Below are positions 1-47,419 of a stretch of 47,419 nt of DNA, piece after piece. The translations under genes and the position numbers were made by a program. Position 1 is the first letter of the stretch, and the number at the start of each line of letters is the position of its first letter. The notes below the pieces were generated by a model. It saw only the letters and a list, made by a program, of their open reading frames with translations, searched no databases and was not told the DNA's origin. Source of the DNA: Herpetosiphonaceae bacterium (GTDB taxonomy: Bacteria > Chloroflexota > Chloroflexia > Chloroflexales > Kallotenuaceae); the NCBI GenBank assembly GCA_036374795.1, contig DASUTC010000231.1, positions 1-47,419 on the forward strand, written 5' to 3'.

Positions 1-514
1 GTTGCGTCTTGCCGATCCCGCCCAGCCCCGTCGCGGCGGCAATCTCGACCTGTCCAATGGCTGCCGTCTCGCTCACGGTGAGGGCATGGGCCAGCTGGCG
101 CAGATCGGCGTCCCGCCCGACAAACAGCGGATTGCGGCTGAGCGGCATCCGCGAGCCCGCAGGCAGCGGCGCAGGTGGTGGGACGGTGTCGAGCGGCAGC
201 AGTGCAACCGGTCCTGCCACGCGGGCGTGCGGCGCGGCACCCCGAGGGGGTCGGGCCGGGGGTAAGCGATCTGGGCCGCGTTCCCCACGCGCGACCTGCA
301 GAAACACCGCCCGCTCGTCGGGGGAAATCTCCAAACAGCCGACGAGGCGCTCGGCAATCTGGCGCGAAGGCCGCTGCACGCCTGCTTCCAATTTGCGGAT
401 CGTCACCTCGGCGCAACCGACGCAGTGGGCGAGGGCGGCCTGGGTCAGATCGAGGGCTTTCCGCCGCTCCCGCAGCCATGATCCAAAAGACTTATGCGCT
501 TGATCGTTGGGCAT
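1..514 (-). CDS. XRE-type HTH plus NB-ARC (STAND) ATPase regulator, 5' part only
   Basis: The frame is open from an ATG at 514 to the left edge of the window, so only the first 171 residues are visible. Residues about 8-62 form an XRE/Cro helix-turn-helix (WLRERRKALDLTQAALA, then TIRKLEAG). A Pro/Ala-rich linker follows, and GLGGIGKT at 163-170 is a P-loop of the NB-ARC/STAND type. A GGAGA Shine-Dalgarno lies about 9 nt upstream of the ATG. In known families with this architecture the NTPase is usually followed by TPR or WD repeats and works as a signal-responsive transcription or defence switch. That C-terminal part is outside the window, so the effector and ligand are unknown. Proteins of this layout are abundant in Chloroflexi. 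The gene is divergent from the response regulator at 886. Confidence 0.85.
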   Translation of the reverse strand, partial: MPNDQAHKSFGSWLRERRKALDLTQAALAHCVGCAEVTIRKLEAGVQRPSRQIAERLVGCLEISPDERAVFLQVARGERGPDRLPPARPPRGAAPHARVAGPVALLPLDTVPPPAPLPAGSRMPLSRNPLFVGRDADLRQLAHALTVSETAAIGQVEIAAATGLGGIGKTQ

Positions 515-885
515 CGCATCGTCTCCAAACGCGCAGGTGACCGGAGCAGCCAGTGCCACCATCCGAGACACGGTGGGCGGTTCACTGTGGTCACCCGCAG
601 CGTCCCTCCGCCCCGCAGCGACGAGCGCGGGCGCGGACGTGCGCCTGGCTGAGCAGGTAGCTGTTCCCACTATTTTAACACTATCTTAACCGGATCGGTT
701 TTTGGATCGGTTGCCGATCCCGCAATCTGGCAGCGATCTGGTCTACTAGACCAACGGGATCGGCCTGGGGTCGATCCGCCCTGGCTGTGTTGGGTACCGC
801 CTCAGCAGGTTCCCGGCGCAGGACATAGCGTATGCACCGCGGTCAGACACCCATCTGAGCAGTCGACCTCATGAGGAGGACTACG
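515..885. other. Divergent intergenic region with inverted repeat
   Basis: This is a 371-bp gap between two divergent genes. It holds an AT-rich stretch near 670-690 and the inverted-repeat element listed separately at 705-750. I see no convincing coding frame in it. Confidence 0.6.
705..750 (+). promoter_or_regulatory. Candidate operator/promoter element, copy A
   Basis: The inverted repeat GATCGG-ttg-CCGATC (705-719) continues as CCGCA and, exactly 26 nt later, TACTAGA ends at 750. The same arrangement (ATCGG-N3-CCGATCCCGCA, 26 nt, ending TACTAGA) occurs at 2195-2239, upstream of the Rhs gene. The sequence between the shared blocks differs between the copies, so this looks like conserved spacing of functional sites. 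Its role as operator or promoter is inferred. It lies about 140 nt upstream of the response regulator. Confidence 0.5.
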
Positions 886-1290
886 ATGATTCGGATTGTA
901 CTCGTTGATGATCACCCGGCGTTCCGGTGGATCACCCGCCGCCTGCTGGAGCGGTACCCCGAGGTGGCGGTCGTCGGCGAAGCCGCCACTGGCATCGAGG
1001 CGCTGGAGGTGGTGGCGCAGGTCCAGCCGGATGTCGTGCTGCTGGATGTGCAGATGCCGCTGCTGGATGGGATCGCTACGACGACGCAGCTGCGGCGTGC
1101 CTATCCCGATGTGCAGATCATCCTGTTCACGGGGGGTGGCGACGATGACGCCGTGCGGGACGGCCTGCGGGCCGGGGCAGTCGCCGCTCTCCCGAAAACC
1201 ACGCGCCCGGATCGGCTCGTCGCCGCGCTGCGGGCGGCGCGTGAACGGAACCAACGGGGCGTGGCGTGCGCGGCTGGGAGCGGTGGCTGA
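886..1290 (+). CDS. Stand-alone response-regulator receiver protein
   Basis: The product is 134 aa, a single CheY-like receiver domain with no DNA-binding output domain. The acidic pair is D8/D9, the phosphoacceptor is D54 in VLLDVQMP, the switch Thr is T82 in LFTGGG, and the conserved Lys is K104 in ALPK. I chose the ATG at 886 because GAGGAG (874-879) lies 6-8 nt before it; an in-frame ATG at 871 would place that site inside the gene. The sequence around the receiver resembles the N-terminal half of NarL/LuxR regulators, so it may descend from one that lost its HTH. No sensor kinase is visible nearby, so its partner is unknown. Confidence 0.85.
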   Translation: MIRIVLVDDHPAFRWITRRLLERYPEVAVVGEAATGIEALEVVAQVQPDVVLLDVQMPLLDGIATTTQLRRAYPDVQIILFTGGGDDDAVRDGLRAGAVAALPKTTRPDRLVAALRAARERNQRGVACAAGSGG

Positions 1291-1879
1291 CCAGGCTCCC
1301 CGCTCACACCATGGGAGGACGATCGATCAGCGGTGCGGTGCTCATCAGTTGCTCCAGCTAGGATGAAAACGTGTACGAGAAGGCGGCCGATCGCTTCGCG
1401 CATGGCCACCCTGATCGCCCGGACGAGATCCGCATTGCGCAGGCGCGGCACGAGGCTGTGGGTCGCCACGCCGTCGCAGCCCTTTCCGCTGCTCCAGTCC
1501 CACACTGGTGGTTGCGGAAATCCTGGTTTAATAGTATAAACAGGCATTCACATCCGTCCCTTACATCGGCTGCCGATCGCCGGGAGCATGCCCATTTCAC
1601 ACCTAACTGAGATCCCAGCATTCGAGCTGCGTTGAGCTACCATAGGTCACCTGCATCGGAGCCTCCAGGCTTCCTCGCAGGATCTTGCACCCCCCTCCTG
1701 CCCGACATTTAACGTCACAGCGTTCGAGCCGAACCACGCCCACGCGACACCACGCGTCAAGTGCATCGTGGAGGAAGCGCATCGGCTCGCGCACGGGAGG
1801 ACCGCCTGCCCATCCGTGGCCGCGCCGTCTGCGTCCGCATGACCAGCAGCTCGTCGGCTCGGCCATCATCTGTCCGTTT
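1291..1879. other. Long gap without a supported gene
   Basis: This is about 590 bp of sequence between the response regulator and the degenerate duplicate that follows. Several short overlapping frames exist on both strands, but none has a ribosome-binding site plus a recognisable product. The minus-strand frame starting at 1547 has a protein-like first 60 residues and a TATACT box close to its start, but it continues antisense through the response regulator. I leave it uncalled. Confidence 0.4.
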
Positions 1880-2140
1880 TCATCCACCCGTTCGTTCGTG
1901 GGCGGTATGGGGCAGCACGCTGTCGCTGGACCTGCCGGTTGTCACGCGGGAGCGTTCGGATGCTCCACCGCCGCCAGACAGCGGCGTTATCTGCCCGGAT
2001 CCACCTGTTCGTCTCCGTTGCCCTGATCGTCCACGGCCGTGCCGTGTCAGCCCGTGGTCCTGTTTGGCGAAGCGCACCTGGCAGACGGCACTTGGAACGC
2101 CCAGCGTGGAGCGATGGCCGACCCTGCCGGCCAGCTGAGT
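1880..2140 (+). pseudogene. Decayed duplicate of the Rhs gene 5' end (leader and signal peptide)
   Basis: The stretch from about 1890 to 2040 aligns with 2420-2570, the leader and first codons of the giant Rhs gene. Shared blocks include TGTCGCTG, GTCAC, GGGAG, GTTCGGATG and CCACCTGTTCGT. Read from the ATG at 1960, the product begins MLHRRQTAALSARIHLFVSV, which parallels MHHRRLPLLSSLIHLFVCV of the real gene. After about 35 residues the similarity disappears and no PKD, NHL or Rhs sequence follows. The simplest reading is a remnant of a tandem duplication or of a deleted paralogue. A small secreted peptide is possible but has no other support. Confidence 0.55.
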
Positions 2141-2194
2141 CATGCCGATCCCGCGCAGGCCCAGGGGAGATGCTGCTCATAGGATCGCTTTTGT

Positions 2195-2239
2195 ATCGGA
2201 AACCGATCCCGCAGTGTGCGCGAACTATGATGTACTAGA
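2195..2239 (+). promoter_or_regulatory. Candidate operator/promoter element, copy B
   Basis: ATCGG-aaa-CCGAT (2195-2207) is followed by CCCGCA and, 26 nt later, TACTAGA ending at 2239. It matches the element at 705-750 in repeat, spacing and end. TATGAT at 2226-2231 could serve as a -10 box. The element lies about 250 bp upstream of the Rhs start. Shared control with the response regulator is an inference. Confidence 0.5.
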
Positions 2240-2488
2240 TCGGTCATCGTCGATCGATCAGGGCAACGCCCATGACGACGCTGCCCTGATGCGACCGCAC
2301 CGGTTCCGCCATTCGCCCCCTCGCGCTACCCCCGGTGCGAGCGTGGGCGGCTGGCGGTGTCTCGCGTCCACGTGGGTCGGCTCCGCCGACTGAGTCCACC
2401 AGAAATCTCGATCGACCGTCCGTGCGTGTCGGTTCAATCGCACCATGTTGTCGCTGTCCCCTGCCATGTGTCACAAGGGAGTGTTCGG

Positions 2489-5400
2489 ATGCACCACCGC
2501 CGTCTGCCGCTGCTGTCCAGCCTGATCCACCTGTTCGTTTGTGTCGCCCTGCTGCTCCAGAGCAGTGCCTGGCCCGCCCCCACCAGGGCCGCCAGCCTTG
2601 CGGTCACCCAAAATCGTCCACCTGTGGCGGACGGTGGCGGCCCCTACACCGTCGCGGAAGGCGGCACCGTCCAACTGGATGCCGCCGCATCCACCGATCC
2701 TGATGGTGATTCCCTCACCATCGCCTGGGATCTTGACGACGACGGCACGTATGAAACATTCGGGCAGGCGGCGACCTTCTCGGCGGCACCCCTGGATGGC
2801 CCGCGTACCTTTCCGGTCTATCTCCGGGTCTGCGATTCGCACAGTGCGTGTGACACCGACTCGGTGGATCTTGAGATCACGAACCGCGCGCCGACGATCG
2901 GCGCGGTGAGCGCGCCCCGCGATCCCCTCACCGTGGGCAGTGTCGTCACGGCCACTGCCACCTTCACCGATGCCAGCGTGCTTGATACGCACACGTCACG
3001 CTGGCACTGGGGTGACGGGACGACCAGTGGTGGCACGACAACCGAGACGGGCGGATCAGGCTCCGTCACGGCGACGCACCGCTACCCCACCCCTGGGGTG
3101 TACACGCTGAACGTCGATCTGTTCGACGACGACTGCGGCACGGCGCAGGCCCCCTTCCAGTATGTCGTGGTCTATGATCCGAGCGGCGGCTTTGTGACTG
3201 GCGGCGGCTGGTTCGAATCGCCCGCCGGTGCCTATCCCGCCGATCCGACACTGCGCGGACGGGCCAACATCGGCTTCAACGCGAAATACCAGGCGCTCTC
3301 GACCACCCCCACCGGCCAGACCGAATTCCAGTTCACCGCCGGCAACTTGGCCTTCCGCAGCACGCGCTACGACTGGCTGGTCGTCGTGGGCGGGCAGGCG
3401 CAGTACCGCGGCACGGGCACGATCGGCGGCGGCACCTACAGCTTCCTGATGACGGTGGTGGACGGCGACTATGCCGGCGGCAGCGCCGCCGACACGTTCC
3501 GCATCAAGATCTGGGACGACGCGCGGGCCTTCGTGGTCTACGACACGCAGCCGGGCGCGAGCGAGCGTGCGGCGCCAACCACACCACTCGGCGGCGGCTC
3601 GATCACGGTCCGCACGTTGGGTACCATCCCTCCACCCACGCCGGTGCCGACGCCCAGCGCAACTGCCACGCCGGAGCCGGGCTGTGTTCCTTCGGCCACG
3701 CCCACACCGGCGCCGACGCGCACGCCCGTGCCGACGAACACACCGACGCCGACACCGACGAATACACCGACGGCCACGCCCACGGATACGGCAACACCTA
3801 CGGCCACCAGCGAGCCACCGACGCCGACTGCCACGCCGACGGACGGCCCGCCATCGGATCTGACGCCGCGCGGGCTGTGGTGGAGCAGGAAGACGACCAC
3901 CACCATCAGCCTGACCTGGGAGCCGCCCACGGACGCGGCGAGCGTCACCGGCTACGACCTCTACCAGGGGAGTACCCGCCTGACGACCACGACCGACACC
4001 GCCTACATGGTCACCGGGCTGACCCCGGATACGGAGTACACCTTTACGGTGCGCGCGCGGGATGCCGCCGGCAACCTGTCGCCGCCGAGTGCGTCGGCCA
4101 CTGTGCGGACCACGGCGCTTGAGACCCTGCCGCCTGATCCGGCGGTGATCGCGCCACCCTCGGATCGCACGGTCAGCAGTGATCTCGCCAGCGATACGGC
4201 CTTCCTCTACACCGGCCCCAATCCGATCCAGGTTGGCGTCGCGCCCGGCACGATCGACACGCGGCGCGTGGCCGTGCTACGTGGGCGTGTCACCGACGAC
4301 GAAGGCGATCCGCTCCCCGGCGTCACTGTCGCGGTGCTGGATCACCCGGAGTACGGGCATACACGCACGCGCACGGATGGCATGTTCGATCTGGCCGTCA
4401 ATGGGGGCGGAATCGTCACGCTGACGTACACCAAGGAGGGCTATCTCCCGCTCCAGCGGCAGATCCCCGCGTCCTGGCGTGACTACGAGTGGCTGCCGGA
4501 GGTGACGCTCCTGGCGCTCGATCCGGTGGTGACGACCGTCGAGCTGGATGGATCGAGCGAAGCCCTGCTGGCCGTCGGCAGCGTGGTTACGGACGCCGAC
4601 GGCACCCGCCAATCGACTCTGCTCTTTCCGTCCGATGTTACCGCCACGCTCCAGCTCGCCGACGGCTCAACGGAGCCGCTCTCGACGCTCCATCTGCGGA
4701 TCACCGAGTTCACCGTGGGCGAGCGCGGTCCGAGCGCCATGCCGGGCACCTTGCCGCCCAGCAGCGGCTATACCTACGCCGCCGAGTTCAGCGTGGACGA
4801 GGCACTGGCGGCGGACGCGACGGTGGCATTCAGCCAGCCGCTGGTCAACTATGTCGAAAACTTTGTCGGCTTCCCGGTCGGTGGGATTGTGCCGACCGGC
4901 TACTATGACCGGACCAAGGCGGCCTGGATCGCCTCTGACAACGGGCGGATTATCAAGCTGGTAGGTATCACCGCTGGCCTGGCCGACCTCGACATCACGG
5001 GCGACGGCGTGGCCGACGACGCGGCCGGCCTCGGCGTGACCATCGAGGAGCGCCAGCAGCTCGGGAGCCGCTATGCCGTGGGTCAGGAGCTGTGGCGGGT
5101 GCTGATCCCGCACTTCACGCCCTGGGATCACAACTGGCCATTTGGCCCGCCGGATGGCGCGATCGGTCCAAACGGCGGCCCGCCGAAGGATCGCGATACC
5201 CCGGAGGACAATCCCTGCACGCGCGGCGGCTCGATTATCGCGTGCGAGAATCAGACGCTTGGCGAGGAGATCGCCGTCAGCGGCACGCCGCTGCACCTGC
5301 GCTACGACAGCGATCGGGCCAAAGGACGAACAGCCGCGCATACGCTGGAGATTCCGCTCAGCGGCGCGAGCGTGCCCAGCAGTCTGCGCGAGGTCCGGCT

Positions 5401-8400
5401 GGGTGTCTCGGTCGCCGGGCAGCAGTTCACACAGACGCTGGCGCCGGCAGCCAACCAGACGCAGACCTTCACCTGGGATGGTCGCGACGCCTACGGGCGG
5501 CGCGTCCAAGGGAGCCAGACCGCAACGGTTTCCGTTGGGTTCGTGTATGGCGCGGTCTATCAGGAGCCGGCCGCGTTCGCGCAATCGTTTGGGCGCTTCG
5601 GCACGGGCGTTGCAATCACAGGGAATCGGTCGTTGAGCGAGGTCACAACCTGGCAGCAGTACAGTTCGACGCTCGAATTCCTGGACGCGCAGGGGCAAGG
5701 GCTGGGCGGCTGGACGATCGATGCTCACCACACCTACGATCCCGTCGGTCAAACATTCTTTCCTGGCAGCGGCGATCGGTACACCGCTCAGGGGATTGGC
5801 CACACGATTGAGACAACCGCAGGCGGTGGGCCGGGCGTACCCGGTGACGGCGTCCCTGCCACCTCGGCACCGCTGTACAGCCCGGAGGATGTGCTGTGGG
5901 CGGCTGACGGCAGCCTCTACATTGCCGACACCGCGAACCACCGTATCCGCAAGATCGCGCCCAACAGTGTCATCTCGACCGTCGCGGGCAACGGCACGCG
6001 CGGCTTTGCGGGCGATGGCGGTCCGGCGACCAATGCTCAACTCTACAACCCGTCAGGCATCCTGCAAGACGCGGACGGTGGCCTCTTCGTCGCCGATACC
6101 GGCAACGACCGCATCCGTAAGCTGGACAGCACGGGCCAGATCAGGACGGTTGTCGGGGGTGGGCCTGGCGCACCCGGCGATGGCGGGCCGAGTACGTCCG
6201 CGCCGCTATCCAACCCGGAGGATGTGCAGTGGGCGGCTGACGGCAGCCTGTATATCGCCGACCGGTCTAACCACCGCATCCGCAAAGTCGCGCCGAACGG
6301 TATCATCTCGACCATCGCCGGAAACGGGACGCAAGGCTTCTCAGGCGATGGCGGCCCGGCCACGAATGCCCAACTCTACAATCCGGAAGGCATCTGGGTA
6401 GGGGCCGACGGGACTTTGTATATTGCAGATGACGGAAACCACCGCATCCGCAGGGTCAGTCCCGACGGCATCATCACCACGGTGGCGGGCGGCGGCAGCA
6501 CGCTTGGCGATGGCGGCCCGGCGACCAGCGCGCGACTCTTCGATGCCTACGACGTCGTGCTGGGACCAGATGGCAGCCTGTATATCGCTGATGCCTGGGA
6601 TGGGCGCATTCGCAAAGTTGCGCCCAACGGCGTCATCACGACCGTCGCCGGGAATGGGAACTATGGCTTTTCCGGCGATGGCGGCCCAGCGACCAGTGCG
6701 ACCTTGGGGTTCCCCATTGGCTTGGCACTCGGACCAGATGGTAGCCTGTATATCGCCGATGCCGGGAATAATCGTATTCGCAAAGTCAGTCCCAGCGGCA
6801 TCATCACCACAGCGGCTGGTACAGGAGCGCAAGGCTTCTCAGGCGATGGTGGCGTGGCGACAGCGGCGCAGCTCAATTTCCCGACCGACGTGCGTGTAGA
6901 CACGGCAGGGCGGCTATACATCACGGACTCCAGCAACCAGCGCATTCGGCGCGTGGACGCCAGCGGCGTGATCACCAGCCTCGTGGGTGGCGGCAGCACG
7001 CTTGGCGATGGCGGCCCGGCGACCAATGCCCGACTTGCCAATCCATCAGGCATCTGGGTCGGTGTCGACGGCAGTTTGTATATCGCCGACGCCTCTCACC
7101 ACCGCATTCGGCGCGTAGACACCAATGGCATGATCAGCACGATGGCCGGCACCGGCAGCGCCGGATATGTTGGCATCGGCGACGGCTATGCCGCCACTCA
7201 GGCCCGCTTGAACGATCCGTCCGCCATGGCGTGGGGACCAGACGGCAGCCTGTATATCGCCGATACCGGCCAGCATCGTATCCGCAAGGTCAGCCCCGAT
7301 GGTGTGATCACGACCGTTGCCGGGAACGGGACGCCAGGCTTCGGAGGCGATGGTGGTCAAGGCATCTACGCGATGCTCGGCTATCCAGGTGGCATTGGCG
7401 TCGGTGCGGACGGCAGCCTGTATATTGCCGACACCTGGAATAACCGCATTCGCAAAGTCAGTTCCGATGGTGTGATCACGACGGTCGCTGGGAACGGCAC
7501 CCGAGGTTTTATGGGTGATGGCGGCCCGGCAATCAATGCGCAACTGGACAACCCCGAAGGCATCCGGATGGGGGCTGATGGTAGTGTGTATATTGCCGAC
7601 ACCTGGAATAATCGCATTCGCAAGATTGCACCTGACGGGATCATCACCACCGTCGGCGGCGGCGGTGGTTGGGGATCTCGGGGCGATGGCGGCCCGGCGA
7701 CCGCTGCCGAGTTGAACAGGCCGAACAGCGTTGCGCTCACGGCAGATGGCAGCCTGTACATCGCCGATACCGGGAACCACCGCATTCGGCGCGTCGGATC
7801 TGACGGCGTGATCACCCGCGTGGCAGGCACCAACACGGCAGGCTATGGACGTCCCGGCGACAACATTCCCGCCACGCAGGCCAAGCTGTATCTCCCGTAC
7901 GACGTAGCACCCAGCGCGGATGGCAGCCTGTACATTGCTGATGAGCGCAACGCCCTCATTCGTCGCGTCGGGCCGGACGGGATCATCACCACGGTTGCCG
8001 GCACGGAGGGGACGGCGGGCTTCTCAGGCGATAGTGGCCCGGCGATCAATGCTCAGCTCAATGGTCCTGAGAGCGTCGCCCTCAGCCCAGATGGCAGCCT
8101 GTATATCGCCGATACCCGCAACAACCGCATCCGGCGCATCGGACCCGATGGCATCATCACCACCGTGGTAGGTACCGCCACCTGGGGTTTTAGCGGCGAT
8201 GGCGGCCCGGCGATCAACGCCCAGTTGGACTGGCCGACCGACCTCTCCGTCGCAGCAGACGGCAGCCTGTATATCGCCGATGCCGGAAATAACCGCATCC
8301 GCAAGGTCAGTCCCAACGGGATCATCACCACGGTGGCGGGGAGCGGCGATTGGGGCTTCTCAGGCGATGGCGGTCCCGCCCTCAATGCACAGTTCGATTG

Positions 8401-11400
8401 GCCACAGGGCATTGCGCTCGCGGCAGACGGCAGCCTGTATATCGCCGATGCTTACAACGACCGTATCCGCAAAGTCGCGCCCAACGGCATCATCACCACG
8501 GTGGCCGGTACCGACACGGATGGATTCAGCGGCGATGGCGGCCCGGCGACTGCTGCCGAGTTGGACTATCCACACGCTGTGGCCGTTGCCAGAGACGGCA
8601 GCGTGTATGTAAGTGATTATTCCAATCGCCGCGTCCGCCGGATTGGGCCGGATGGCGTGATCTGGACCGTGGCAGGGACCGGCGCCTGGGGCGATGGCGG
8701 CGATGGCTTCGTGGCCACCAGGGCGCAGCTTGGCGGTCCGGCAGGTCTTGCTGTCGATGCCGCCGACCACCTGTATATCGCCGACATGGATACGAATCGC
8801 GTGCGGCGTATGCAGCCACCCCTGTCGGGCTTCAGCGGCGTCGACGAGGTTGTCCTGCCGTCGGCAGATTTGGCCGTGCCGTCGGCAGATGGACGCGAAC
8901 TCTATCTGTTCACGGCGACCGGCCGCCACCTGCGCACCCGCGATGCGCTGACGGGCGACATCCTGTACAGATTCGACTATGACGCGGCGGGGCGGCTCAT
9001 CACGATCACCGACCGCGTTGGTCTCCAGACCCGGATCGAGCGCGACGCGGACGGTACCCCGGAGGCGATCGTCGGCCCCTACGGCCATCGCACCAGCCTG
9101 ACCCTCGACGCCAACGGGTGGCTTACACGCATCACCAATCCGGCCAATGAAACCACGCAGGTGACCTACACCGCGGATGGCCTGCTGACGTCGCTGACTG
9201 ATCCGCGCGGTGGCGTGCATACCTTCAGCTACGACGCGCAGGGCCGGCTGATCCGTGACGCCAATCCGGTCGGCGGCGTGACCACGCTCACGCGCACCGG
9301 AACCGCGCAAAGCTACACCGTGACCGTGAAGAACGCGCTGGATGATGCCACGCGCTACACCGTCGAGCAACTCCCCAACGGCGATCGACGGCGGACGACC
9401 ACCGCGCCCAACGGTGCCGTCACCACGACCCTGACCAAGCCGGACGGCACCGAGATCACCACCGCTCCTGACGGCACGATCACCACACTGGTCAAATCAC
9501 CCGATCCCCGCTGGGGCATGCAAGCGCCCTATATCTCCTCCCTGACCATCACAACGGCGGACGGCACGCGGTTCCTCACCATCACCGCCAATCGCACGGT
9601 CACGTTCAGCTATCCTGGCGATCCGCTGACTCTCCTGACCCAGACCGATACCCAGACGGTGAATGGTCGGACCACGACCAGGGTGTACCAGGCCACGACC
9701 CGAACGTTGACCACGACGACACCGACGGGTGAGCGCACGAGTGTGGTCCTCAACCTCCAGGGCCAGCCGATCCGCACAGACACCACCAATCTGGCGACCA
9801 CGCTCTTCGACTACGATGCCCAGGGCCGCCTGATTCGCACCAGCGAGGGTACGGGTGTCATCACGCGCACCCAAACGCTGGCCTATACCGCCCAGGGCGA
9901 TCTGGCGAGCCACACTGACCCGCTCGGCGCGACGACCAGCTTTACCTATGATGCCGTCGGTCGCGTGACGACCCAGGTGCTACCGACCGGGCAGACGCTC
10001 ACCTATAGCTACGACGCCAGCGGCAACCTTCTGAGCAGCACCGATGCGCAGGGCGTTCTCACCACCTCCACCTACGATGCCCAGAACCGCCGGACGAGCC
10101 GGACACTCGATCCCGATGGCCGGGCCGTCCGCACGACCTATGCCTACGACACCGCCGACCATCTGATGGAGATCGTGGAGGATGCGGGCAGTGGCCGTCT
10201 CAATGTCACCACGCGCTACGAATACACGCCGATCGACGACCAGGGCTACGCGATCAGCGAGCACATCGATCCGCTGGGTGGCATCACCCGCACCGGCTAT
10301 ACCGTCTTCGGCGAACCCAGCAGCATCACCGACCCGCTGAACCGGACCACCACGATCGGCTATACCGCCCAGGGCTGGGTCGCAAGCGTGACCACGCCCG
10401 GCGGATTGCGGACTACCACCACCTACACGAGTGACGGGTTGCCTGCCCGCGTCTCCGATCCGCGTGGCAGCACCACCGTGATGACGTATGATGCGGCGGG
10501 CCGCTTGGCGACACTCACCACGGGTGCGACGGCGATCGGCAGCGTACCCGCGCTGAACCACACGACGACCTACGCCTACGATGCGAACAGCCGCGTCACC
10601 AGCGTGACTGATCCCCGCGGCACTGTGACCCGCTATGCCTACGATGCATTCGATCGCCAGACCAGCGTGACCGATCCGCTCGGCACGCTCACGACCTATG
10701 GATACGATCTGAATGATCAGCTCACCGGTGTCATCCAGGCCGCCAATGTGCCGAGTGAGGCGCTCGCCGTCGCCTACAGCTACGACGCGGTGGGCCGCCT
10801 GCTGACGGAGCGCGTTGATCCCGATGGGCAGAACCTGCGGACGGAGTACCGTTACAGCCGCGCGGGTAGTAGCGATACCTGGAATCTCCAGCAGGTGATC
10901 GATCCACGCGGCAACGCGACCGCCTACCGCTACAACACGCTGGGCCTCCGCGATCAGACCACCGATGCGCTCGGCAGCACCTGGAGCCTCAGCTACGACA
11001 ACCTGGGCCATGTCACGGCCCAGACTGATCCGCTCGGTCGGAACAGTACGACCAGCTACGATCCGCTGGGCCGCATCACGGCGATGACCGAGGATGGCCG
11101 GACCCAGCAGTGGAGCTATCACGGCGACTCGACCCTCGCCAGCTTCACCGATTTCCTGGGGCGGATCACCCGCTACAGCTACGATCTGGACCGTCGGCTC
11201 ACCGGGGTGGACTATCCCACGGGCACTGCCGATCCCAGCTATACCTACGATCCCGCTGGCAATGTCACGCGCATGACCGACGGCTTGGGCACGACGGACT
11301 ACACCTACGATGCCGCGAACCGCGTGATCAGCCGGGCGCGCGGGGGTCGCACGGTCGGCTACACCTATACCCCGAACGATCAGATCACCGCGATCAATTA

Positions 11401-13102
11401 TTGGGGCCAGGGCCAAGTCAGCTACGGCTACGACGCCGCCGGGCGACTCACCAGCCTGACGCCGTGGAACGCCAGTCCAACCAGCTACACCTACCGCGCG
11501 ACGGGGCTGCTGAAGACGCAGACGCGGGCGAATGGCACGACGACCGCCTATGGCTATGACAGCGCCAGCCGCCTGACCAGCATCCGGCACGCGCGCGGGA
11601 CGACGCTGGAGCAGATCCAGTATGGGCTCGACGCCAACGGCAACCGGACGCAGCAGACCAACGGCGATGGCGTGACCACCTACACCTATGACGCACTCAA
11701 TCGCCTGGTGGAAGCCAGCTATCCGGCGATCGCTAGCGGTCCCGCTGCGAGCAGCGTGGCGTATGGCTACGATGCGCTCGGCAATCGGACGACCGTGAAC
11801 GGTGTCCCGACCTACAGCTACGACGCCAGCGGGCGGATCACCAATCCGGGCTTCAGCTACGACGCCAACGGCAACCTGCTCAGCGACGGCACGACCGCCT
11901 ACAGCTACGATGCTGCCAACCGGCTGATCCAAACGGTGCGCGGCGGCACGACGACCAGCTACGCCTACGACGGCTGGGGCAACCTCGTGCGCGAGACGGT
12001 CGACGGCGTCACCACGGACCTGATCGTGGATGAAGCCACGTCGTTGCCGACGATTCTGGGCGAAGTCGGCGCAGACGGCACAGTGCTGCGCTATACCTAT
12101 GGCCCCGATGGTTTCGCGGCGCAGCAGCGTGTGAGCGGCAGCGCGCAACCTGTCGCGTTTGCGCTGCTCGATGGCCTAGGCAGCGTGCGGCAGCTCACGG
12201 ATAGCACCGGTACCAGCGTGCGTACGAGCAGCTACGACGCCTTCGGCACCATCCGGCACCAGACCGGCTCCGCCACGACGCCGCTTGGCTTTACCGGCGA
12301 GCGCAGCGGCACGGCGGACGGCCTGCTCTATCTCCGCGCGCGGCACTACGCGCCGGAGCTGGGCCGGTTCCTCCAGCGGGATACGTTCGCGGGCTTCATG
12401 GACCGACCGCAGTCGCTCAACCGCTATACCTATACCGAGAATAATCCCGCGACGCTGATCGATCCGAGCGGGCATGCGGCGGCCAAACCCTGTCCGAGCA
12501 AGCCGAAAGACAATGACGGACCCAGGCCGGATGGTGGCATGGTGCCATCGTGTAATACCAAGGCTGCCCTCAGCACCGCCCTGGACTTTATCCCGGTGGT
12601 CGGCGATGTGAAGGGCGTTGCGGAAGCGTTTACCGGCTCTGATCTCGTGACGGGCGAAGACCTGGGCAACTGGCGCTGGGCAGGTTTAGTCGGAGCAAGC
12701 GAACTGCGATCCTTGCGTCACCTTGACAAGGTGACGGTCGGCGGGACGGGCAAAGCGTATGACGCCGCCAATGGGCAGGGCTTGTATGTGCTCCGGGACA
12801 GCGCGGGGAACGTGAAGTATGTCGGACGCGGTGATGCGCCGGCGCGAGGAGGGCAGCACGCGAAACATCCAACCAAGGGCCAGTACTGTCAGGAGATTCT
12901 GGCAAACAATAATCTGACGGAGGCGCAAGCCACAGGGCTGGAGCAGCGCCTGATCGATGAGTTTGGACTGTCAAAGAACGGCGGGCAGCTTGACAACAAA
13001 CGGAATGAAATCGCGAAGACCAATCCGAAGTATGATGAGTATATGCAAGCAGCGGAGGCGCTCTTCAACGAGATCTTGAAGCGGGCTGCATCGCGACCGT
13101 GA
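2489..13102 (+). CDS. Secreted NHL-Rhs polymorphic toxin with GIY-YIG-like nuclease tip
   Basis: The product is 3537 aa. The ATG at 2489 follows AAGGGAG (2475-2482) and opens a signal peptide (hydrophobic SLIHLFVCVALLL). Domain order, with approximate residues: PKD 42-130; second PKD-like 133-230; a GGGWF-containing domain 230-345; Thr/Pro linker 380-455; fibronectin III 455-545; carboxypeptidase-regulatory-like 593-665; 18 NHL repeats 1108-2111 (each ending like SLYIADTGNHRIRKV); YD/RHS repeats 2155-3330 closing with the Rhs core RARHYAPELGRFLQRD and IDPSGH; a pre-toxin TG-like segment (ALDFIPVVGDVKGVAEAFTG); and a C-terminal domain 3420-3537. That last domain has GLYVL...KYVGRG and a downstream LEQRLIDEFG, the pattern of GIY-YIG nucleases. 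In known Rhs systems the core forms a cocoon around the toxin tip, which is delivered to rival cells. The immunity gene follows at 13391. The NHL plus YD layout resembles teneurins. Nuclease activity is inferred from motifs only. Confidence 0.9.
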   Translation: MHHRRLPLLSSLIHLFVCVALLLQSSAWPAPTRAASLAVTQNRPPVADGGGPYTVAEGGTVQLDAAASTDPDGDSLTIAWDLDDDGTYETFGQAATFSAAPLDGPRTFPVYLRVCDSHSACDTDSVDLEITNRAPTIGAVSAPRDPLTVGSVVTATATFTDASVLDTHTSRWHWGDGTTSGGTTTETGGSGSVTATHRYPTPGVYTLNVDLFDDDCGTAQAPFQYVVVYDPSGGFVTGGGWFESPAGAYPADPTLRGRANIGFNAKYQALSTTPTGQTEFQFTAGNLAFRSTRYDWLVVVGGQAQYRGTGTIGGGTYSFLMTVVDGDYAGGSAADTFRIKIWDDARAFVVYDTQPGASERAAPTTPLGGGSITVRTLGTIPPPTPVPTPSATATPEPGCVPSATPTPAPTRTPVPTNTPTPTPTNTPTATPTDTATPTATSEPPTPTATPTDGPPSDLTPRGLWWSRKTTTTISLTWEPPTDAASVTGYDLYQGSTRLTTTTDTAYMVTGLTPDTEYTFTVRARDAAGNLSPPSASATVRTTALETLPPDPAVIAPPSDRTVSSDLASDTAFLYTGPNPIQVGVAPGTIDTRRVAVLRGRVTDDEGDPLPGVTVAVLDHPEYGHTRTRTDGMFDLAVNGGGIVTLTYTKEGYLPLQRQIPASWRDYEWLPEVTLLALDPVVTTVELDGSSEALLAVGSVVTDADGTRQSTLLFPSDVTATLQLADGSTEPLSTLHLRITEFTVGERGPSAMPGTLPPSSGYTYAAEFSVDEALAADATVAFSQPLVNYVENFVGFPVGGIVPTGYYDRTKAAWIASDNGRIIKLVGITAGLADLDITGDGVADDAAGLGVTIEERQQLGSRYAVGQELWRVLIPHFTPWDHNWPFGPPDGAIGPNGGPPKDRDTPEDNPCTRGGSIIACENQTLGEEIAVSGTPLHLRYDSDRAKGRTAAHTLEIPLSGASVPSSLREVRLGVSVAGQQFTQTLAPAANQTQTFTWDGRDAYGRRVQGSQTATVSVGFVYGAVYQEPAAFAQSFGRFGTGVAITGNRSLSEVTTWQQYSSTLEFLDAQGQGLGGWTIDAHHTYDPVGQTFFPGSGDRYTAQGIGHTIETTAGGGPGVPGDGVPATSAPLYSPEDVLWAADGSLYIADTANHRIRKIAPNSVISTVAGNGTRGFAGDGGPATNAQLYNPSGILQDADGGLFVADTGNDRIRKLDSTGQIRTVVGGGPGAPGDGGPSTSAPLSNPEDVQWAADGSLYIADRSNHRIRKVAPNGIISTIAGNGTQGFSGDGGPATNAQLYNPEGIWVGADGTLYIADDGNHRIRRVSPDGIITTVAGGGSTLGDGGPATSARLFDAYDVVLGPDGSLYIADAWDGRIRKVAPNGVITTVAGNGNYGFSGDGGPATSATLGFPIGLALGPDGSLYIADAGNNRIRKVSPSGIITTAAGTGAQGFSGDGGVATAAQLNFPTDVRVDTAGRLYITDSSNQRIRRVDASGVITSLVGGGSTLGDGGPATNARLANPSGIWVGVDGSLYIADASHHRIRRVDTNGMISTMAGTGSAGYVGIGDGYAATQARLNDPSAMAWGPDGSLYIADTGQHRIRKVSPDGVITTVAGNGTPGFGGDGGQGIYAMLGYPGGIGVGADGSLYIADTWNNRIRKVSSDGVITTVAGNGTRGFMGDGGPAINAQLDNPEGIRMGADGSVYIADTWNNRIRKIAPDGIITTVGGGGGWGSRGDGGPATAAELNRPNSVALTADGSLYIADTGNHRIRRVGSDGVITRVAGTNTAGYGRPGDNIPATQAKLYLPYDVAPSADGSLYIADERNALIRRVGPDGIITTVAGTEGTAGFSGDSGPAINAQLNGPESVALSPDGSLYIADTRNNRIRRIGPDGIITTVVGTATWGFSGDGGPAINAQLDWPTDLSVAADGSLYIADAGNNRIRKVSPNGIITTVAGSGDWGFSGDGGPALNAQFDWPQGIALAADGSLYIADAYNDRIRKVAPNGIITTVAGTDTDGFSGDGGPATAAELDYPHAVAVARDGSVYVSDYSNRRVRRIGPDGVIWTVAGTGAWGDGGDGFVATRAQLGGPAGLAVDAADHLYIADMDTNRVRRMQPPLSGFSGVDEVVLPSADLAVPSADGRELYLFTATGRHLRTRDALTGDILYRFDYDAAGRLITITDRVGLQTRIERDADGTPEAIVGPYGHRTSLTLDANGWLTRITNPANETTQVTYTADGLLTSLTDPRGGVHTFSYDAQGRLIRDANPVGGVTTLTRTGTAQSYTVTVKNALDDATRYTVEQLPNGDRRRTTTAPNGAVTTTLTKPDGTEITTAPDGTITTLVKSPDPRWGMQAPYISSLTITTADGTRFLTITANRTVTFSYPGDPLTLLTQTDTQTVNGRTTTRVYQATTRTLTTTTPTGERTSVVLNLQGQPIRTDTTNLATTLFDYDAQGRLIRTSEGTGVITRTQTLAYTAQGDLASHTDPLGATTSFTYDAVGRVTTQVLPTGQTLTYSYDASGNLLSSTDAQGVLTTSTYDAQNRRTSRTLDPDGRAVRTTYAYDTADHLMEIVEDAGSGRLNVTTRYEYTPIDDQGYAISEHIDPLGGITRTGYTVFGEPSSITDPLNRTTTIGYTAQGWVASVTTPGGLRTTTTYTSDGLPARVSDPRGSTTVMTYDAAGRLATLTTGATAIGSVPALNHTTTYAYDANSRVTSVTDPRGTVTRYAYDAFDRQTSVTDPLGTLTTYGYDLNDQLTGVIQAANVPSEALAVAYSYDAVGRLLTERVDPDGQNLRTEYRYSRAGSSDTWNLQQVIDPRGNATAYRYNTLGLRDQTTDALGSTWSLSYDNLGHVTAQTDPLGRNSTTSYDPLGRITAMTEDGRTQQWSYHGDSTLASFTDFLGRITRYSYDLDRRLTGVDYPTGTADPSYTYDPAGNVTRMTDGLGTTDYTYDAANRVISRARGGRTVGYTYTPNDQITAINYWGQGQVSYGYDAAGRLTSLTPWNASPTSYTYRATGLLKTQTRANGTTTAYGYDSASRLTSIRHARGTTLEQIQYGLDANGNRTQQTNGDGVTTYTYDALNRLVEASYPAIASGPAASSVAYGYDALGNRTTVNGVPTYSYDASGRITNPGFSYDANGNLLSDGTTAYSYDAANRLIQTVRGGTTTSYAYDGWGNLVRETVDGVTTDLIVDEATSLPTILGEVGADGTVLRYTYGPDGFAAQQRVSGSAQPVAFALLDGLGSVRQLTDSTGTSVRTSSYDAFGTIRHQTGSATTPLGFTGERSGTADGLLYLRARHYAPELGRFLQRDTFAGFMDRPQSLNRYTYTENNPATLIDPSGHAAAKPCPSKPKDNDGPRPDGGMVPSCNTKAALSTALDFIPVVGDVKGVAEAFTGSDLVTGEDLGNWRWAGLVGASELRSLRHLDKVTVGGTGKAYDAANGQGLYVLRDSAGNVKYVGRGDAPARGGQHAKHPTKGQYCQEILANNNLTEAQATGLEQRLIDEFGLSKNGGQLDNKRNEIAKTNPKYDEYMQAAEALFNEILKRAASRP
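5812..8820 (+). repeat. 18 tandem NHL-repeat coding units
   Basis: About 3.0 kb inside the Rhs gene is built of 18 in-frame units of roughly 165-175 bp. Each encodes a block ending in (S/T)LYIAD-x-x-N-x-RIRKV, followed by a turn rich in GDGGPAT. Several units share near-identical DNA such as GGCAGCCTGTATATCGCCGA, which suggests recent internal duplication. Eighteen units would fit three six-bladed beta-propellers. This is also a region where assemblies can miscount copies. Confidence 0.9.
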
Positions 13103-13301
13103 TAATCTGTGAACGGTCGTGGGGGTAGGCACGGCCTCGTCGCGGCGATGCGTTGTCGTGGTGGGGCCGCCACACCCTGCCGCTAGCCGTCCATGCACAG
13201 CCCGCGGGCATGCCGGTCTGGGGGTACCGCATCTCGCCACGTGGGCCCATCGCGGGTCATCAGACCACGACCTTTCGTGACCGATCCATGACCGTCAACG
13301 T

Positions 13302-13332
13302 GACCCAGGGAGGACTCCTGGCTCCCTGGGTC
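13302..13332. promoter_or_regulatory. Perfect 11-bp inverted repeat upstream of the immunity gene
   Basis: GACCCAGGGAG (13302-13312) and CTCCCTGGGTC (13322-13332) are exact inverted copies around a 9-nt loop. They lie 58 nt before the Imm26 ATG in the 288-bp gap after the toxin gene. No T-run follows on either strand, so it is not a standard intrinsic terminator. An RNA hairpin or a protein-binding palindrome are the likely alternatives. Confidence 0.6.
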
Positions 13333-13390
13333 GTAGCGCCACTGAAACATCCGTGGCGTTCGCGTCAGCCGGAGTACAACAAGGAGGATC

Positions 13391-13822
13391 ATGACGACCA
13401 AACACCAGGTGAAGGAAGGCGATATTATCGCCATCCCGTTCGACGACCAGCGCGTCGCTGCCGCGCTTATTCTGCATGTCTCGAAGGTGTTCCGCAACGC
13501 GATCCTGATTGGCATCTACGAGCAGGTCTTTCCGTCGATCGACGCGATCGATCTGCAGACCCTCGGCGGCCCCTTCATTGGGGTGCCGAATTATACCGGG
13601 AAGCAAATGGTGCGCGATGGCGACTGGCCGGTGATTGGCAACAGCGCCGCCTTGTTCGCGGCAGCCACCATTCCTGAATTGCGGGTCGTCGATACGGTGT
13701 ATTACAAAGACACCCCCGTCCGCCTGCTTTCTGCGGAGGAGGAAGCACGCTATCCGGTGCATACGGTAGCGGGAAAGGGCTATGTCGAACAAACGTTGCA
13801 GCAGCACTTTGGGAAGCGTTGA
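13391..13822 (+). CDS. Imm26-family immunity protein
   Basis: The product is 143 aa with a strong AAGGAGG site just ahead of the ATG. The N-terminus (VKEGDIIAIPFDD, then VAAALILHVSK) matches the opening pattern of Immunity protein 26. In such loci these proteins are found next to Rhs or related nuclease toxins. The gene directly follows the toxin tip on the same strand, so the likely role is to bind and neutralise the GIY-YIG-like domain in the cytoplasm. A palindrome precedes it and an intrinsic terminator follows, so it may also be expressed independently. The antisense frame covering this gene encodes nothing recognisable. The family assignment rests on N-terminal motif resemblance and context. 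Confidence 0.75.
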   Translation: MTTKHQVKEGDIIAIPFDDQRVAAALILHVSKVFRNAILIGIYEQVFPSIDAIDLQTLGGPFIGVPNYTGKQMVRDGDWPVIGNSAALFAAATIPELRVVDTVYYKDTPVRLLSAEEEARYPVHTVAGKGYVEQTLQQHFGKR

Positions 13823-13951
13823 GCGACCTCTTTCAATCCTGCGCTCCAGTCTCAGCCAGGTCGAGCAAATCGGTGAAAACGTGAACGAGGCTTGGACCGC
13901 AGAGGCCGGAGCAGCGGTCCAGCCGGTCGAGAATTTCCGTGGCGCTCGGTG

Positions 13952-13990
13952 AGAGCAGCGCACTCTATCGCTGCTCTTTGCTTCGTTTTG
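13952..13990 (+). terminator. Intrinsic terminator after the immunity gene
   Basis: AGAGCAGCG (13952-13960) and CGCTGCTCT (13969-13977) form a perfect 9-bp stem with an 8-nt loop, followed on the plus strand by a T-rich run (TTGCTTCGTTTT). It lies about 130 nt after the Imm26 stop and closes the toxin/immunity unit. Confidence 0.75.
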
Positions 13991-14078
13991 CCACGATCCT
14001 CTCCTCACGCCGTCTCGAAGTACGGTGGACGTGCGGGGCGGGACGATGGTCCCCGCCGTCGATTCCTTCCCGTTCGGG

Positions 14079-14639
14079 TTAGACCTGATAGGCAACGCGC
14101 CACAGGTACGGCGCACAGGATTCCGTCAGCAGGACTCGTGGTCGTTGGCCAAGGTTCGACCGAACCCGGGTGGCAACGGCGGCCTTTGGGGAATAGGCGT
14201 GTCCATGCCAGATCAGGCCACCGAGCGGAATATCCGCCTCGGAGTAGCGACCGACGACCAGGTCCTGCGCGTCGCGCCCAATCAGGTACATGCGTGACTC
14301 ACCGGTTGCCGCTCCCTGAACCCACCCGGGCACGATCCCAAACTGATAGCTGGATAGAAACCCGTCCGTCGGCTTGCCGATCGAGATCGGCGGCGCGGAC
14401 AGATAGACAAACTGCTGGAGCACCTGGAGGATCTCTGCCGCGTGGGCCACATCCTGCCGCTCACCAGCGACGGCGAGCTGATCCACCGTGATGCCCCCAG
14501 CGCCGTGCGTGTTCCAGGTGGATGGCTCAGGAATGATGTGGCGCAGCGCGCCGCGGCGGTGCAACTGCTGCGCCTGTGCCACATCAAAGGCAACGGGGTG
14601 CTTCTTCCAAAGGCGATGTGTTGGCGTCGTCACGTGCAT
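14079..14639 (-). CDS. Hypothetical protein downstream of methyltransferase piece
   Basis: The product is 186 aa with no family I recognise. I chose the ATG at 14639 (MHVTTPTHRLWKKHP) because upstream residues in the same frame overlap the 3' end of the preceding gene and look non-coding. The start lies 19 nt after the stop of the methyltransferase piece at 14659, so the two probably share a transcript. The body is a mixed soluble sequence with no membrane segment or signal peptide; Gly- and Trp-containing stretches (GIVPGWVQGAATGESRMYLI) suggest beta structure. Its function is unknown. Confidence 0.6.
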   Translation of the reverse strand: MHVTTPTHRLWKKHPVAFDVAQAQQLHRRGALRHIIPEPSTWNTHGAGGITVDQLAVAGERQDVAHAAEILQVLQQFVYLSAPPISIGKPTDGFLSSYQFGIVPGWVQGAATGESRMYLIGRDAQDLVVGRYSEADIPLGGLIWHGHAYSPKAAVATRVRSNLGQRPRVLLTESCAPYLWRVAYQV

Positions 14640-14658
14640 ACCGGTGTTCCTCGTGCCG

Positions 14659-15661
14659 CTAGGCTGCCTCGTGCTGATCCGATCGGGCGGGCTGCGGTGC
14701 CGGAAACGGAATGATCGTCGGCTCCGGTTCGGCGCCGAGGCCATGTTGGCGCAGCACGGCCTCGGCGCGGAGGATCGTTCGGCGCATCCCGTGTCCATTG
14801 AGTCCATACAAACGGAGGTTGATTTCTCCCATGAGGCAGCAGGTTTTGTCTATGTCTTGCCCGAAGTACCGGACGAGTCCCAACTGGTTCATCCAGTCGT
14901 CAAAACAACTTGCGCTGGCGAGCAGCATCGCGCCGCTTCCAACACAGGGGTCATAGACGGTGACGGGTTCGTAGTGCTCGATCGCATGGGGGGATCACCC
15001 GTGCGATGAACCACGCCTGCGCCACCTCGCCTTCGAGGAGACTGCCCGCCAGGAGCGCCGCCTGCGCTGCGGGCGATTGTTCAATGGCGGCCTGAAGGTG
15101 GCGATGGACCTCCGCCCGACCATCGCCGATGAGCAGTCGCGCCATGACGGTCGTGACCGACATGGGAGTAAAATACTGGCCCAGCCCCGTGTGCGGCCAG
15201 CCCCACGCCATGTAGATGAGGCCCACAATGTCCATGTACCCGACCGTCGCGCTCAACCGCAGCTCGGCAAACGCCTGGAGGAAATAGTCGAGATACTGCT
15301 CGTTCGCGCCCTCGCGGAACGGATAGGTCGTGCGCAGCCGCGCCAACAGCGCAGCGACGTGCGGCGGATCTGCGGCAAGGTCGCCCGTCTCGGCGAGCGC
15401 CTGCTCGTGCTTCGGCTCCATGTCCAGCAGGGCATGCACCAGCTCCAGCCAGTCGGTAAACACATCGTCTGGACGGCGACCGACGACGGTGCAGCGTTCG
15501 AGCAGCTTGATGATCTGCTTGACCGTCCGCGCCTCAAACGCCTGGCCGTCATCAACGGTAGGCGTGGATCGCGCCGGCGGGATGATCTGCCCCTCCACAT
15601 CGGAGGGTGCGCGGTTGCTCGCTGTTGCTGTTCGCTTGGGCAGAGTACGTTTAGACGCCAT
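14659..15661 (-). pseudogene. N6-adenine methyltransferase N-terminal half, frameshifted
   Basis: Translation from the ATG at 15661 (GGGAG about 11 nt upstream) gives an HsdM-like N-terminal helical region, then GLGQYFTPMSV, the motif X region of gamma-class N6-adenine methyltransferases. At a run of six C (coding strand, 14993-14988) the frame breaks. The next frame continues smoothly with EHYEPVTVYDPCVGSGAMLL, the SAM-binding motif I, and NLRLYGLNG, then ends at 14659. The catalytic NPPF motif (IV) is absent from either frame. One base too many in the homopolymer explains the break: a true mutation, a sequencing slip, or programmed +1 frameshifting. If joined, the product would be about 330 aa. 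The gene at 19069 carries the complementary catalytic half. Confidence 0.75.
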
Positions 15662-15895
15662 GTGCGGCTCCCGGAGTGAAGAGTCGTGCGCGGTCGAGAT
15701 TGGGTCGCTGGAGGACCGATCGCTCGGCAGCGGAGGGTGGGATGTCCCTCGCTGGTCTGAGCACGGTGGGCTGCTGAACGCGCTGCCGGGTCTGCTGCCC
15801 GGCGCACTGCCGTCCCGTGCTCGGCGGGCACGGGCTGGCGACGACGGCGCGGTGCCAGCAGAACCGGTGATGCAGGAGATCGCTGGTGTCCATGG

Positions 15896-16357
15896 TCACC
15901 CACCAGCCGATGTGCGCAGCCAGCGCGTCAGCTGCTGGCGCTGCGTGCCCAGGCCGCCCTGGGCGATGACCAGGCCGGGGAGATCCAGGAGGGCGTCCGC
16001 GCGAATCAGCGTTGAGCGGTACTGGTAGCCCATGACCACGAGTGTTGACGTGATACCCGCGAGCATCGGAACCACGATCTGCGTCCACTGCGCGCGGAGC
16101 GTGGATTCGATCTCCAGCACCCGTTGAGCCGTCATCCGGCGATCGTAATCGGGGATCGGATCGGTTGGCCGGAGGAACCCAAATTCGGCGCTCAGAATTA
16201 GCACCTGCGGCAGCGGAACGCCCTCGCGTTCCGCCTTGTTCAGAATCTGGTAGGCTCCCCCCGTGTAGCGCGCACGTGCCGGCAGGAGGCCAGGATCAGG
16301 GCGCTTCGATTGGGAGCAGGCGATCAGCAGTAATCGCTGGGACGCTGGCTGGAACAT
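15896..16357 (-). CDS. DUF6884-family protein
   Basis: The product is 153 aa from the ATG at 16357 (MFQPASQRLLLIACSQSKR). Recognisable blocks are LLLIACSQSKR near the start, ARARYTGGAYQ, and LILSAEFGFLRP followed by PDYDRRM. This is the pattern of DUF6884, which is distantly similar to the YaaA fold and common on phages and plasmids. The biochemical role is not established. A longer reading frame runs upstream but crosses the tRNA gene, so it is rejected. The start is 20 nt from the tRNA 3' end, so tRNA and this gene may be co-transcribed. Confidence 0.75.
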   Translation of the reverse strand: MFQPASQRLLLIACSQSKRPDPGLLPARARYTGGAYQILNKAEREGVPLPQVLILSAEFGFLRPTDPIPDYDRRMTAQRVLEIESTLRAQWTQIVVPMLAGITSTLVVMGYQYRSTLIRADALLDLPGLVIAQGGLGTQRQQLTRWLRTSAGG

Positions 16358-16377
16358 GGGGTGATCCTTTAACGTGG

Positions 16378-16455
16378 TGGTGCGGGAGACAAAGACTCGA
16401 ACGTTGTACCCTCCGGTTTTGAAGACCGGCGCGCTACCAATTGCGCCACTCCCGC
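16378..16455 (-). tRNA. tRNA with UCA (opal) anticodon, tRNA-Trp-like
   Basis: The 78-nt gene folds as follows: acceptor stem GCGGGAG/CTCCCGC (7 perfect pairs), D stem GCGC/GCGC with AATTGGTA loop, anticodon stem CCGGT/ACCGG with loop CTTCAAA, T loop TTCGAGT, discriminator A and encoded CCA. The anticodon is UCA, which reads UGA. The D loop and anticodon arm match bacterial tRNA-Trp closely (CAATTGGTAG, CCGGTCT-CAAAACCGG) except that CCA became UCA. The variable region is short, unlike tRNA-Sec. Oddities: the T stem is CAACG/CTTTG with one C-T mismatch and an extra A-T pair, giving a 13-layer acceptor/T stack, and the discriminator is A rather than the usual G of tRNA-Trp. It may be a UGA decoder or suppressor carried by the mobile element. 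Confidence 0.85.
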
Positions 16456-16492
16456 CCGTGGGGCGCACCCGAGGCCCGCCCAGGATTCCGTC

Positions 16493-18238
16493 TTAGGCCG
16501 CCCGCCGCTGCTCGCCGGTCAGCCAGAGCGTGGTGTCCGGCAGCGTCCAGGTGATGATCGTGATGTGTGGCTCGTCGCTCGCCGACTCGCGGGCCTCGCT
16601 CTGATCCAGATCGGCGGCGGTGCAGCCATGCGCGGCGATGGCGTGCTCGCGCAGCGCCGCCAGCTCGTCGTGGCCGGCCTGCTGGGCCTCCGGCAGTGCC
16701 GCCGCCGACGCGCCGCAAAGCTGGCACTGGAGGTTTGACACCCCCGGCTGCGGCGCGGGTGTCATCTGCCGCAGCTCGGTGGCGAAGCGGCAGTCCGTCG
16801 CCAGCTTGTCACCGGCGGGGCGAATATCGAGCAGGACCGGGCGGTTGAGCTGCCCGTTCATGGTCATACGCTCCGTGCGCACCGTCACGACCATAGCACG
16901 CTCCCCAGCGTCCCAGCGGCGCTGGAGCTCGTCGCGCTGCGCGTCGGTCATGCCCGAACCCACCTCGCCGATCGACACGAGCGTGCCGCCCTCGTCGTAC
17001 AGGCCGCATGCGATCGCGCCGACGCGGCCCGTGTTGCGTCCCTTGCCCGGCTGGATGCCCATGACCACGACATCGAGCGTGTTGAAGCCGAACTTGACCT
17101 TGGTCCAGGCCCGCGTGCGGGCGTCCTGGTAGGTGGCGGTCGCGTCGCGGAAGACGAGGCCCTCCCAGCCCGCAGCCATGCCGCGCGCAAACAGCGCGCG
17201 CTTGCCCGCCTCGTCGGCGGCGACCTCGACCAGCAGGATCGTGTCTTGCTGCCCCAGCGCGCCGATCACGGCCTTGAGCAGCGTGAGGCGCACATCCTGA
17301 CGGGTGGCGAGCTTGCTGGTCATCGCCGGGCAGGCCAGCAGGTCGAAGGCGACAAAGCACTGGCACGTGGCATCCATACCGACGTAGAGCGCTTCCTGCC
17401 CATCATCCGTTAAGCCAACTAGCTCGCCATCCAGTGATGTCTCAGCGGGCAGCTTTGCCGCGATCGCCGCGATGTGTGCCGGGCATGGAACTTCGCCCCC
17501 GCTCCGGTTGGTCATGATCACCTCGCCACCCGCCAGCACATGGATTTGTGCGCGCCGCCCTTCCATCTTGCGTGTCGCAATCCAACCTGGATTGCTCAGG
17601 AACGGCTCGGCCATCGCCCTGATGCGGGCCACATCGTCGGCGATCGGCAATTCCTTTGCCGCTTCGCAGAGCATCACTGCCACCGGATAGGGCGTGGCGG
17701 GTGCAGCACCTGGGGTCGGAGCGGCAACCGGCGCGCTCACCGGCGCAGCGGGGTGTTCCGGCGGGCTGGGGTGCGCTGTGGCCTGGGCGGTCGACGCAGC
17801 CTGGGGTGCCGGAGCGGGTGCTGGCTGGGCGGGCGCGGCGGGCGCGGGCGTGGCCGGAGTCGTCTGGGCTGCCTGGGCGGCAGCCTGCCGACGAGCAAAC
17901 GGCAGCAGTGTCAGCGGACGACCGACCTGCCAGAGCTGATCGTGGAGCGGCAGATCGCCGTTCGCATCCAGGCTCTTGCTCCAGGCTGCCGCGCCGTAGG
18001 CGCTCATCGTCCCCGCCAGCATAGTCACATAGGAGCGCGGGCTGCCTTTTCGTTTCTTGTCGGCCTGTTTGAGCAGCGCCTTGAAAGCGTCCTCGCGGCT
18101 GGAGCCACTGTAGAGGGTTCCCTGGGCGATAGTGCCCTGCGTGTAGGCGTTCACGACGAATGTGCCGCTTCGGTCCTCAACGAGAATCTCGTAGGTGGCT
18201 CCAGTGTGGGCCATGCCCCCAAAATATCCAACCAGCAT
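16493..18238 (-). CDS. ATP-dependent DNA ligase with N- and C-terminal accessory domains
   Basis: The product is 581 aa. I chose the ATG at 18238 because AGGAG lies 8 nt upstream. Residues 14-75 resemble a degenerate WGR-like nucleic-acid domain (YEILVEDRSGTFVV). An Ala/Pro-rich linker spans 117-185. The nucleotidyltransferase core shows motif I ATRKMEG (Lys224 nucleophile), motif III LDGELV (269-274) and FDLL (298-301), motif IV EGLVFR (359-364) and motif V KVKFG (380-384). An OB-fold-like segment follows. The C-terminus has CQLC (505-508) and H532/H537, a possible zinc site. It should seal nicks in duplex DNA using ATP. There is no LigD polymerase or nuclease domain and no Ku gene in view, so it is likely a mobile-element repair or replication ligase. 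A consensus promoter lies upstream. Confidence 0.85.
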   Translation of the reverse strand: MLVGYFGGMAHTGATYEILVEDRSGTFVVNAYTQGTIAQGTLYSGSSREDAFKALLKQADKKRKGSPRSYVTMLAGTMSAYGAAAWSKSLDANGDLPLHDQLWQVGRPLTLLPFARRQAAAQAAQTTPATPAPAAPAQPAPAPAPQAASTAQATAHPSPPEHPAAPVSAPVAAPTPGAAPATPYPVAVMLCEAAKELPIADDVARIRAMAEPFLSNPGWIATRKMEGRRAQIHVLAGGEVIMTNRSGGEVPCPAHIAAIAAKLPAETSLDGELVGLTDDGQEALYVGMDATCQCFVAFDLLACPAMTSKLATRQDVRLTLLKAVIGALGQQDTILLVEVAADEAGKRALFARGMAAGWEGLVFRDATATYQDARTRAWTKVKFGFNTLDVVVMGIQPGKGRNTGRVGAIACGLYDEGGTLVSIGEVGSGMTDAQRDELQRRWDAGERAMVVTVRTERMTMNGQLNRPVLLDIRPAGDKLATDCRFATELRQMTPAPQPGVSNLQCQLCGASAAALPEAQQAGHDELAALREHAIAAHGCTAADLDQSEARESASDEPHITIITWTLPDTTLWLTGEQRRAA

Positions 18239-18602
18239 CTCTGCGCTCCTTGAACGATGGCGAATGGGTCGCGTGCGCGGGTCCGTTCTTTCCTTGCTAT
18301 AATTGTAGCATAATAGGTTACAGTTGTCAAAATACCAAAACGTTTTGCTATGATACGGGTTTTTTTTGCTGGTCCCTGCGTCGGAGGTGGGGCAACGAGG
18401 TGGTGCGCCCAAGGTCTATTGGGCGTACCTGGGGGAATGGGGAACGGTGGATGCGGAGGTCACGGACGCCCGCGACCTCGAAGACCCAGGCGACGACCTA
18501 GACCGTGCTGCTGATCAGGATTGGCGTGGGGCCGCCGGCCATCGCTTAGGCAGCCGGTGGCCCCACCATCGCTGCGTGCGCGACCGTTAGCGCCGCATTG
18601 AG
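18239..18602. other. Intergenic region with ligase promoter
   Basis: This 364-bp gap lies between the ligase start and the end of the next gene. The 90 bp nearest the ligase are AT-rich and hold its promoter (18302-18330). The rest (18365-18600) is GC-rich and I see no gene or repeat in it. Confidence 0.6.
18302..18330 (-). promoter_or_regulatory. Sigma-70 promoter of the DNA ligase gene
   Basis: On the minus strand, TTGACA (18330-18325), a 17-nt spacer and TACAAT (18307-18302) form a near-perfect sigma-70 promoter 64 nt before the ATG. The spacer begins ACTGTAA, as in the promoter at 24120 and, with one change, the one at 23082, suggesting a shared operator. Confidence 0.8.
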
Positions 18603-18998
18603 TCAGGCCGCTCGTTCGGCTTCGTTCATAAAGTACGACTCAGGAAGGTCATATGCCGCGCCGTCGGCCTGGCGGATCAGATATTCCCACTCCTGACGCC
18701 GAATAATCCCGATGACCCGTCCGATCGGCGCGCCGTCGTCTCGGCTATACAGGAGCTCACCGAAGGTATAGCGCGGCACCGTCTCGCTCGCTGCCGATGG
18801 CATACACGCCAGGATGGCCTGCCAGCGACCAATGCGCGTCTGGATCATCGCGGGCGTTACGCGCGTGAGCACATCGACTGGCAGCTTCCGCGCAGGCCCG
18901 CGATACGGCTGCTGGCTGGAACCGAAGCGGGGTTCGAGGGTCGCAGGGGAAGAGAACGGCGCGCCCGCGACGGAGCCGTAGCGGAATGGCCATCCCAC
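18603..18998 (-). CDS. Hypothetical protein
   Basis: The product is up to 131 aa if translation starts at the GTG at 18998. No clear ribosome-binding site marks the start, and an in-frame ATG at 18848 (MIQTRIGRWQAIL) is an alternative. The C-terminal half (YTFGELLYSRDDGAPIGRVI, then QEWEYLIRQADG) looks like a small beta-rich domain with conserved-looking Trp and Tyr. No family recognised. It lies just upstream of the DNA ligase on the same strand and downstream of the methyltransferase piece at 19069. Confidence 0.5.
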   Translation of the reverse strand: MGWPFRYGSVAGAPFSSPATLEPRFGSSQQPYRGPARKLPVDVLTRVTPAMIQTRIGRWQAILACMPSAASETVPRYTFGELLYSRDDGAPIGRVIGIIRRQEWEYLIRQADGAAYDLPESYFMNEAERAA

Positions 18999-19068
18999 GG
19001 GATGCCACGTGGATCAGAAACACCAGGATGCGCTTCTGCCGCGGTCGATGCCGATCACGGTGGCAGCG

Positions 19069-19869
19069 TCACCAATCTTGATTCAACAACATCTGCAATT
19101 CGTCGAGCGTCTGCATGATCGTGCGTTGGTTCTCCAATAACCGCTGAATAATGACCCGCGGATCGTCGTACTGGATCTCAGGTGTGCGTTGCGGCTGGTA
19201 GCGACGCGCATCGAGTTCGTAGGCTGAACCGAGCGCTTCGACGGGCGTTTCCCAGGTTTCCATGGTTTCCAGATCAATGCTCACTGGTTCGGGTGATCGC
19301 CGTGAACGGTGCGCACGCTGCGGCGCCACTGGATAGGCGTAGAACCGGATCTGCGTTGTTCGACCTTCCGCCTGCACCATCAAGATGCTGGTACTCACGC
19401 CAGCAAATGGGTAAAACACGTCGCTGGGCAGCGAAATAATCGTCTGCAGCATGTGGTCTTCAACCAGTGTTTTGCGGAGTTTCACCAGCACCTTGGTCGA
19501 ACCAAACAGCATGCCGTCGGGGAGAATCACGGCGATCCGGCCACCGCGGCGCACCTGCTTTAAGATCGCAGCCGTGAACAGGATCTCGGTTTTGGTTCCC
19601 CAGGCTTTCAAGTCGGGACGCACATCGGGCAGATAGCACGCTCCGCCAAATGGTGGGTTGCTCACGATAAAGTCATGCTGCGTTTCATCAGCGTCGGCGA
19701 GCGTATCGCGCTGGGCGATCACCTGGCGCGGTACACGGGAGCGCCCAGGGTGCTGGGCGGCGGATCGGGGCTCGGCCGATGGAATCCAGCCGGCCGAGCG
19801 TACGAGCAGGGTACTGCTGCCTAGATCGGCCATGTGGTCGGGTCGTCGTGGTGCGGTGATGGTCGTCAT
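19069..19869 (-). CDS. N6-adenine methyltransferase C-terminal half (HsdM-like, NPPF motif)
   Basis: The product is about 266 aa from the ATG at 19869; no strong ribosome-binding site marks the start. From residue 54 it matches gamma-class methylases of HsdM type: RDTLADADE, then NPPF (motif IV, N71), LLF-like FTAAILKQVRRGGRIAVILP, DGMLFGS, and VFYPFAGVSTSILM, ending in a helical tail. The first 50 residues are not recognisable, and motif I (SAM binding) is missing, so alone it should not bind cofactor normally. The gene at 14659-15661 holds exactly the missing half. It overlaps no neighbour but begins 54 nt after the RNA ligase gene ends, so the genes are probably co-transcribed. It is either a truncated remnant or one partner of a split enzyme. 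Confidence 0.7.
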   Translation of the reverse strand: MTTITAPRRPDHMADLGSSTLLVRSAGWIPSAEPRSAAQHPGRSRVPRQVIAQRDTLADADETQHDFIVSNPPFGGACYLPDVRPDLKAWGTKTEILFTAAILKQVRRGGRIAVILPDGMLFGSTKVLVKLRKTLVEDHMLQTIISLPSDVFYPFAGVSTSILMVQAEGRTTQIRFYAYPVAPQRAHRSRRSPEPVSIDLETMETWETPVEALGSAYELDARRYQPQRTPEIQYDDPRVIIQRLLENQRTIMQTLDELQMLLNQDW

Positions 19870-19922
19870 GTCGCTGCGCGCATCGTCGCGGGCATGGGCA
19901 GGTGCCATGCCTCGCGCGTCGT

Positions 19923-20975
19923 TCAGGAGATCTGGCGCGACGAGCCGCGCCGATCCTCGTTGGTCTGCAGGCCATTGGGGACCACCGGCTGCCGGACCCA
20001 ATTGTGGACGGTTTGCACATGCCCCGCTCGCACATATTTGGCCACCGACTGGCGGAATGCGCTATACGGGAAGGCATCGGCCAGGCGCACGACGTAGCCT
20101 TCGCACGGGTCGCCATCGAGGACGGGCTGGTACATGCCCTGAATCAGCTGCTCGTCCCAGATGCCGCGATACAGCACGGGGACCAGGCTCAATTCCAGTA
20201 AGGCGGTCCATTCTTCGGTTTCCGCCCACGAGAGGCAGTGGTTGCGATCGCTCCACATGCTGAACACCTGGAAGTAGCTGCCGAGATGGCTGTAGGCGAT
20301 CGAGTGGCGCGCATACAGGTTTTCGCCGCACACGCGATAGCCAGGTGGGATGTCGTAGGCAATCTGCGCGTGCAGCTGTTTGACCCAGCTTTGTGAGGGA
20401 TGCGCCGCCGACGCCACCGAGCGCCCGTGGATGCCATCCCGGTAGAGCGTGGTATTCGCGCCGTCCATCTTCGCCGTGACGACGACCTCGCATCCGACGA
20501 AGGCACGCACATCGGCCAAGGCCAGGTCGTCCTCGGCGCGACCGGGACTCCACGGCAGATGCGGCGTGCGTGGATACTTGACCCGATCGCTGAACAGATG
20601 GTGGACGCCGCCAGCGCGCAAGATCCGCTGCACCGACTCGTCGTCAAAGAGTTCGCCGCGCAAGCGGGTCCCGTTCGCTACTTCGTAGTTGCCCCATTTG
20701 TCGATGCGATCCGCGTCATAAAACTGCGGTGGTAACAGAATCTGGCGAATGCCGGCAGCCTGGCGGATGTCGTCACAGCTCAGCGTCGTTTGTTCGGCGG
20801 CGATATGATGATCGGCGCAGAGCGATGCACCGTTCTGGAGATAATAGCCGCCATCCGGCCACAGCCGCCGCTCGACGATATGGTGGGCGTCCTGAGCGGG
20901 CGCGCCACAGATGACACAGCGGTGGTGGTCGCGCTCAAAGACAGCATCGCGGAATTGGGTGCGTGTTAACAGCAT
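19923..20975 (-). CDS. HNH nuclease - RNA ligase fusion protein
   Basis: The product is 350 aa from the ATG at 20975 (GAGG about 10 nt upstream). Residues 10-60 form an HNH domain: CVIC (20-23), DAHHIV with H31/H32, N48, C53 and H56/H57. Residues 95-330 look like an Rnl-type RNA ligase: motif I AKMDG (Lys169 nucleophile), motif III CGENLYARHS (E218), motif IV EGYVVRL (292-298) and motif V KYVR (313-316). Known RNA ligases of this family join RNA ends after nucleolytic damage such as tRNA cleavage. Fusing a nuclease to a ligase could allow cut-and-rejoin or repair of a specific break; this is inference. It sits between a methyltransferase piece and a small protein gene on the same strand. Both domains look intact. 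Confidence 0.8.
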   Translation of the reverse strand: MLLTRTQFRDAVFERDHHRCVICGAPAQDAHHIVERRLWPDGGYYLQNGASLCADHHIAAEQTTLSCDDIRQAAGIRQILLPPQFYDADRIDKWGNYEVANGTRLRGELFDDESVQRILRAGGVHHLFSDRVKYPRTPHLPWSPGRAEDDLALADVRAFVGCEVVVTAKMDGANTTLYRDGIHGRSVASAAHPSQSWVKQLHAQIAYDIPPGYRVCGENLYARHSIAYSHLGSYFQVFSMWSDRNHCLSWAETEEWTALLELSLVPVLYRGIWDEQLIQGMYQPVLDGDPCEGYVVRLADAFPYSAFRQSVAKYVRAGHVQTVHNWVRQPVVPNGLQTNEDRRGSSRQIS

Positions 20976-21037
20976 CGACCGCCTCACGATCGGGTTGCAG
21001 GCCAAAAGAGTAGCGTACCAGGCAGATGGATGAACCG

Positions 21038-21463
21038 CTAGACCTCCCGGATGATCGTTGGCGTTTCGTCCGTGAGACCGGGAATCACCAGCCAGAACCA
21101 CTGTCGGCATTTGAAGAGCCGCAGTTCCAGCAGGTCGTCAGGAAAGGTCTGGCCGCCATGGCCCTGCCAGTGGCCCAGATGCGTAAGCTGCTGCTTGGCG
21201 CACGGCGGACAGAGATCGCCGGGCTGGCCTTTGTCGATGGTGTAGCCGTCAGCGGCGGGATCGAGCGGCTGGGGAGCCGGGATGCGTCCGTGATCGGCAT
21301 CTGGGCAGGGCCTCCCGCCGAGCTCCGCAGCGACGATCCCAGAGCAGATCAGCGTGTCGGGGTAGATCGTGCCGTCGGGACTGAGAAACAGCGCCCGGGG
21401 GGCCTGCATCAGATGATTGGGCTGGGTATCGTCAGGAAGCTGCCTGTGGGGGAACGTCGTCAT
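21038..21463 (-). CDS. Hypothetical protein with CPPC motif
   Basis: The product is 141 aa from the ATG at 21463, with AAAGGA about 12-17 nt upstream. The middle contains GDLCPPCAKQQLTHLGHWQGH, which could bind a metal through two Cys and two His, and the end has CRQWFWLVIPG. There is no signal peptide and no family I recognise. It lies 62 nt before the HNH-RNA ligase start and after the sigma-factor gene on the same strand, so it may belong to the same transcript. Confidence 0.6.
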   Translation of the reverse strand: MTTFPHRQLPDDTQPNHLMQAPRALFLSPDGTIYPDTLICSGIVAAELGGRPCPDADHGRIPAPQPLDPAADGYTIDKGQPGDLCPPCAKQQLTHLGHWQGHGGQTFPDDLLELRLFKCRQWFWLVIPGLTDETPTIIREV

Positions 21464-21558
21464 AGATCGCTCGTCCTTTCATGGGGTGACACAGAGCACC
21501 AGATTAAACCAGTGTCGGCGACACCATGTGCTGATGGTCGGTCATGCATGCTCGCCGT

Positions 21559-22962
21559 TTACTCGAGGTAATCCCGCAACCTGGCTCCGAACGCTGGATG
21601 GCGCAGCTTGCGCAGGGCTTTGGCTTCGATCTGGCGGATACGCTCGCGAGTGAGGCCATCGACGAGTGTGCCCACCTCTTCGAGCGTGCGGCTCTTGCCG
21701 TCGTCGAGGCCATACCGCAGCCGAATTACGCGGCGTTCCCGATCGGGAAGCCGATCCAGGATCGTGTTGAGTTGCTCCCGCAGCTGTGCGTGGGCAACCA
21801 TCTCGAAGGTTGCGGTACATGTGTGATCGGCAACCAGCTCGCCGAGCCGGATCTCGTCGCCGTCCTTCCCCTCAAACACCGGTGCCTCCAGCGATTCCGG
21901 CAGGGCCGTTCGATTCAGATACGTCATGTACTTCTCAAGCTCCCATCCGAGGGCATCCGCCATTTCTTGGTGGCTCGGCGTACGGTTCAGGGTGTCCGCG
22001 AGCGTCGATCGAGTGCGGTTCACGAGCACGATCGTCTCGGTCATGTGGACGGGCAGGCGAATCGTGCGGGACTGGTCTGCAATCGCGCGCGTCACCGCCT
22101 GGCGAATCCACCACGTCGCGTAGGTCGAGAACTTGTGCCCCTTGGTGTAATCGAACTTGCCGGTCGCGCGCATCAGCCCGATATTCCCTTCTTGGATGAG
22201 ATCGAGGAAGGTTAACCCGCGGCCCCGATAGTTCTTCGCAATGCTGACGACCAGGCGCAGATTCGCCTGGATCATCTGCGCGCGGGCGTCCGCTCCCGTC
22301 TGCACCAACTGCTTGAGGGTGCGTTTGGTCTCGCCGTCCAGGTTCGCATCCGGATCATCGAGCTGGTCCTGCGCGAACATTCCCGCCTCCATGGCCTGGG
22401 CGAGGTCGACTTCTTGCTGCGCCGTCAGTAATGGGGTCTGCCCAATTTCACGCAGGTAGCGCCGCACCGGGTCGTCATCCACATCGACATCCACATCGGG
22501 ATCGGGTTCGTCCGCTTCCACCTCCAAAAGGTCTGAAGCGGTTGGCTCGTCCGCTGGCCCGGTTGCGCTACGCTCGATCGGTTCACCAGTCACCATGGTG
22601 GACCTGCATGATGGTAGGTCACGAACGGCTGGTGCGATCTGTGGGTTGCCTGGCTGTGCAATGTCTCCCGTCTCAGTGGCCGGAACCTCGGTACGCACAC
22701 CGCCCGTACTCATTCCACGCGATGGTGGTGCAGCGACCTGAGGTACCTCGCCACCCGTCAGCTGGTGCGCCTTGATGCGATGCAGCTTGATCGGACGACC
22801 GTCTGGCTTCTGAACAGAACAGCCGGGGTAGCCACAGGGGACAGGGTCGCGATCATCCGTTCGCGTGTCCGGCATCACGCGCGTGCCCGTACCACCATCC
22901 GTATCAATCGCCTGAGCGGCGGCGAGGCTGGGCCGGGGGGGAATAATCGTTATGAGCGCCAT
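21559..22962 (-). CDS. RNA polymerase sigma-70 factor with N-terminal C2H2-type zinc finger
   Basis: The product is 467 aa. The ATG at 22962 has AGGAG 8 nt upstream, better than in-frame starts further up. All conserved primary-type regions are present: 1.2 ([18 protein letters not shown]), 2 ([37 protein letters not shown]), 3 and 4 ([36 protein letters not shown]). Region 1.1 is replaced by an extension with Cys43-x4-Cys48-x12-His61-x4-His66, an exact C2H2 zinc-finger spacing, which may add a DNA contact or a regulator-binding site. It should direct RNA polymerase to promoters, plausibly including the AT-rich TTGACA/TACAAT promoters in this island. Its own upstream promoter matches that type. 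Confidence 0.9.
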
Positions 22963-23081
22963 ACCATCTCCTTGCGACGAAGCCACGTCGTCTCTGCCGC
23001 CATGCGCGCTGCTGCCGGTGCGGCGACCGATTGTTGAGTCAGTCGTGTGCTCGCGCTGGACGCGCATCTGTACCAGATACA

Positions 23082-23110
23082 AATGTAACATCATGGATTA
23101 TAGTTATCAA
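23082..23110 (-). promoter_or_regulatory. Promoter of the sigma-factor gene
   Basis: On the minus strand, TTGATA (23110-23105), a 17-nt spacer starting ACTATAA, and TACATT (23087-23082) lie about 120 nt before the sigma-factor ATG. The arrangement copies the ligase promoter and the one at 24120 with few changes. Confidence 0.65.
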
Positions 23111-23243
23111 TATGTGGAATGGTGATACTACAATCATTGTCGCATGCTCGTTTCGGTCTCATGCTATACTTGTGGCTCAGAGACACGGGGGTACTGATCT
23201 GCTCGCTCGTACGAGGTACGCGCAGCGCTGGAGCGACACACCG

Positions 23244-23660
23244 ATGGCTGAGGATCGTGTGACCATCTCGATTGCCGCATCGCTGAACCGCCGGATCGGG
23301 CGCGTGGTCGATCGGCTCCGCGAGCGCGAGCTGCTCGCTGGGGGCGATCCCGCGCCGCGCCGCACGCCGCTGATCATTGCCCTGCTCGAAGCTGGCCTGC
23401 AGGAGGCGCAGCAGCTCCGCCAGCAGGGGCAGATTCCGCCCGCAGTGCGGCGGCGGTACCCGGAGCCGGGCACGACAGTCGCCGTGCCGCGCGCTTTGCA
23501 GCAGCGGCTCCAGATCGAGTGCCACGCCCGGACCAACGAACTCCCACCGGCGCAGCGGCAGACCGTCGTCGTGCGGCACCTGGTCGACACGATCTTAACC
23601 GCCGCCGTGGAGCGCTACGAGGCTGCGCTCGCGGCGGGCGAGGGAACATCGGATGGCTGA
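23244..23660 (+). CDS. Tandem ribbon-helix-helix protein, first of a pair
   Basis: The product is 138 aa from the ATG at 23244 (MAEDRVTISIAASLNRRI). It contains two RHH-like units. Each has a short strand followed by two helices: VTISIAASLNRRIGRVVDRL with TPLIIALLEAGLQEA, then TTVAVPRALQQRLQIECHA with VVVRHLVDTILTAAVERY. RHH proteins are DNA-binding regulators or partition factors, usually dimers; two units in one chain could act as an internal dimer. Its stop overlaps the start of the next gene by 8 nt, so the two are translationally coupled. The target is unknown; the shared promoter sites nearby are obvious candidates. Confidence 0.65.
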   Translation: MAEDRVTISIAASLNRRIGRVVDRLRERELLAGGDPAPRRTPLIIALLEAGLQEAQQLRQQGQIPPAVRRRYPEPGTTVAVPRALQQRLQIECHARTNELPPAQRQTVVVRHLVDTILTAAVERYEAALAAGEGTSDG

Positions 23661-24048
23661 CATCACCGACTATGAAAGCCAGAATCCGCGGGTGGCGCTG
23701 CCCAAGGCCGTCTTTCTCCGCGCGGAGCTGGCCGCGCTGCGCCGCTCCCGCGAGCAGGCGCGGCGTGTCACGCGCCGGGAGGTCGTCGAGGCGGCGATCC
23801 GCGCGTATCTCACGCAGGCCGCGCAGGCCCGCGCCGCGCAGCAGCCGATGCAGGCGGAGCGCGTCGTGATTCGCTCGGGGTCGCCGACGGTGCGGATCAG
23901 CGCGGCAGTGCGCGCGCAGCTCGCGGCGGAAGCGCGGCAGCAAGCGATTGAGCAGCAGCAGGACGTAGCGATCGGGCAACTCGCGACGGCGGCGGTCACG
24001 CGCTACCTCGACGACCACCACGTGCCCTTCCCGAAGACGAGCGGCTAG
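23653..24048 (+). CDS. Tandem ribbon-helix-helix protein, second of a pair
   Basis: The product is 131 aa. It has the same two-unit plan as the gene before it: RVALPKAVFLRAELAALRRS with REVVEAAIRAYLTQA, then TVRISAAVRAQLAAEARQQ with GQLATAAVTRYLDDH. The start overlaps the preceding gene, indicating coupled translation and probably a hetero-complex. The pair likely arose by duplication, though sequence identity is low. A DNA-binding role is inferred from the fold pattern. The stop at 24048 is followed by about 70 bp before the next promoter. Confidence 0.65.
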   Translation: MADITDYESQNPRVALPKAVFLRAELAALRRSREQARRVTRREVVEAAIRAYLTQAAQARAAQQPMQAERVVIRSGSPTVRISAAVRAQLAAEARQQAIEQQQDVAIGQLATAAVTRYLDDHHVPFPKTSG

Positions 24049-24119
24049 CGCCGGCTGGCTGGCGGGAAGGCCCGTCGTCGCAATCGCGCGGAGGTCCGGG
24101 ATCGTGCCGTCTGCGCCTA

Positions 24120-24148
24120 TTGACAACTGTAATGCACATTGGTACAAT
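24120..24148 (+). promoter_or_regulatory. Sigma-70 promoter of the gene at 24184
   Basis: TTGACA (24120-24125), a 17-nt spacer starting ACTGTAA, and TACAAT (24143-24148) lie 35 nt before the ATG. The first 13 bases, TTGACAACTGTAA, are identical to those of the DNA ligase promoter on the other strand at 18330. Confidence 0.85.
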
Positions 24149-24183
24149 GCTGCTGGCGATCAACGAACAGAAAGGACGCAGCC

Positions 24184-24927
24184 ATGCCACGCATCACGCC
24201 ACAAGAGTCGCCGGATAAGCGCCCAGTTGCCAGTTGGTCGACGGGCAAAGAGCGGCTCGATAGCGACAAGACCTTTCGCGGCTGGTTCATCGACGTCGGC
24301 CTGGACGACCGGCTCGACGCCGCCGCCACCGCCGCCGGCTGGGAGCAGGGCACCCTGGGCCACCTGGGTGGCAAAACCGGCCTGCATTGGCTGCTGCCCT
24401 CGCCCTGCCCGCTCTATATCCTCATTGAGGGCATCCCCTACACCGCCATGTCGGCGCTCGTGAAGACCGATGTCTCGTACAGCGGCCTCAAAGCCTGCTG
24501 GCCGCCCGACGGCCGCAGCGTCCTCGGCTTCCAGGCGCTGCATCCCGATCTGCTCGCGGCAGGCTATCAGGAGCCAATCCCGTTCTCGGTCAAGTCCACC
24601 TCGACCGACGATCTGCTGGCCGCGTTGCTCAAGCACAATACGATCCTGGATGCCTGCGAGGCCGCCGCGAGCAGAAAAGGGACGCCCCGCACGTTCGAGT
24701 TTTGGGAAGTGGCGCTGCCGCTCGGTCCCGGGGCGAAGGTCACGCGCGGGAAGGAGCTGCAATCGCCGATTAGTCCGATCGTGTGCCTGCATCCCGAACG
24801 GCCCGACACGGCGTACTTGCGCACGCTGCTGGCCCCGAAGCTGGTCGGCGACATCGTGCAAGCGAAGTGGGCGCAGATCACGACCTGGGCGGCGGATCGG
24901 CAGAGTCGGACGAGTGGCGGCGAGTAG
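24184..24927 (+). CDS. Hypothetical protein of mobile-element type
   Basis: The product is 247 aa from the ATG at 24184 with AAAGGA about 12 nt upstream and a strong promoter. The N-terminus (KTFRGWFIDVGLDDRL, then GLHWLLPSPCPLYILIEG) vaguely recalls DUF5895-like proteins from cyanobacterial mobile elements, where a GWFI segment is followed by a beta-rich core, but I am not sure of this. No enzymatic motif, signal peptide or membrane segment is visible. Its promoter equals that of the DNA ligase, suggesting they act in the same process, perhaps DNA replication or recombination of the element. Confidence 0.65.
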   Translation: MPRITPQESPDKRPVASWSTGKERLDSDKTFRGWFIDVGLDDRLDAAATAAGWEQGTLGHLGGKTGLHWLLPSPCPLYILIEGIPYTAMSALVKTDVSYSGLKACWPPDGRSVLGFQALHPDLLAAGYQEPIPFSVKSTSTDDLLAALLKHNTILDACEAAASRKGTPRTFEFWEVALPLGPGAKVTRGKELQSPISPIVCLHPERPDTAYLRTLLAPKLVGDIVQAKWAQITTWAADRQSRTSGGE

Positions 24928-24972
24928 GCTAGGACGGTCCTCGCAGCAGTCGTCAGCTTCTGGAAGCCCCTG

Positions 24973-25779
24973 ATGCCTGATCGTCCACCACCTGAACCAG
25001 CGGACATCGTGTGCGAGCCGGGCGGTGCGAGCTATGATCCCGCTGCGTCGATCCTGGATGACGCACGAGCGGCGGCGCGACGCCCGTGGCCGTACGATAT
25101 GCTGCCGAAAGACTATTTGATCGTCAGCGGACGGTACCAACGATTCCGATCGTCCACCGCGCTGCCTGCGGAACCACGTGAGCGACCTCAACCGACGGTG
25201 CTGTCCGAGCAGGTATCGCTGCATGCCGTGTGCGACCGCGACCAACCGAGCGATCCGCATGGCTCCGCTTCAGACCCAGGACCGACCACCACGCCCACCA
25301 CCCTCCCGCCGCGGAAGCGTCCACCAACCGATCCCAGGCTGCGCAAACGCTCTTTCGCGCTGCGCACCAAGGCAAACACGGTGCGCGCTCAGCATCCAAG
25401 GCAGGCCCGGCTGCTGGACGCGCAGGCGGAGGCGCTGCTGGAGATCATTCCCGACGATGCCCCAGAGCGGGCGCGCAGCACCACACGTCCGCCTGCTCCA
25501 ACCGCTGAGACGGTCGTCGGTCGCGACATCGATCTGATCTGGCTGGCCGGGAAGCGGCGACAGATCGAACGGCTCGCGCACGGGACCGTCGAGGAGCAGG
25601 AGCGGGCGCGCGGGCTGCTGGCGCTGCTCACGCCCGTGTTTCAGGCCGTCGGGGAGCCGCTGCCGATCGTTCCACCGCCAGCCCGGGTCATCGTGCTGGC
25701 CGACCATCACGCGCGAAGCGCGGAGACCCAGGATGTCTATGCCGCCGATTCCACGTCGGAGGCGCAGTGTGCCGCGTAG
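24973..25779 (+). CDS. Hypothetical proline-rich protein
   Basis: The product is 268 aa from the ATG at 24973, 45 nt after the previous stop. The first two thirds are rich in Pro, Arg and Thr and look disordered (TTTPTTLPPRKRPPTDPRLR). The C-terminal third has a helical stretch (DIDLIWLAGKRRQIERLAHG, then QERARGLLALLTPVFQAVG). I recognise no family. Probably expressed from the promoter at 24120. Function unknown. Confidence 0.5.
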   Translation: MPDRPPPEPADIVCEPGGASYDPAASILDDARAAARRPWPYDMLPKDYLIVSGRYQRFRSSTALPAEPRERPQPTVLSEQVSLHAVCDRDQPSDPHGSASDPGPTTTPTTLPPRKRPPTDPRLRKRSFALRTKANTVRAQHPRQARLLDAQAEALLEIIPDDAPERARSTTRPPAPTAETVVGRDIDLIWLAGKRRQIERLAHGTVEEQERARGLLALLTPVFQAVGEPLPIVPPPARVIVLADHHARSAETQDVYAADSTSEAQCAA

Positions 25780-25820
25780 ATGGGCGCGGTCCGTGCCTGA
25801 CCGGCGGCGCGGACCCCGTG

Positions 25821-25849
25821 TTGACAATCGCAAGCCAGACTGGTATATA
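25821..25849 (+). promoter_or_regulatory. Promoter of the CAP-domain gene
   Basis: TTGACA (25821-25826), 17-nt spacer and TATATA (25844-25849) lie 25 nt before the ATG at 25874. The spacer does not carry the ACTGTAA block seen in the other island promoters. Confidence 0.75.
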
Positions 25850-25873
25850 ACCATCCACAACCAAGGGACGACC

Positions 25874-27064
25874 ATGCATGTATTCCACCACACCCTACGG
25901 GCCGTCCGTACCGCCGTTCGTATCGGGCTGCTCGCGTGCGGGACCGCAGCGGTCGCAGCCGGAGCCGCAGCTGTGCCGAACCAGACACCCGCCGTGGCCG
26001 TCGTCTACGTCCCGCTGATCGTGGCGGGGACGGGCGTGAACGTGGCGACGCCGACGCCGACCCTGCCCGCGCTTCCGACCCCAACGCCGGTGGATCGCGC
26101 CGCCTATCAGGCCGAGGTGATCCGCCTGATCACCACCTATCGCATGGACAAGGGCTGCCCGGCGGCGATCGAGCAGCCGATGCTCATGACCGGCACCCAC
26201 ACCTGGAATCAGACGATCGTCGAGACGACCGTCATCGCGCATTCGCCGATGGGCTACTACGGGCAGTTCGGCTACGACAGCACGAACCAGCGCCAGGGGC
26301 CGGTCGAGGTGATCCAGGTCGGCGGGGCCAGCCCGGCGGATGCGGTGCAGGCATGGATCGACCATGCGCCGCACGAGCGGCTGCTGCGCTGGTGCCCGCT
26401 GACCGGCGGGACCTATGAGATCGGCGTGTCGTATCTCGAACCTGGATATTGGGTAGGTGCCATCGGCTGGTGGGACGCGCCGACGGCGACTCCCACGGCG
26501 TCGCCGACCGCGACGGCGACGCCGACCCCAACCGCCGCACCCGAAACGCCAACGCCGACGGCAACGCCAACCGCACCCGCGACGCTCACCACCGCACCAC
26601 CCACGCCGCCTCCCCCCATACTCACCCCGACGCCGATGCCGTCGGCTCCCCCCACGCCGACGGCCACGCCCGTCGATGCCGCTGCGTACCAGGCGGAGCT
26701 GATCCGGCTGATCAACACCTATCGCGCGGAGCAGGGCTGCCCGGTGGCCCGTGAGGAACCGATGCTGATGGCGGGCACCCACGCCTGGAATCAGACAATG
26801 GTCGAGACCGGCGTGCTGGCGCACGCGCCGATGGGCTATGACCAGCAGTTTGGCTACGAGGGCACGAACAACCGGCACGGGCCGGTTGAGCTGATCCGCT
26901 TCGATCCGGGCACGCCAGCCGAGGCGCTGCGCGCCTGGACCGCCGTGTCCGCGGACGAGCGGCTGCTGCGGTGGTGCCCCTTCGCGGGTGGGACCGACGA
27001 GATCGGGGTGTCGTATCTCGAACCTGGGTATTGGGTCGCCGCCATCGGCTGGTGGGATCAGTGA
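25874..27064 (+). CDS. Secreted protein with two CAP/SCP-like domains
   Basis: The product is 396 aa. The ATG at 25874 has AAGGGA upstream and opens a signal peptide (VRIGLLACGTAAVAAGAAAV). Two copies of a domain of about 130 residues follow at roughly 72-195 and 270-396, joined by a Thr/Pro linker (TPTPTAAPETPTPT). Each starts AAYQAE(V/L)IRLI(T/N)TYR and ends ISYLEPGYWV-like GVSYLEPGYWV(G/A)AIGWWD. This is the plan of CAP (SCP/PR-1) extracellular domains. The role of bacterial CAP proteins is mostly unknown. The copies are very similar, so a recent internal duplication is likely. The next gene starts 11 nt after the stop, so they form an operon. Confidence 0.8.
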   Translation: MHVFHHTLRAVRTAVRIGLLACGTAAVAAGAAAVPNQTPAVAVVYVPLIVAGTGVNVATPTPTLPALPTPTPVDRAAYQAEVIRLITTYRMDKGCPAAIEQPMLMTGTHTWNQTIVETTVIAHSPMGYYGQFGYDSTNQRQGPVEVIQVGGASPADAVQAWIDHAPHERLLRWCPLTGGTYEIGVSYLEPGYWVGAIGWWDAPTATPTASPTATATPTPTAAPETPTPTATPTAPATLTTAPPTPPPPILTPTPMPSAPPTPTATPVDAAAYQAELIRLINTYRAEQGCPVAREEPMLMAGTHAWNQTMVETGVLAHAPMGYDQQFGYEGTNNRHGPVELIRFDPGTPAEALRAWTAVSADERLLRWCPFAGGTDEIGVSYLEPGYWVAAIGWWDQ

Positions 27065-27074
27065 GGAGCTTTGC

Positions 27075-28022
27075 ATGACCGAATCAGGAGGCCACCTCCG
27101 CGTGCGCGTACGCCTGCCGGAGCTGATCGCCGCGGCGCAGGCGCAGTGGGGCCGGGTGCGGACGCGGCGGCCCGTGACGCCGATGCAGGTGCGCACAGGC
27201 GTGCAGGCGCATCAGGCGACGATCGAGGCGTACCTGGACGACAGCGCCGCCAAGGTTCGCTTCGAGATGCTGGCCCGCCTGTGCTGGTTTTTCGGCTGTC
27301 CGATCGACTCGCTGCTCGGCGTTGAGCAGGACGGACGCGCGCCGGCCCCCGTCGTGATCGGCCGCGCGACGATGCCGGAGCAGTTCCCGCCTGCCGGCAG
27401 CGGCGCGATTCGCGTGCTGAACTTCATGCCCGGCGAGGTCGCGCTGCACGTGCCGGGCGTGCGCGCGGCGACCGATTGGCATCGGGAGGCCGTGCTGCAG
27501 CTGGCCGCCGGTGGGCAGACCGGGGTCGGGCGGCAGACGCTTACGACGCTCCTGACGGTGCTGGGCCTGGCGCGCGTGAGCCAGTTGGTGGAGGTCCAGT
27601 GCGATCTCGATGCCGCCGACCCATCGGCGACCAAGCTCGCCGATGCGATTCGGATCATTGAGCCGCGCCCGACATGGCTGGCGCACTGGGAGGAGACCGT
27701 GCAGCAGTGGCGGGGCCTGGCGGAGCAGACGCCCGCTCCCGGTGCCGTGACGCCGGTGGACCTGGCCGCCCTGCGGTATCTCGCGCGGCAGTGGCAGCCG
27801 ACCATGCTGGGGCGGCTCGATCTCCTGGCGGCGGGGCTCGGTATCCGCCGGAGCTTCCTGCGCGCGATACTGGAGCAGCAGGTCCACCCGGAGATCAGCC
27901 CCAACGATCTCCCGCCCCCGGTCCAGCGGTTCCTGGACGACGTTGCCCCGATCGACTGGCATGCCCAGGCGGCGGCGGACGCGGAGCAGGCGTATCAAGA
28001 ACACCGCTCGCGCACCACCTGA
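27075..28022 (+). CDS. XRE-like helix-turn-helix regulator
   Basis: The product is 315 aa from the ATG at 27075 with GAGGAG 8 nt upstream. Residues 5-75 form a Cro/C1-type helix-turn-helix (VTPMQVRTGVQAHQATIEAY, then MLARLCWFFGCPIDSLLG). The remaining 240 residues are helical and unrecognised; there is no NTPase or peptidase motif. It is co-transcribed with the CAP gene and converges on drmC, the stops being only 3 nt apart, with no terminator visible between them. It could be a regulator of the island or of DISARM, which is inference. Confidence 0.7.
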   Translation: MTESGGHLRVRVRLPELIAAAQAQWGRVRTRRPVTPMQVRTGVQAHQATIEAYLDDSAAKVRFEMLARLCWFFGCPIDSLLGVEQDGRAPAPVVIGRATMPEQFPPAGSGAIRVLNFMPGEVALHVPGVRAATDWHREAVLQLAAGGQTGVGRQTLTTLLTVLGLARVSQLVEVQCDLDAADPSATKLADAIRIIEPRPTWLAHWEETVQQWRGLAEQTPAPGAVTPVDLAALRYLARQWQPTMLGRLDLLAAGLGIRRSFLRAILEQQVHPEISPNDLPPPVQRFLDDVAPIDWHAQAAADAEQAYQEHRSRTT

Positions 28023-28025
28023 GCC

Positions 28026-28835
28026 TCAGTCACGCGCGAGCGGTTCGAGCACCTGGGATTGCACCAGGTGCCGCCAGTGCGCGGCCACCTGTTGCGGCAC
28101 GGGGCCGCCGCGCACCAGCACCCCCAGCTCCATGTTGAGATTCAGCGCGTAGTGTGTGAGGTTGGCGCTCGACACGTAGGCCAGCGTGCCATCCGCGACG
28201 GCGCACTTGGCGTGGAGCGCGCCGGTCTTGCCGCTCGCGTCCTGCGGTCGCCGGTCGCGCGGCCAGCGCAGCACCGTCGCGCGGTCGACCACCTGCGCGC
28301 CCAGCGCGGCCAGCCCGTCGTAGGCGATCTTCCCGGCGCTCGCCTGGGGCGACTCGACGATCAGCCAGAGGCGCGCGCCCCGGTTTGCCGCCCGCGCCAG
28401 CGCCAGCCCGATCTCCGGCACGTCGTAGACCGCGAAGGCCACGATGATCAGCTCGTGCCGCGCCGCGTCGATCACCTGCTGGAGCGCCTGGGCCGTGCGG
28501 CGGAGCGGGATCGGGCTGGCCGGGCCGGTCCAGACCAGCTCGACCTGCTGCTGGGCCTGCACCTGGGCGGCGGTCGCCGCGGCGGACTCCAGCGCCAGCG
28601 CCAGGCTCTCCGGCGTGACCGCGGGTGCCGCCTGCTGCCAGGTCGCGATCAGCCCGGCCAGGGTGTTCCGGGCGTGCGGCGTGCCGGCGGCCTGCTGCGC
28701 GCGGGCCAGCAGCGTGCTCCACGCGCCCGGCGGGACCGTCCGCAGCGCGGCGGCGACCTGGCCGATCACCGGCGCGGGCAGCTCGAGCGCCAGGGTCGTC
28801 AGCGCGGCGAGCAGGGCCGGCGGCGGCGCGCTCAT
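28026..28835 (-). CDS. drmC: DISARM phospholipase D-like protein DrmC
   Basis: The product is 269 aa. It has one HKD motif, LHAKCAVAD (about residue 205), followed by SSANLTHYALNLNMELGVLV, the pattern of PLD-family nucleases/phospholipases, and an upstream IIVAFAVYDVPEIGLAL strand-helix segment. In DISARM systems DrmC is a PLD-like component whose contribution to defence can be dispensable. Its ATG overlaps the drmB stop by 4 nt (ATGA), typical translational coupling. Last gene of the drmA-B-C operon; it ends 3 nt from the convergent regulator gene. Confidence 0.9.
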   Translation of the reverse strand: MSAPPPALLAALTTLALELPAPVIGQVAAALRTVPPGAWSTLLARAQQAAGTPHARNTLAGLIATWQQAAPAVTPESLALALESAAATAAQVQAQQQVELVWTGPASPIPLRRTAQALQQVIDAARHELIIVAFAVYDVPEIGLALARAANRGARLWLIVESPQASAGKIAYDGLAALGAQVVDRATVLRWPRDRRPQDASGKTGALHAKCAVADGTLAYVSSANLTHYALNLNMELGVLVRGGPVPQQVAAHWRHLVQSQVLEPLARD

Positions 28836-30688
28836 GCGATCCCCGGAAAGAACGCCAGCGCGCCGGTGTCGAGCGTCGGCACCAGCAGCGTCCGGTCCAG
28901 AAATTTATTGCCGCGCTCGCACGAGGTTTCGGGCGCGTGCAGACAGGCGTGGCAGGCCGCGCCCTGGACCACCTGCGCGTCCAGCAGCGGCGTATGCTCC
29001 GCGCAGAGCGGGTCGGAGGTACACAGCCGCATCGCGCTCAGCGCGGCGTCGAGATGGCGGCCCAGCTCGCCGGGCGATCCCAGGCTGACCAGCCCGCCGA
29101 GCGTGCCCTCGCTGTCCGGCGCGGCGGTGTAGAGCAGCAGGCCGGCCATCGGGCCGTCCTCGGCGGTCGGCGGCAGGGCATAGATCCGCTCGCGGATGCT
29201 CGCCAGCGTGTAGCCGCATTCGAGCGCCAGCTGGCGTATCAGCGCGTGGCTCAGCGAGTGCAGCAGCACATAGCGCAGGCCCGGATACGGCACCGTCGGG
29301 TCCAGGCGGCGGCGCCGCCGCCACTGCCGGTGCGCCTGGGCAAAGGCCCGGTCGCGCTCGGCCAGCGCTGGCCGCGCGCGCAGCCACTCCATGATCGCGT
29401 CCTCCCGGAACTGAAGAAACAGACCCTCGCCATGCACTTCGGTCGCCGGCACCCAGGTCGGCGCTTTGCGGGCGAGCGGCGCCCGCGTCTGCTCCGGCAG
29501 CTCCAGCGCCTCCTCGAAGTCGCCCGGCGAGGCGATGCGCGTAAAGCCGAGCAGCGCGCTGACCTCGCGCAGCCGCTCGACCAGCACCACCCGCTCGATC
29601 ACGCCGGCATACGCCGACGGCGGCGGCACCTCGACGACCTGAAAGTGGGGCAGGCTGGGCGCGGCCTGCGGCGCGGTCAGCACCTGCCACTCCGGCGCTT
29701 TGAGCGCGCGCGGCTCGGACGCTGGGCCCGCTCCGCTGCGCTTCCGCTCGATCGCCGCCCACACGTCACCCGCGCCGTAGTCGATGAGCTGCGGCAGGTT
29801 GCCGAGCTGCATCAGCAGCTCGACGTTCTGCTGATTGACCAGCTTATCCAGCACATGCCAGTGCGCCTCGACGAGCTGGCCGAGCCGATCGACCGCCACG
29901 GGCACCGAGAGCGCCGTGAGCGTGATGCCGAACCAGCTATTGGACGCGCCCAGCAGGATCGTCTTGAGCGGCTGCGCGCAGCCGGTCTCGGCGAAATCGC
30001 GCAGATGCGGGCGGCGGCCCCGGCAGGCGGGTAGATTCTGCTGTGCCTCCTCGCCGAAGGCATCCGACATGCGTCGGCGAGCGCCGCAGCCGGCGCACTC
30101 CACGTCGATCTCCGCCGCCTCGCCGGAGGCCCCCAGCTCCTTCAGGCGCAGCGGGCCGTTGCACGCCTGCGCGCCCCGGTGGACGAAGAAGCGCCAGGGA
30201 AAGTCGTCCAGGTGGCCGTGCTCGCAGGCGACCAGAAAGCGCGCGGGCAGGACCGCGGGCGGCGCGCCGGGCCGGGCGCAATTGCTGTGGATGTAGCGCG
30301 TGCGCTCCGGGCGGGCCAGATCGGTCTTGAGCTGAACGAGGCCGGAGTCGAGCGGTGCCAGCAGGCGGCAGTAGGGGCACAGCAGCCAGCGCGGAAAGGT
30401 CGCGACGGGTACGCCGACCTGCGGCGGCTGCGCGAAGGGATTGGCCGTCGGCGGCGTGGTGTCGCGCGGCGGTCCGAGCAGCCGCTCCACCTGCTGGCCC
30501 AGCTCGCGCTGCACCGCCGTCAGCAGGCGATCCTCGCCAATCTCTTGCGCGCGCCGGGTATCCCAGTCGTCCAGGCCCATGATCATCACCGACAGGTGGG
30601 GCAGGTCGATCACCGCGCCGACGCCAAAGGTATGCAGCAGCTGGCTGGGTCGCACCTCGCCGACGGAATATTTCTCGAATATGGTCAT
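28832..30688 (-). CDS. drmB: DISARM protein DrmB (DUF1998)
   Basis: The product is 618 aa. It begins GEVRPSQLLHTFGVGAVIDL, a hallmark of DrmB, and has several Cys pairs likely to bind zinc (CPYCRLL with NCARP, CAGCGARRR). The C-terminal DUF1998 domain ends CHACLHAPETSCERGNKFLD. DrmB is reported to form a complex with the helicase DrmA that recognises and processes incoming phage DNA. The start is 12 nt after the drmA stop, and the gene overlaps drmC by 4 nt. Length and motifs look complete. Confidence 0.9.
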   Translation of the reverse strand: MTIFEKYSVGEVRPSQLLHTFGVGAVIDLPHLSVMIMGLDDWDTRRAQEIGEDRLLTAVQRELGQQVERLLGPPRDTTPPTANPFAQPPQVGVPVATFPRWLLCPYCRLLAPLDSGLVQLKTDLARPERTRYIHSNCARPGAPPAVLPARFLVACEHGHLDDFPWRFFVHRGAQACNGPLRLKELGASGEAAEIDVECAGCGARRRMSDAFGEEAQQNLPACRGRRPHLRDFAETGCAQPLKTILLGASNSWFGITLTALSVPVAVDRLGQLVEAHWHVLDKLVNQQNVELLMQLGNLPQLIDYGAGDVWAAIERKRSGAGPASEPRALKAPEWQVLTAPQAAPSLPHFQVVEVPPPSAYAGVIERVVLVERLREVSALLGFTRIASPGDFEEALELPEQTRAPLARKAPTWVPATEVHGEGLFLQFREDAIMEWLRARPALAERDRAFAQAHRQWRRRRRLDPTVPYPGLRYVLLHSLSHALIRQLALECGYTLASIRERIYALPPTAEDGPMAGLLLYTAAPDSEGTLGGLVSLGSPGELGRHLDAALSAMRLCTSDPLCAEHTPLLDAQVVQGAACHACLHAPETSCERGNKFLDRTLLVPTLDTGALAFFPGIA

Positions 30689-30700
30689 CTCGCGTCCTCT

Positions 30701-33700
30701 CTACTGCGACGGCTGCGGCTGCTCGGCGCTGGGATCGGGCACCAGCGCGGCGACAAAGGGCGGCTCCTCCTCGCTGCTCAGGCCGCGCTCGTCGAGGATC
30801 AGATCGACCGTCGGCTCGACCTCGCGCAGCGAGTTGAGGCAGGTGAAGGTCTGCCAGGGGCCTTCTTCCGGGCGGTGGAGCAGCCCGACGGTCAGGCCGT
30901 CGCGCTGGCTGCGATAGCCCAGCGTGCGACCGCCGGCACTGCGCTGGGCCTCCTGCTCCCACGCATCCACGCGCTGCTTGAGCGCCTGCTCGATGAGCGC
31001 GGCGGTCGTCTGCCGGGTCGTCACCAGCGCGGCGCGCCGGGCAATCGCCGTCATCGCCGTCGTGATATACGGGTGGCTGCGCTCGATGCGTCCGGCGCGG
31101 TTATTGGCGTTGAACTCCATGCCGAGCAGCCGGACATACGCCACCAGCAGCGCCGAGAGGCCGCGATCGATCGCGCGGGCCGCGAAGGGCGTGACCGAGA
31201 GCGCCTCGACGTGCTGGTAGAAGGTGGCGTGGTAGTGCTCGAAGCGCTCGTAGTGGCTGAGGTCGCGCGGGCGGGTCCAGTTATACACCGTGCAGACCAG
31301 GCCCGGCGTCGCGCGTCCGACGCGGCTGGTGGCCTGGATGTACTCCGCCGTGGTCTTGGGCTGCCCGGCCACGACCATCAGGCCCAGGCGGCTCACGTCG
31401 ACGCCGACGGCGATCATATTGGTCGCCAGCAGCACATCCAGCGGTCGCGGCAGATCGACGGCGCGCCCCGCCTTGCGTGCCTGCGTCCGCTGCGCCTCGA
31501 TCGCCGGATCGAAGGGCGTCTCCAGCAGATTCAGCACGCGGGGAATATCGGTCGAGCCTTTGCGCGAGGTCAGCTCTTCGAGCAGCAGCCCGCTGCGCTT
31601 GGCGAGGCCGCGCTGGTCGGTCTTGGCGAGCCGCGAGCGCACGTCGTCTTCGACCAGCCGCCGCATGCCGCCCAGCTCGCGCATGGCGTTGAAGTAGCCG
31701 ACCAGCGTCATGTACGGGTCCGCCGCTCTGCCGTAGCGCTCGTAGAGCCGCTGGCTGGCCGCGAGATAGGCGACATACACGCGGATCAGCACGGCCTTGA
31801 GCCGCTTGCCCGACGCGCAGATCCCGATGTATTTCCGCCCGGGCGTGTCCGGGCCGGGCGCGCGCTGCGTCGCAAAGAAGTTGTCGCCGGCATCCAGGCC
31901 CTGCGGCGGGAAGACCGCGACCGTGTGCAGGAAGAGCGCCTGCATCTGGTCCGCCGCCCGCCGGATCGTCGCGGTCGAGGCGATCACCTTAGGCCGCACG
32001 CGCATGCCGCCGACCTCCCAGGACGACAGGTGATCGACGCCGGTTTCGTACAGCCCGACCAGCGTGCCGAGTGGGCCGCTGATCAGGTGCAGCTCGTCCT
32101 GAATGATCAGGTCCGGCGGACGCAGCGGGCCGTGCGGTCGGGTCTGCGCGGCGGGCAGCCCATCCTTGGCCGGGTGGCGATCGGCGTCCGCGATCTCCGG
32201 CGAGCGAAAGCCGTGCCGCTCGCAATAGCCGTCGACCTGGCCGAAGAGCATCTGGACCGGCCCTTTCCAGGGCATCTGCGCGAACTTATCGACGGTGGCG
32301 ATCAGCAGCGCGGGCAGGCGGCGGTAGATCTCTTCATCGACGACCAGCACCGGCAACCCCTCGCCGGGAGCCTGCCGCTGGCTGAAGGGGCAGTCGCCGA
32401 GCTTGTCGCCACAGTAGAGCAGCGTGCGGCCAGCCGTCTTGTTGACCACGACATGCTTGCCGGGGTCGATCGCGGTGCCGCACCAGGGGCAGTGGGTGAG
32501 CTGATGGGGCGAGCCGCTGCCGCCGAAGGCGCTGGGCTGGCCGCCGTCGCGCTTGAGCGCCTCGGCGCTGCGCTCAGTGGTATTGGGCGTGGTGCGCTCG
32601 CCGACCCACAGCCCGATGCGGAAGGGTGTGGTGCCCCAGCGGTGATCGCCCTGGGCAACGGCAGCGCGCCGGATCGTCTCGCAGGCGCAGATCAGCGCGG
32701 TGGCCCGCTGGAACTGCTGGAGCGTCAGCAGGCGCAGCGTGTAGCGCATCAGCACCGCGACGCCCTCCAGGCCGGAGCGACCGGCGACCACGCCCTGCAA
32801 GCGCCGGATGCCCAGCGTGTAGGCCGTCAGGCCGAGATACGCCTCGGTCTTGCCGCCGCCGGTGGGAAACCAGAGCAGATCGGCCAGCGCGTCGCCGTCG
32901 CCGGTGCGGTCGGGATGGCGCAGATCGGTCAGCGCCGGGAGATTGATCAGGATAAAGGCCAGCTGGAAGAGCCGCCACGAGCGCTGCGTCGGCACGTCAA
33001 GCTCCTCAATCGTGGCGGCGCGCCCCCGCCTGCGCTCCTCGGCCCAGCGCGTATGGACGCGCTGCTGCCACATGGCGCGGTTCATGAAGCGAAACGCCTC
33101 CGCCGCCTGCTCGTCGGCATCCAGCAGCGCGATCCCCGCCGCAATCCGGTCGCGGGCCAGCATGCAGCGGTCGAGCACCTCCTCGGCGACAGGCGCGTAC
33201 TCGGCCAGGCCCTCCGCAGGGTCGCCGATGCGTGTCCGCTGCCGGGCGATCCAGCGCGTATACGCGGCGATCAGCGGCTCAAGCGCGGCAGAGAAGCCAC
33301 CACGCGGCAGCTCGGCGAGCGCGCGCATGTCCAGCTCGACGCGGGCGATCTCCGGAATCTCGTCCGCCGTCGGGCTGATGGTGGGGCCGACCTCGTAGCT
33401 GGGCACGACGCGCGTCACGATCGCGGTGGCGCAGGTGGGATCGGCAGGCCAGAGCTGGGCATGGACGGCCACGCCGTGACCGACGGCAAACTCGACCTCG
33501 TGGCGGTAGAGCATCGCCATCGCCTGGTCTTCGGCGGCGGCGACGGCATCCGCGGCGGGCGGGCGGCGCAGATCGGCACGTCGGCGGAAGATCGGCGCGC
33601 CATCCGGCGCGGCGACGCGCAGCTCCGGCTGGAAGATCCAGGCGGTATCCCGGCTGCGCTCCGGCTCGTCCTGCTCGTTGATCAGAAAGACCGTCACGCT

Positions 33701-34246
33701 CCAGCAATCGCCCATGCGCCGCGCCGCCGCGCGCACGCGCACCTCCGGCTGGTCGGGATCGGGACTCCAGCTTGCCGCAGCGCCGTCGGCGAGGGCGAAG
33801 GGCGGGATCTCGCCGCCCATCGGCTGGCGCTTCCAGATCATCTGCGGCTGCTCGGTCGTGGCCGTGGTCAGCGTCGCGCTTCGCGCGCGCTGGTAGCGGC
33901 CCCAGTGGGCGGCGATCCGCACCGCCGTCGCCGCGCCGTCGACGGTGCAGGTCAGGCCAAACGAGGAGGGAAACATGCTCGACGCCTGGCTGACGCCCGC
34001 ATCGACCGGCCCATCATCGGGCGCGTCCTCGCCCGTGACCTGAAGGCTGTCGAGCGTCTCCTGGACGAGTTGCTGGCGACGCGGCGCGAGCATGCCGACG
34101 AGGTAGCGGTCGCGCACCTGGCGGTCGGTTAGCTCTTCCTCTTCGCCGCCGACGGGTCCAAGCAGGTCGGCGAGCACGAGCTGCTCCAGCTCGTCGCGGA
34201 GCGCGGCTGGTGTGGGTGGGTGGAGAATCACCGGATCTATCGTCAT
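30701..34246 (-). CDS. drmA: DISARM helicase DrmA
   Basis: The product is 1181 aa from the ATG at 34246 with AGAGG upstream. SF2 helicase motifs are clear: Walker A WFPTGGGKTEAYLG, motif Ia region RYTLRLLTLQQFQRA, DEAH-like IIQDELHLISGPLG, SAT-like IASTATIRRA, and motif VI QATSRVGRATPG. A zinc-ribbon-like stretch (CPWCGTAIDPGKH, then CGDKLGDCPF) interrupts the helicase core, as in other DrmA proteins. DrmA binds DNA with a 5' overhang together with DrmB in the known system. Upstream, at 34341, lies a membrane-protein gene cut by a transposon. No drmD, drmE, drmMI or drmMII is found beside it. Confidence 0.92.
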   Translation of the reverse strand: MTIDPVILHPPTPAALRDELEQLVLADLLGPVGGEEEELTDRQVRDRYLVGMLAPRRQQLVQETLDSLQVTGEDAPDDGPVDAGVSQASSMFPSSFGLTCTVDGAATAVRIAAHWGRYQRARSATLTTATTEQPQMIWKRQPMGGEIPPFALADGAAASWSPDPDQPEVRVRAAARRMGDCWSVTVFLINEQDEPERSRDTAWIFQPELRVAAPDGAPIFRRRADLRRPPAADAVAAAEDQAMAMLYRHEVEFAVGHGVAVHAQLWPADPTCATAIVTRVVPSYEVGPTISPTADEIPEIARVELDMRALAELPRGGFSAALEPLIAAYTRWIARQRTRIGDPAEGLAEYAPVAEEVLDRCMLARDRIAAGIALLDADEQAAEAFRFMNRAMWQQRVHTRWAEERRRGRAATIEELDVPTQRSWRLFQLAFILINLPALTDLRHPDRTGDGDALADLLWFPTGGGKTEAYLGLTAYTLGIRRLQGVVAGRSGLEGVAVLMRYTLRLLTLQQFQRATALICACETIRRAAVAQGDHRWGTTPFRIGLWVGERTTPNTTERSAEALKRDGGQPSAFGGSGSPHQLTHCPWCGTAIDPGKHVVVNKTAGRTLLYCGDKLGDCPFSQRQAPGEGLPVLVVDEEIYRRLPALLIATVDKFAQMPWKGPVQMLFGQVDGYCERHGFRSPEIADADRHPAKDGLPAAQTRPHGPLRPPDLIIQDELHLISGPLGTLVGLYETGVDHLSSWEVGGMRVRPKVIASTATIRRAADQMQALFLHTVAVFPPQGLDAGDNFFATQRAPGPDTPGRKYIGICASGKRLKAVLIRVYVAYLAASQRLYERYGRAADPYMTLVGYFNAMRELGGMRRLVEDDVRSRLAKTDQRGLAKRSGLLLEELTSRKGSTDIPRVLNLLETPFDPAIEAQRTQARKAGRAVDLPRPLDVLLATNMIAVGVDVSRLGLMVVAGQPKTTAEYIQATSRVGRATPGLVCTVYNWTRPRDLSHYERFEHYHATFYQHVEALSVTPFAARAIDRGLSALLVAYVRLLGMEFNANNRAGRIERSHPYITTAMTAIARRAALVTTRQTTAALIEQALKQRVDAWEQEAQRSAGGRTLGYRSQRDGLTVGLLHRPEEGPWQTFTCLNSLREVEPTVDLILDERGLSSEEEPPFVAALVPDPSAEQPQPSQ

Positions 34247-34340
34247 GGATACCTCTACGTTGCGAACGCATCATCAATGGTTGCTTGTCACTGAGCAGGT
34301 GGTCATGACGCACACCTGGACAGGACACGTATAACCTGCG

Positions 34341-34604
34341 TTACTCACGCTTGAGAAGCTGCCCAATAAGGGGCAGACCGACTAAAATGCCTTGAATACC
34401 GCTGCCTAAAATGAGGAGCGAAATATAATCCGATGCTGTTCCGAACGCTTTGCCCTCAGCAAAGTACACCGTTTGTAGCCCGGTGAGCACGGCGAGGAGT
34501 ACAGCAAGTACGATCAGCCCTCGTGTCAGGACATCCCGTGTAAGTCTCAAGATTTCCACTGGGGCGTGTTCTGGAGAAAGAAGCGCATCTCCAATCGCCT
34601 TAAA
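34341..34604 (-). pseudogene. Membrane protein gene, 5' end lost to transposon insertion
   Basis: The C-terminal 87 residues of an open frame end at 34341 with LIGQLLKRE. The frame stays open up to position 34604, the exact base before the Tn3 terminal repeat, and meets a stop only inside the repeat. A GTG at 34559 could start a shorter product but has no ribosome-binding site. Two hydrophobic helices (GLIVLAVLLAVLTGL, then YISLLILGSGIQGILVGL) form the tail. The missing 5' part is not found in the window. Its position as first gene before drmA suggests an accessory defence gene with a C-terminal membrane anchor; that is inference. Confidence 0.7.
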
Positions 34605-34642
34605 GGGGTGACTATATCATTTTGGGAAAATTGTACGCTAAG
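34605..34642 (+). mobile_element. Tn3-family 38-bp terminal inverted repeat (left end)
   Basis: The 38 bases begin GGGGTGACTA and end ATTGTACGCTAAG, matching the GGGG...ACGCTAAG pattern of Tn3-family ends, with a TTTTGGGAAAA block in the middle. It lies 57 bp outside the tnpA stop. The bases just outside it are TTAAA. I could not find the inverted partner (CTTAGCGTAC...CCCC) in the window. Confidence 0.85.
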
Positions 34643-34673
34643 GGGGAAGCAAGACCATTCAGCTGCCTCTATC

Positions 34674-34684
34674 TGTACGCTAAG
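34674..34684 (+). repeat. Second copy of the terminal-repeat inner end
   Basis: TGTACGCTAAG here repeats the last 11 bases of the left terminal repeat, in the same orientation, 42 bp further in. GGGG at 34643 precedes it by 31 nt, so it looks like a second, slightly longer end. Possibly an extra transposase-binding site or a relic of nested insertion. Confidence 0.55.
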
Positions 34685-34699
34685 GATTTTTTTACCTGT

Positions 34700-37666
34700 T
34701 TACGATGTTCCCAGCTGCATGGCCTGTTTCTGTAGGACTCCCGTGTGGCGGAGATTCCAGCGATACTCGCCGGTCAAAATAATCTTCTCCCAGCCCAACG
34801 GGGCCAGATGTTCCAAGTGTTCTTCCACGATGGCCTTCCCTTGGGTTTGTAACGTGGTGATCGCCTCTTCCAAGGCCAAGGTATTCCAGAGGATAATGGC
34901 GGCGAGCACCAGATTGAGGCCACTCGCTCGGTTGCGTTGATCTTCGTACGAGCGATCCTGGACGATCCCGCGTCGGTTAAAGAACACGGCGCGGGCGAGG
35001 GCATTTTTGGCTTCGCCTTTATTGAGGCCAATCGTGACCCGTCGCCGCAACTCCACATTCTGAAACCACTCCAATGCATACAGCGTGCGTTCAATACGTC
35101 CCATCTCCCGTAGCGCCAGCGCAAGTCCATTTTGGCGTGGGTAGGCTGCGAGTTTCCGCATGATCAGCGACGCGGTGACGGTGCCACGTCGAATCGATGT
35201 CATCAGTCGCAACACATCATCCCAATGTTCTTCGATCCGTCGCGCCTGAATGGTTCCGCCAATCAGGGGGGCTAACCGCGGATACAGTGATGGCGCGTCG
35301 ATCGTGTAGAGTCGCCGATCGCCCAGATCGCGAATGCGTGGCGCAAAGCGAAAGCCTAACGGGGGACATAGGCCAAAGAGATGATCGGTGACGCCGCCGG
35401 TATCCGTGTAGTGCTCCTGGATCTGGAGATCGGTTTCATGGTAGAGCAGGCCATCCAAGACATATGGCGCTTGATGTGCTGTCGCGCTAATCGCTTTGAT
35501 GTAAAAGGGCGCGTACTGATCGGAGACGTGCGTGTAGAACATGATGCTTAAATCATGCCCGTATTTCGCGTTCACTTGCGCCATGGATTCGCGGCGGCCA
35601 CCCACGGGAAAACGCTGCGCGTCTGAGGATGATGTCGTGCCATCGCCCCAATACCGAGCGAGGGGAAGTCGATGCTGGAAATTGACCAGTTCCGCCAGTG
35701 CCTTACTATATGTGTCGTCCCGCACGTACCAATCCGTGATCCAGGACAGGCTCTGATACGACATGCCAGGGCACGCGTTCGCCATTTTACTGAGCCCTAA
35801 ATTCGTTGCATCCGCCAAAATCGCGGCAAATAAACCGCCCTTATCCTTGGTCACCACTCCAGTATGCAGATGCGTAAAATGCCGGCTAAACTGGGTAATT
35901 CGATCGATTTCAACCAGGAGGTCCGTAATTTTGACCCACGGTACCTGGCTATAGGCGTGGGTGATTAACGTTTCGACTGCCGCTGGTACGGCTTTCTCCA
36001 AGGGTTTGATCGAGAGTGATCCGTTCTGGAGTTTGACATCTGCGAGCTGGTCCTGCGCCAGCAAGGCATCCACCCTGGATAATTCGGCATGGAGCGCGTG
36101 GCGACGTTCCTCAAGATAGACATGCACGTCTGTGGGGATCGCAAGGGGCACATCGCCCATCTGCTTGAGGTACTGCCAATCTTGGTTCGGTATGAGATAC
36201 GCATCGAATGCCTTGAATTGGCGACTCCCGTCAACCCAGATATCACCCGATCGCAAGCCATTACGGAGTTCGTTTAACGCGCAGAGTTCATAATAATGTC
36301 GATCGATCCCACTGGTTGTAAAGACATGGTTTTCCCAACGGGGTTTGACGAATGCCATCGGCGCGCCAGGTCGCACTTTTTTGAGATCCTGCGCGTTCAT
36401 CTGCTTGAGCACGTCGAGGGCCTGCAACAGTGACCGACTGCTGGATGTTCCCTTGAAGGCGAATGTTTCCAGCAGCACTGGCGCGTAGCGACGAATTTGG
36501 GTGTAATACGCGTCGAGATAGTCAAGATAATCAAAGTCGGCTGGCTGGGCCAGCTGTTCCGCTTCGGTGACGGTTAGAATAAACGTTTCCCACGGCACGA
36601 CCGTCTGGATGGCAGCGTAGGGATCTTGGGCCGTCTCACGGGCAGCAATGAGTGCTTTCCCAATATCCGCGTACAACCGCACTTTTTCATTGATCGCCTT
36701 CCCGCTCTTCTGGAAGTGTTCCGCGTGCACGTGCTCACTCTTCCGCAGGTAATGGGTCATGACCCGATCATGCATATCCAAGATATGATCCGTCAGGCTG
36801 GCCGCCGTCTCGATCAGAAACGCGACAAGTGTCGCGTAGCGCCGTGTCGGCTCGAAGCGTTGGAGAAATTGCGGCGTGTATCGCGTTCCCTCACGTGCCA
36901 ACTTCAGTACTTGATTCTGGTGGAGTTGCCGCGCGCGATCGTGGTCAATCCCCATCGAGCGGATGAATTGGAGCCGCTCGATCAGCTTCAGAATCGTCGC
37001 GGGTACCGGCTTCCCAACCGGTTGTCGTAACCAGGCTAAGGGGGTGTATGCGCGATCTGGCGGGATGGTCAGGAGCGCATCAAGCTGGGCACACTGCTCA
37101 GCGGTGAGGTCTGCCGTCAACCGTTTAAAAATCTGTCGCTGCGCGCGGCGGCGGGTTTCCCAGGCAACCCGTTCAATCAGATAAAGTGCTGGGGCAATAA
37201 TCTTCCGCAGCCGCATTTCCTCAACTAAAGCAATCACGAGCGCCATGCCATGGTCCGTACTCAGCGCTGTCGGCAAGAGCCAGGTTGCTAACTCGCGATA
37301 GGTCGACCGAGTGAACGGACGAAACCCAAAGTGCTGCTGAATCTCGCTGAGATGTTCGCGACGCGTGGTATCCCGTTCACCATAGGCGGCAAAGACGGTT
37401 GGATCAATCTGGAGTTGTGCGGCAATATAGGCCAGGATCGCCGTGGGAATCTCTTCGCCGGCCCGCAGTGGACGACCAGGAAAGCGGAGATAGGCCAACT
37501 GCACGGCAAATCCAAGACGATTATGATCACGTCGACGTTGGTGGATCACCGCAAGCTCATCTGGCGAGAAGGTGTAGAATCGAACGAGATCCCGCTCTGG
37601 TATATCAGGAGGCATGTCTGTGAACTGCGAACGTTGCGCCGGCAATAACACCTCGCGGGTGGGCAT
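34700..37666 (-). CDS. tnpA: Tn3-family transposase TnpA
   Basis: The product is 988 aa, the usual size for the family. The ATG at 37666 has a very strong AAGGAGG site, preferred over longer in-frame starts. The N-terminal DUF4158-like region (FSPDELAVIHQRRRDHNRLGFAVQL) binds the ends. The C-terminal DDE domain shows YHETDLQIQEHYTDTGGVTD, FGLCPPLGFRFAPRIRDL and a Glu in GLNKGEAKNAL. It catalyses replicative transposition, forming cointegrates later resolved by the recombinase at 37917. No frameshift or internal stop is seen, so it may be active. Confidence 0.95.
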   Translation of the reverse strand: MPTREVLLPAQRSQFTDMPPDIPERDLVRFYTFSPDELAVIHQRRRDHNRLGFAVQLAYLRFPGRPLRAGEEIPTAILAYIAAQLQIDPTVFAAYGERDTTRREHLSEIQQHFGFRPFTRSTYRELATWLLPTALSTDHGMALVIALVEEMRLRKIIAPALYLIERVAWETRRRAQRQIFKRLTADLTAEQCAQLDALLTIPPDRAYTPLAWLRQPVGKPVPATILKLIERLQFIRSMGIDHDRARQLHQNQVLKLAREGTRYTPQFLQRFEPTRRYATLVAFLIETAASLTDHILDMHDRVMTHYLRKSEHVHAEHFQKSGKAINEKVRLYADIGKALIAARETAQDPYAAIQTVVPWETFILTVTEAEQLAQPADFDYLDYLDAYYTQIRRYAPVLLETFAFKGTSSSRSLLQALDVLKQMNAQDLKKVRPGAPMAFVKPRWENHVFTTSGIDRHYYELCALNELRNGLRSGDIWVDGSRQFKAFDAYLIPNQDWQYLKQMGDVPLAIPTDVHVYLEERRHALHAELSRVDALLAQDQLADVKLQNGSLSIKPLEKAVPAAVETLITHAYSQVPWVKITDLLVEIDRITQFSRHFTHLHTGVVTKDKGGLFAAILADATNLGLSKMANACPGMSYQSLSWITDWYVRDDTYSKALAELVNFQHRLPLARYWGDGTTSSSDAQRFPVGGRRESMAQVNAKYGHDLSIMFYTHVSDQYAPFYIKAISATAHQAPYVLDGLLYHETDLQIQEHYTDTGGVTDHLFGLCPPLGFRFAPRIRDLGDRRLYTIDAPSLYPRLAPLIGGTIQARRIEEHWDDVLRLMTSIRRGTVTASLIMRKLAAYPRQNGLALALREMGRIERTLYALEWFQNVELRRRVTIGLNKGEAKNALARAVFFNRRGIVQDRSYEDQRNRASGLNLVLAAIILWNTLALEEAITTLQTQGKAIVEEHLEHLAPLGWEKIILTGEYRWNLRHTGVLQKQAMQLGTS

Positions 37667-37788
37667 GATGCACCTCCTTAAATTAGGTGGACGCAGGTGG
37701 ACGTGCAAGGAACAACATCACGGTGTGGGAATGAGGCGGATCGTCGTTGTTTGCTGAGATGCGCTGGGGGCTGCGGCATCAGATGCAG

Positions 37789-37887
37789 AATGTCTACTAA
37801 ATGCTATTAGCAGACATTCTTGACCTTTTCCTCGCGTCATAATGTCTGCTAATGCTGCTTCGTACCCGTCTTTGTAATGTCTGCTAA
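37789..37887. mobile_element. TnpI recombination site (IRS) with core and two accessory sites
   Basis: The core is AATGTCTACTAA (37789-37800), a 6-bp spacer ATGCTA and the inverted arm TTAGCAGACATT (37807-37818). Two direct copies of AATGTCTGCTAA follow at 37841-37852 and 37876-37887, spaced 22 and 23 nt. This is the IR1-IR2-DR1-DR2 plan of the Tn4430 site, where TnpI resolves cointegrates without host factors. It lies between the divergent tnpA and tnpI and probably also regulates both. Confidence 0.85.
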
Positions 37888-37916
37888 TATACCTGCACAA
37901 TACATGGAGTGCAGCC

Positions 37917-38870
37917 ATGAAACGATCTGCCATCCCATCCATTTCATCTGCGGGTCAACAGGCGATCGAGCTGTATCGTCAGTATCTGCACGACGAGCAG
38001 GATCTCAGCGCAGATACATGTCGCAATTACCTGAGTGATCTCCGTCACTTCGCTGCGTGGTGTGAAGGAAGCTGGATGGAAGGACAGGAAGCAACACGTT
38101 CGTTTAACCCACAGGAGATTGGGGCCTCGGTTATTACCCAGTATCGGGGCTACATGCAAACGGTTTGTCGACTCCAGCCCGCAACGATCAACCGACATCT
38201 CATCAGCCTCAAGCGATATTTTGCTTGGGCGCGTGAGCGCGGCAACATTGCACATGACCCCGCGAAAGTAGTGAAACTGATTCCGTCTATACGCCAACCG
38301 CCGAGGCATGTGACGGATCAAGAGGAAAATGCAGTGATGGCGGCGGTGATGAATTACGGCTCGCTCCGCGACCAAGCCTTGCTGATCCTCGCACTCCATA
38401 CCGGGTTGCGCGCAGAAGAATTGTGCAGCCTTCAGCGATCAAATGTCACCCTCGGCAAACGAAGCGGACACCTTGCAATCTATGGCAAGCGTAACAAATA
38501 TCGTGAGGTTCCCTTAAATGGGACAGCGCGTACGGTGCTTGATGAGTATCTACCGACGCTTCCTCTTGGAGGTGCATGGCTCTTTGTTTCCAACAAACAC
38601 CAGCTGCTTCCTAATGGGTCCAAGCAATTGGCACCGCTGACCGAACGTGCACTCGGCTATATCGTCGCAAAGTATGCACGGCTAGCAAACGTCGTTGACC
38701 TGAGTCCGCATGATTTGCGGCATCGTTTTGGCTACCGGATGGCTAAGACGGTGCCGCTCCATCGTCTCGCACAGATTATGGGGCATGACTCCCTCGATAC
38801 AACAGCGATCTATGTGCAGGGTACCAAGCAAGATCTCCAGCAGGCGGTTGAAACGATCTCGTGGACGTAA
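37917..38870 (+). CDS. tnpI: Tyrosine recombinase (TnpI-type cointegrate resolvase)
   Basis: The product is 317 aa from the ATG at 37917 with GGAG upstream. The N-terminal SAM-like core-binding domain spans 15-110. The catalytic residues are visible: R165 in HTGLRAEEL, a Lys in GKRNKYREVPL (191-194), H265 and R268 in SPHDLRHR, H290 in MGHDSLDTT and nucleophile Y299. It should resolve transposon cointegrates at the site 37789-37887, just upstream. The combination of tnpA with a tyrosine rather than serine resolvase places the element in the Tn4430-like group. Confidence 0.9.
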   Translation: MKRSAIPSISSAGQQAIELYRQYLHDEQDLSADTCRNYLSDLRHFAAWCEGSWMEGQEATRSFNPQEIGASVITQYRGYMQTVCRLQPATINRHLISLKRYFAWARERGNIAHDPAKVVKLIPSIRQPPRHVTDQEENAVMAAVMNYGSLRDQALLILALHTGLRAEELCSLQRSNVTLGKRSGHLAIYGKRNKYREVPLNGTARTVLDEYLPTLPLGGAWLFVSNKHQLLPNGSKQLAPLTERALGYIVAKYARLANVVDLSPHDLRHRFGYRMAKTVPLHRLAQIMGHDSLDTTAIYVQGTKQDLQQAVETISWT

Positions 38871-38914
38871 TGGTTTGTTTCATGGTGTATCTCGCAGTGA
38901 TAGCCTACGCCAAA

Positions 38915-38961
38915 GAATTGGCCCTGTTGTTAAGCAGCGGAACCTGGAGCAGGGCCAATTC
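38915..38961. terminator. Long inverted repeat between convergent tnpI and res
   Basis: GAATTGGCCCTG (38915-38926) and CAGGGCCAATTC (38950-38961) are perfect 12-bp inverted copies around a 23-nt spacer. They lie between two converging genes. The lack of a strong T-run makes a bidirectional terminator likely but not certain; an insertion footprint or binding site is the alternative. Confidence 0.5.
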
Positions 38962-38988
38962 CTAGATTAAGGTAGATCATTAATCTTC

Positions 38989-41634
38989 CTAGGACAGAAG
39001 ATTATATTGCCGCAGCGCCTCCTCATCTTGCTTCAGGATAATGTCATACTGCCCAGCAGTTGCATCAGTTCCTTTGATGATTCGGTAGGTCATCCCACTC
39101 GCGAGCGCTGTCTGTGTGGCGAAATACTGCTTCGCAAGCACAGTAGGTGCTTCGATCTGGTGATCACCCTTCACTTCAACAATAATGAACTTTCCATCCG
39201 AGTCCCGCACTAAAAAGTCAGGATAATAGCTCCGAATAGCATGCGAGTCTGGATCGATGTATTGCACATAGAAGTCTGACTGGCCATGTGTCAGCATGCC
39301 GGTGAAGTAGATCTTGTCCACCCGACTATCCCGCAACAAATTCCAGAATAGGCTCCGCTCTGGATTTGAGTCAAAGCAGTACGTATCCAAGTGAAAGCTT
39401 TTCTCAGCGTAGTGTCCAGCATCAGGTTCCCGCACCACCATCTCCGGCTTGGCACGCATTTCGTAGAAGCCGTCCGGTGGCATTTTTACGAGATCAACTT
39501 GATACTCTTCCTTGTTCGTGAACGCATCGATCTGAAACCGTTCCTTAAACAGCCGTGGAATGATCCAATCGTACAGCAGTTCGTTAAACTCGTTCACCGC
39601 AGCCAACACGCCAGTGACTCCTTCTGCTGACTGCGTAATCAGATCCTCAACCTCCAAGCACGGCACGTTCAGGTAGCGTGCAACCTCAGCCACCAGCATG
39701 AGTTCACTATATACGCGCTGGTCTCGCTGATATGAAATATCCTCATGCTTGATAGGACGGCTCGTCGCGAGGAGTCCATCATACTCGGTGTGTAGCAGTC
39801 GGTACTGGTCCCTCGGTGCTTTTTCTAGCTCCAGGCTAAAGCCCGGTGTTGGTGTCTTCTCACGCATCTGGAACAGATGCCGCACGCGTTTGAGTACCAC
39901 TTTCTCAATCGGCAGCTTCACTCGCATGCGTACTACTTCACTCGTCTGACCGCTCTGCTCCAGGTCGGCGATCGATACGCGGAAGTTCTCTTGTAGCTCA
40001 TCTTGGAGGATATTCATGTTCTCAGTGCTGAGATACACATGCCCCGTGTGCTGCACACCGCCGATTGAGCGCAAGCAGCGCATTGATGCTTGCAGCACGA
40101 AAATCCGCGATTTCGGTTTTCTGTACAGCGCTACGGCAAAGAGGGATCGGCAGTTCCAGCCCTCTCGCCCCTTGTTCACGAGCAAAATAAACTGCTTGTT
40201 CGAGCCGGGGGTGTCAAGTCGGTTGAACTCGCGAATATCCTCGTTCGACGTCAGCTTGGCATCACCAACGTTCACCAAGATCTTGTCTGTGGAAATGCCA
40301 TGCCGCACGAGCGCTGCTTCCACGGCTGGCCGCAGCTCCTTTTCCACCTCGTCGATCGTAGCCGCAAAAAACGCTATCTTTGGCAAGAGGCCCTCGTGCC
40401 GCTCCTCTAGCGCAACATGCTGCACAAAATGATCGATTGCGATACTGACGAACTCTGCGGTCTTCGGATTGGTGTAACCGTGCGTCCGCACCTTTTTCAA
40501 AAAGCCCTTATCGATCGCCTCTTGCAATCCATAAGCATACACCACCTCCGGCAAAATCTGGTCTTCTACATAGGGGGTACCCGTAAAGTTGTAGCACGCT
40601 ACTACATGTGTCTTCGCCTGCTGCAATTTCCTGGCCAATTCATCGATCGTCAACCGAAGGCTCGTCTTCGACTGTTTAAGGCCCATATCCTGAGCTAATG
40701 CGCTCCCGAATGCGTGGTGTGCTTCGTCAACATAAATTCCAAGTTGCCCCAGTCGCTGCAACTTCTCAAATCGTTGGTTGGTCGAAAGCTCCTGCTCATC
40801 CTCGGGCGCGCTATCGTACAGGTCGGCAAATTCCTCATACACCGAGCCGTTGTCATAGGTTGGCCTACCGCTGCCCATCAGCTTTTCCAGCGGCGATTTT
40901 TCCTGGTGCTGCTTTTTCAGAATAATCTTCTGCGTGTTCGAGATGATGAGGTTGAACCGCGAGCGGTCGAGCACATTAAGCGTCATACCTGCTTCATCTA
41001 GGAAGTGGAAGCGGATATGTGCATCCAACCAGTTCACATATTCAGGCGGCACGACCAGCGCCTTATCGAACGTCTGAATCTCGCGCAGTGCCTCAAGCAC
41101 CGTCCTGTCTGGTGCAAATACCAATGCGTTATGGCAGTACTTCCCATCTTTGGGGAACTTGTTGGCGAGCAGAAACTCGTAGAAAATACACGTCGCCATC
41201 AAGATTGTTTTGCCTGTCCCCATAGTGAGCGCGAAGATGTAGTTCGGATATGACCGTGCAAACGAGCGCATATGCTTGAACACACCCTCATAGTCTTCGG
41301 TCGTGAATTGCTCCAGGAAGCTTGTCTGACCGGCGTAGTCGATCGCTGTCTGGCTGCGCTCTTCGAATCGCCCCGTTCGCTCCGACCACTCCTTGAAAAT
41401 GGTGTGCACAGGTTTGTTATCCAAGAACTCTTTGAGGAACACATACATTTCTAGCGCCTCGAACTGTGGCTGGCGTAGGTACGCCTTTGCATTCGTTGGA
41501 TCATTGTGATCGAGGTATTTTCTTGTCAGCTCACGATAGTTCTGCCGGATGCGCCCGCGATTCTGCTGGTAGAAGTCACGCAGATAAGTGAAGAACGCAA
41601 AGTCGAGTGACGTACTTCGAGGTCCCTTAGCCAT
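38989..41634 (-). CDS. Type III restriction Res-like helicase-nuclease
   Basis: The product is 881 aa. SF2 helicase motifs: Walker A TMGTGKTILMA (about 138-148), DEAH box YVDEAHHAF (about 300-310), FTGTPY, and NKGREGWNCRSLF. The C-terminus has a PD-(D/E)xK nuclease: YPDFL (D806) and IIVEVKGD (E820, K822). Such proteins, with a Mod partner, translocate along DNA and cut near unmethylated sites. The start overlaps the mod stop by 8 nt, so the two subunits are coupled. This is a little shorter than many Res subunits and could be a phage-restriction helicase of a variant type. Confidence 0.85.
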   Translation of the reverse strand: MAKGPRSTSLDFAFFTYLRDFYQQNRGRIRQNYRELTRKYLDHNDPTNAKAYLRQPQFEALEMYVFLKEFLDNKPVHTIFKEWSERTGRFEERSQTAIDYAGQTSFLEQFTTEDYEGVFKHMRSFARSYPNYIFALTMGTGKTILMATCIFYEFLLANKFPKDGKYCHNALVFAPDRTVLEALREIQTFDKALVVPPEYVNWLDAHIRFHFLDEAGMTLNVLDRSRFNLIISNTQKIILKKQHQEKSPLEKLMGSGRPTYDNGSVYEEFADLYDSAPEDEQELSTNQRFEKLQRLGQLGIYVDEAHHAFGSALAQDMGLKQSKTSLRLTIDELARKLQQAKTHVVACYNFTGTPYVEDQILPEVVYAYGLQEAIDKGFLKKVRTHGYTNPKTAEFVSIAIDHFVQHVALEERHEGLLPKIAFFAATIDEVEKELRPAVEAALVRHGISTDKILVNVGDAKLTSNEDIREFNRLDTPGSNKQFILLVNKGREGWNCRSLFAVALYRKPKSRIFVLQASMRCLRSIGGVQHTGHVYLSTENMNILQDELQENFRVSIADLEQSGQTSEVVRMRVKLPIEKVVLKRVRHLFQMREKTPTPGFSLELEKAPRDQYRLLHTEYDGLLATSRPIKHEDISYQRDQRVYSELMLVAEVARYLNVPCLEVEDLITQSAEGVTGVLAAVNEFNELLYDWIIPRLFKERFQIDAFTNKEEYQVDLVKMPPDGFYEMRAKPEMVVREPDAGHYAEKSFHLDTYCFDSNPERSLFWNLLRDSRVDKIYFTGMLTHGQSDFYVQYIDPDSHAIRSYYPDFLVRDSDGKFIIVEVKGDHQIEAPTVLAKQYFATQTALASGMTYRIIKGTDATAGQYDIILKQDEEALRQYNLLS

Positions 41635-43627
41635 AGCGTACCTCTTGCTCCAGCGACTCAGAAAGCAAATCGGTGATTTTCACCCGAATTGTGCCGGCAT
41701 CTTCAGGAATGGCGTAGCGCCCGGCTACCATCCTATTCTCCGGTGGAATATCCACGACCGCTGGTTGCAGCACGGCACCATCGTAGTTCCAGTCGATCAT
41801 TACTGACTCAACCAGTTCACGCCAGTCACCCACAGTTTCAGCTTGTACGCTTAATTTAGCGAGCAGGTTCATGGGATAGAATCGCTCAATGACCAGATAC
41901 CCACCTTGGATGGTGATTCGCGCTTGCGAGTCGCGCTTGAACTGGATTTCCTGCTTATCTCGCAGAATATCTACGACCTCCACATCCAAGACGTATGGGC
42001 TAACTTCCTGCTTGAGATGTGCTGCCAAGCCAGGCTCATGCCCCATACACACGAGCATAACCTTTTCCACCGGCTTGTTCGGATTTTCAGCACGCCGTCG
42101 ATCAAACGCGCGGTAGTCAAAGCCGGTAATAAGTTCGTTCAGGTCCTGTCGTGTCGCAATGCGATTGACTGGTAGCACCTTCACTAGTCGCCCATCTTTC
42201 TCACCATCGAAGATATTACCAGCCTGCAAGCGATTCACTTCAAGTGCCTGCAATAAAAGATCTTTTGCTTCGACCGGGTTACGGAAAACATCATAGTGGT
42301 TAACGTTGTACACATCAAAGCCGGTGTACAAGGTCGTTGCCTCACTAGGCACCACTCCCTCATCGTTCTCGTCAAAATTAAGTCTAAGATTGTCAGCGGG
42401 AATAGTTTGAGTGGTACTCAATACTTTACTCACGGTGACAAGTCGTTTTGTTGTGATCTGGACTGCCCCAAGATTAATATCTGCGCCGATGAAGCGGCGA
42501 CCCAGCTTCATGGCAACAGCCTGCGTCGTGCCGCTACCCATAAAACAGTCGAAGACAATATCACCAGGCTTGGAAGATATTTTTATTATTCTTGCCAACA
42601 ATGCCTCAGGTTTTTGTGTCGGATATCCAACTCTTTCTTTTGCCATTGGATTGATCACAAAAATATCTGCCCATAGATTAGAGACTGGCTGGCCAGGATA
42701 TTCGTCAAGATAGATTTTTCTATAAATTCTCTCACCTCGTTCAGGAAAATACAATTTCCCTTCCCGGTCCCATCTCTCCATTAGTTCTTTTGAGATTGAC
42801 CATCCATTTGGTGGGGGTGAGTAACCTTTATATTCATAAATGAGATTTTCACGATAATTAGGACTCACGATAGGAGACTTCATATATCTTCTACCATTGT
42901 CATCGTAGTTCGTAAATCTCTCCTCGATATACTCTTTAGCTTCTAAAGTATCCCGAGAATACACGGCGTTAAACTCCGCAGATTTACTTTTGACATACAA
43001 AAGTATAGTGTCAGTTGCAATATCAAACTGATTCGATGGATTAGAGCTTCCGCCTTTTCTCTTCCATATAATCTCGTTTCGGAAATAATCCGATCCAAAT
43101 ATCTCGTCAAGCATGAGACGTAGGTAGTGTGATTTGTGCCAATCGCAATGAACATACACAGAACCATCATCTGCTAACAGCTCTCGGAGTAAAATAATCC
43201 TTTGATACATGAACTGAAGATACTCATCATTTGTCCAAATATCTGTGTATTGCTTTTCTTCAAATGCACTTTGATCATTAGTCGCAGTTTGCCCCCGAGC
43301 ACGAACTATAAGCTTGTAGTCTGCTTTGCTATCAAAGGGAGGGTCAATATATACTAACTTCACCTTCCCACGAAACTCTTTCAGCAAATGACTCATTACC
43401 TGTAAATTGTCACCCCAGTAGATTTTATTGCGCCATCCTTGTACTTCCGGGCCATACGTTTCTTTGTGCTGTGCCGGATAGTACTGCGTTGATGTGAAGG
43501 GTCGCTTTCCATGCCAGTGGAGCATGGGATAGCCCTTAATAGGCTCAAATTTGTATTCCTCTACACGGTCGAGTTGCTCTGTGTCCTGCTGTCCCACGCC
43601 TGGTTGTCGTAGTTGGTTGCTCATCAT
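41627..43627 (-). CDS. Type III Mod-like adenine DNA methyltransferase
   Basis: The product is 666 aa. Two adjacent ATG codons at 43627 and 43624 follow AGGAG; the first overlaps the upstream stop (TGATG). Motif IV DPPF (95-98, after KVKLVYI) comes first, and motif I FDCFMGSGTT near residue 360 comes second, the beta-class order typical of type III Mod proteins. The rest between and after them would bind the target sequence. It should methylate adenine in a specific site and give specificity to the Res partner. The gene is complete. The site is not predictable from sequence. Confidence 0.9.
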   Translation of the reverse strand: MMSNQLRQPGVGQQDTEQLDRVEEYKFEPIKGYPMLHWHGKRPFTSTQYYPAQHKETYGPEVQGWRNKIYWGDNLQVMSHLLKEFRGKVKLVYIDPPFDSKADYKLIVRARGQTATNDQSAFEEKQYTDIWTNDEYLQFMYQRIILLRELLADDGSVYVHCDWHKSHYLRLMLDEIFGSDYFRNEIIWKRKGGSSNPSNQFDIATDTILLYVKSKSAEFNAVYSRDTLEAKEYIEERFTNYDDNGRRYMKSPIVSPNYRENLIYEYKGYSPPPNGWSISKELMERWDREGKLYFPERGERIYRKIYLDEYPGQPVSNLWADIFVINPMAKERVGYPTQKPEALLARIIKISSKPGDIVFDCFMGSGTTQAVAMKLGRRFIGADINLGAVQITTKRLVTVSKVLSTTQTIPADNLRLNFDENDEGVVPSEATTLYTGFDVYNVNHYDVFRNPVEAKDLLLQALEVNRLQAGNIFDGEKDGRLVKVLPVNRIATRQDLNELITGFDYRAFDRRRAENPNKPVEKVMLVCMGHEPGLAAHLKQEVSPYVLDVEVVDILRDKQEIQFKRDSQARITIQGGYLVIERFYPMNLLAKLSVQAETVGDWRELVESVMIDWNYDGAVLQPAVVDIPPENRMVAGRYAIPEDAGTIRVKITDLLSESLEQEVRYG

Positions 43628-46536
43628 CAGCTCCTGAACTTCCAATCCTTCATATCACAATAATGTCGCATGTCACACGACGCACAGCGCTTGATTGGCC
43701 GCTCGGCGATAGCAAAGTCCTGAGCCTCAATCCGCTGCACCACCCCGTCAAACGTCTCAATCGTATGCTCGATCGAGCGGTTGTCCTTCAAGAACGTAAT
43801 GTATGGGTTGCCGCCTTCCTCGCCAGTATAGTAGAGATGGGTCTTACTTACCGACATTCCCATCCGCTGCTCGATAATATGCGCATACACTTCAAGCTGG
43901 CGTCGGTACTGGTTGAGCCGGTCGCGGTCTTTCGGATCATTTACATCCAGCTTGCGCTCGGACTTGAAGTCTACCACTTCAACCGTGTTGTTCTCGCCAA
44001 CGACCAGATCGACCTTACCCGTCAGAATGTATGCGTCCTTTACCAGCGAAACATCAACCTCTGCCTCGCGCAAATGTGACCAGTCACCCTCGTAGCGCCG
44101 GTAATAGCGAAGCACATGTTCTAGAGCTAACCCGCGCACAATCGGCGATAGATACACGCGCTCGCGCTTGGTCAAAAACGCGTAGTTCGTATCGAACCAT
44201 GTTTCAATCTGGGCTACAGAAAGCTGTTGTTCCCGACCTCGCAGCACGGTCTTATGAATGTCCTCAATCGTCTGGTGGACCAACGTACCGAACAGGATCG
44301 GACTCTTCCGCACCGGAGCAAACGCCAACTCCTGAAAGAAGCGATACTGCTCAGCACAATTCTCGAACACGGTCAGATGCGACGTAAACGAATACTCGCG
44401 CTTGAGCTTGGTCCGTTTGACATGTTCCAGAGGAACAGCAGCCACATCCACCGCTGGGTCACGCCACGCTGGCAGATCATCATAGTAGGCATCAAAATAC
44501 TTCGAGGGTGTCCGACCCTGACCTTTCTTCTCCTGCGCGGTCAGTACAAGCATGTTCTGAGCACGTGAAAATGCGGTGTAAAACAACCGGCGAAAATCAT
44601 AAAACTTGGTCTGTGCCAGGGGCTCATAGGCTGGTCGGGACAAATACCCTTGTTCCAGCTTTTCTTCCAGCGCCGTATGCTGCTTGCGTGGCACGGCATT
44701 CAGTGAGCCAACGACCACCACCGGGAACTCTAACCCCTTGGCCTGGTGGATCGTCAAGAACGAGACGTGACCGCTCGGCGCATACTCCGCCTCGTCCTCG
44801 TATTCGTTAATGCCACCCTCTTCGAGGAACCGCAGAAACTGATTGAACAGATCACGCAGGTTTTTGTCGAGGAATTCCGGGGTCAACACGCTGATATGAT
44901 GCAGATACTCGAACTTATTCAACATCTGCGAAAACAGGCCCAAATTCCGCATTGGCCGGCTATCGAGGAGTCCCCTTTGTAACAAGCTATCATCCAGGTA
45001 GCGACTGAATAGGGGAAAGCGCAGCAGCTCGTAGAACAACCCCGAGAACGCATAATCGGCGTTTTGCGTCAGCGTTCGATGTTGATCCGCGCGCCGGCGC
45101 GCCCATTGCAGCAGGTTCGCATGCTCCGGTTTTCGCAACTCGATCGCAAATGCCCGAAAACATTCCTCATCGTAGTACTTCCAGATCAGCAGCTCAGCGT
45201 CGGACTTCCACTTCCGCACCTGGGCAAACTGAGGAAACAAGAAGATCAGCGCCCCGATCATCAGCCGCACTTCTTCCCGATCGAAGAACTGATTCGCGCG
45301 TGGGGAGTACACCGGTATCTCGTTTCGCTCAAGGTATGCTGCAAGCGAGCGCACCTGGTCATTCTTGACGGAGCGGAACAAAAATGCGACTTGGTTCCAG
45401 TCAGACAGCGTTCCGCCATCACGGAGTGCGTGCAGAAATGCCAAAACCTCGCGCTCCCATGCAGCGCTCGTCGAGGCGGGCACCTTCATCACAACCGGCA
45501 CCGCTGGAAATGCAGCCTCCCGTGGCACGATCGTCTTATCATATCGGAACGCCTGGCCGTCTGCGCTCCAATCCTGATCACTCATCCATTTGTTATAAAA
45601 CGTGATGATGTCCTGATGTGAGCGGTAGTTGACTTCGAGCGCAACCTGCCGGCACACGCCCGCCGGGAACTTGTCCTTGAACTGCAGAATGTTGCGGATG
45701 GTCGCGCCCCGAAAGCGGTATAAACCCTGATCGTCGTCGCCCACCACGCACAGATTCGGTCGTTCACCTGAGGCCAGTTCGAGCAAAATCTGCTCTTGAA
45801 TCGCGTTTGTGTCCTGGTACTCATCCACCATGTAGTAGGCAATCCGCGAGCGCAGGGCGTCGCGCGCCTCGGGATAGTGCCGCAAGAGTTGCAGCGCCTC
45901 GAACTGAATCGTCGAAAAATCAAGCGCGTTTGCTTCCTCCAGCTGCGCTCGGTACAGCCGAGCGCACTCCCCCAGTGCCCGTATCTCTGGATCTGGCGCT
46001 GCGTATAGGATGTCCAGGTCGAGTGCTTCTTCGCTCACCACATTCACCCATCGCAGCAAGCTCTCGGTGCGGTGCCATGGACCCACCTTTTGCGCATCAC
46101 CGGCGATCAACTCGATGCCCGGTACATCGTTATATGCACTCAGCCGCTGGTAAATAAAATACTGCTGGTCGAACTGATCCATCATCACAAAGCTGCGCTT
46201 CAACCGCGTCAACTCGCGGAACTCCTGCAGCCAGCGCAAACAGATCGCGTGGAATGTGCCCAGGTACATCTCATTGAGGTTGAGTTGCACCCCAATCTCC
46301 ATGAGTCGGTTTGAGATACGGGTGGTCAATTCCTGCGCGGCCTTGTCGGTAAACGTCACCACCATCAGCTGTTCGGGCGCAATCTGTTTCTCTGTGATCA
46401 GAAAGACGATGCGCTCGACCAGCGTGAACGTTTTGCCCGAACCAGGACCGGCAATAATCAGCAAGGGGCCTTCCGTAGTGGTAATAGCAGTGCGTTGTGC
46501 AGCGTTGGCTGACGACGAAATGAGCGGACCAGCCAT
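43627..46536 (-). CDS. UvrD/Rep-like helicase with RecB/Cas4-type nuclease tail
   Basis: The product is 969 aa from the ATG at 46536. SF1A helicase motifs: Walker A GPGSGKTFTL (30-39), YMVDEYQDTN, VVGDDDQGLYRFRGA, and TIHQAKGLEFPVVVVG. The C-terminal domain is PD-(D/E)xK of RecB type: GKVDLVV, then E853-VVDFKS (D856, K858) and a QxxxY motif in RRQLEVYAH. A Cys in FENCAEQYRF plus CASCDMRHYC (951-960) form an AddB/Cas4-like four-Cys iron-sulfur staple. It should unwind and degrade DNA ends. It is the first gene of the operon, with mod overlapping its stop by one base, so it probably works with Mod and Res rather than in general repair. Confidence 0.88.
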   Translation of the reverse strand: MAGPLISSSANAAQRTAITTTEGPLLIIAGPGSGKTFTLVERIVFLITEKQIAPEQLMVVTFTDKAAQELTTRISNRLMEIGVQLNLNEMYLGTFHAICLRWLQEFRELTRLKRSFVMMDQFDQQYFIYQRLSAYNDVPGIELIAGDAQKVGPWHRTESLLRWVNVVSEEALDLDILYAAPDPEIRALGECARLYRAQLEEANALDFSTIQFEALQLLRHYPEARDALRSRIAYYMVDEYQDTNAIQEQILLELASGERPNLCVVGDDDQGLYRFRGATIRNILQFKDKFPAGVCRQVALEVNYRSHQDIITFYNKWMSDQDWSADGQAFRYDKTIVPREAAFPAVPVVMKVPASTSAAWEREVLAFLHALRDGGTLSDWNQVAFLFRSVKNDQVRSLAAYLERNEIPVYSPRANQFFDREEVRLMIGALIFLFPQFAQVRKWKSDAELLIWKYYDEECFRAFAIELRKPEHANLLQWARRRADQHRTLTQNADYAFSGLFYELLRFPLFSRYLDDSLLQRGLLDSRPMRNLGLFSQMLNKFEYLHHISVLTPEFLDKNLRDLFNQFLRFLEEGGINEYEDEAEYAPSGHVSFLTIHQAKGLEFPVVVVGSLNAVPRKQHTALEEKLEQGYLSRPAYEPLAQTKFYDFRRLFYTAFSRAQNMLVLTAQEKKGQGRTPSKYFDAYYDDLPAWRDPAVDVAAVPLEHVKRTKLKREYSFTSHLTVFENCAEQYRFFQELAFAPVRKSPILFGTLVHQTIEDIHKTVLRGREQQLSVAQIETWFDTNYAFLTKRERVYLSPIVRGLALEHVLRYYRRYEGDWSHLREAEVDVSLVKDAYILTGKVDLVVGENNTVEVVDFKSERKLDVNDPKDRDRLNQYRRQLEVYAHIIEQRMGMSVSKTHLYYTGEEGGNPYITFLKDNRSIEHTIETFDGVVQRIEAQDFAIAERPIKRCASCDMRHYCDMKDWKFRS

Positions 46537-46743
46537 GCAATCTACTTTCTCAAGGTCGAGCCGACCTCAGCGACAATACAGCATGAATTTCGTGTGTTAC
46601 AGCTATCAGTGCGGTGATGAACATTAGGTACGCGACGAGGACAACGACGCCCATATCAACGCACCAGCTATTATAAAAGTTGCGTAGCAAAAAACTAATG
46701 GCCTATTACAAAAGCTCAGCGTCGGATGCTCGATCTTTCGCCG
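46537..46743. other. Gap upstream of the helicase/Mod/Res operon
   Basis: This 207-bp AT-rich gap should hold the operon promoter for the minus strand. TGTATT near 46580 could be a -10 box, but no good -35 is found. No gene or transposon end is visible. The last 150 bp of the window (47263-47419) likewise show nothing I can call. Confidence 0.4.
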
Positions 46744-47262
46744 CTAGATCTGCCGCGAGAACACAAATGTGGGCATGTCTGCATGCTCGTGCATGAATGA
46801 CACCAGCGCATCGATCATCCCAACAAAATAGCCTTCTTTCATACTGGTAACCTGACCATTCAGCTGACGGGATGCAGCGTTCAAACGCGCGATATCAGCG
46901 CGAGACATGATGATCACCTCGAAGCGTGCATCTTCTTCGCGCTGGACGACCTGATAGATCACCCGTCCAATGACTCGGTGATCACCATGGTTAGCGAGCG
47001 TCGTATCTTCCTCACCTGCTTCTGGTACCGTGATCTGGCGCGCCAAGAAAAGGTCAGAGCCAATCTGGAACTCTGTATGGATACGCGTGAGCCATCCCCG
47101 CACGCGGTGACCGGGATGCCAACTCCACACTTCCTCCTCGATGTCGCTCTCGTCGATGTCCTCGCTGTCGATATAGCACATGAGACTTCTCCGATCCGGA
47201 TCGCTGTCCACGAATCGGTTGACCGTCTCGTCGTGTTCACTCCAATCGTCCCAATCACCCAT
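46744..47262 (-). CDS. Small acidic hypothetical protein
   Basis: The product is 172 aa from the ATG at 47262, with GAGG about 8 nt upstream; a longer in-frame start at 47292 is less likely. The N-terminal third is strongly acidic (MGDWDDWSEHDE, then YIDSEDIDESDIEEEVW). The remainder is a mixed alpha/beta sequence with no known motif. It lies on the same strand upstream of the helicase/Mod/Res operon with about 200 bp between. It may be unrelated, or a regulator or DNA-mimic-type partner; both are speculation. Confidence 0.6.
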   Translation of the reverse strand: MGDWDDWSEHDETVNRFVDSDPDRRSLMCYIDSEDIDESDIEEEVWSWHPGHRVRGWLTRIHTEFQIGSDLFLARQITVPEAGEEDTTLANHGDHRVIGRVIYQVVQREEDARFEVIIMSRADIARLNAASRQLNGQVTSMKEGYFVGMIDALVSFMHEHADMPTFVFSRQI

Positions 47263-47419
47263 GATGACCTCGCTGATGATGTTCGTGAACATGCGGTTGG
47301 CTGCTCTGCAACGCAGATCATGGATCTCCTGGCCTCAGACAGAGGGGCGACGAGATCCTTCCAGGAAGTGTACGCTCAGTGCAGCAGGTTGCCATACTCT
47401 CGTACTGGGCTGTATGCTC

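Follow-up and report, generated by a model that had tools for sequence, protein, structure and literature searches.

Several described systems resemble in part the UCA-anticodon tRNA gene reported here, which lies in a 47,419-base stretch of DNA from a Herpetosiphonaceae bacterium of the phylum Chloroflexota (the window, an entire contig). The tRNA-Trp(UCA) of Mycoplasma and other organisms that read UGA as tryptophan likewise carries UCA in a Trp-type arm. Unlike the UCA tRNA, five such genes (L065, L067, L069, L076 and L079) have a five-pair T stem, and those with a complete end have G73; they come mostly from groups known to read UGA as tryptophan, whereas UGA is a stop in this genome. The suppressor tRNAs carried by recoded phages, some of them jumbo phages, are also stop-reading tRNAs on mobile elements, and in both cases a phage-type RNA ligase, a DNA ligase and a sigma factor lie alongside. 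However, the present element is plasmid-like, recoded genes were not found in it, and the genome yielded no terminase of family PF03237. Three viral UCA tRNAs (L040, L084 and L092) share the identical anticodon loop and a short variable region, but have a normal T arm, other surroundings and, except for L084 with A73, another discriminator (G73 in L040, U73 in L092).

The tRNA-Gly(UCA) of Gracilibacteria/SR1 combines UCA with a Gly-type acceptor stem, as here; in this case, however, the anticodon arm is Trp-type, the discriminator is A73 and UGA is not reassigned. Among tRNA-Sec, selC* tRNA-Cys and allo-tRNA, the likeness lies in the UCA anticodon (tRNA-Sec and some selC*) and possibly in the length of the acceptor/T domain (13 pairs in tRNA-Sec), whereas the UCA tRNA is 7/6 rather than 8/5, 8/4 or 9/3 and has a short variable region. 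Finally, the megaplasmid tRNA arrays of Variovorax RA8 and Pseudomonas silesiensis pPL1 unite tRNA genes with the same HNH-RNA ligase family on one accessory replicon, but comprise dozens of sense tRNAs, in contrast to the one UCA tRNA found here.

The tRNA and its neighbours are as follows (window coordinates):

14659..15661, minus strand: N-6 methylase, motif I half (phrog_5696), frameshifted near 14985, in a run of six C, where the sister copy is in frame (profile match, alignment)
15896..16357, minus strand: DUF6884/YaaA-like protein, starting 20 nt past the tRNA after AAAGGA, UGA stop; sister copy 81% identical and also ending in UGA (profile match, alignment)
16378..16455, minus strand: tRNA gene with UCA anticodon and A73, 78 nt including CCA; seven-pair acceptor stem and six-position T stem with one C-U mismatch (ARAGORN, Rfam, direct reading)
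16493..18238, minus strand: ATP-dependent DNA ligase (PF01068, phrog_114), ATG at 18238 after AAGGAG, TAA stop; sister orthologue 84.8% identical (profile match)
18302..18330, minus strand: sigma-70-type promoter match TTGACA-17-TACAAT, 11/12, with TG before the second hexamer (extended -10), ahead of the ligase-tRNA-DUF6884 string (sequence match)
19069..20001, minus strand: N-6 methylase, catalytic NPPF half (PF02384 positions 109-247), UGA stop here and in the sister copy; the ORF as called probably starts too far upstream (profile match)
19923..21110, minus strand: HNH-RNA ligase fusion (phrog_24030) of the type known from jumbo phages and megaplasmids, not found in the sister element (profile match)
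21559..23094, minus strand: RpoD-like sigma factor that has an additional region at its N terminus; sister protein 66% identical
25733..27064, plus strand: conserved gene, function unassigned, common to the sister element, with third-position differences in this frame (alignment)
26988..28022, plus strand: gene with a weak HTH_26 match, common to the sister element (profile match, alignment)

The UCA tRNA gene is genuine and structurally intact. It is the only tRNA that ARAGORN calls in the window (anticodon tca), and its label 'SeC' follows from the anticodon alone. The cloverleaf exceeds the cut-off of the general Rfam tRNA model RF00005 (60.6 bits, E 9e-11; cut-off 29 bits), with a score inside the 45.6-76.1 bits spanned by the genome's 51 tRNA matches. 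Its RNA, GCGGGAGUGGCGCAAUUGGUAGCGCGCCGGUCUUCAAAACCGGAGGGUACAACGUUCGAGUCUUUGUCUCCCGCACCA, pairs at 7/7 positions in the acceptor stem, 4/4 in the D stem and 5/5 in the anticodon stem; of the six T-stem positions, one is a C-U mismatch. The anticodon loop is CTTCAAA, the variable region is 5-6 nt, the discriminator is A73, and CCA is encoded in the gene. The 78-mer is present in a single copy in the genome, and its free minimum-energy fold (-29.0 kcal/mol) is not the cloverleaf (-26.7 kcal/mol). The initial annotation, which gave no strand, was thus accurate on the position, the encoded CCA, the UCA within its loop, the short variable region, and the unusual discriminator and mismatched six-pair T stem. 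The ARAGORN check that it had proposed agrees, as does the general Rfam tRNA model.

On the minus strand, the promoter match is followed by the ligase, 37 nt, the tRNA, 20 nt, the DUF6884 gene and a methylase half, while the second methylase half, the HNH-RNA ligase and the sigma factor lie upstream of the promoter match. Profile matches confirm the sigma factor and ligases of the earlier description. The contig was considered as a circle, which was rejected because its ends do not overlap. The HNH-RNA ligase family is known from jumbo phages and megaplasmids, some carrying tRNA arrays, and was found in 1 of 400 sampled genomes of the phylum, namely this one. A resident jumbo phage as owner of the tRNA was rejected, given the missing PF03237 terminase, and a search of viral contigs for relatives of the DNA ligase and the DUF6884 protein found none. 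The element carrying the UCA tRNA is regarded as accessory and plasmid-like.

Other features of the window include the methylase halves, which are complementary (PF02384 positions 43-107 at 14659-15661; 109-247 at 19069-20001) and stand in permuted order with the ligase, tRNA and DUF6884 gene between them. DISARM genes drmC, drmB and drmA (PADLOC profiles) lie at 28026-34246 (minus strand). A teneurin/RHS-type protein of 3581 aa (2357-13102, plus strand) is followed by an Imm26-like immunity protein (13391-13822, plus strand), likely forming a polymorphic toxin-immunity pair. A Tn3-family transposase and a tyrosine integrase occupy 34700-38870, where the high-GC part ends and G+C falls sharply from about 73% to 55%.

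UGA is still a stop codon in both cell and element, and no sign of recoding was found. The host encodes RF2 (prfB, 491.8 bits; cut-off 370 bits), and its trpS and prfB matches contain no inner stop. UGA terminates the genes for DUF6884, the methylase C half, the RNA ligase, DrmB and DrmC. In DUF6884 and the methylase C half it does so in both sister elements, with no sustained coding conservation beyond it. When TGA was read as tryptophan in the main open frames of 12.7-28.9 kb, no conserved domain in Pfam or PHROGs spanned an in-frame UGA. The suggestion of recoded element genes, for which a scan for UGA as tryptophan had been advised, is therefore not supported, and neither is suppression of host stop codons: RF2 is present, UGA stops are in use, and the sister tRNA is broken while its neighbours are kept. 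One apparent exception was rejected: the single TGA in the reading of the sister sigma factor precedes the point where the gene really starts. The methylase break is a frameshift in the C6 run, where the sister is in frame.

The decoding half of the tRNA is of tryptophan type. Its D and anticodon arms match phage, actinobacterial and plasmid tRNA-Trp, and the nearest among the tRNAs compared is the tRNA-Trp of SPN3US (78% overall). The anticodon arm, with C35 and A36, is CCGGTCTTCAAAACCGG, a single base off CCGGTCTCCAAAACCGG. The Trp-like body proposed earlier stands for these two arms but not for the acceptor stem, which is identical at 14/14 bases to that of host tRNA-Gly(GCC) and tRNA-Gly(UCC). 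The discriminator G73 of bacterial tRNA-Trp is also absent, with A73 instead. The host has two tRNA-Trp(CCA) genes and one strong match to TrpRS.

The most likely reading, with a probability of roughly 0.45, is that this is a genuine accessory UGA/UGG decoder of a plasmid-like element, charged poorly with tryptophan, giving weak read-through with the code unchanged and not essential to the element. The tRNA would be transcribed from the ligase promoter, the usual tRNA-processing enzymes would cut it out of the ligase-DUF6884 transcript, and U34 would let it decode both UGG and UGA. Bacterial TrpRS reads C35 and A36 and need not tell C34 from U34 (PMC12135181). Since both bases are present and the whole anticodon arm is Trp-like, tryptophan is the amino acid that the host TrpRS would most likely attach. 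A73 and an acceptor stem foreign to tRNA-Trp would make charging poor; G73A cuts bacterial TrpRS charging about 9-fold (PMC12135181), which makes the doubt about charging in the initial annotation reasonable. The expected outcome would be weak UGA read-through, and such a weak opal reader may be tolerable where UGA is a stop, whereas a strong one would be costly. The Gly-type acceptor stem, the T-stem mismatch, the extra pair that would lengthen the acceptor/T domain to 13 positions, a minimum-energy fold other than the cloverleaf, and the broken sister copy argue against this reading.

Further evidence comes from C347, another contig of this assembly (206.5 kb), which may or may not share a cell with the window (estimated contamination of the assembly, 4.9%). 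This sister element carries many of the window's genes, and those flanking the tRNA keep the same order. Identities are 81% for DUF6884, 85% for the ligase, 88% for the methylase C half and 78% for the sigma factor. The two plus-strand genes are also present, and the RHS gene lies elsewhere on C347; neither the HNH-RNA ligase nor DISARM was found there. Differences in the gene block fall mostly at third codon positions, indicating that the genes are under selection in both elements. C347 also encodes a protein that has a DnaA N-terminal domain, as would suit an accessory replicon.

Behind its ligase gene lies a tRNA-like remnant whose acceptor stem cannot form and which has no Rfam match at E up to 5. 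Its similarity to the UCA tRNA exceeds that of all 5000 shuffles, but other tRNAs score equally or higher, and several host tRNAs resemble it at least as well. Because of this, and because its anticodon is ambiguous (TCA or CAA), the remnant was not taken as evidence for an ancestral UCA. The sister element has retained the flanking genes although the tRNA between them is broken, so a tRNA in this position is dispensable and its loss is tolerated. Two further observations concern C347. A sister tRNA at C347:50044-50116 (L116 44-116, minus strand) has an intact cloverleaf (58.8 bits) and a 6-nt anticodon loop, UCGCAG, and a sub-threshold match to a CRISPR direct repeat (L116 4186-4222, plus strand) adjoins the sister sigma factor.

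Nearly as likely as a weak accessory reader is a relic: a leftover tRNA of the element that is no longer under selection, accumulates mutations and has no present role in decoding. The broken copy at the same spot among conserved neighbours, the second odd tRNA of the sister with its 6-nt loop, the frameshifted methylase of the window, and the T-stem mismatch and A73 all fit such decay. However, the stems of the UCA tRNA are intact save one T-stem pair, CCA is present, 60.6 bits is within the normal range, and its two T-arm insertions lie opposite each other, an arrangement rarely produced by random decay. As UGA is still a stop and the sister tRNA has decayed, the gene probably reflects no new genetic code but encodes a helper tRNA that is weak or dying.

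A glycine-charged UGA decoder, as in Gracilibacteria/SR1, is unlikely. The acceptor stem shared with two host tRNA-Gly genes includes all three tRNA-Gly acceptor pairs (G1-C72, C2-G71 and G3-C70); pairs 1-72, 2-71 and 3-70, together with C35, are Gly identity elements, and the GlyRS of T. thermophilus accepts A73 (PMC3990555). Against this, C36 is also a Gly identity element and the UCA tRNA has A36, host tRNA-Gly are all U73 where it has A73, and its anticodon arm is Trp-like.

From the T loop to the 3' end the UCA tRNA measures 20, compared with 19 in nearly all others, and among about 160 tRNAs compared 20 recurs only in two tRNA-Sec and one tRNA-Ser. This one base more fits a 13-position acceptor/T domain (7+6 positions, one mismatched), and the long variable arm is absent. 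Such a domain is typical of tRNA-Sec, there as 8/5 (PMC7609411). The union of a Trp decoding half, a Gly acceptor stem and a Sec-like domain might serve the element by reading UGA with deliberately low strength, or by acting as bait for defences that cut tRNAs, beside an HNH-RNA ligase that could repair tRNAs; this is unlikely.

A true suppressor serving regulated UGA read-through of element genes, such as DUF6884 joined to the same-frame methylase half, is improbable. DUF6884 and the methylase N half do share one frame with only UGA between them, and the UGA and four codons are similar in the sister. A read-through fusion was nonetheless rejected as the spacer is not conserved; moreover, the sister has no intact tRNA, and a shared frame free of TAA and TAG is estimated to arise by chance about 1/9 of the time in this composition.

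A selenocysteine or selC*-type tRNA, to which the UCA anticodon and a putative 13-position domain, found in the sample in tRNA-Sec, would point, is very improbable: the tRNA-Sec model RF01852 gives 37.0 bits against a cut-off of 47, the long variable arm for SerRS is absent, and a normal tRNA-Sec lies on another contig (67.7 bits). The gene was rejected as the cell's tRNA-Sec on these grounds, as the initial annotation had held. That sequencing misread the anticodon of what is really an ordinary tRNA-Trp is equally improbable, since A73, the acceptor stem and the T stem also differ from tRNA-Trp and the contig's long ORFs are intact, even if the C6-run frameshift in the nearby methylase could be such an error.

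Stop-reading tRNAs on mobile elements are likely raw material for genetic code change. Here, a host in which UGA terminates and which has a normal tRNA-Sec holds an intact gene and a broken remnant at one spot in two sister elements of one assembly, so that one could test directly how a natural opal tRNA is tolerated, charged and lost.

A search pattern combining the D-arm end, the Trp-type UCA anticodon arm and the T-loop start was absent from all 399 other sampled genomes of the phylum. A looser pattern occurred at 17 places in 84,980 species genomes, including Mycoplasmataceae and related bacteria, true tRNA-Sec and chance matches. In viral contigs it occurred at 12 places, and several of these are tRNAs whose variable arm is long. 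Among the tRNAs encountered, a tRNA-Trp(UCA) at L067 2370-2443 (plus strand) lies on a contig labelled Paceibacterota on which reading through TGA raises open-frame coverage from 51% to 91%, a candidate for UGA recoding or a mis-binned contig. Six 97-nt UCA tRNAs with a long variable arm and G73 (L075, L082, L083, L087, L089 and L090, from viral contigs and one gut MAG) are neither tRNA-Trp nor clearly classical tRNA-Sec. UCA tRNAs with a short variable region were also seen in Cyclobacterium jeungdonense (L071 6857-6930, minus strand) and, with A73, on a viral contig with 11 tRNAs (L084 5798-5873, minus strand).

Follow-up and report, generated by a model that had tools for sequence, protein, structure and literature searches.

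RNA ligases of phages and plasmids are thought to reverse host attacks on tRNA, and the locus studied here raises the question of what such a ligase does when an HNH nuclease domain stands ahead of it in the same polypeptide. The locus lies on a contig of 47,419 bases, which was analysed as a whole and is called the window in the following. The first-pass annotation had described an HNH domain in front of an Rnl-type ligase with both active sites intact, and this description held, as the C20...H57 set of the HNH domain is complete and the ligase carries K169xDG, E218, E292G and K313 (Table 1). We regard the fusion as a two-domain repair enzyme, in which a working nuclease and an RNA ligase that seals nicks would serve a single repair pathway and the nuclease would not be an unrelated weapon, and we give this reading a probability of about 0.5.

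Table 1. Features of the HNH-RNA ligase fusion locus in the window
Feature	Position	Strand	Basis or remark
HNH-RNA ligase fusion CDS	19923..20975	minus	350 aa, stop TGA
HNH domain, residues 1-66 (C20, C23, H31, H32, N48, C53, H56, H57)	20778..20975	minus	alignments and model
H31-H32 codons	20880..20885	minus	
Conserved connector, residues 67-129 (DKWGN, RLRGELF, VQ motifs)	20589..20777	minus	alignments
Rnl2-class nucleotidyltransferase domain, residues 130-324	20004..20588	minus	PF09414 and fold comparison
Nucleophile Lys169 codon (motif I KMDG)	20469..20471	minus	
Possible 45-codon upstream extension	20976..21110	minus	most relatives do not cover that stretch

The fusion is read from the minus strand, the plus-strand translation of 19923-20975 being interrupted by stops. 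The longest open reading frame at the locus (19923-21110) encodes 395 aa, and because the alignments of relatives begin at about residue 47 of this frame, the start at 20975 (M46 of the long frame) is preferred; in the resulting 350-aa form the earlier numbering of Lys169 and H31/H32 matches exactly. The AlphaFold2 model of the fusion protein had a pLDDT of 91.9 and a pTM of 0.84. When the window protein was aligned with 54 chosen relatives, C20, C23, H31, H32, N48, C53 and H57 of the HNH domain as well as K169, D171, G172, E218, E292, G293 and K313 of the ligase were invariant (55/55), a figure that describes intact-type members, since the rows were chosen among 84 dereplicated loci with broken and pseudo-ligase loci excluded. 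This invariance in both sites indicates that the two-site architecture is not due to chance.

By its sequence and modelled fold the C-terminal domain is an ATP-dependent RNA ligase of the Rnl2 class and a putative nick sealer. It matched the Pfam family RNA_ligase (PF09414, E=2.6e-29) and contains the KxDG motif I and the conserved E, EG and KxVR motifs of the class, and residues 130-321 superposed on T4 Rnl2 (1s68) with a Z of 15.9 and on Naegleria NgrRnl with a Z of 15.6, whereas DNA ligases gave lower values of about 11-12, which places the RNA ligase folds nearer. With T4 RNA ligase 2 and NgrRnl the fusion has the nucleotidyltransferase fold in common over about 177 residues, together with the same catalytic motif I; however, identity to these enzymes is only 16-18%, and the N-terminal part of the fusion models as HNH plus connector. 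Rnl5 ligases (NgrRnl, DraRnl) are defined by an N-terminal OB domain ahead of the nucleotidyltransferase, and residues 1-129 of the fusion form no such domain, consisting of the HNH domain and the connector with only two strands of at least three residues (model, DSSP).

The N-terminal domain matched HNH_2 of Pfam with E=6e-4, slightly below the Pfam cutoff, and holds both the zinc Cys/His set and the metal and base residues of an HNH endonuclease, where the metal-ligand roles of H31, H57 and the other residues are presumably those familiar from the HNH family. Modelled alone (residues 1-125), this part reached a pLDDT of 95. A phmmer search of PDB sequences with the fusion protein gave no match, and the best PDB sequence match of the profile was IscB (E=0.018). 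Mean pairwise identity among 97 dereplicated intact fusions was 64% for the HNH domain, 65% for the connector and 53% for the ligase; hence, in intact fusions the HNH half is more conserved than the ligase half.

A single protein that can both cut and seal had been called unusual, and a search for the same fusion in phages and plasmids had been proposed. This search was successful, and its outcome does not support the first of these statements, as the fusion is widespread in phages and plasmids and has already been published: the fusion protein had matches in 33/50,697 phage records and 51/72,556 plasmid records, with at least 80% coverage in 16 and 11 of them, respectively. Several of the phage records represent a single phage deposited in both GenBank and RefSeq, and the plasmid matches with at least 80% coverage were, among the matches listed, all on replicons above 400 kb. 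A scan of viral contigs yielded 367 relatives, of which nearly all of the best 80 are fused, and a genome scan yielded 27 loci, the closest being from Litorilinea and Anaerolineae MAGs (62%). Moreover, PHROG 24030, labelled 'RNA ligase' (342 positions), spans residues 47-382 of the long frame with the HNH domain included (E=4.6e-126), profile positions 3-341 of 342 being matched in one polypeptide. In a quick tree, in which the frameshifted L059 carries the label 'alone', the window protein stood next to the protein from Anaerolineae, within a group of viral fusions (SH-aLRT 89, not starred). Since the fusion was present in 1/301 genomes of the phylum sample and 1/4 of the genus sample, in both cases the window's own, it is an accessory gene.

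In a 2021 review of jumbo phages, one sentence, citing Burroughs and Aravind 2016, mentions N-terminal HNH domains in some Rnl2 members and reports no functional test (PMC7824862). These jumbo-phage proteins (PHROG 24030) have the same architecture as the window protein over the full length, whereas the latter is encoded on a bacterial contig among whose annotated open reading frames no phage structural genes were recognised. Among the titles and abstracts listed in searches of an open-access library, none further concerned the HNH-Rnl2 fusion, and no activity of the fusion was reported in the literature searched. The fusion is a true observation and a new member of a known, widespread family. 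The first-pass annotation had itself allowed for a widespread known family with a different role, and only the former part of this was borne out. What was not found in print in the open-access literature searched is that the HNH subfamily almost never occurs without the ligase, nearby separate genes included, that the gene order of some operons is Rnl, HNH, HD-Pnk, and that the two domains show a double dissociation.

When a separate HNH gene was used as the query, 16/50,697 phage records matched and the ligase was present in 16/16, with 14 fused forms and two records (probably one phage) in which HNH and ligase are distant separate genes. In a wider phage set the ligase accompanied 18/19 HNH-positive records, the exception (LR756511) matching the HNH query over a short stretch and the ligase not at all; likewise, the HNH subfamily was found in 16/72,556 plasmid records and the ligase in 15/16 of these (12 fused, 3 split), the exception being a short, weak HNH match in Staphylococcus hominis. 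Separate HNH genes, whose phage-type forms terminate at the connector's KWG motif, are usually close to a ligase gene. In 5/27 viral loci they preceded a separate Rnl by 0.7-3.5 kb on the same strand; elsewhere they were located between Rnl and HD-Pnk in operons of Undibacterium (L066) and Variovorax SRS16 (L176), and in a Bacilli MAG (L067) last in the order Rnl, HD-Pnk, unknown gene, HNH. For the three split Variovorax plasmid records the neighbourhood was read in SRS16, the other two being assigned by the spacing of HNH and HD-Pnk alone. These counts show that the HNH subfamily belongs with the ligase in a dedicated association, and the HNH domain is probably an active metal-dependent nuclease dedicated to Rnl.

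This association bears on a suggestion made in the jumbo-phage review, according to which the HNH domain might attack phage or host DNA and the ligase meanwhile repair RNA (PMC7824862). The chain would then carry two independent activities, one hitting the DNA of competing phages or of the host and the other mending cleaved tRNA. Such a division of labour would agree with the best solved Foldseek matches of the HNH domain, i.e. the HNH domains of the DNA cutters Cas5-HNH, IscB, McrA and Cap5, for all of which E was above 0.001, and with the DISARM genes that are also present on the window contig. However, a free weapon would be expected to occur away from the ligase, and the phage and plasmid counts given above, as well as the separate HNH genes in or near Rnl/HD-Pnk operons, run counter to this expectation, so that we consider two independent activities unlikely.

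Members in which one of the two halves has decayed are informative about the role of each. Among 114 fused rows with the key columns filled (20/134 alignment rows were excluded, either as pseudo-ligases or for a gap in a required column), H31, H32 and H57 are kept in 108, and the HNH metal ligands are lost with the ligase motifs kept in six (L027, L031, L034, L036 and L056, Pseudomonas; L038, Croceicoccus). The absence of metal ligands in homologues, which the first-pass annotation had named as evidence against its proposal, was thus found in a minority (6/114) and not in 108/114. H31 and H57 are gone in these six plasmid-type proteins, C20, C23 and C53 are kept, and H32 is kept in 5/6. Since the metal ligands are lost beside a live ligase, nuclease activity appears to be dispensable in the six. 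The reverse situation was found in four Bacteroidota MAG proteins (L060-L063), in which the HNH domain retains a mean identity of 56-62% while the ligase domain has fallen to 25-31% and lacks motif I and other motifs. The genes next recognised after the HNH-pseudoligase are, in L060 and L062, an active (complete) Rnl followed by HD-Pnk, and in all four of these genomes HD-Pnk was matched across most of its length. Because the HNH-dead and ligase-dead lineages each keep the other half, each domain is apparently under its own selection, and the two lineages represent natural separation-of-function mutants with which the role of the HNH domain can be tested directly. Viral searches found no relatives of L060 or of L027. 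In a fusion on a haloarchaeal Natronococcus plasmid (L179, 3977-5128) both sites are changed, with AHQ in the HNH domain and KTGG in motif I.

The six plasmid-type proteins could also be taken to mean that the main task of the HNH domain is to bind zinc and recognise nucleic acids, with an incidental nuclease activity, as they retain the Cys set and a complete ligase without H31 and H57, and in none of the 97 dereplicated intact fusions has the HNH domain diverged as far, relative to the ligase, as in these six (z -3.9 to -9.2). A binding module is nevertheless very unlikely in view of the 108/114 rows that keep H31, H32 and H57, the conservation of the HNH domain, which exceeds that of the ligase, and the four Bacteroidota proteins with a preserved HNH domain and a dead ligase.

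HD-Pnk, which combines an HD domain with a P-loop kinase, heals 2',3'-cyclic phosphate and 5'-OH ends; cleavage by HNH enzymes leaves 3'-OH/5'-phosphate ends. It adjoins the ligase family of the fusion in D. radiodurans, Pseudomonas FeN3W (L036), a huge phage (L030) and genomes of the window's phylum. It was present on 8/12 plasmids with a full fusion compared to 40/72,556 plasmid records overall, and in the window's phylum a strong HD-Pnk match occurred in 9/9 genomes with a separate Rnl match, compared to 12/301 overall. Relatives of the window's ligase are thus operonic with HD-Pnk, as in the bacterial HD-Pnk/ligase operons exemplified by Runella HD-Pnk (for which a search of open-access papers returned none), but the window's genome gave no HD-Pnk match beyond the HD region (E=1.9e-5). 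None of the annotated long open reading frames of the window is HD-Pnk, and no HD-Pnk/ligase operon was recognised among them. The searched genomes with a fully intact fusion contained no full-length HD-Pnk, one match being partial at a contig end and the others partial, and HD-Pnk was found in 1/50,697 phage records; most fusions therefore seem to work without it. The idea that HD-Pnk in the genome permits the decay of one domain is unproven, as the Fisher P of 0.0019 over rows rose to 0.25 once the Pseudomonas plasmids and the Bacteroidota were counted once each.

The D. radiodurans match is the operon of DRB0100 (ligase), DRB0099 (PARG) and DRB0098 (HD-Pnk); DraRnl (DRB0094) was rejected as the matching locus. 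The ligase domain of DRB0100 is about 51% identical to that of the window protein and belongs to the same family, but DRB0100 has no HNH domain. This ligase-only relative is adenylylated on its lysine and sealed none of the DNA and RNA substrates tested, and its operon is radiation-induced (PMC1997131). In a later paper the operon is grouped with an active PARG acting on ADP-ribosylated RNA ends (PMC11833690). A Nonomuraea ligase of the fusion's family (L040, 4950-6938) continues in frame into a C-terminal part that resembles P-loop kinases and is related to DRB0098.

If the fusion is a repair enzyme, the HNH domain would cut or trim a damaged or blocked strand to ligatable 3'-OH/5'-phosphate ends, after which Lys169 would be adenylylated and the nick with its 3'-OH and 5'-phosphate sealed; in lineages with HD-Pnk, the latter would heal other ends (2',3'-cyclic phosphate, 5'-OH) ahead of sealing. 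The elements would then possess a cut-heal-seal route of their own that could fix ends beyond the reach of the ligase alone. The anatomy of the fusion, the conservation of its residues, the dedicated pairing of HNH with the ligase and the HD-Pnk linkage in relatives are observations, whereas the nuclease activity, the substrate, the order of events and any role in the host or against its defences are inferred. A more far-reaching and doubtful extension is that HNH, Rnl and, where present, HD-Pnk constitute an RNA excision-repair machine, in which HNH would remove RNA ends that are damaged or blocked chemically, HD-Pnk heal the rest and Rnl seal; jumbo phages would encode it as a single fused protein, some bacteria and phages as separate genes, and half-dead fusions would be complemented by another gene. 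We count against the repair-enzyme reading that DRB0100 seals nothing tested, that HNH enzymes mostly cut DNA, that the HNH ligands are lost in 6/114, that the HD-Pnk link does not extend to most fusions, that LR756511 matched the HNH domain without the ligase, and that tRNA proximity reached only P=0.086 (see below).

As HNH enzymes mostly cut DNA, the substrate could instead be DNA or an RNA/DNA hybrid, cut and sealed during replication, recombination or the life cycle of a mobile element. The relatives do include the radiation-induced DRB0098-0100 operon, and the neighbours of the fusion, both in the window and in HGTV-1, include DNA ligase and DNA methylase genes. We consider a DNA or hybrid substrate quite unlikely, however, because the ligase fold is nearest to RNA ligases and because the PARG (L160) and NADAR (L063) genes next to relatives, as well as tRNA arrays around the fusion in L025 and L048, point to RNA. 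On the same evidence the proposed repair enzyme more likely acts on RNA, possibly on tRNA.

The first-pass annotation had placed the gene next to an opal tRNA and suggested a role in tRNA repair. The tRNA is real (16378-16455, minus, anticodon UCA, Rfam 60.6 bits) but lies 3.5 kb away with two long open reading frames in between. Across 125 loci with 369 tRNAs, tRNA density was lower near the gene (0.18/kb within 4 kb) than beyond (0.27/kb), and a tRNA occurred within 400 nt of the gene in 9 of the 40 tRNA-bearing loci compared to 5.7 expected, an enrichment that is not significant (P=0.086), and we did not accept a link to the opal tRNA in particular. The repair component of the suggestion is in line with the Rnl2/NgrRnl-like fold and the HD-Pnk link of the ligase family, whereas its tRNA component is weak (same P value). 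In single cases, namely Variovorax RA8 (L025), JS1663 (L048) and a phage contig (L073), the fusion gene is inside a tRNA array; the Variovorax arrays of L025 (4246-8188) and L048 comprise 23 and 25 tRNA genes, respectively. An HNH gene of Anabaena, all8564, is co-regulated with a tRNA operon (PMC10272220); the plasmid matches of the fusion's HNH subfamily included no Anabaena record. The anticodon arm of the window's UCA tRNA resembles by eye that of bacterial tRNA-Trp, and UGA recoding on the contig was rejected, as TGA is the stop of 11/21 listed open reading frames.

Synteny comparison of the window with relatives revealed nothing in common except the fusion gene and generic families, a near-DNA search of the region against plasmids gave short matches only, mostly to sigma-factor genes, and PADLOC found nothing on the fusion. 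The DISARM genes DrmC, DrmB and DrmA (NCBIfam) are located at 28026-34246 (minus). Lower GC content marks the region 34700-46536, whose genes include a type II/III-like methyltransferase, a UvrD/GajB-like helicase and one with a weak match to type III restriction, and the 1002-aa product of 34700-37708 is without a PADLOC match. The ATP-dependent DNA ligase (639 aa, 16493-18412, minus) had no match over its first approximately 230 residues in Pfam, NCBIfam and PHROGs scans. The methylase may be split, since 19069-20001 (minus) encodes a portion of an N6 DNA methylase and a YFTP motif can be seen by eye in 14951-15661 (minus). The plus-strand frame 2357-13102 encodes a protein of 3581 aa with long repeats that are RHS/YD-like by eye. 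In each of the two nearest relatives a SAM methyltransferase gene (L041, 6628-7380; L042, 2153-2860) lies upstream of the fusion, and in L042 the fusion is followed downstream by two unknown genes (879 and 209 aa) with 4-nt overlaps.
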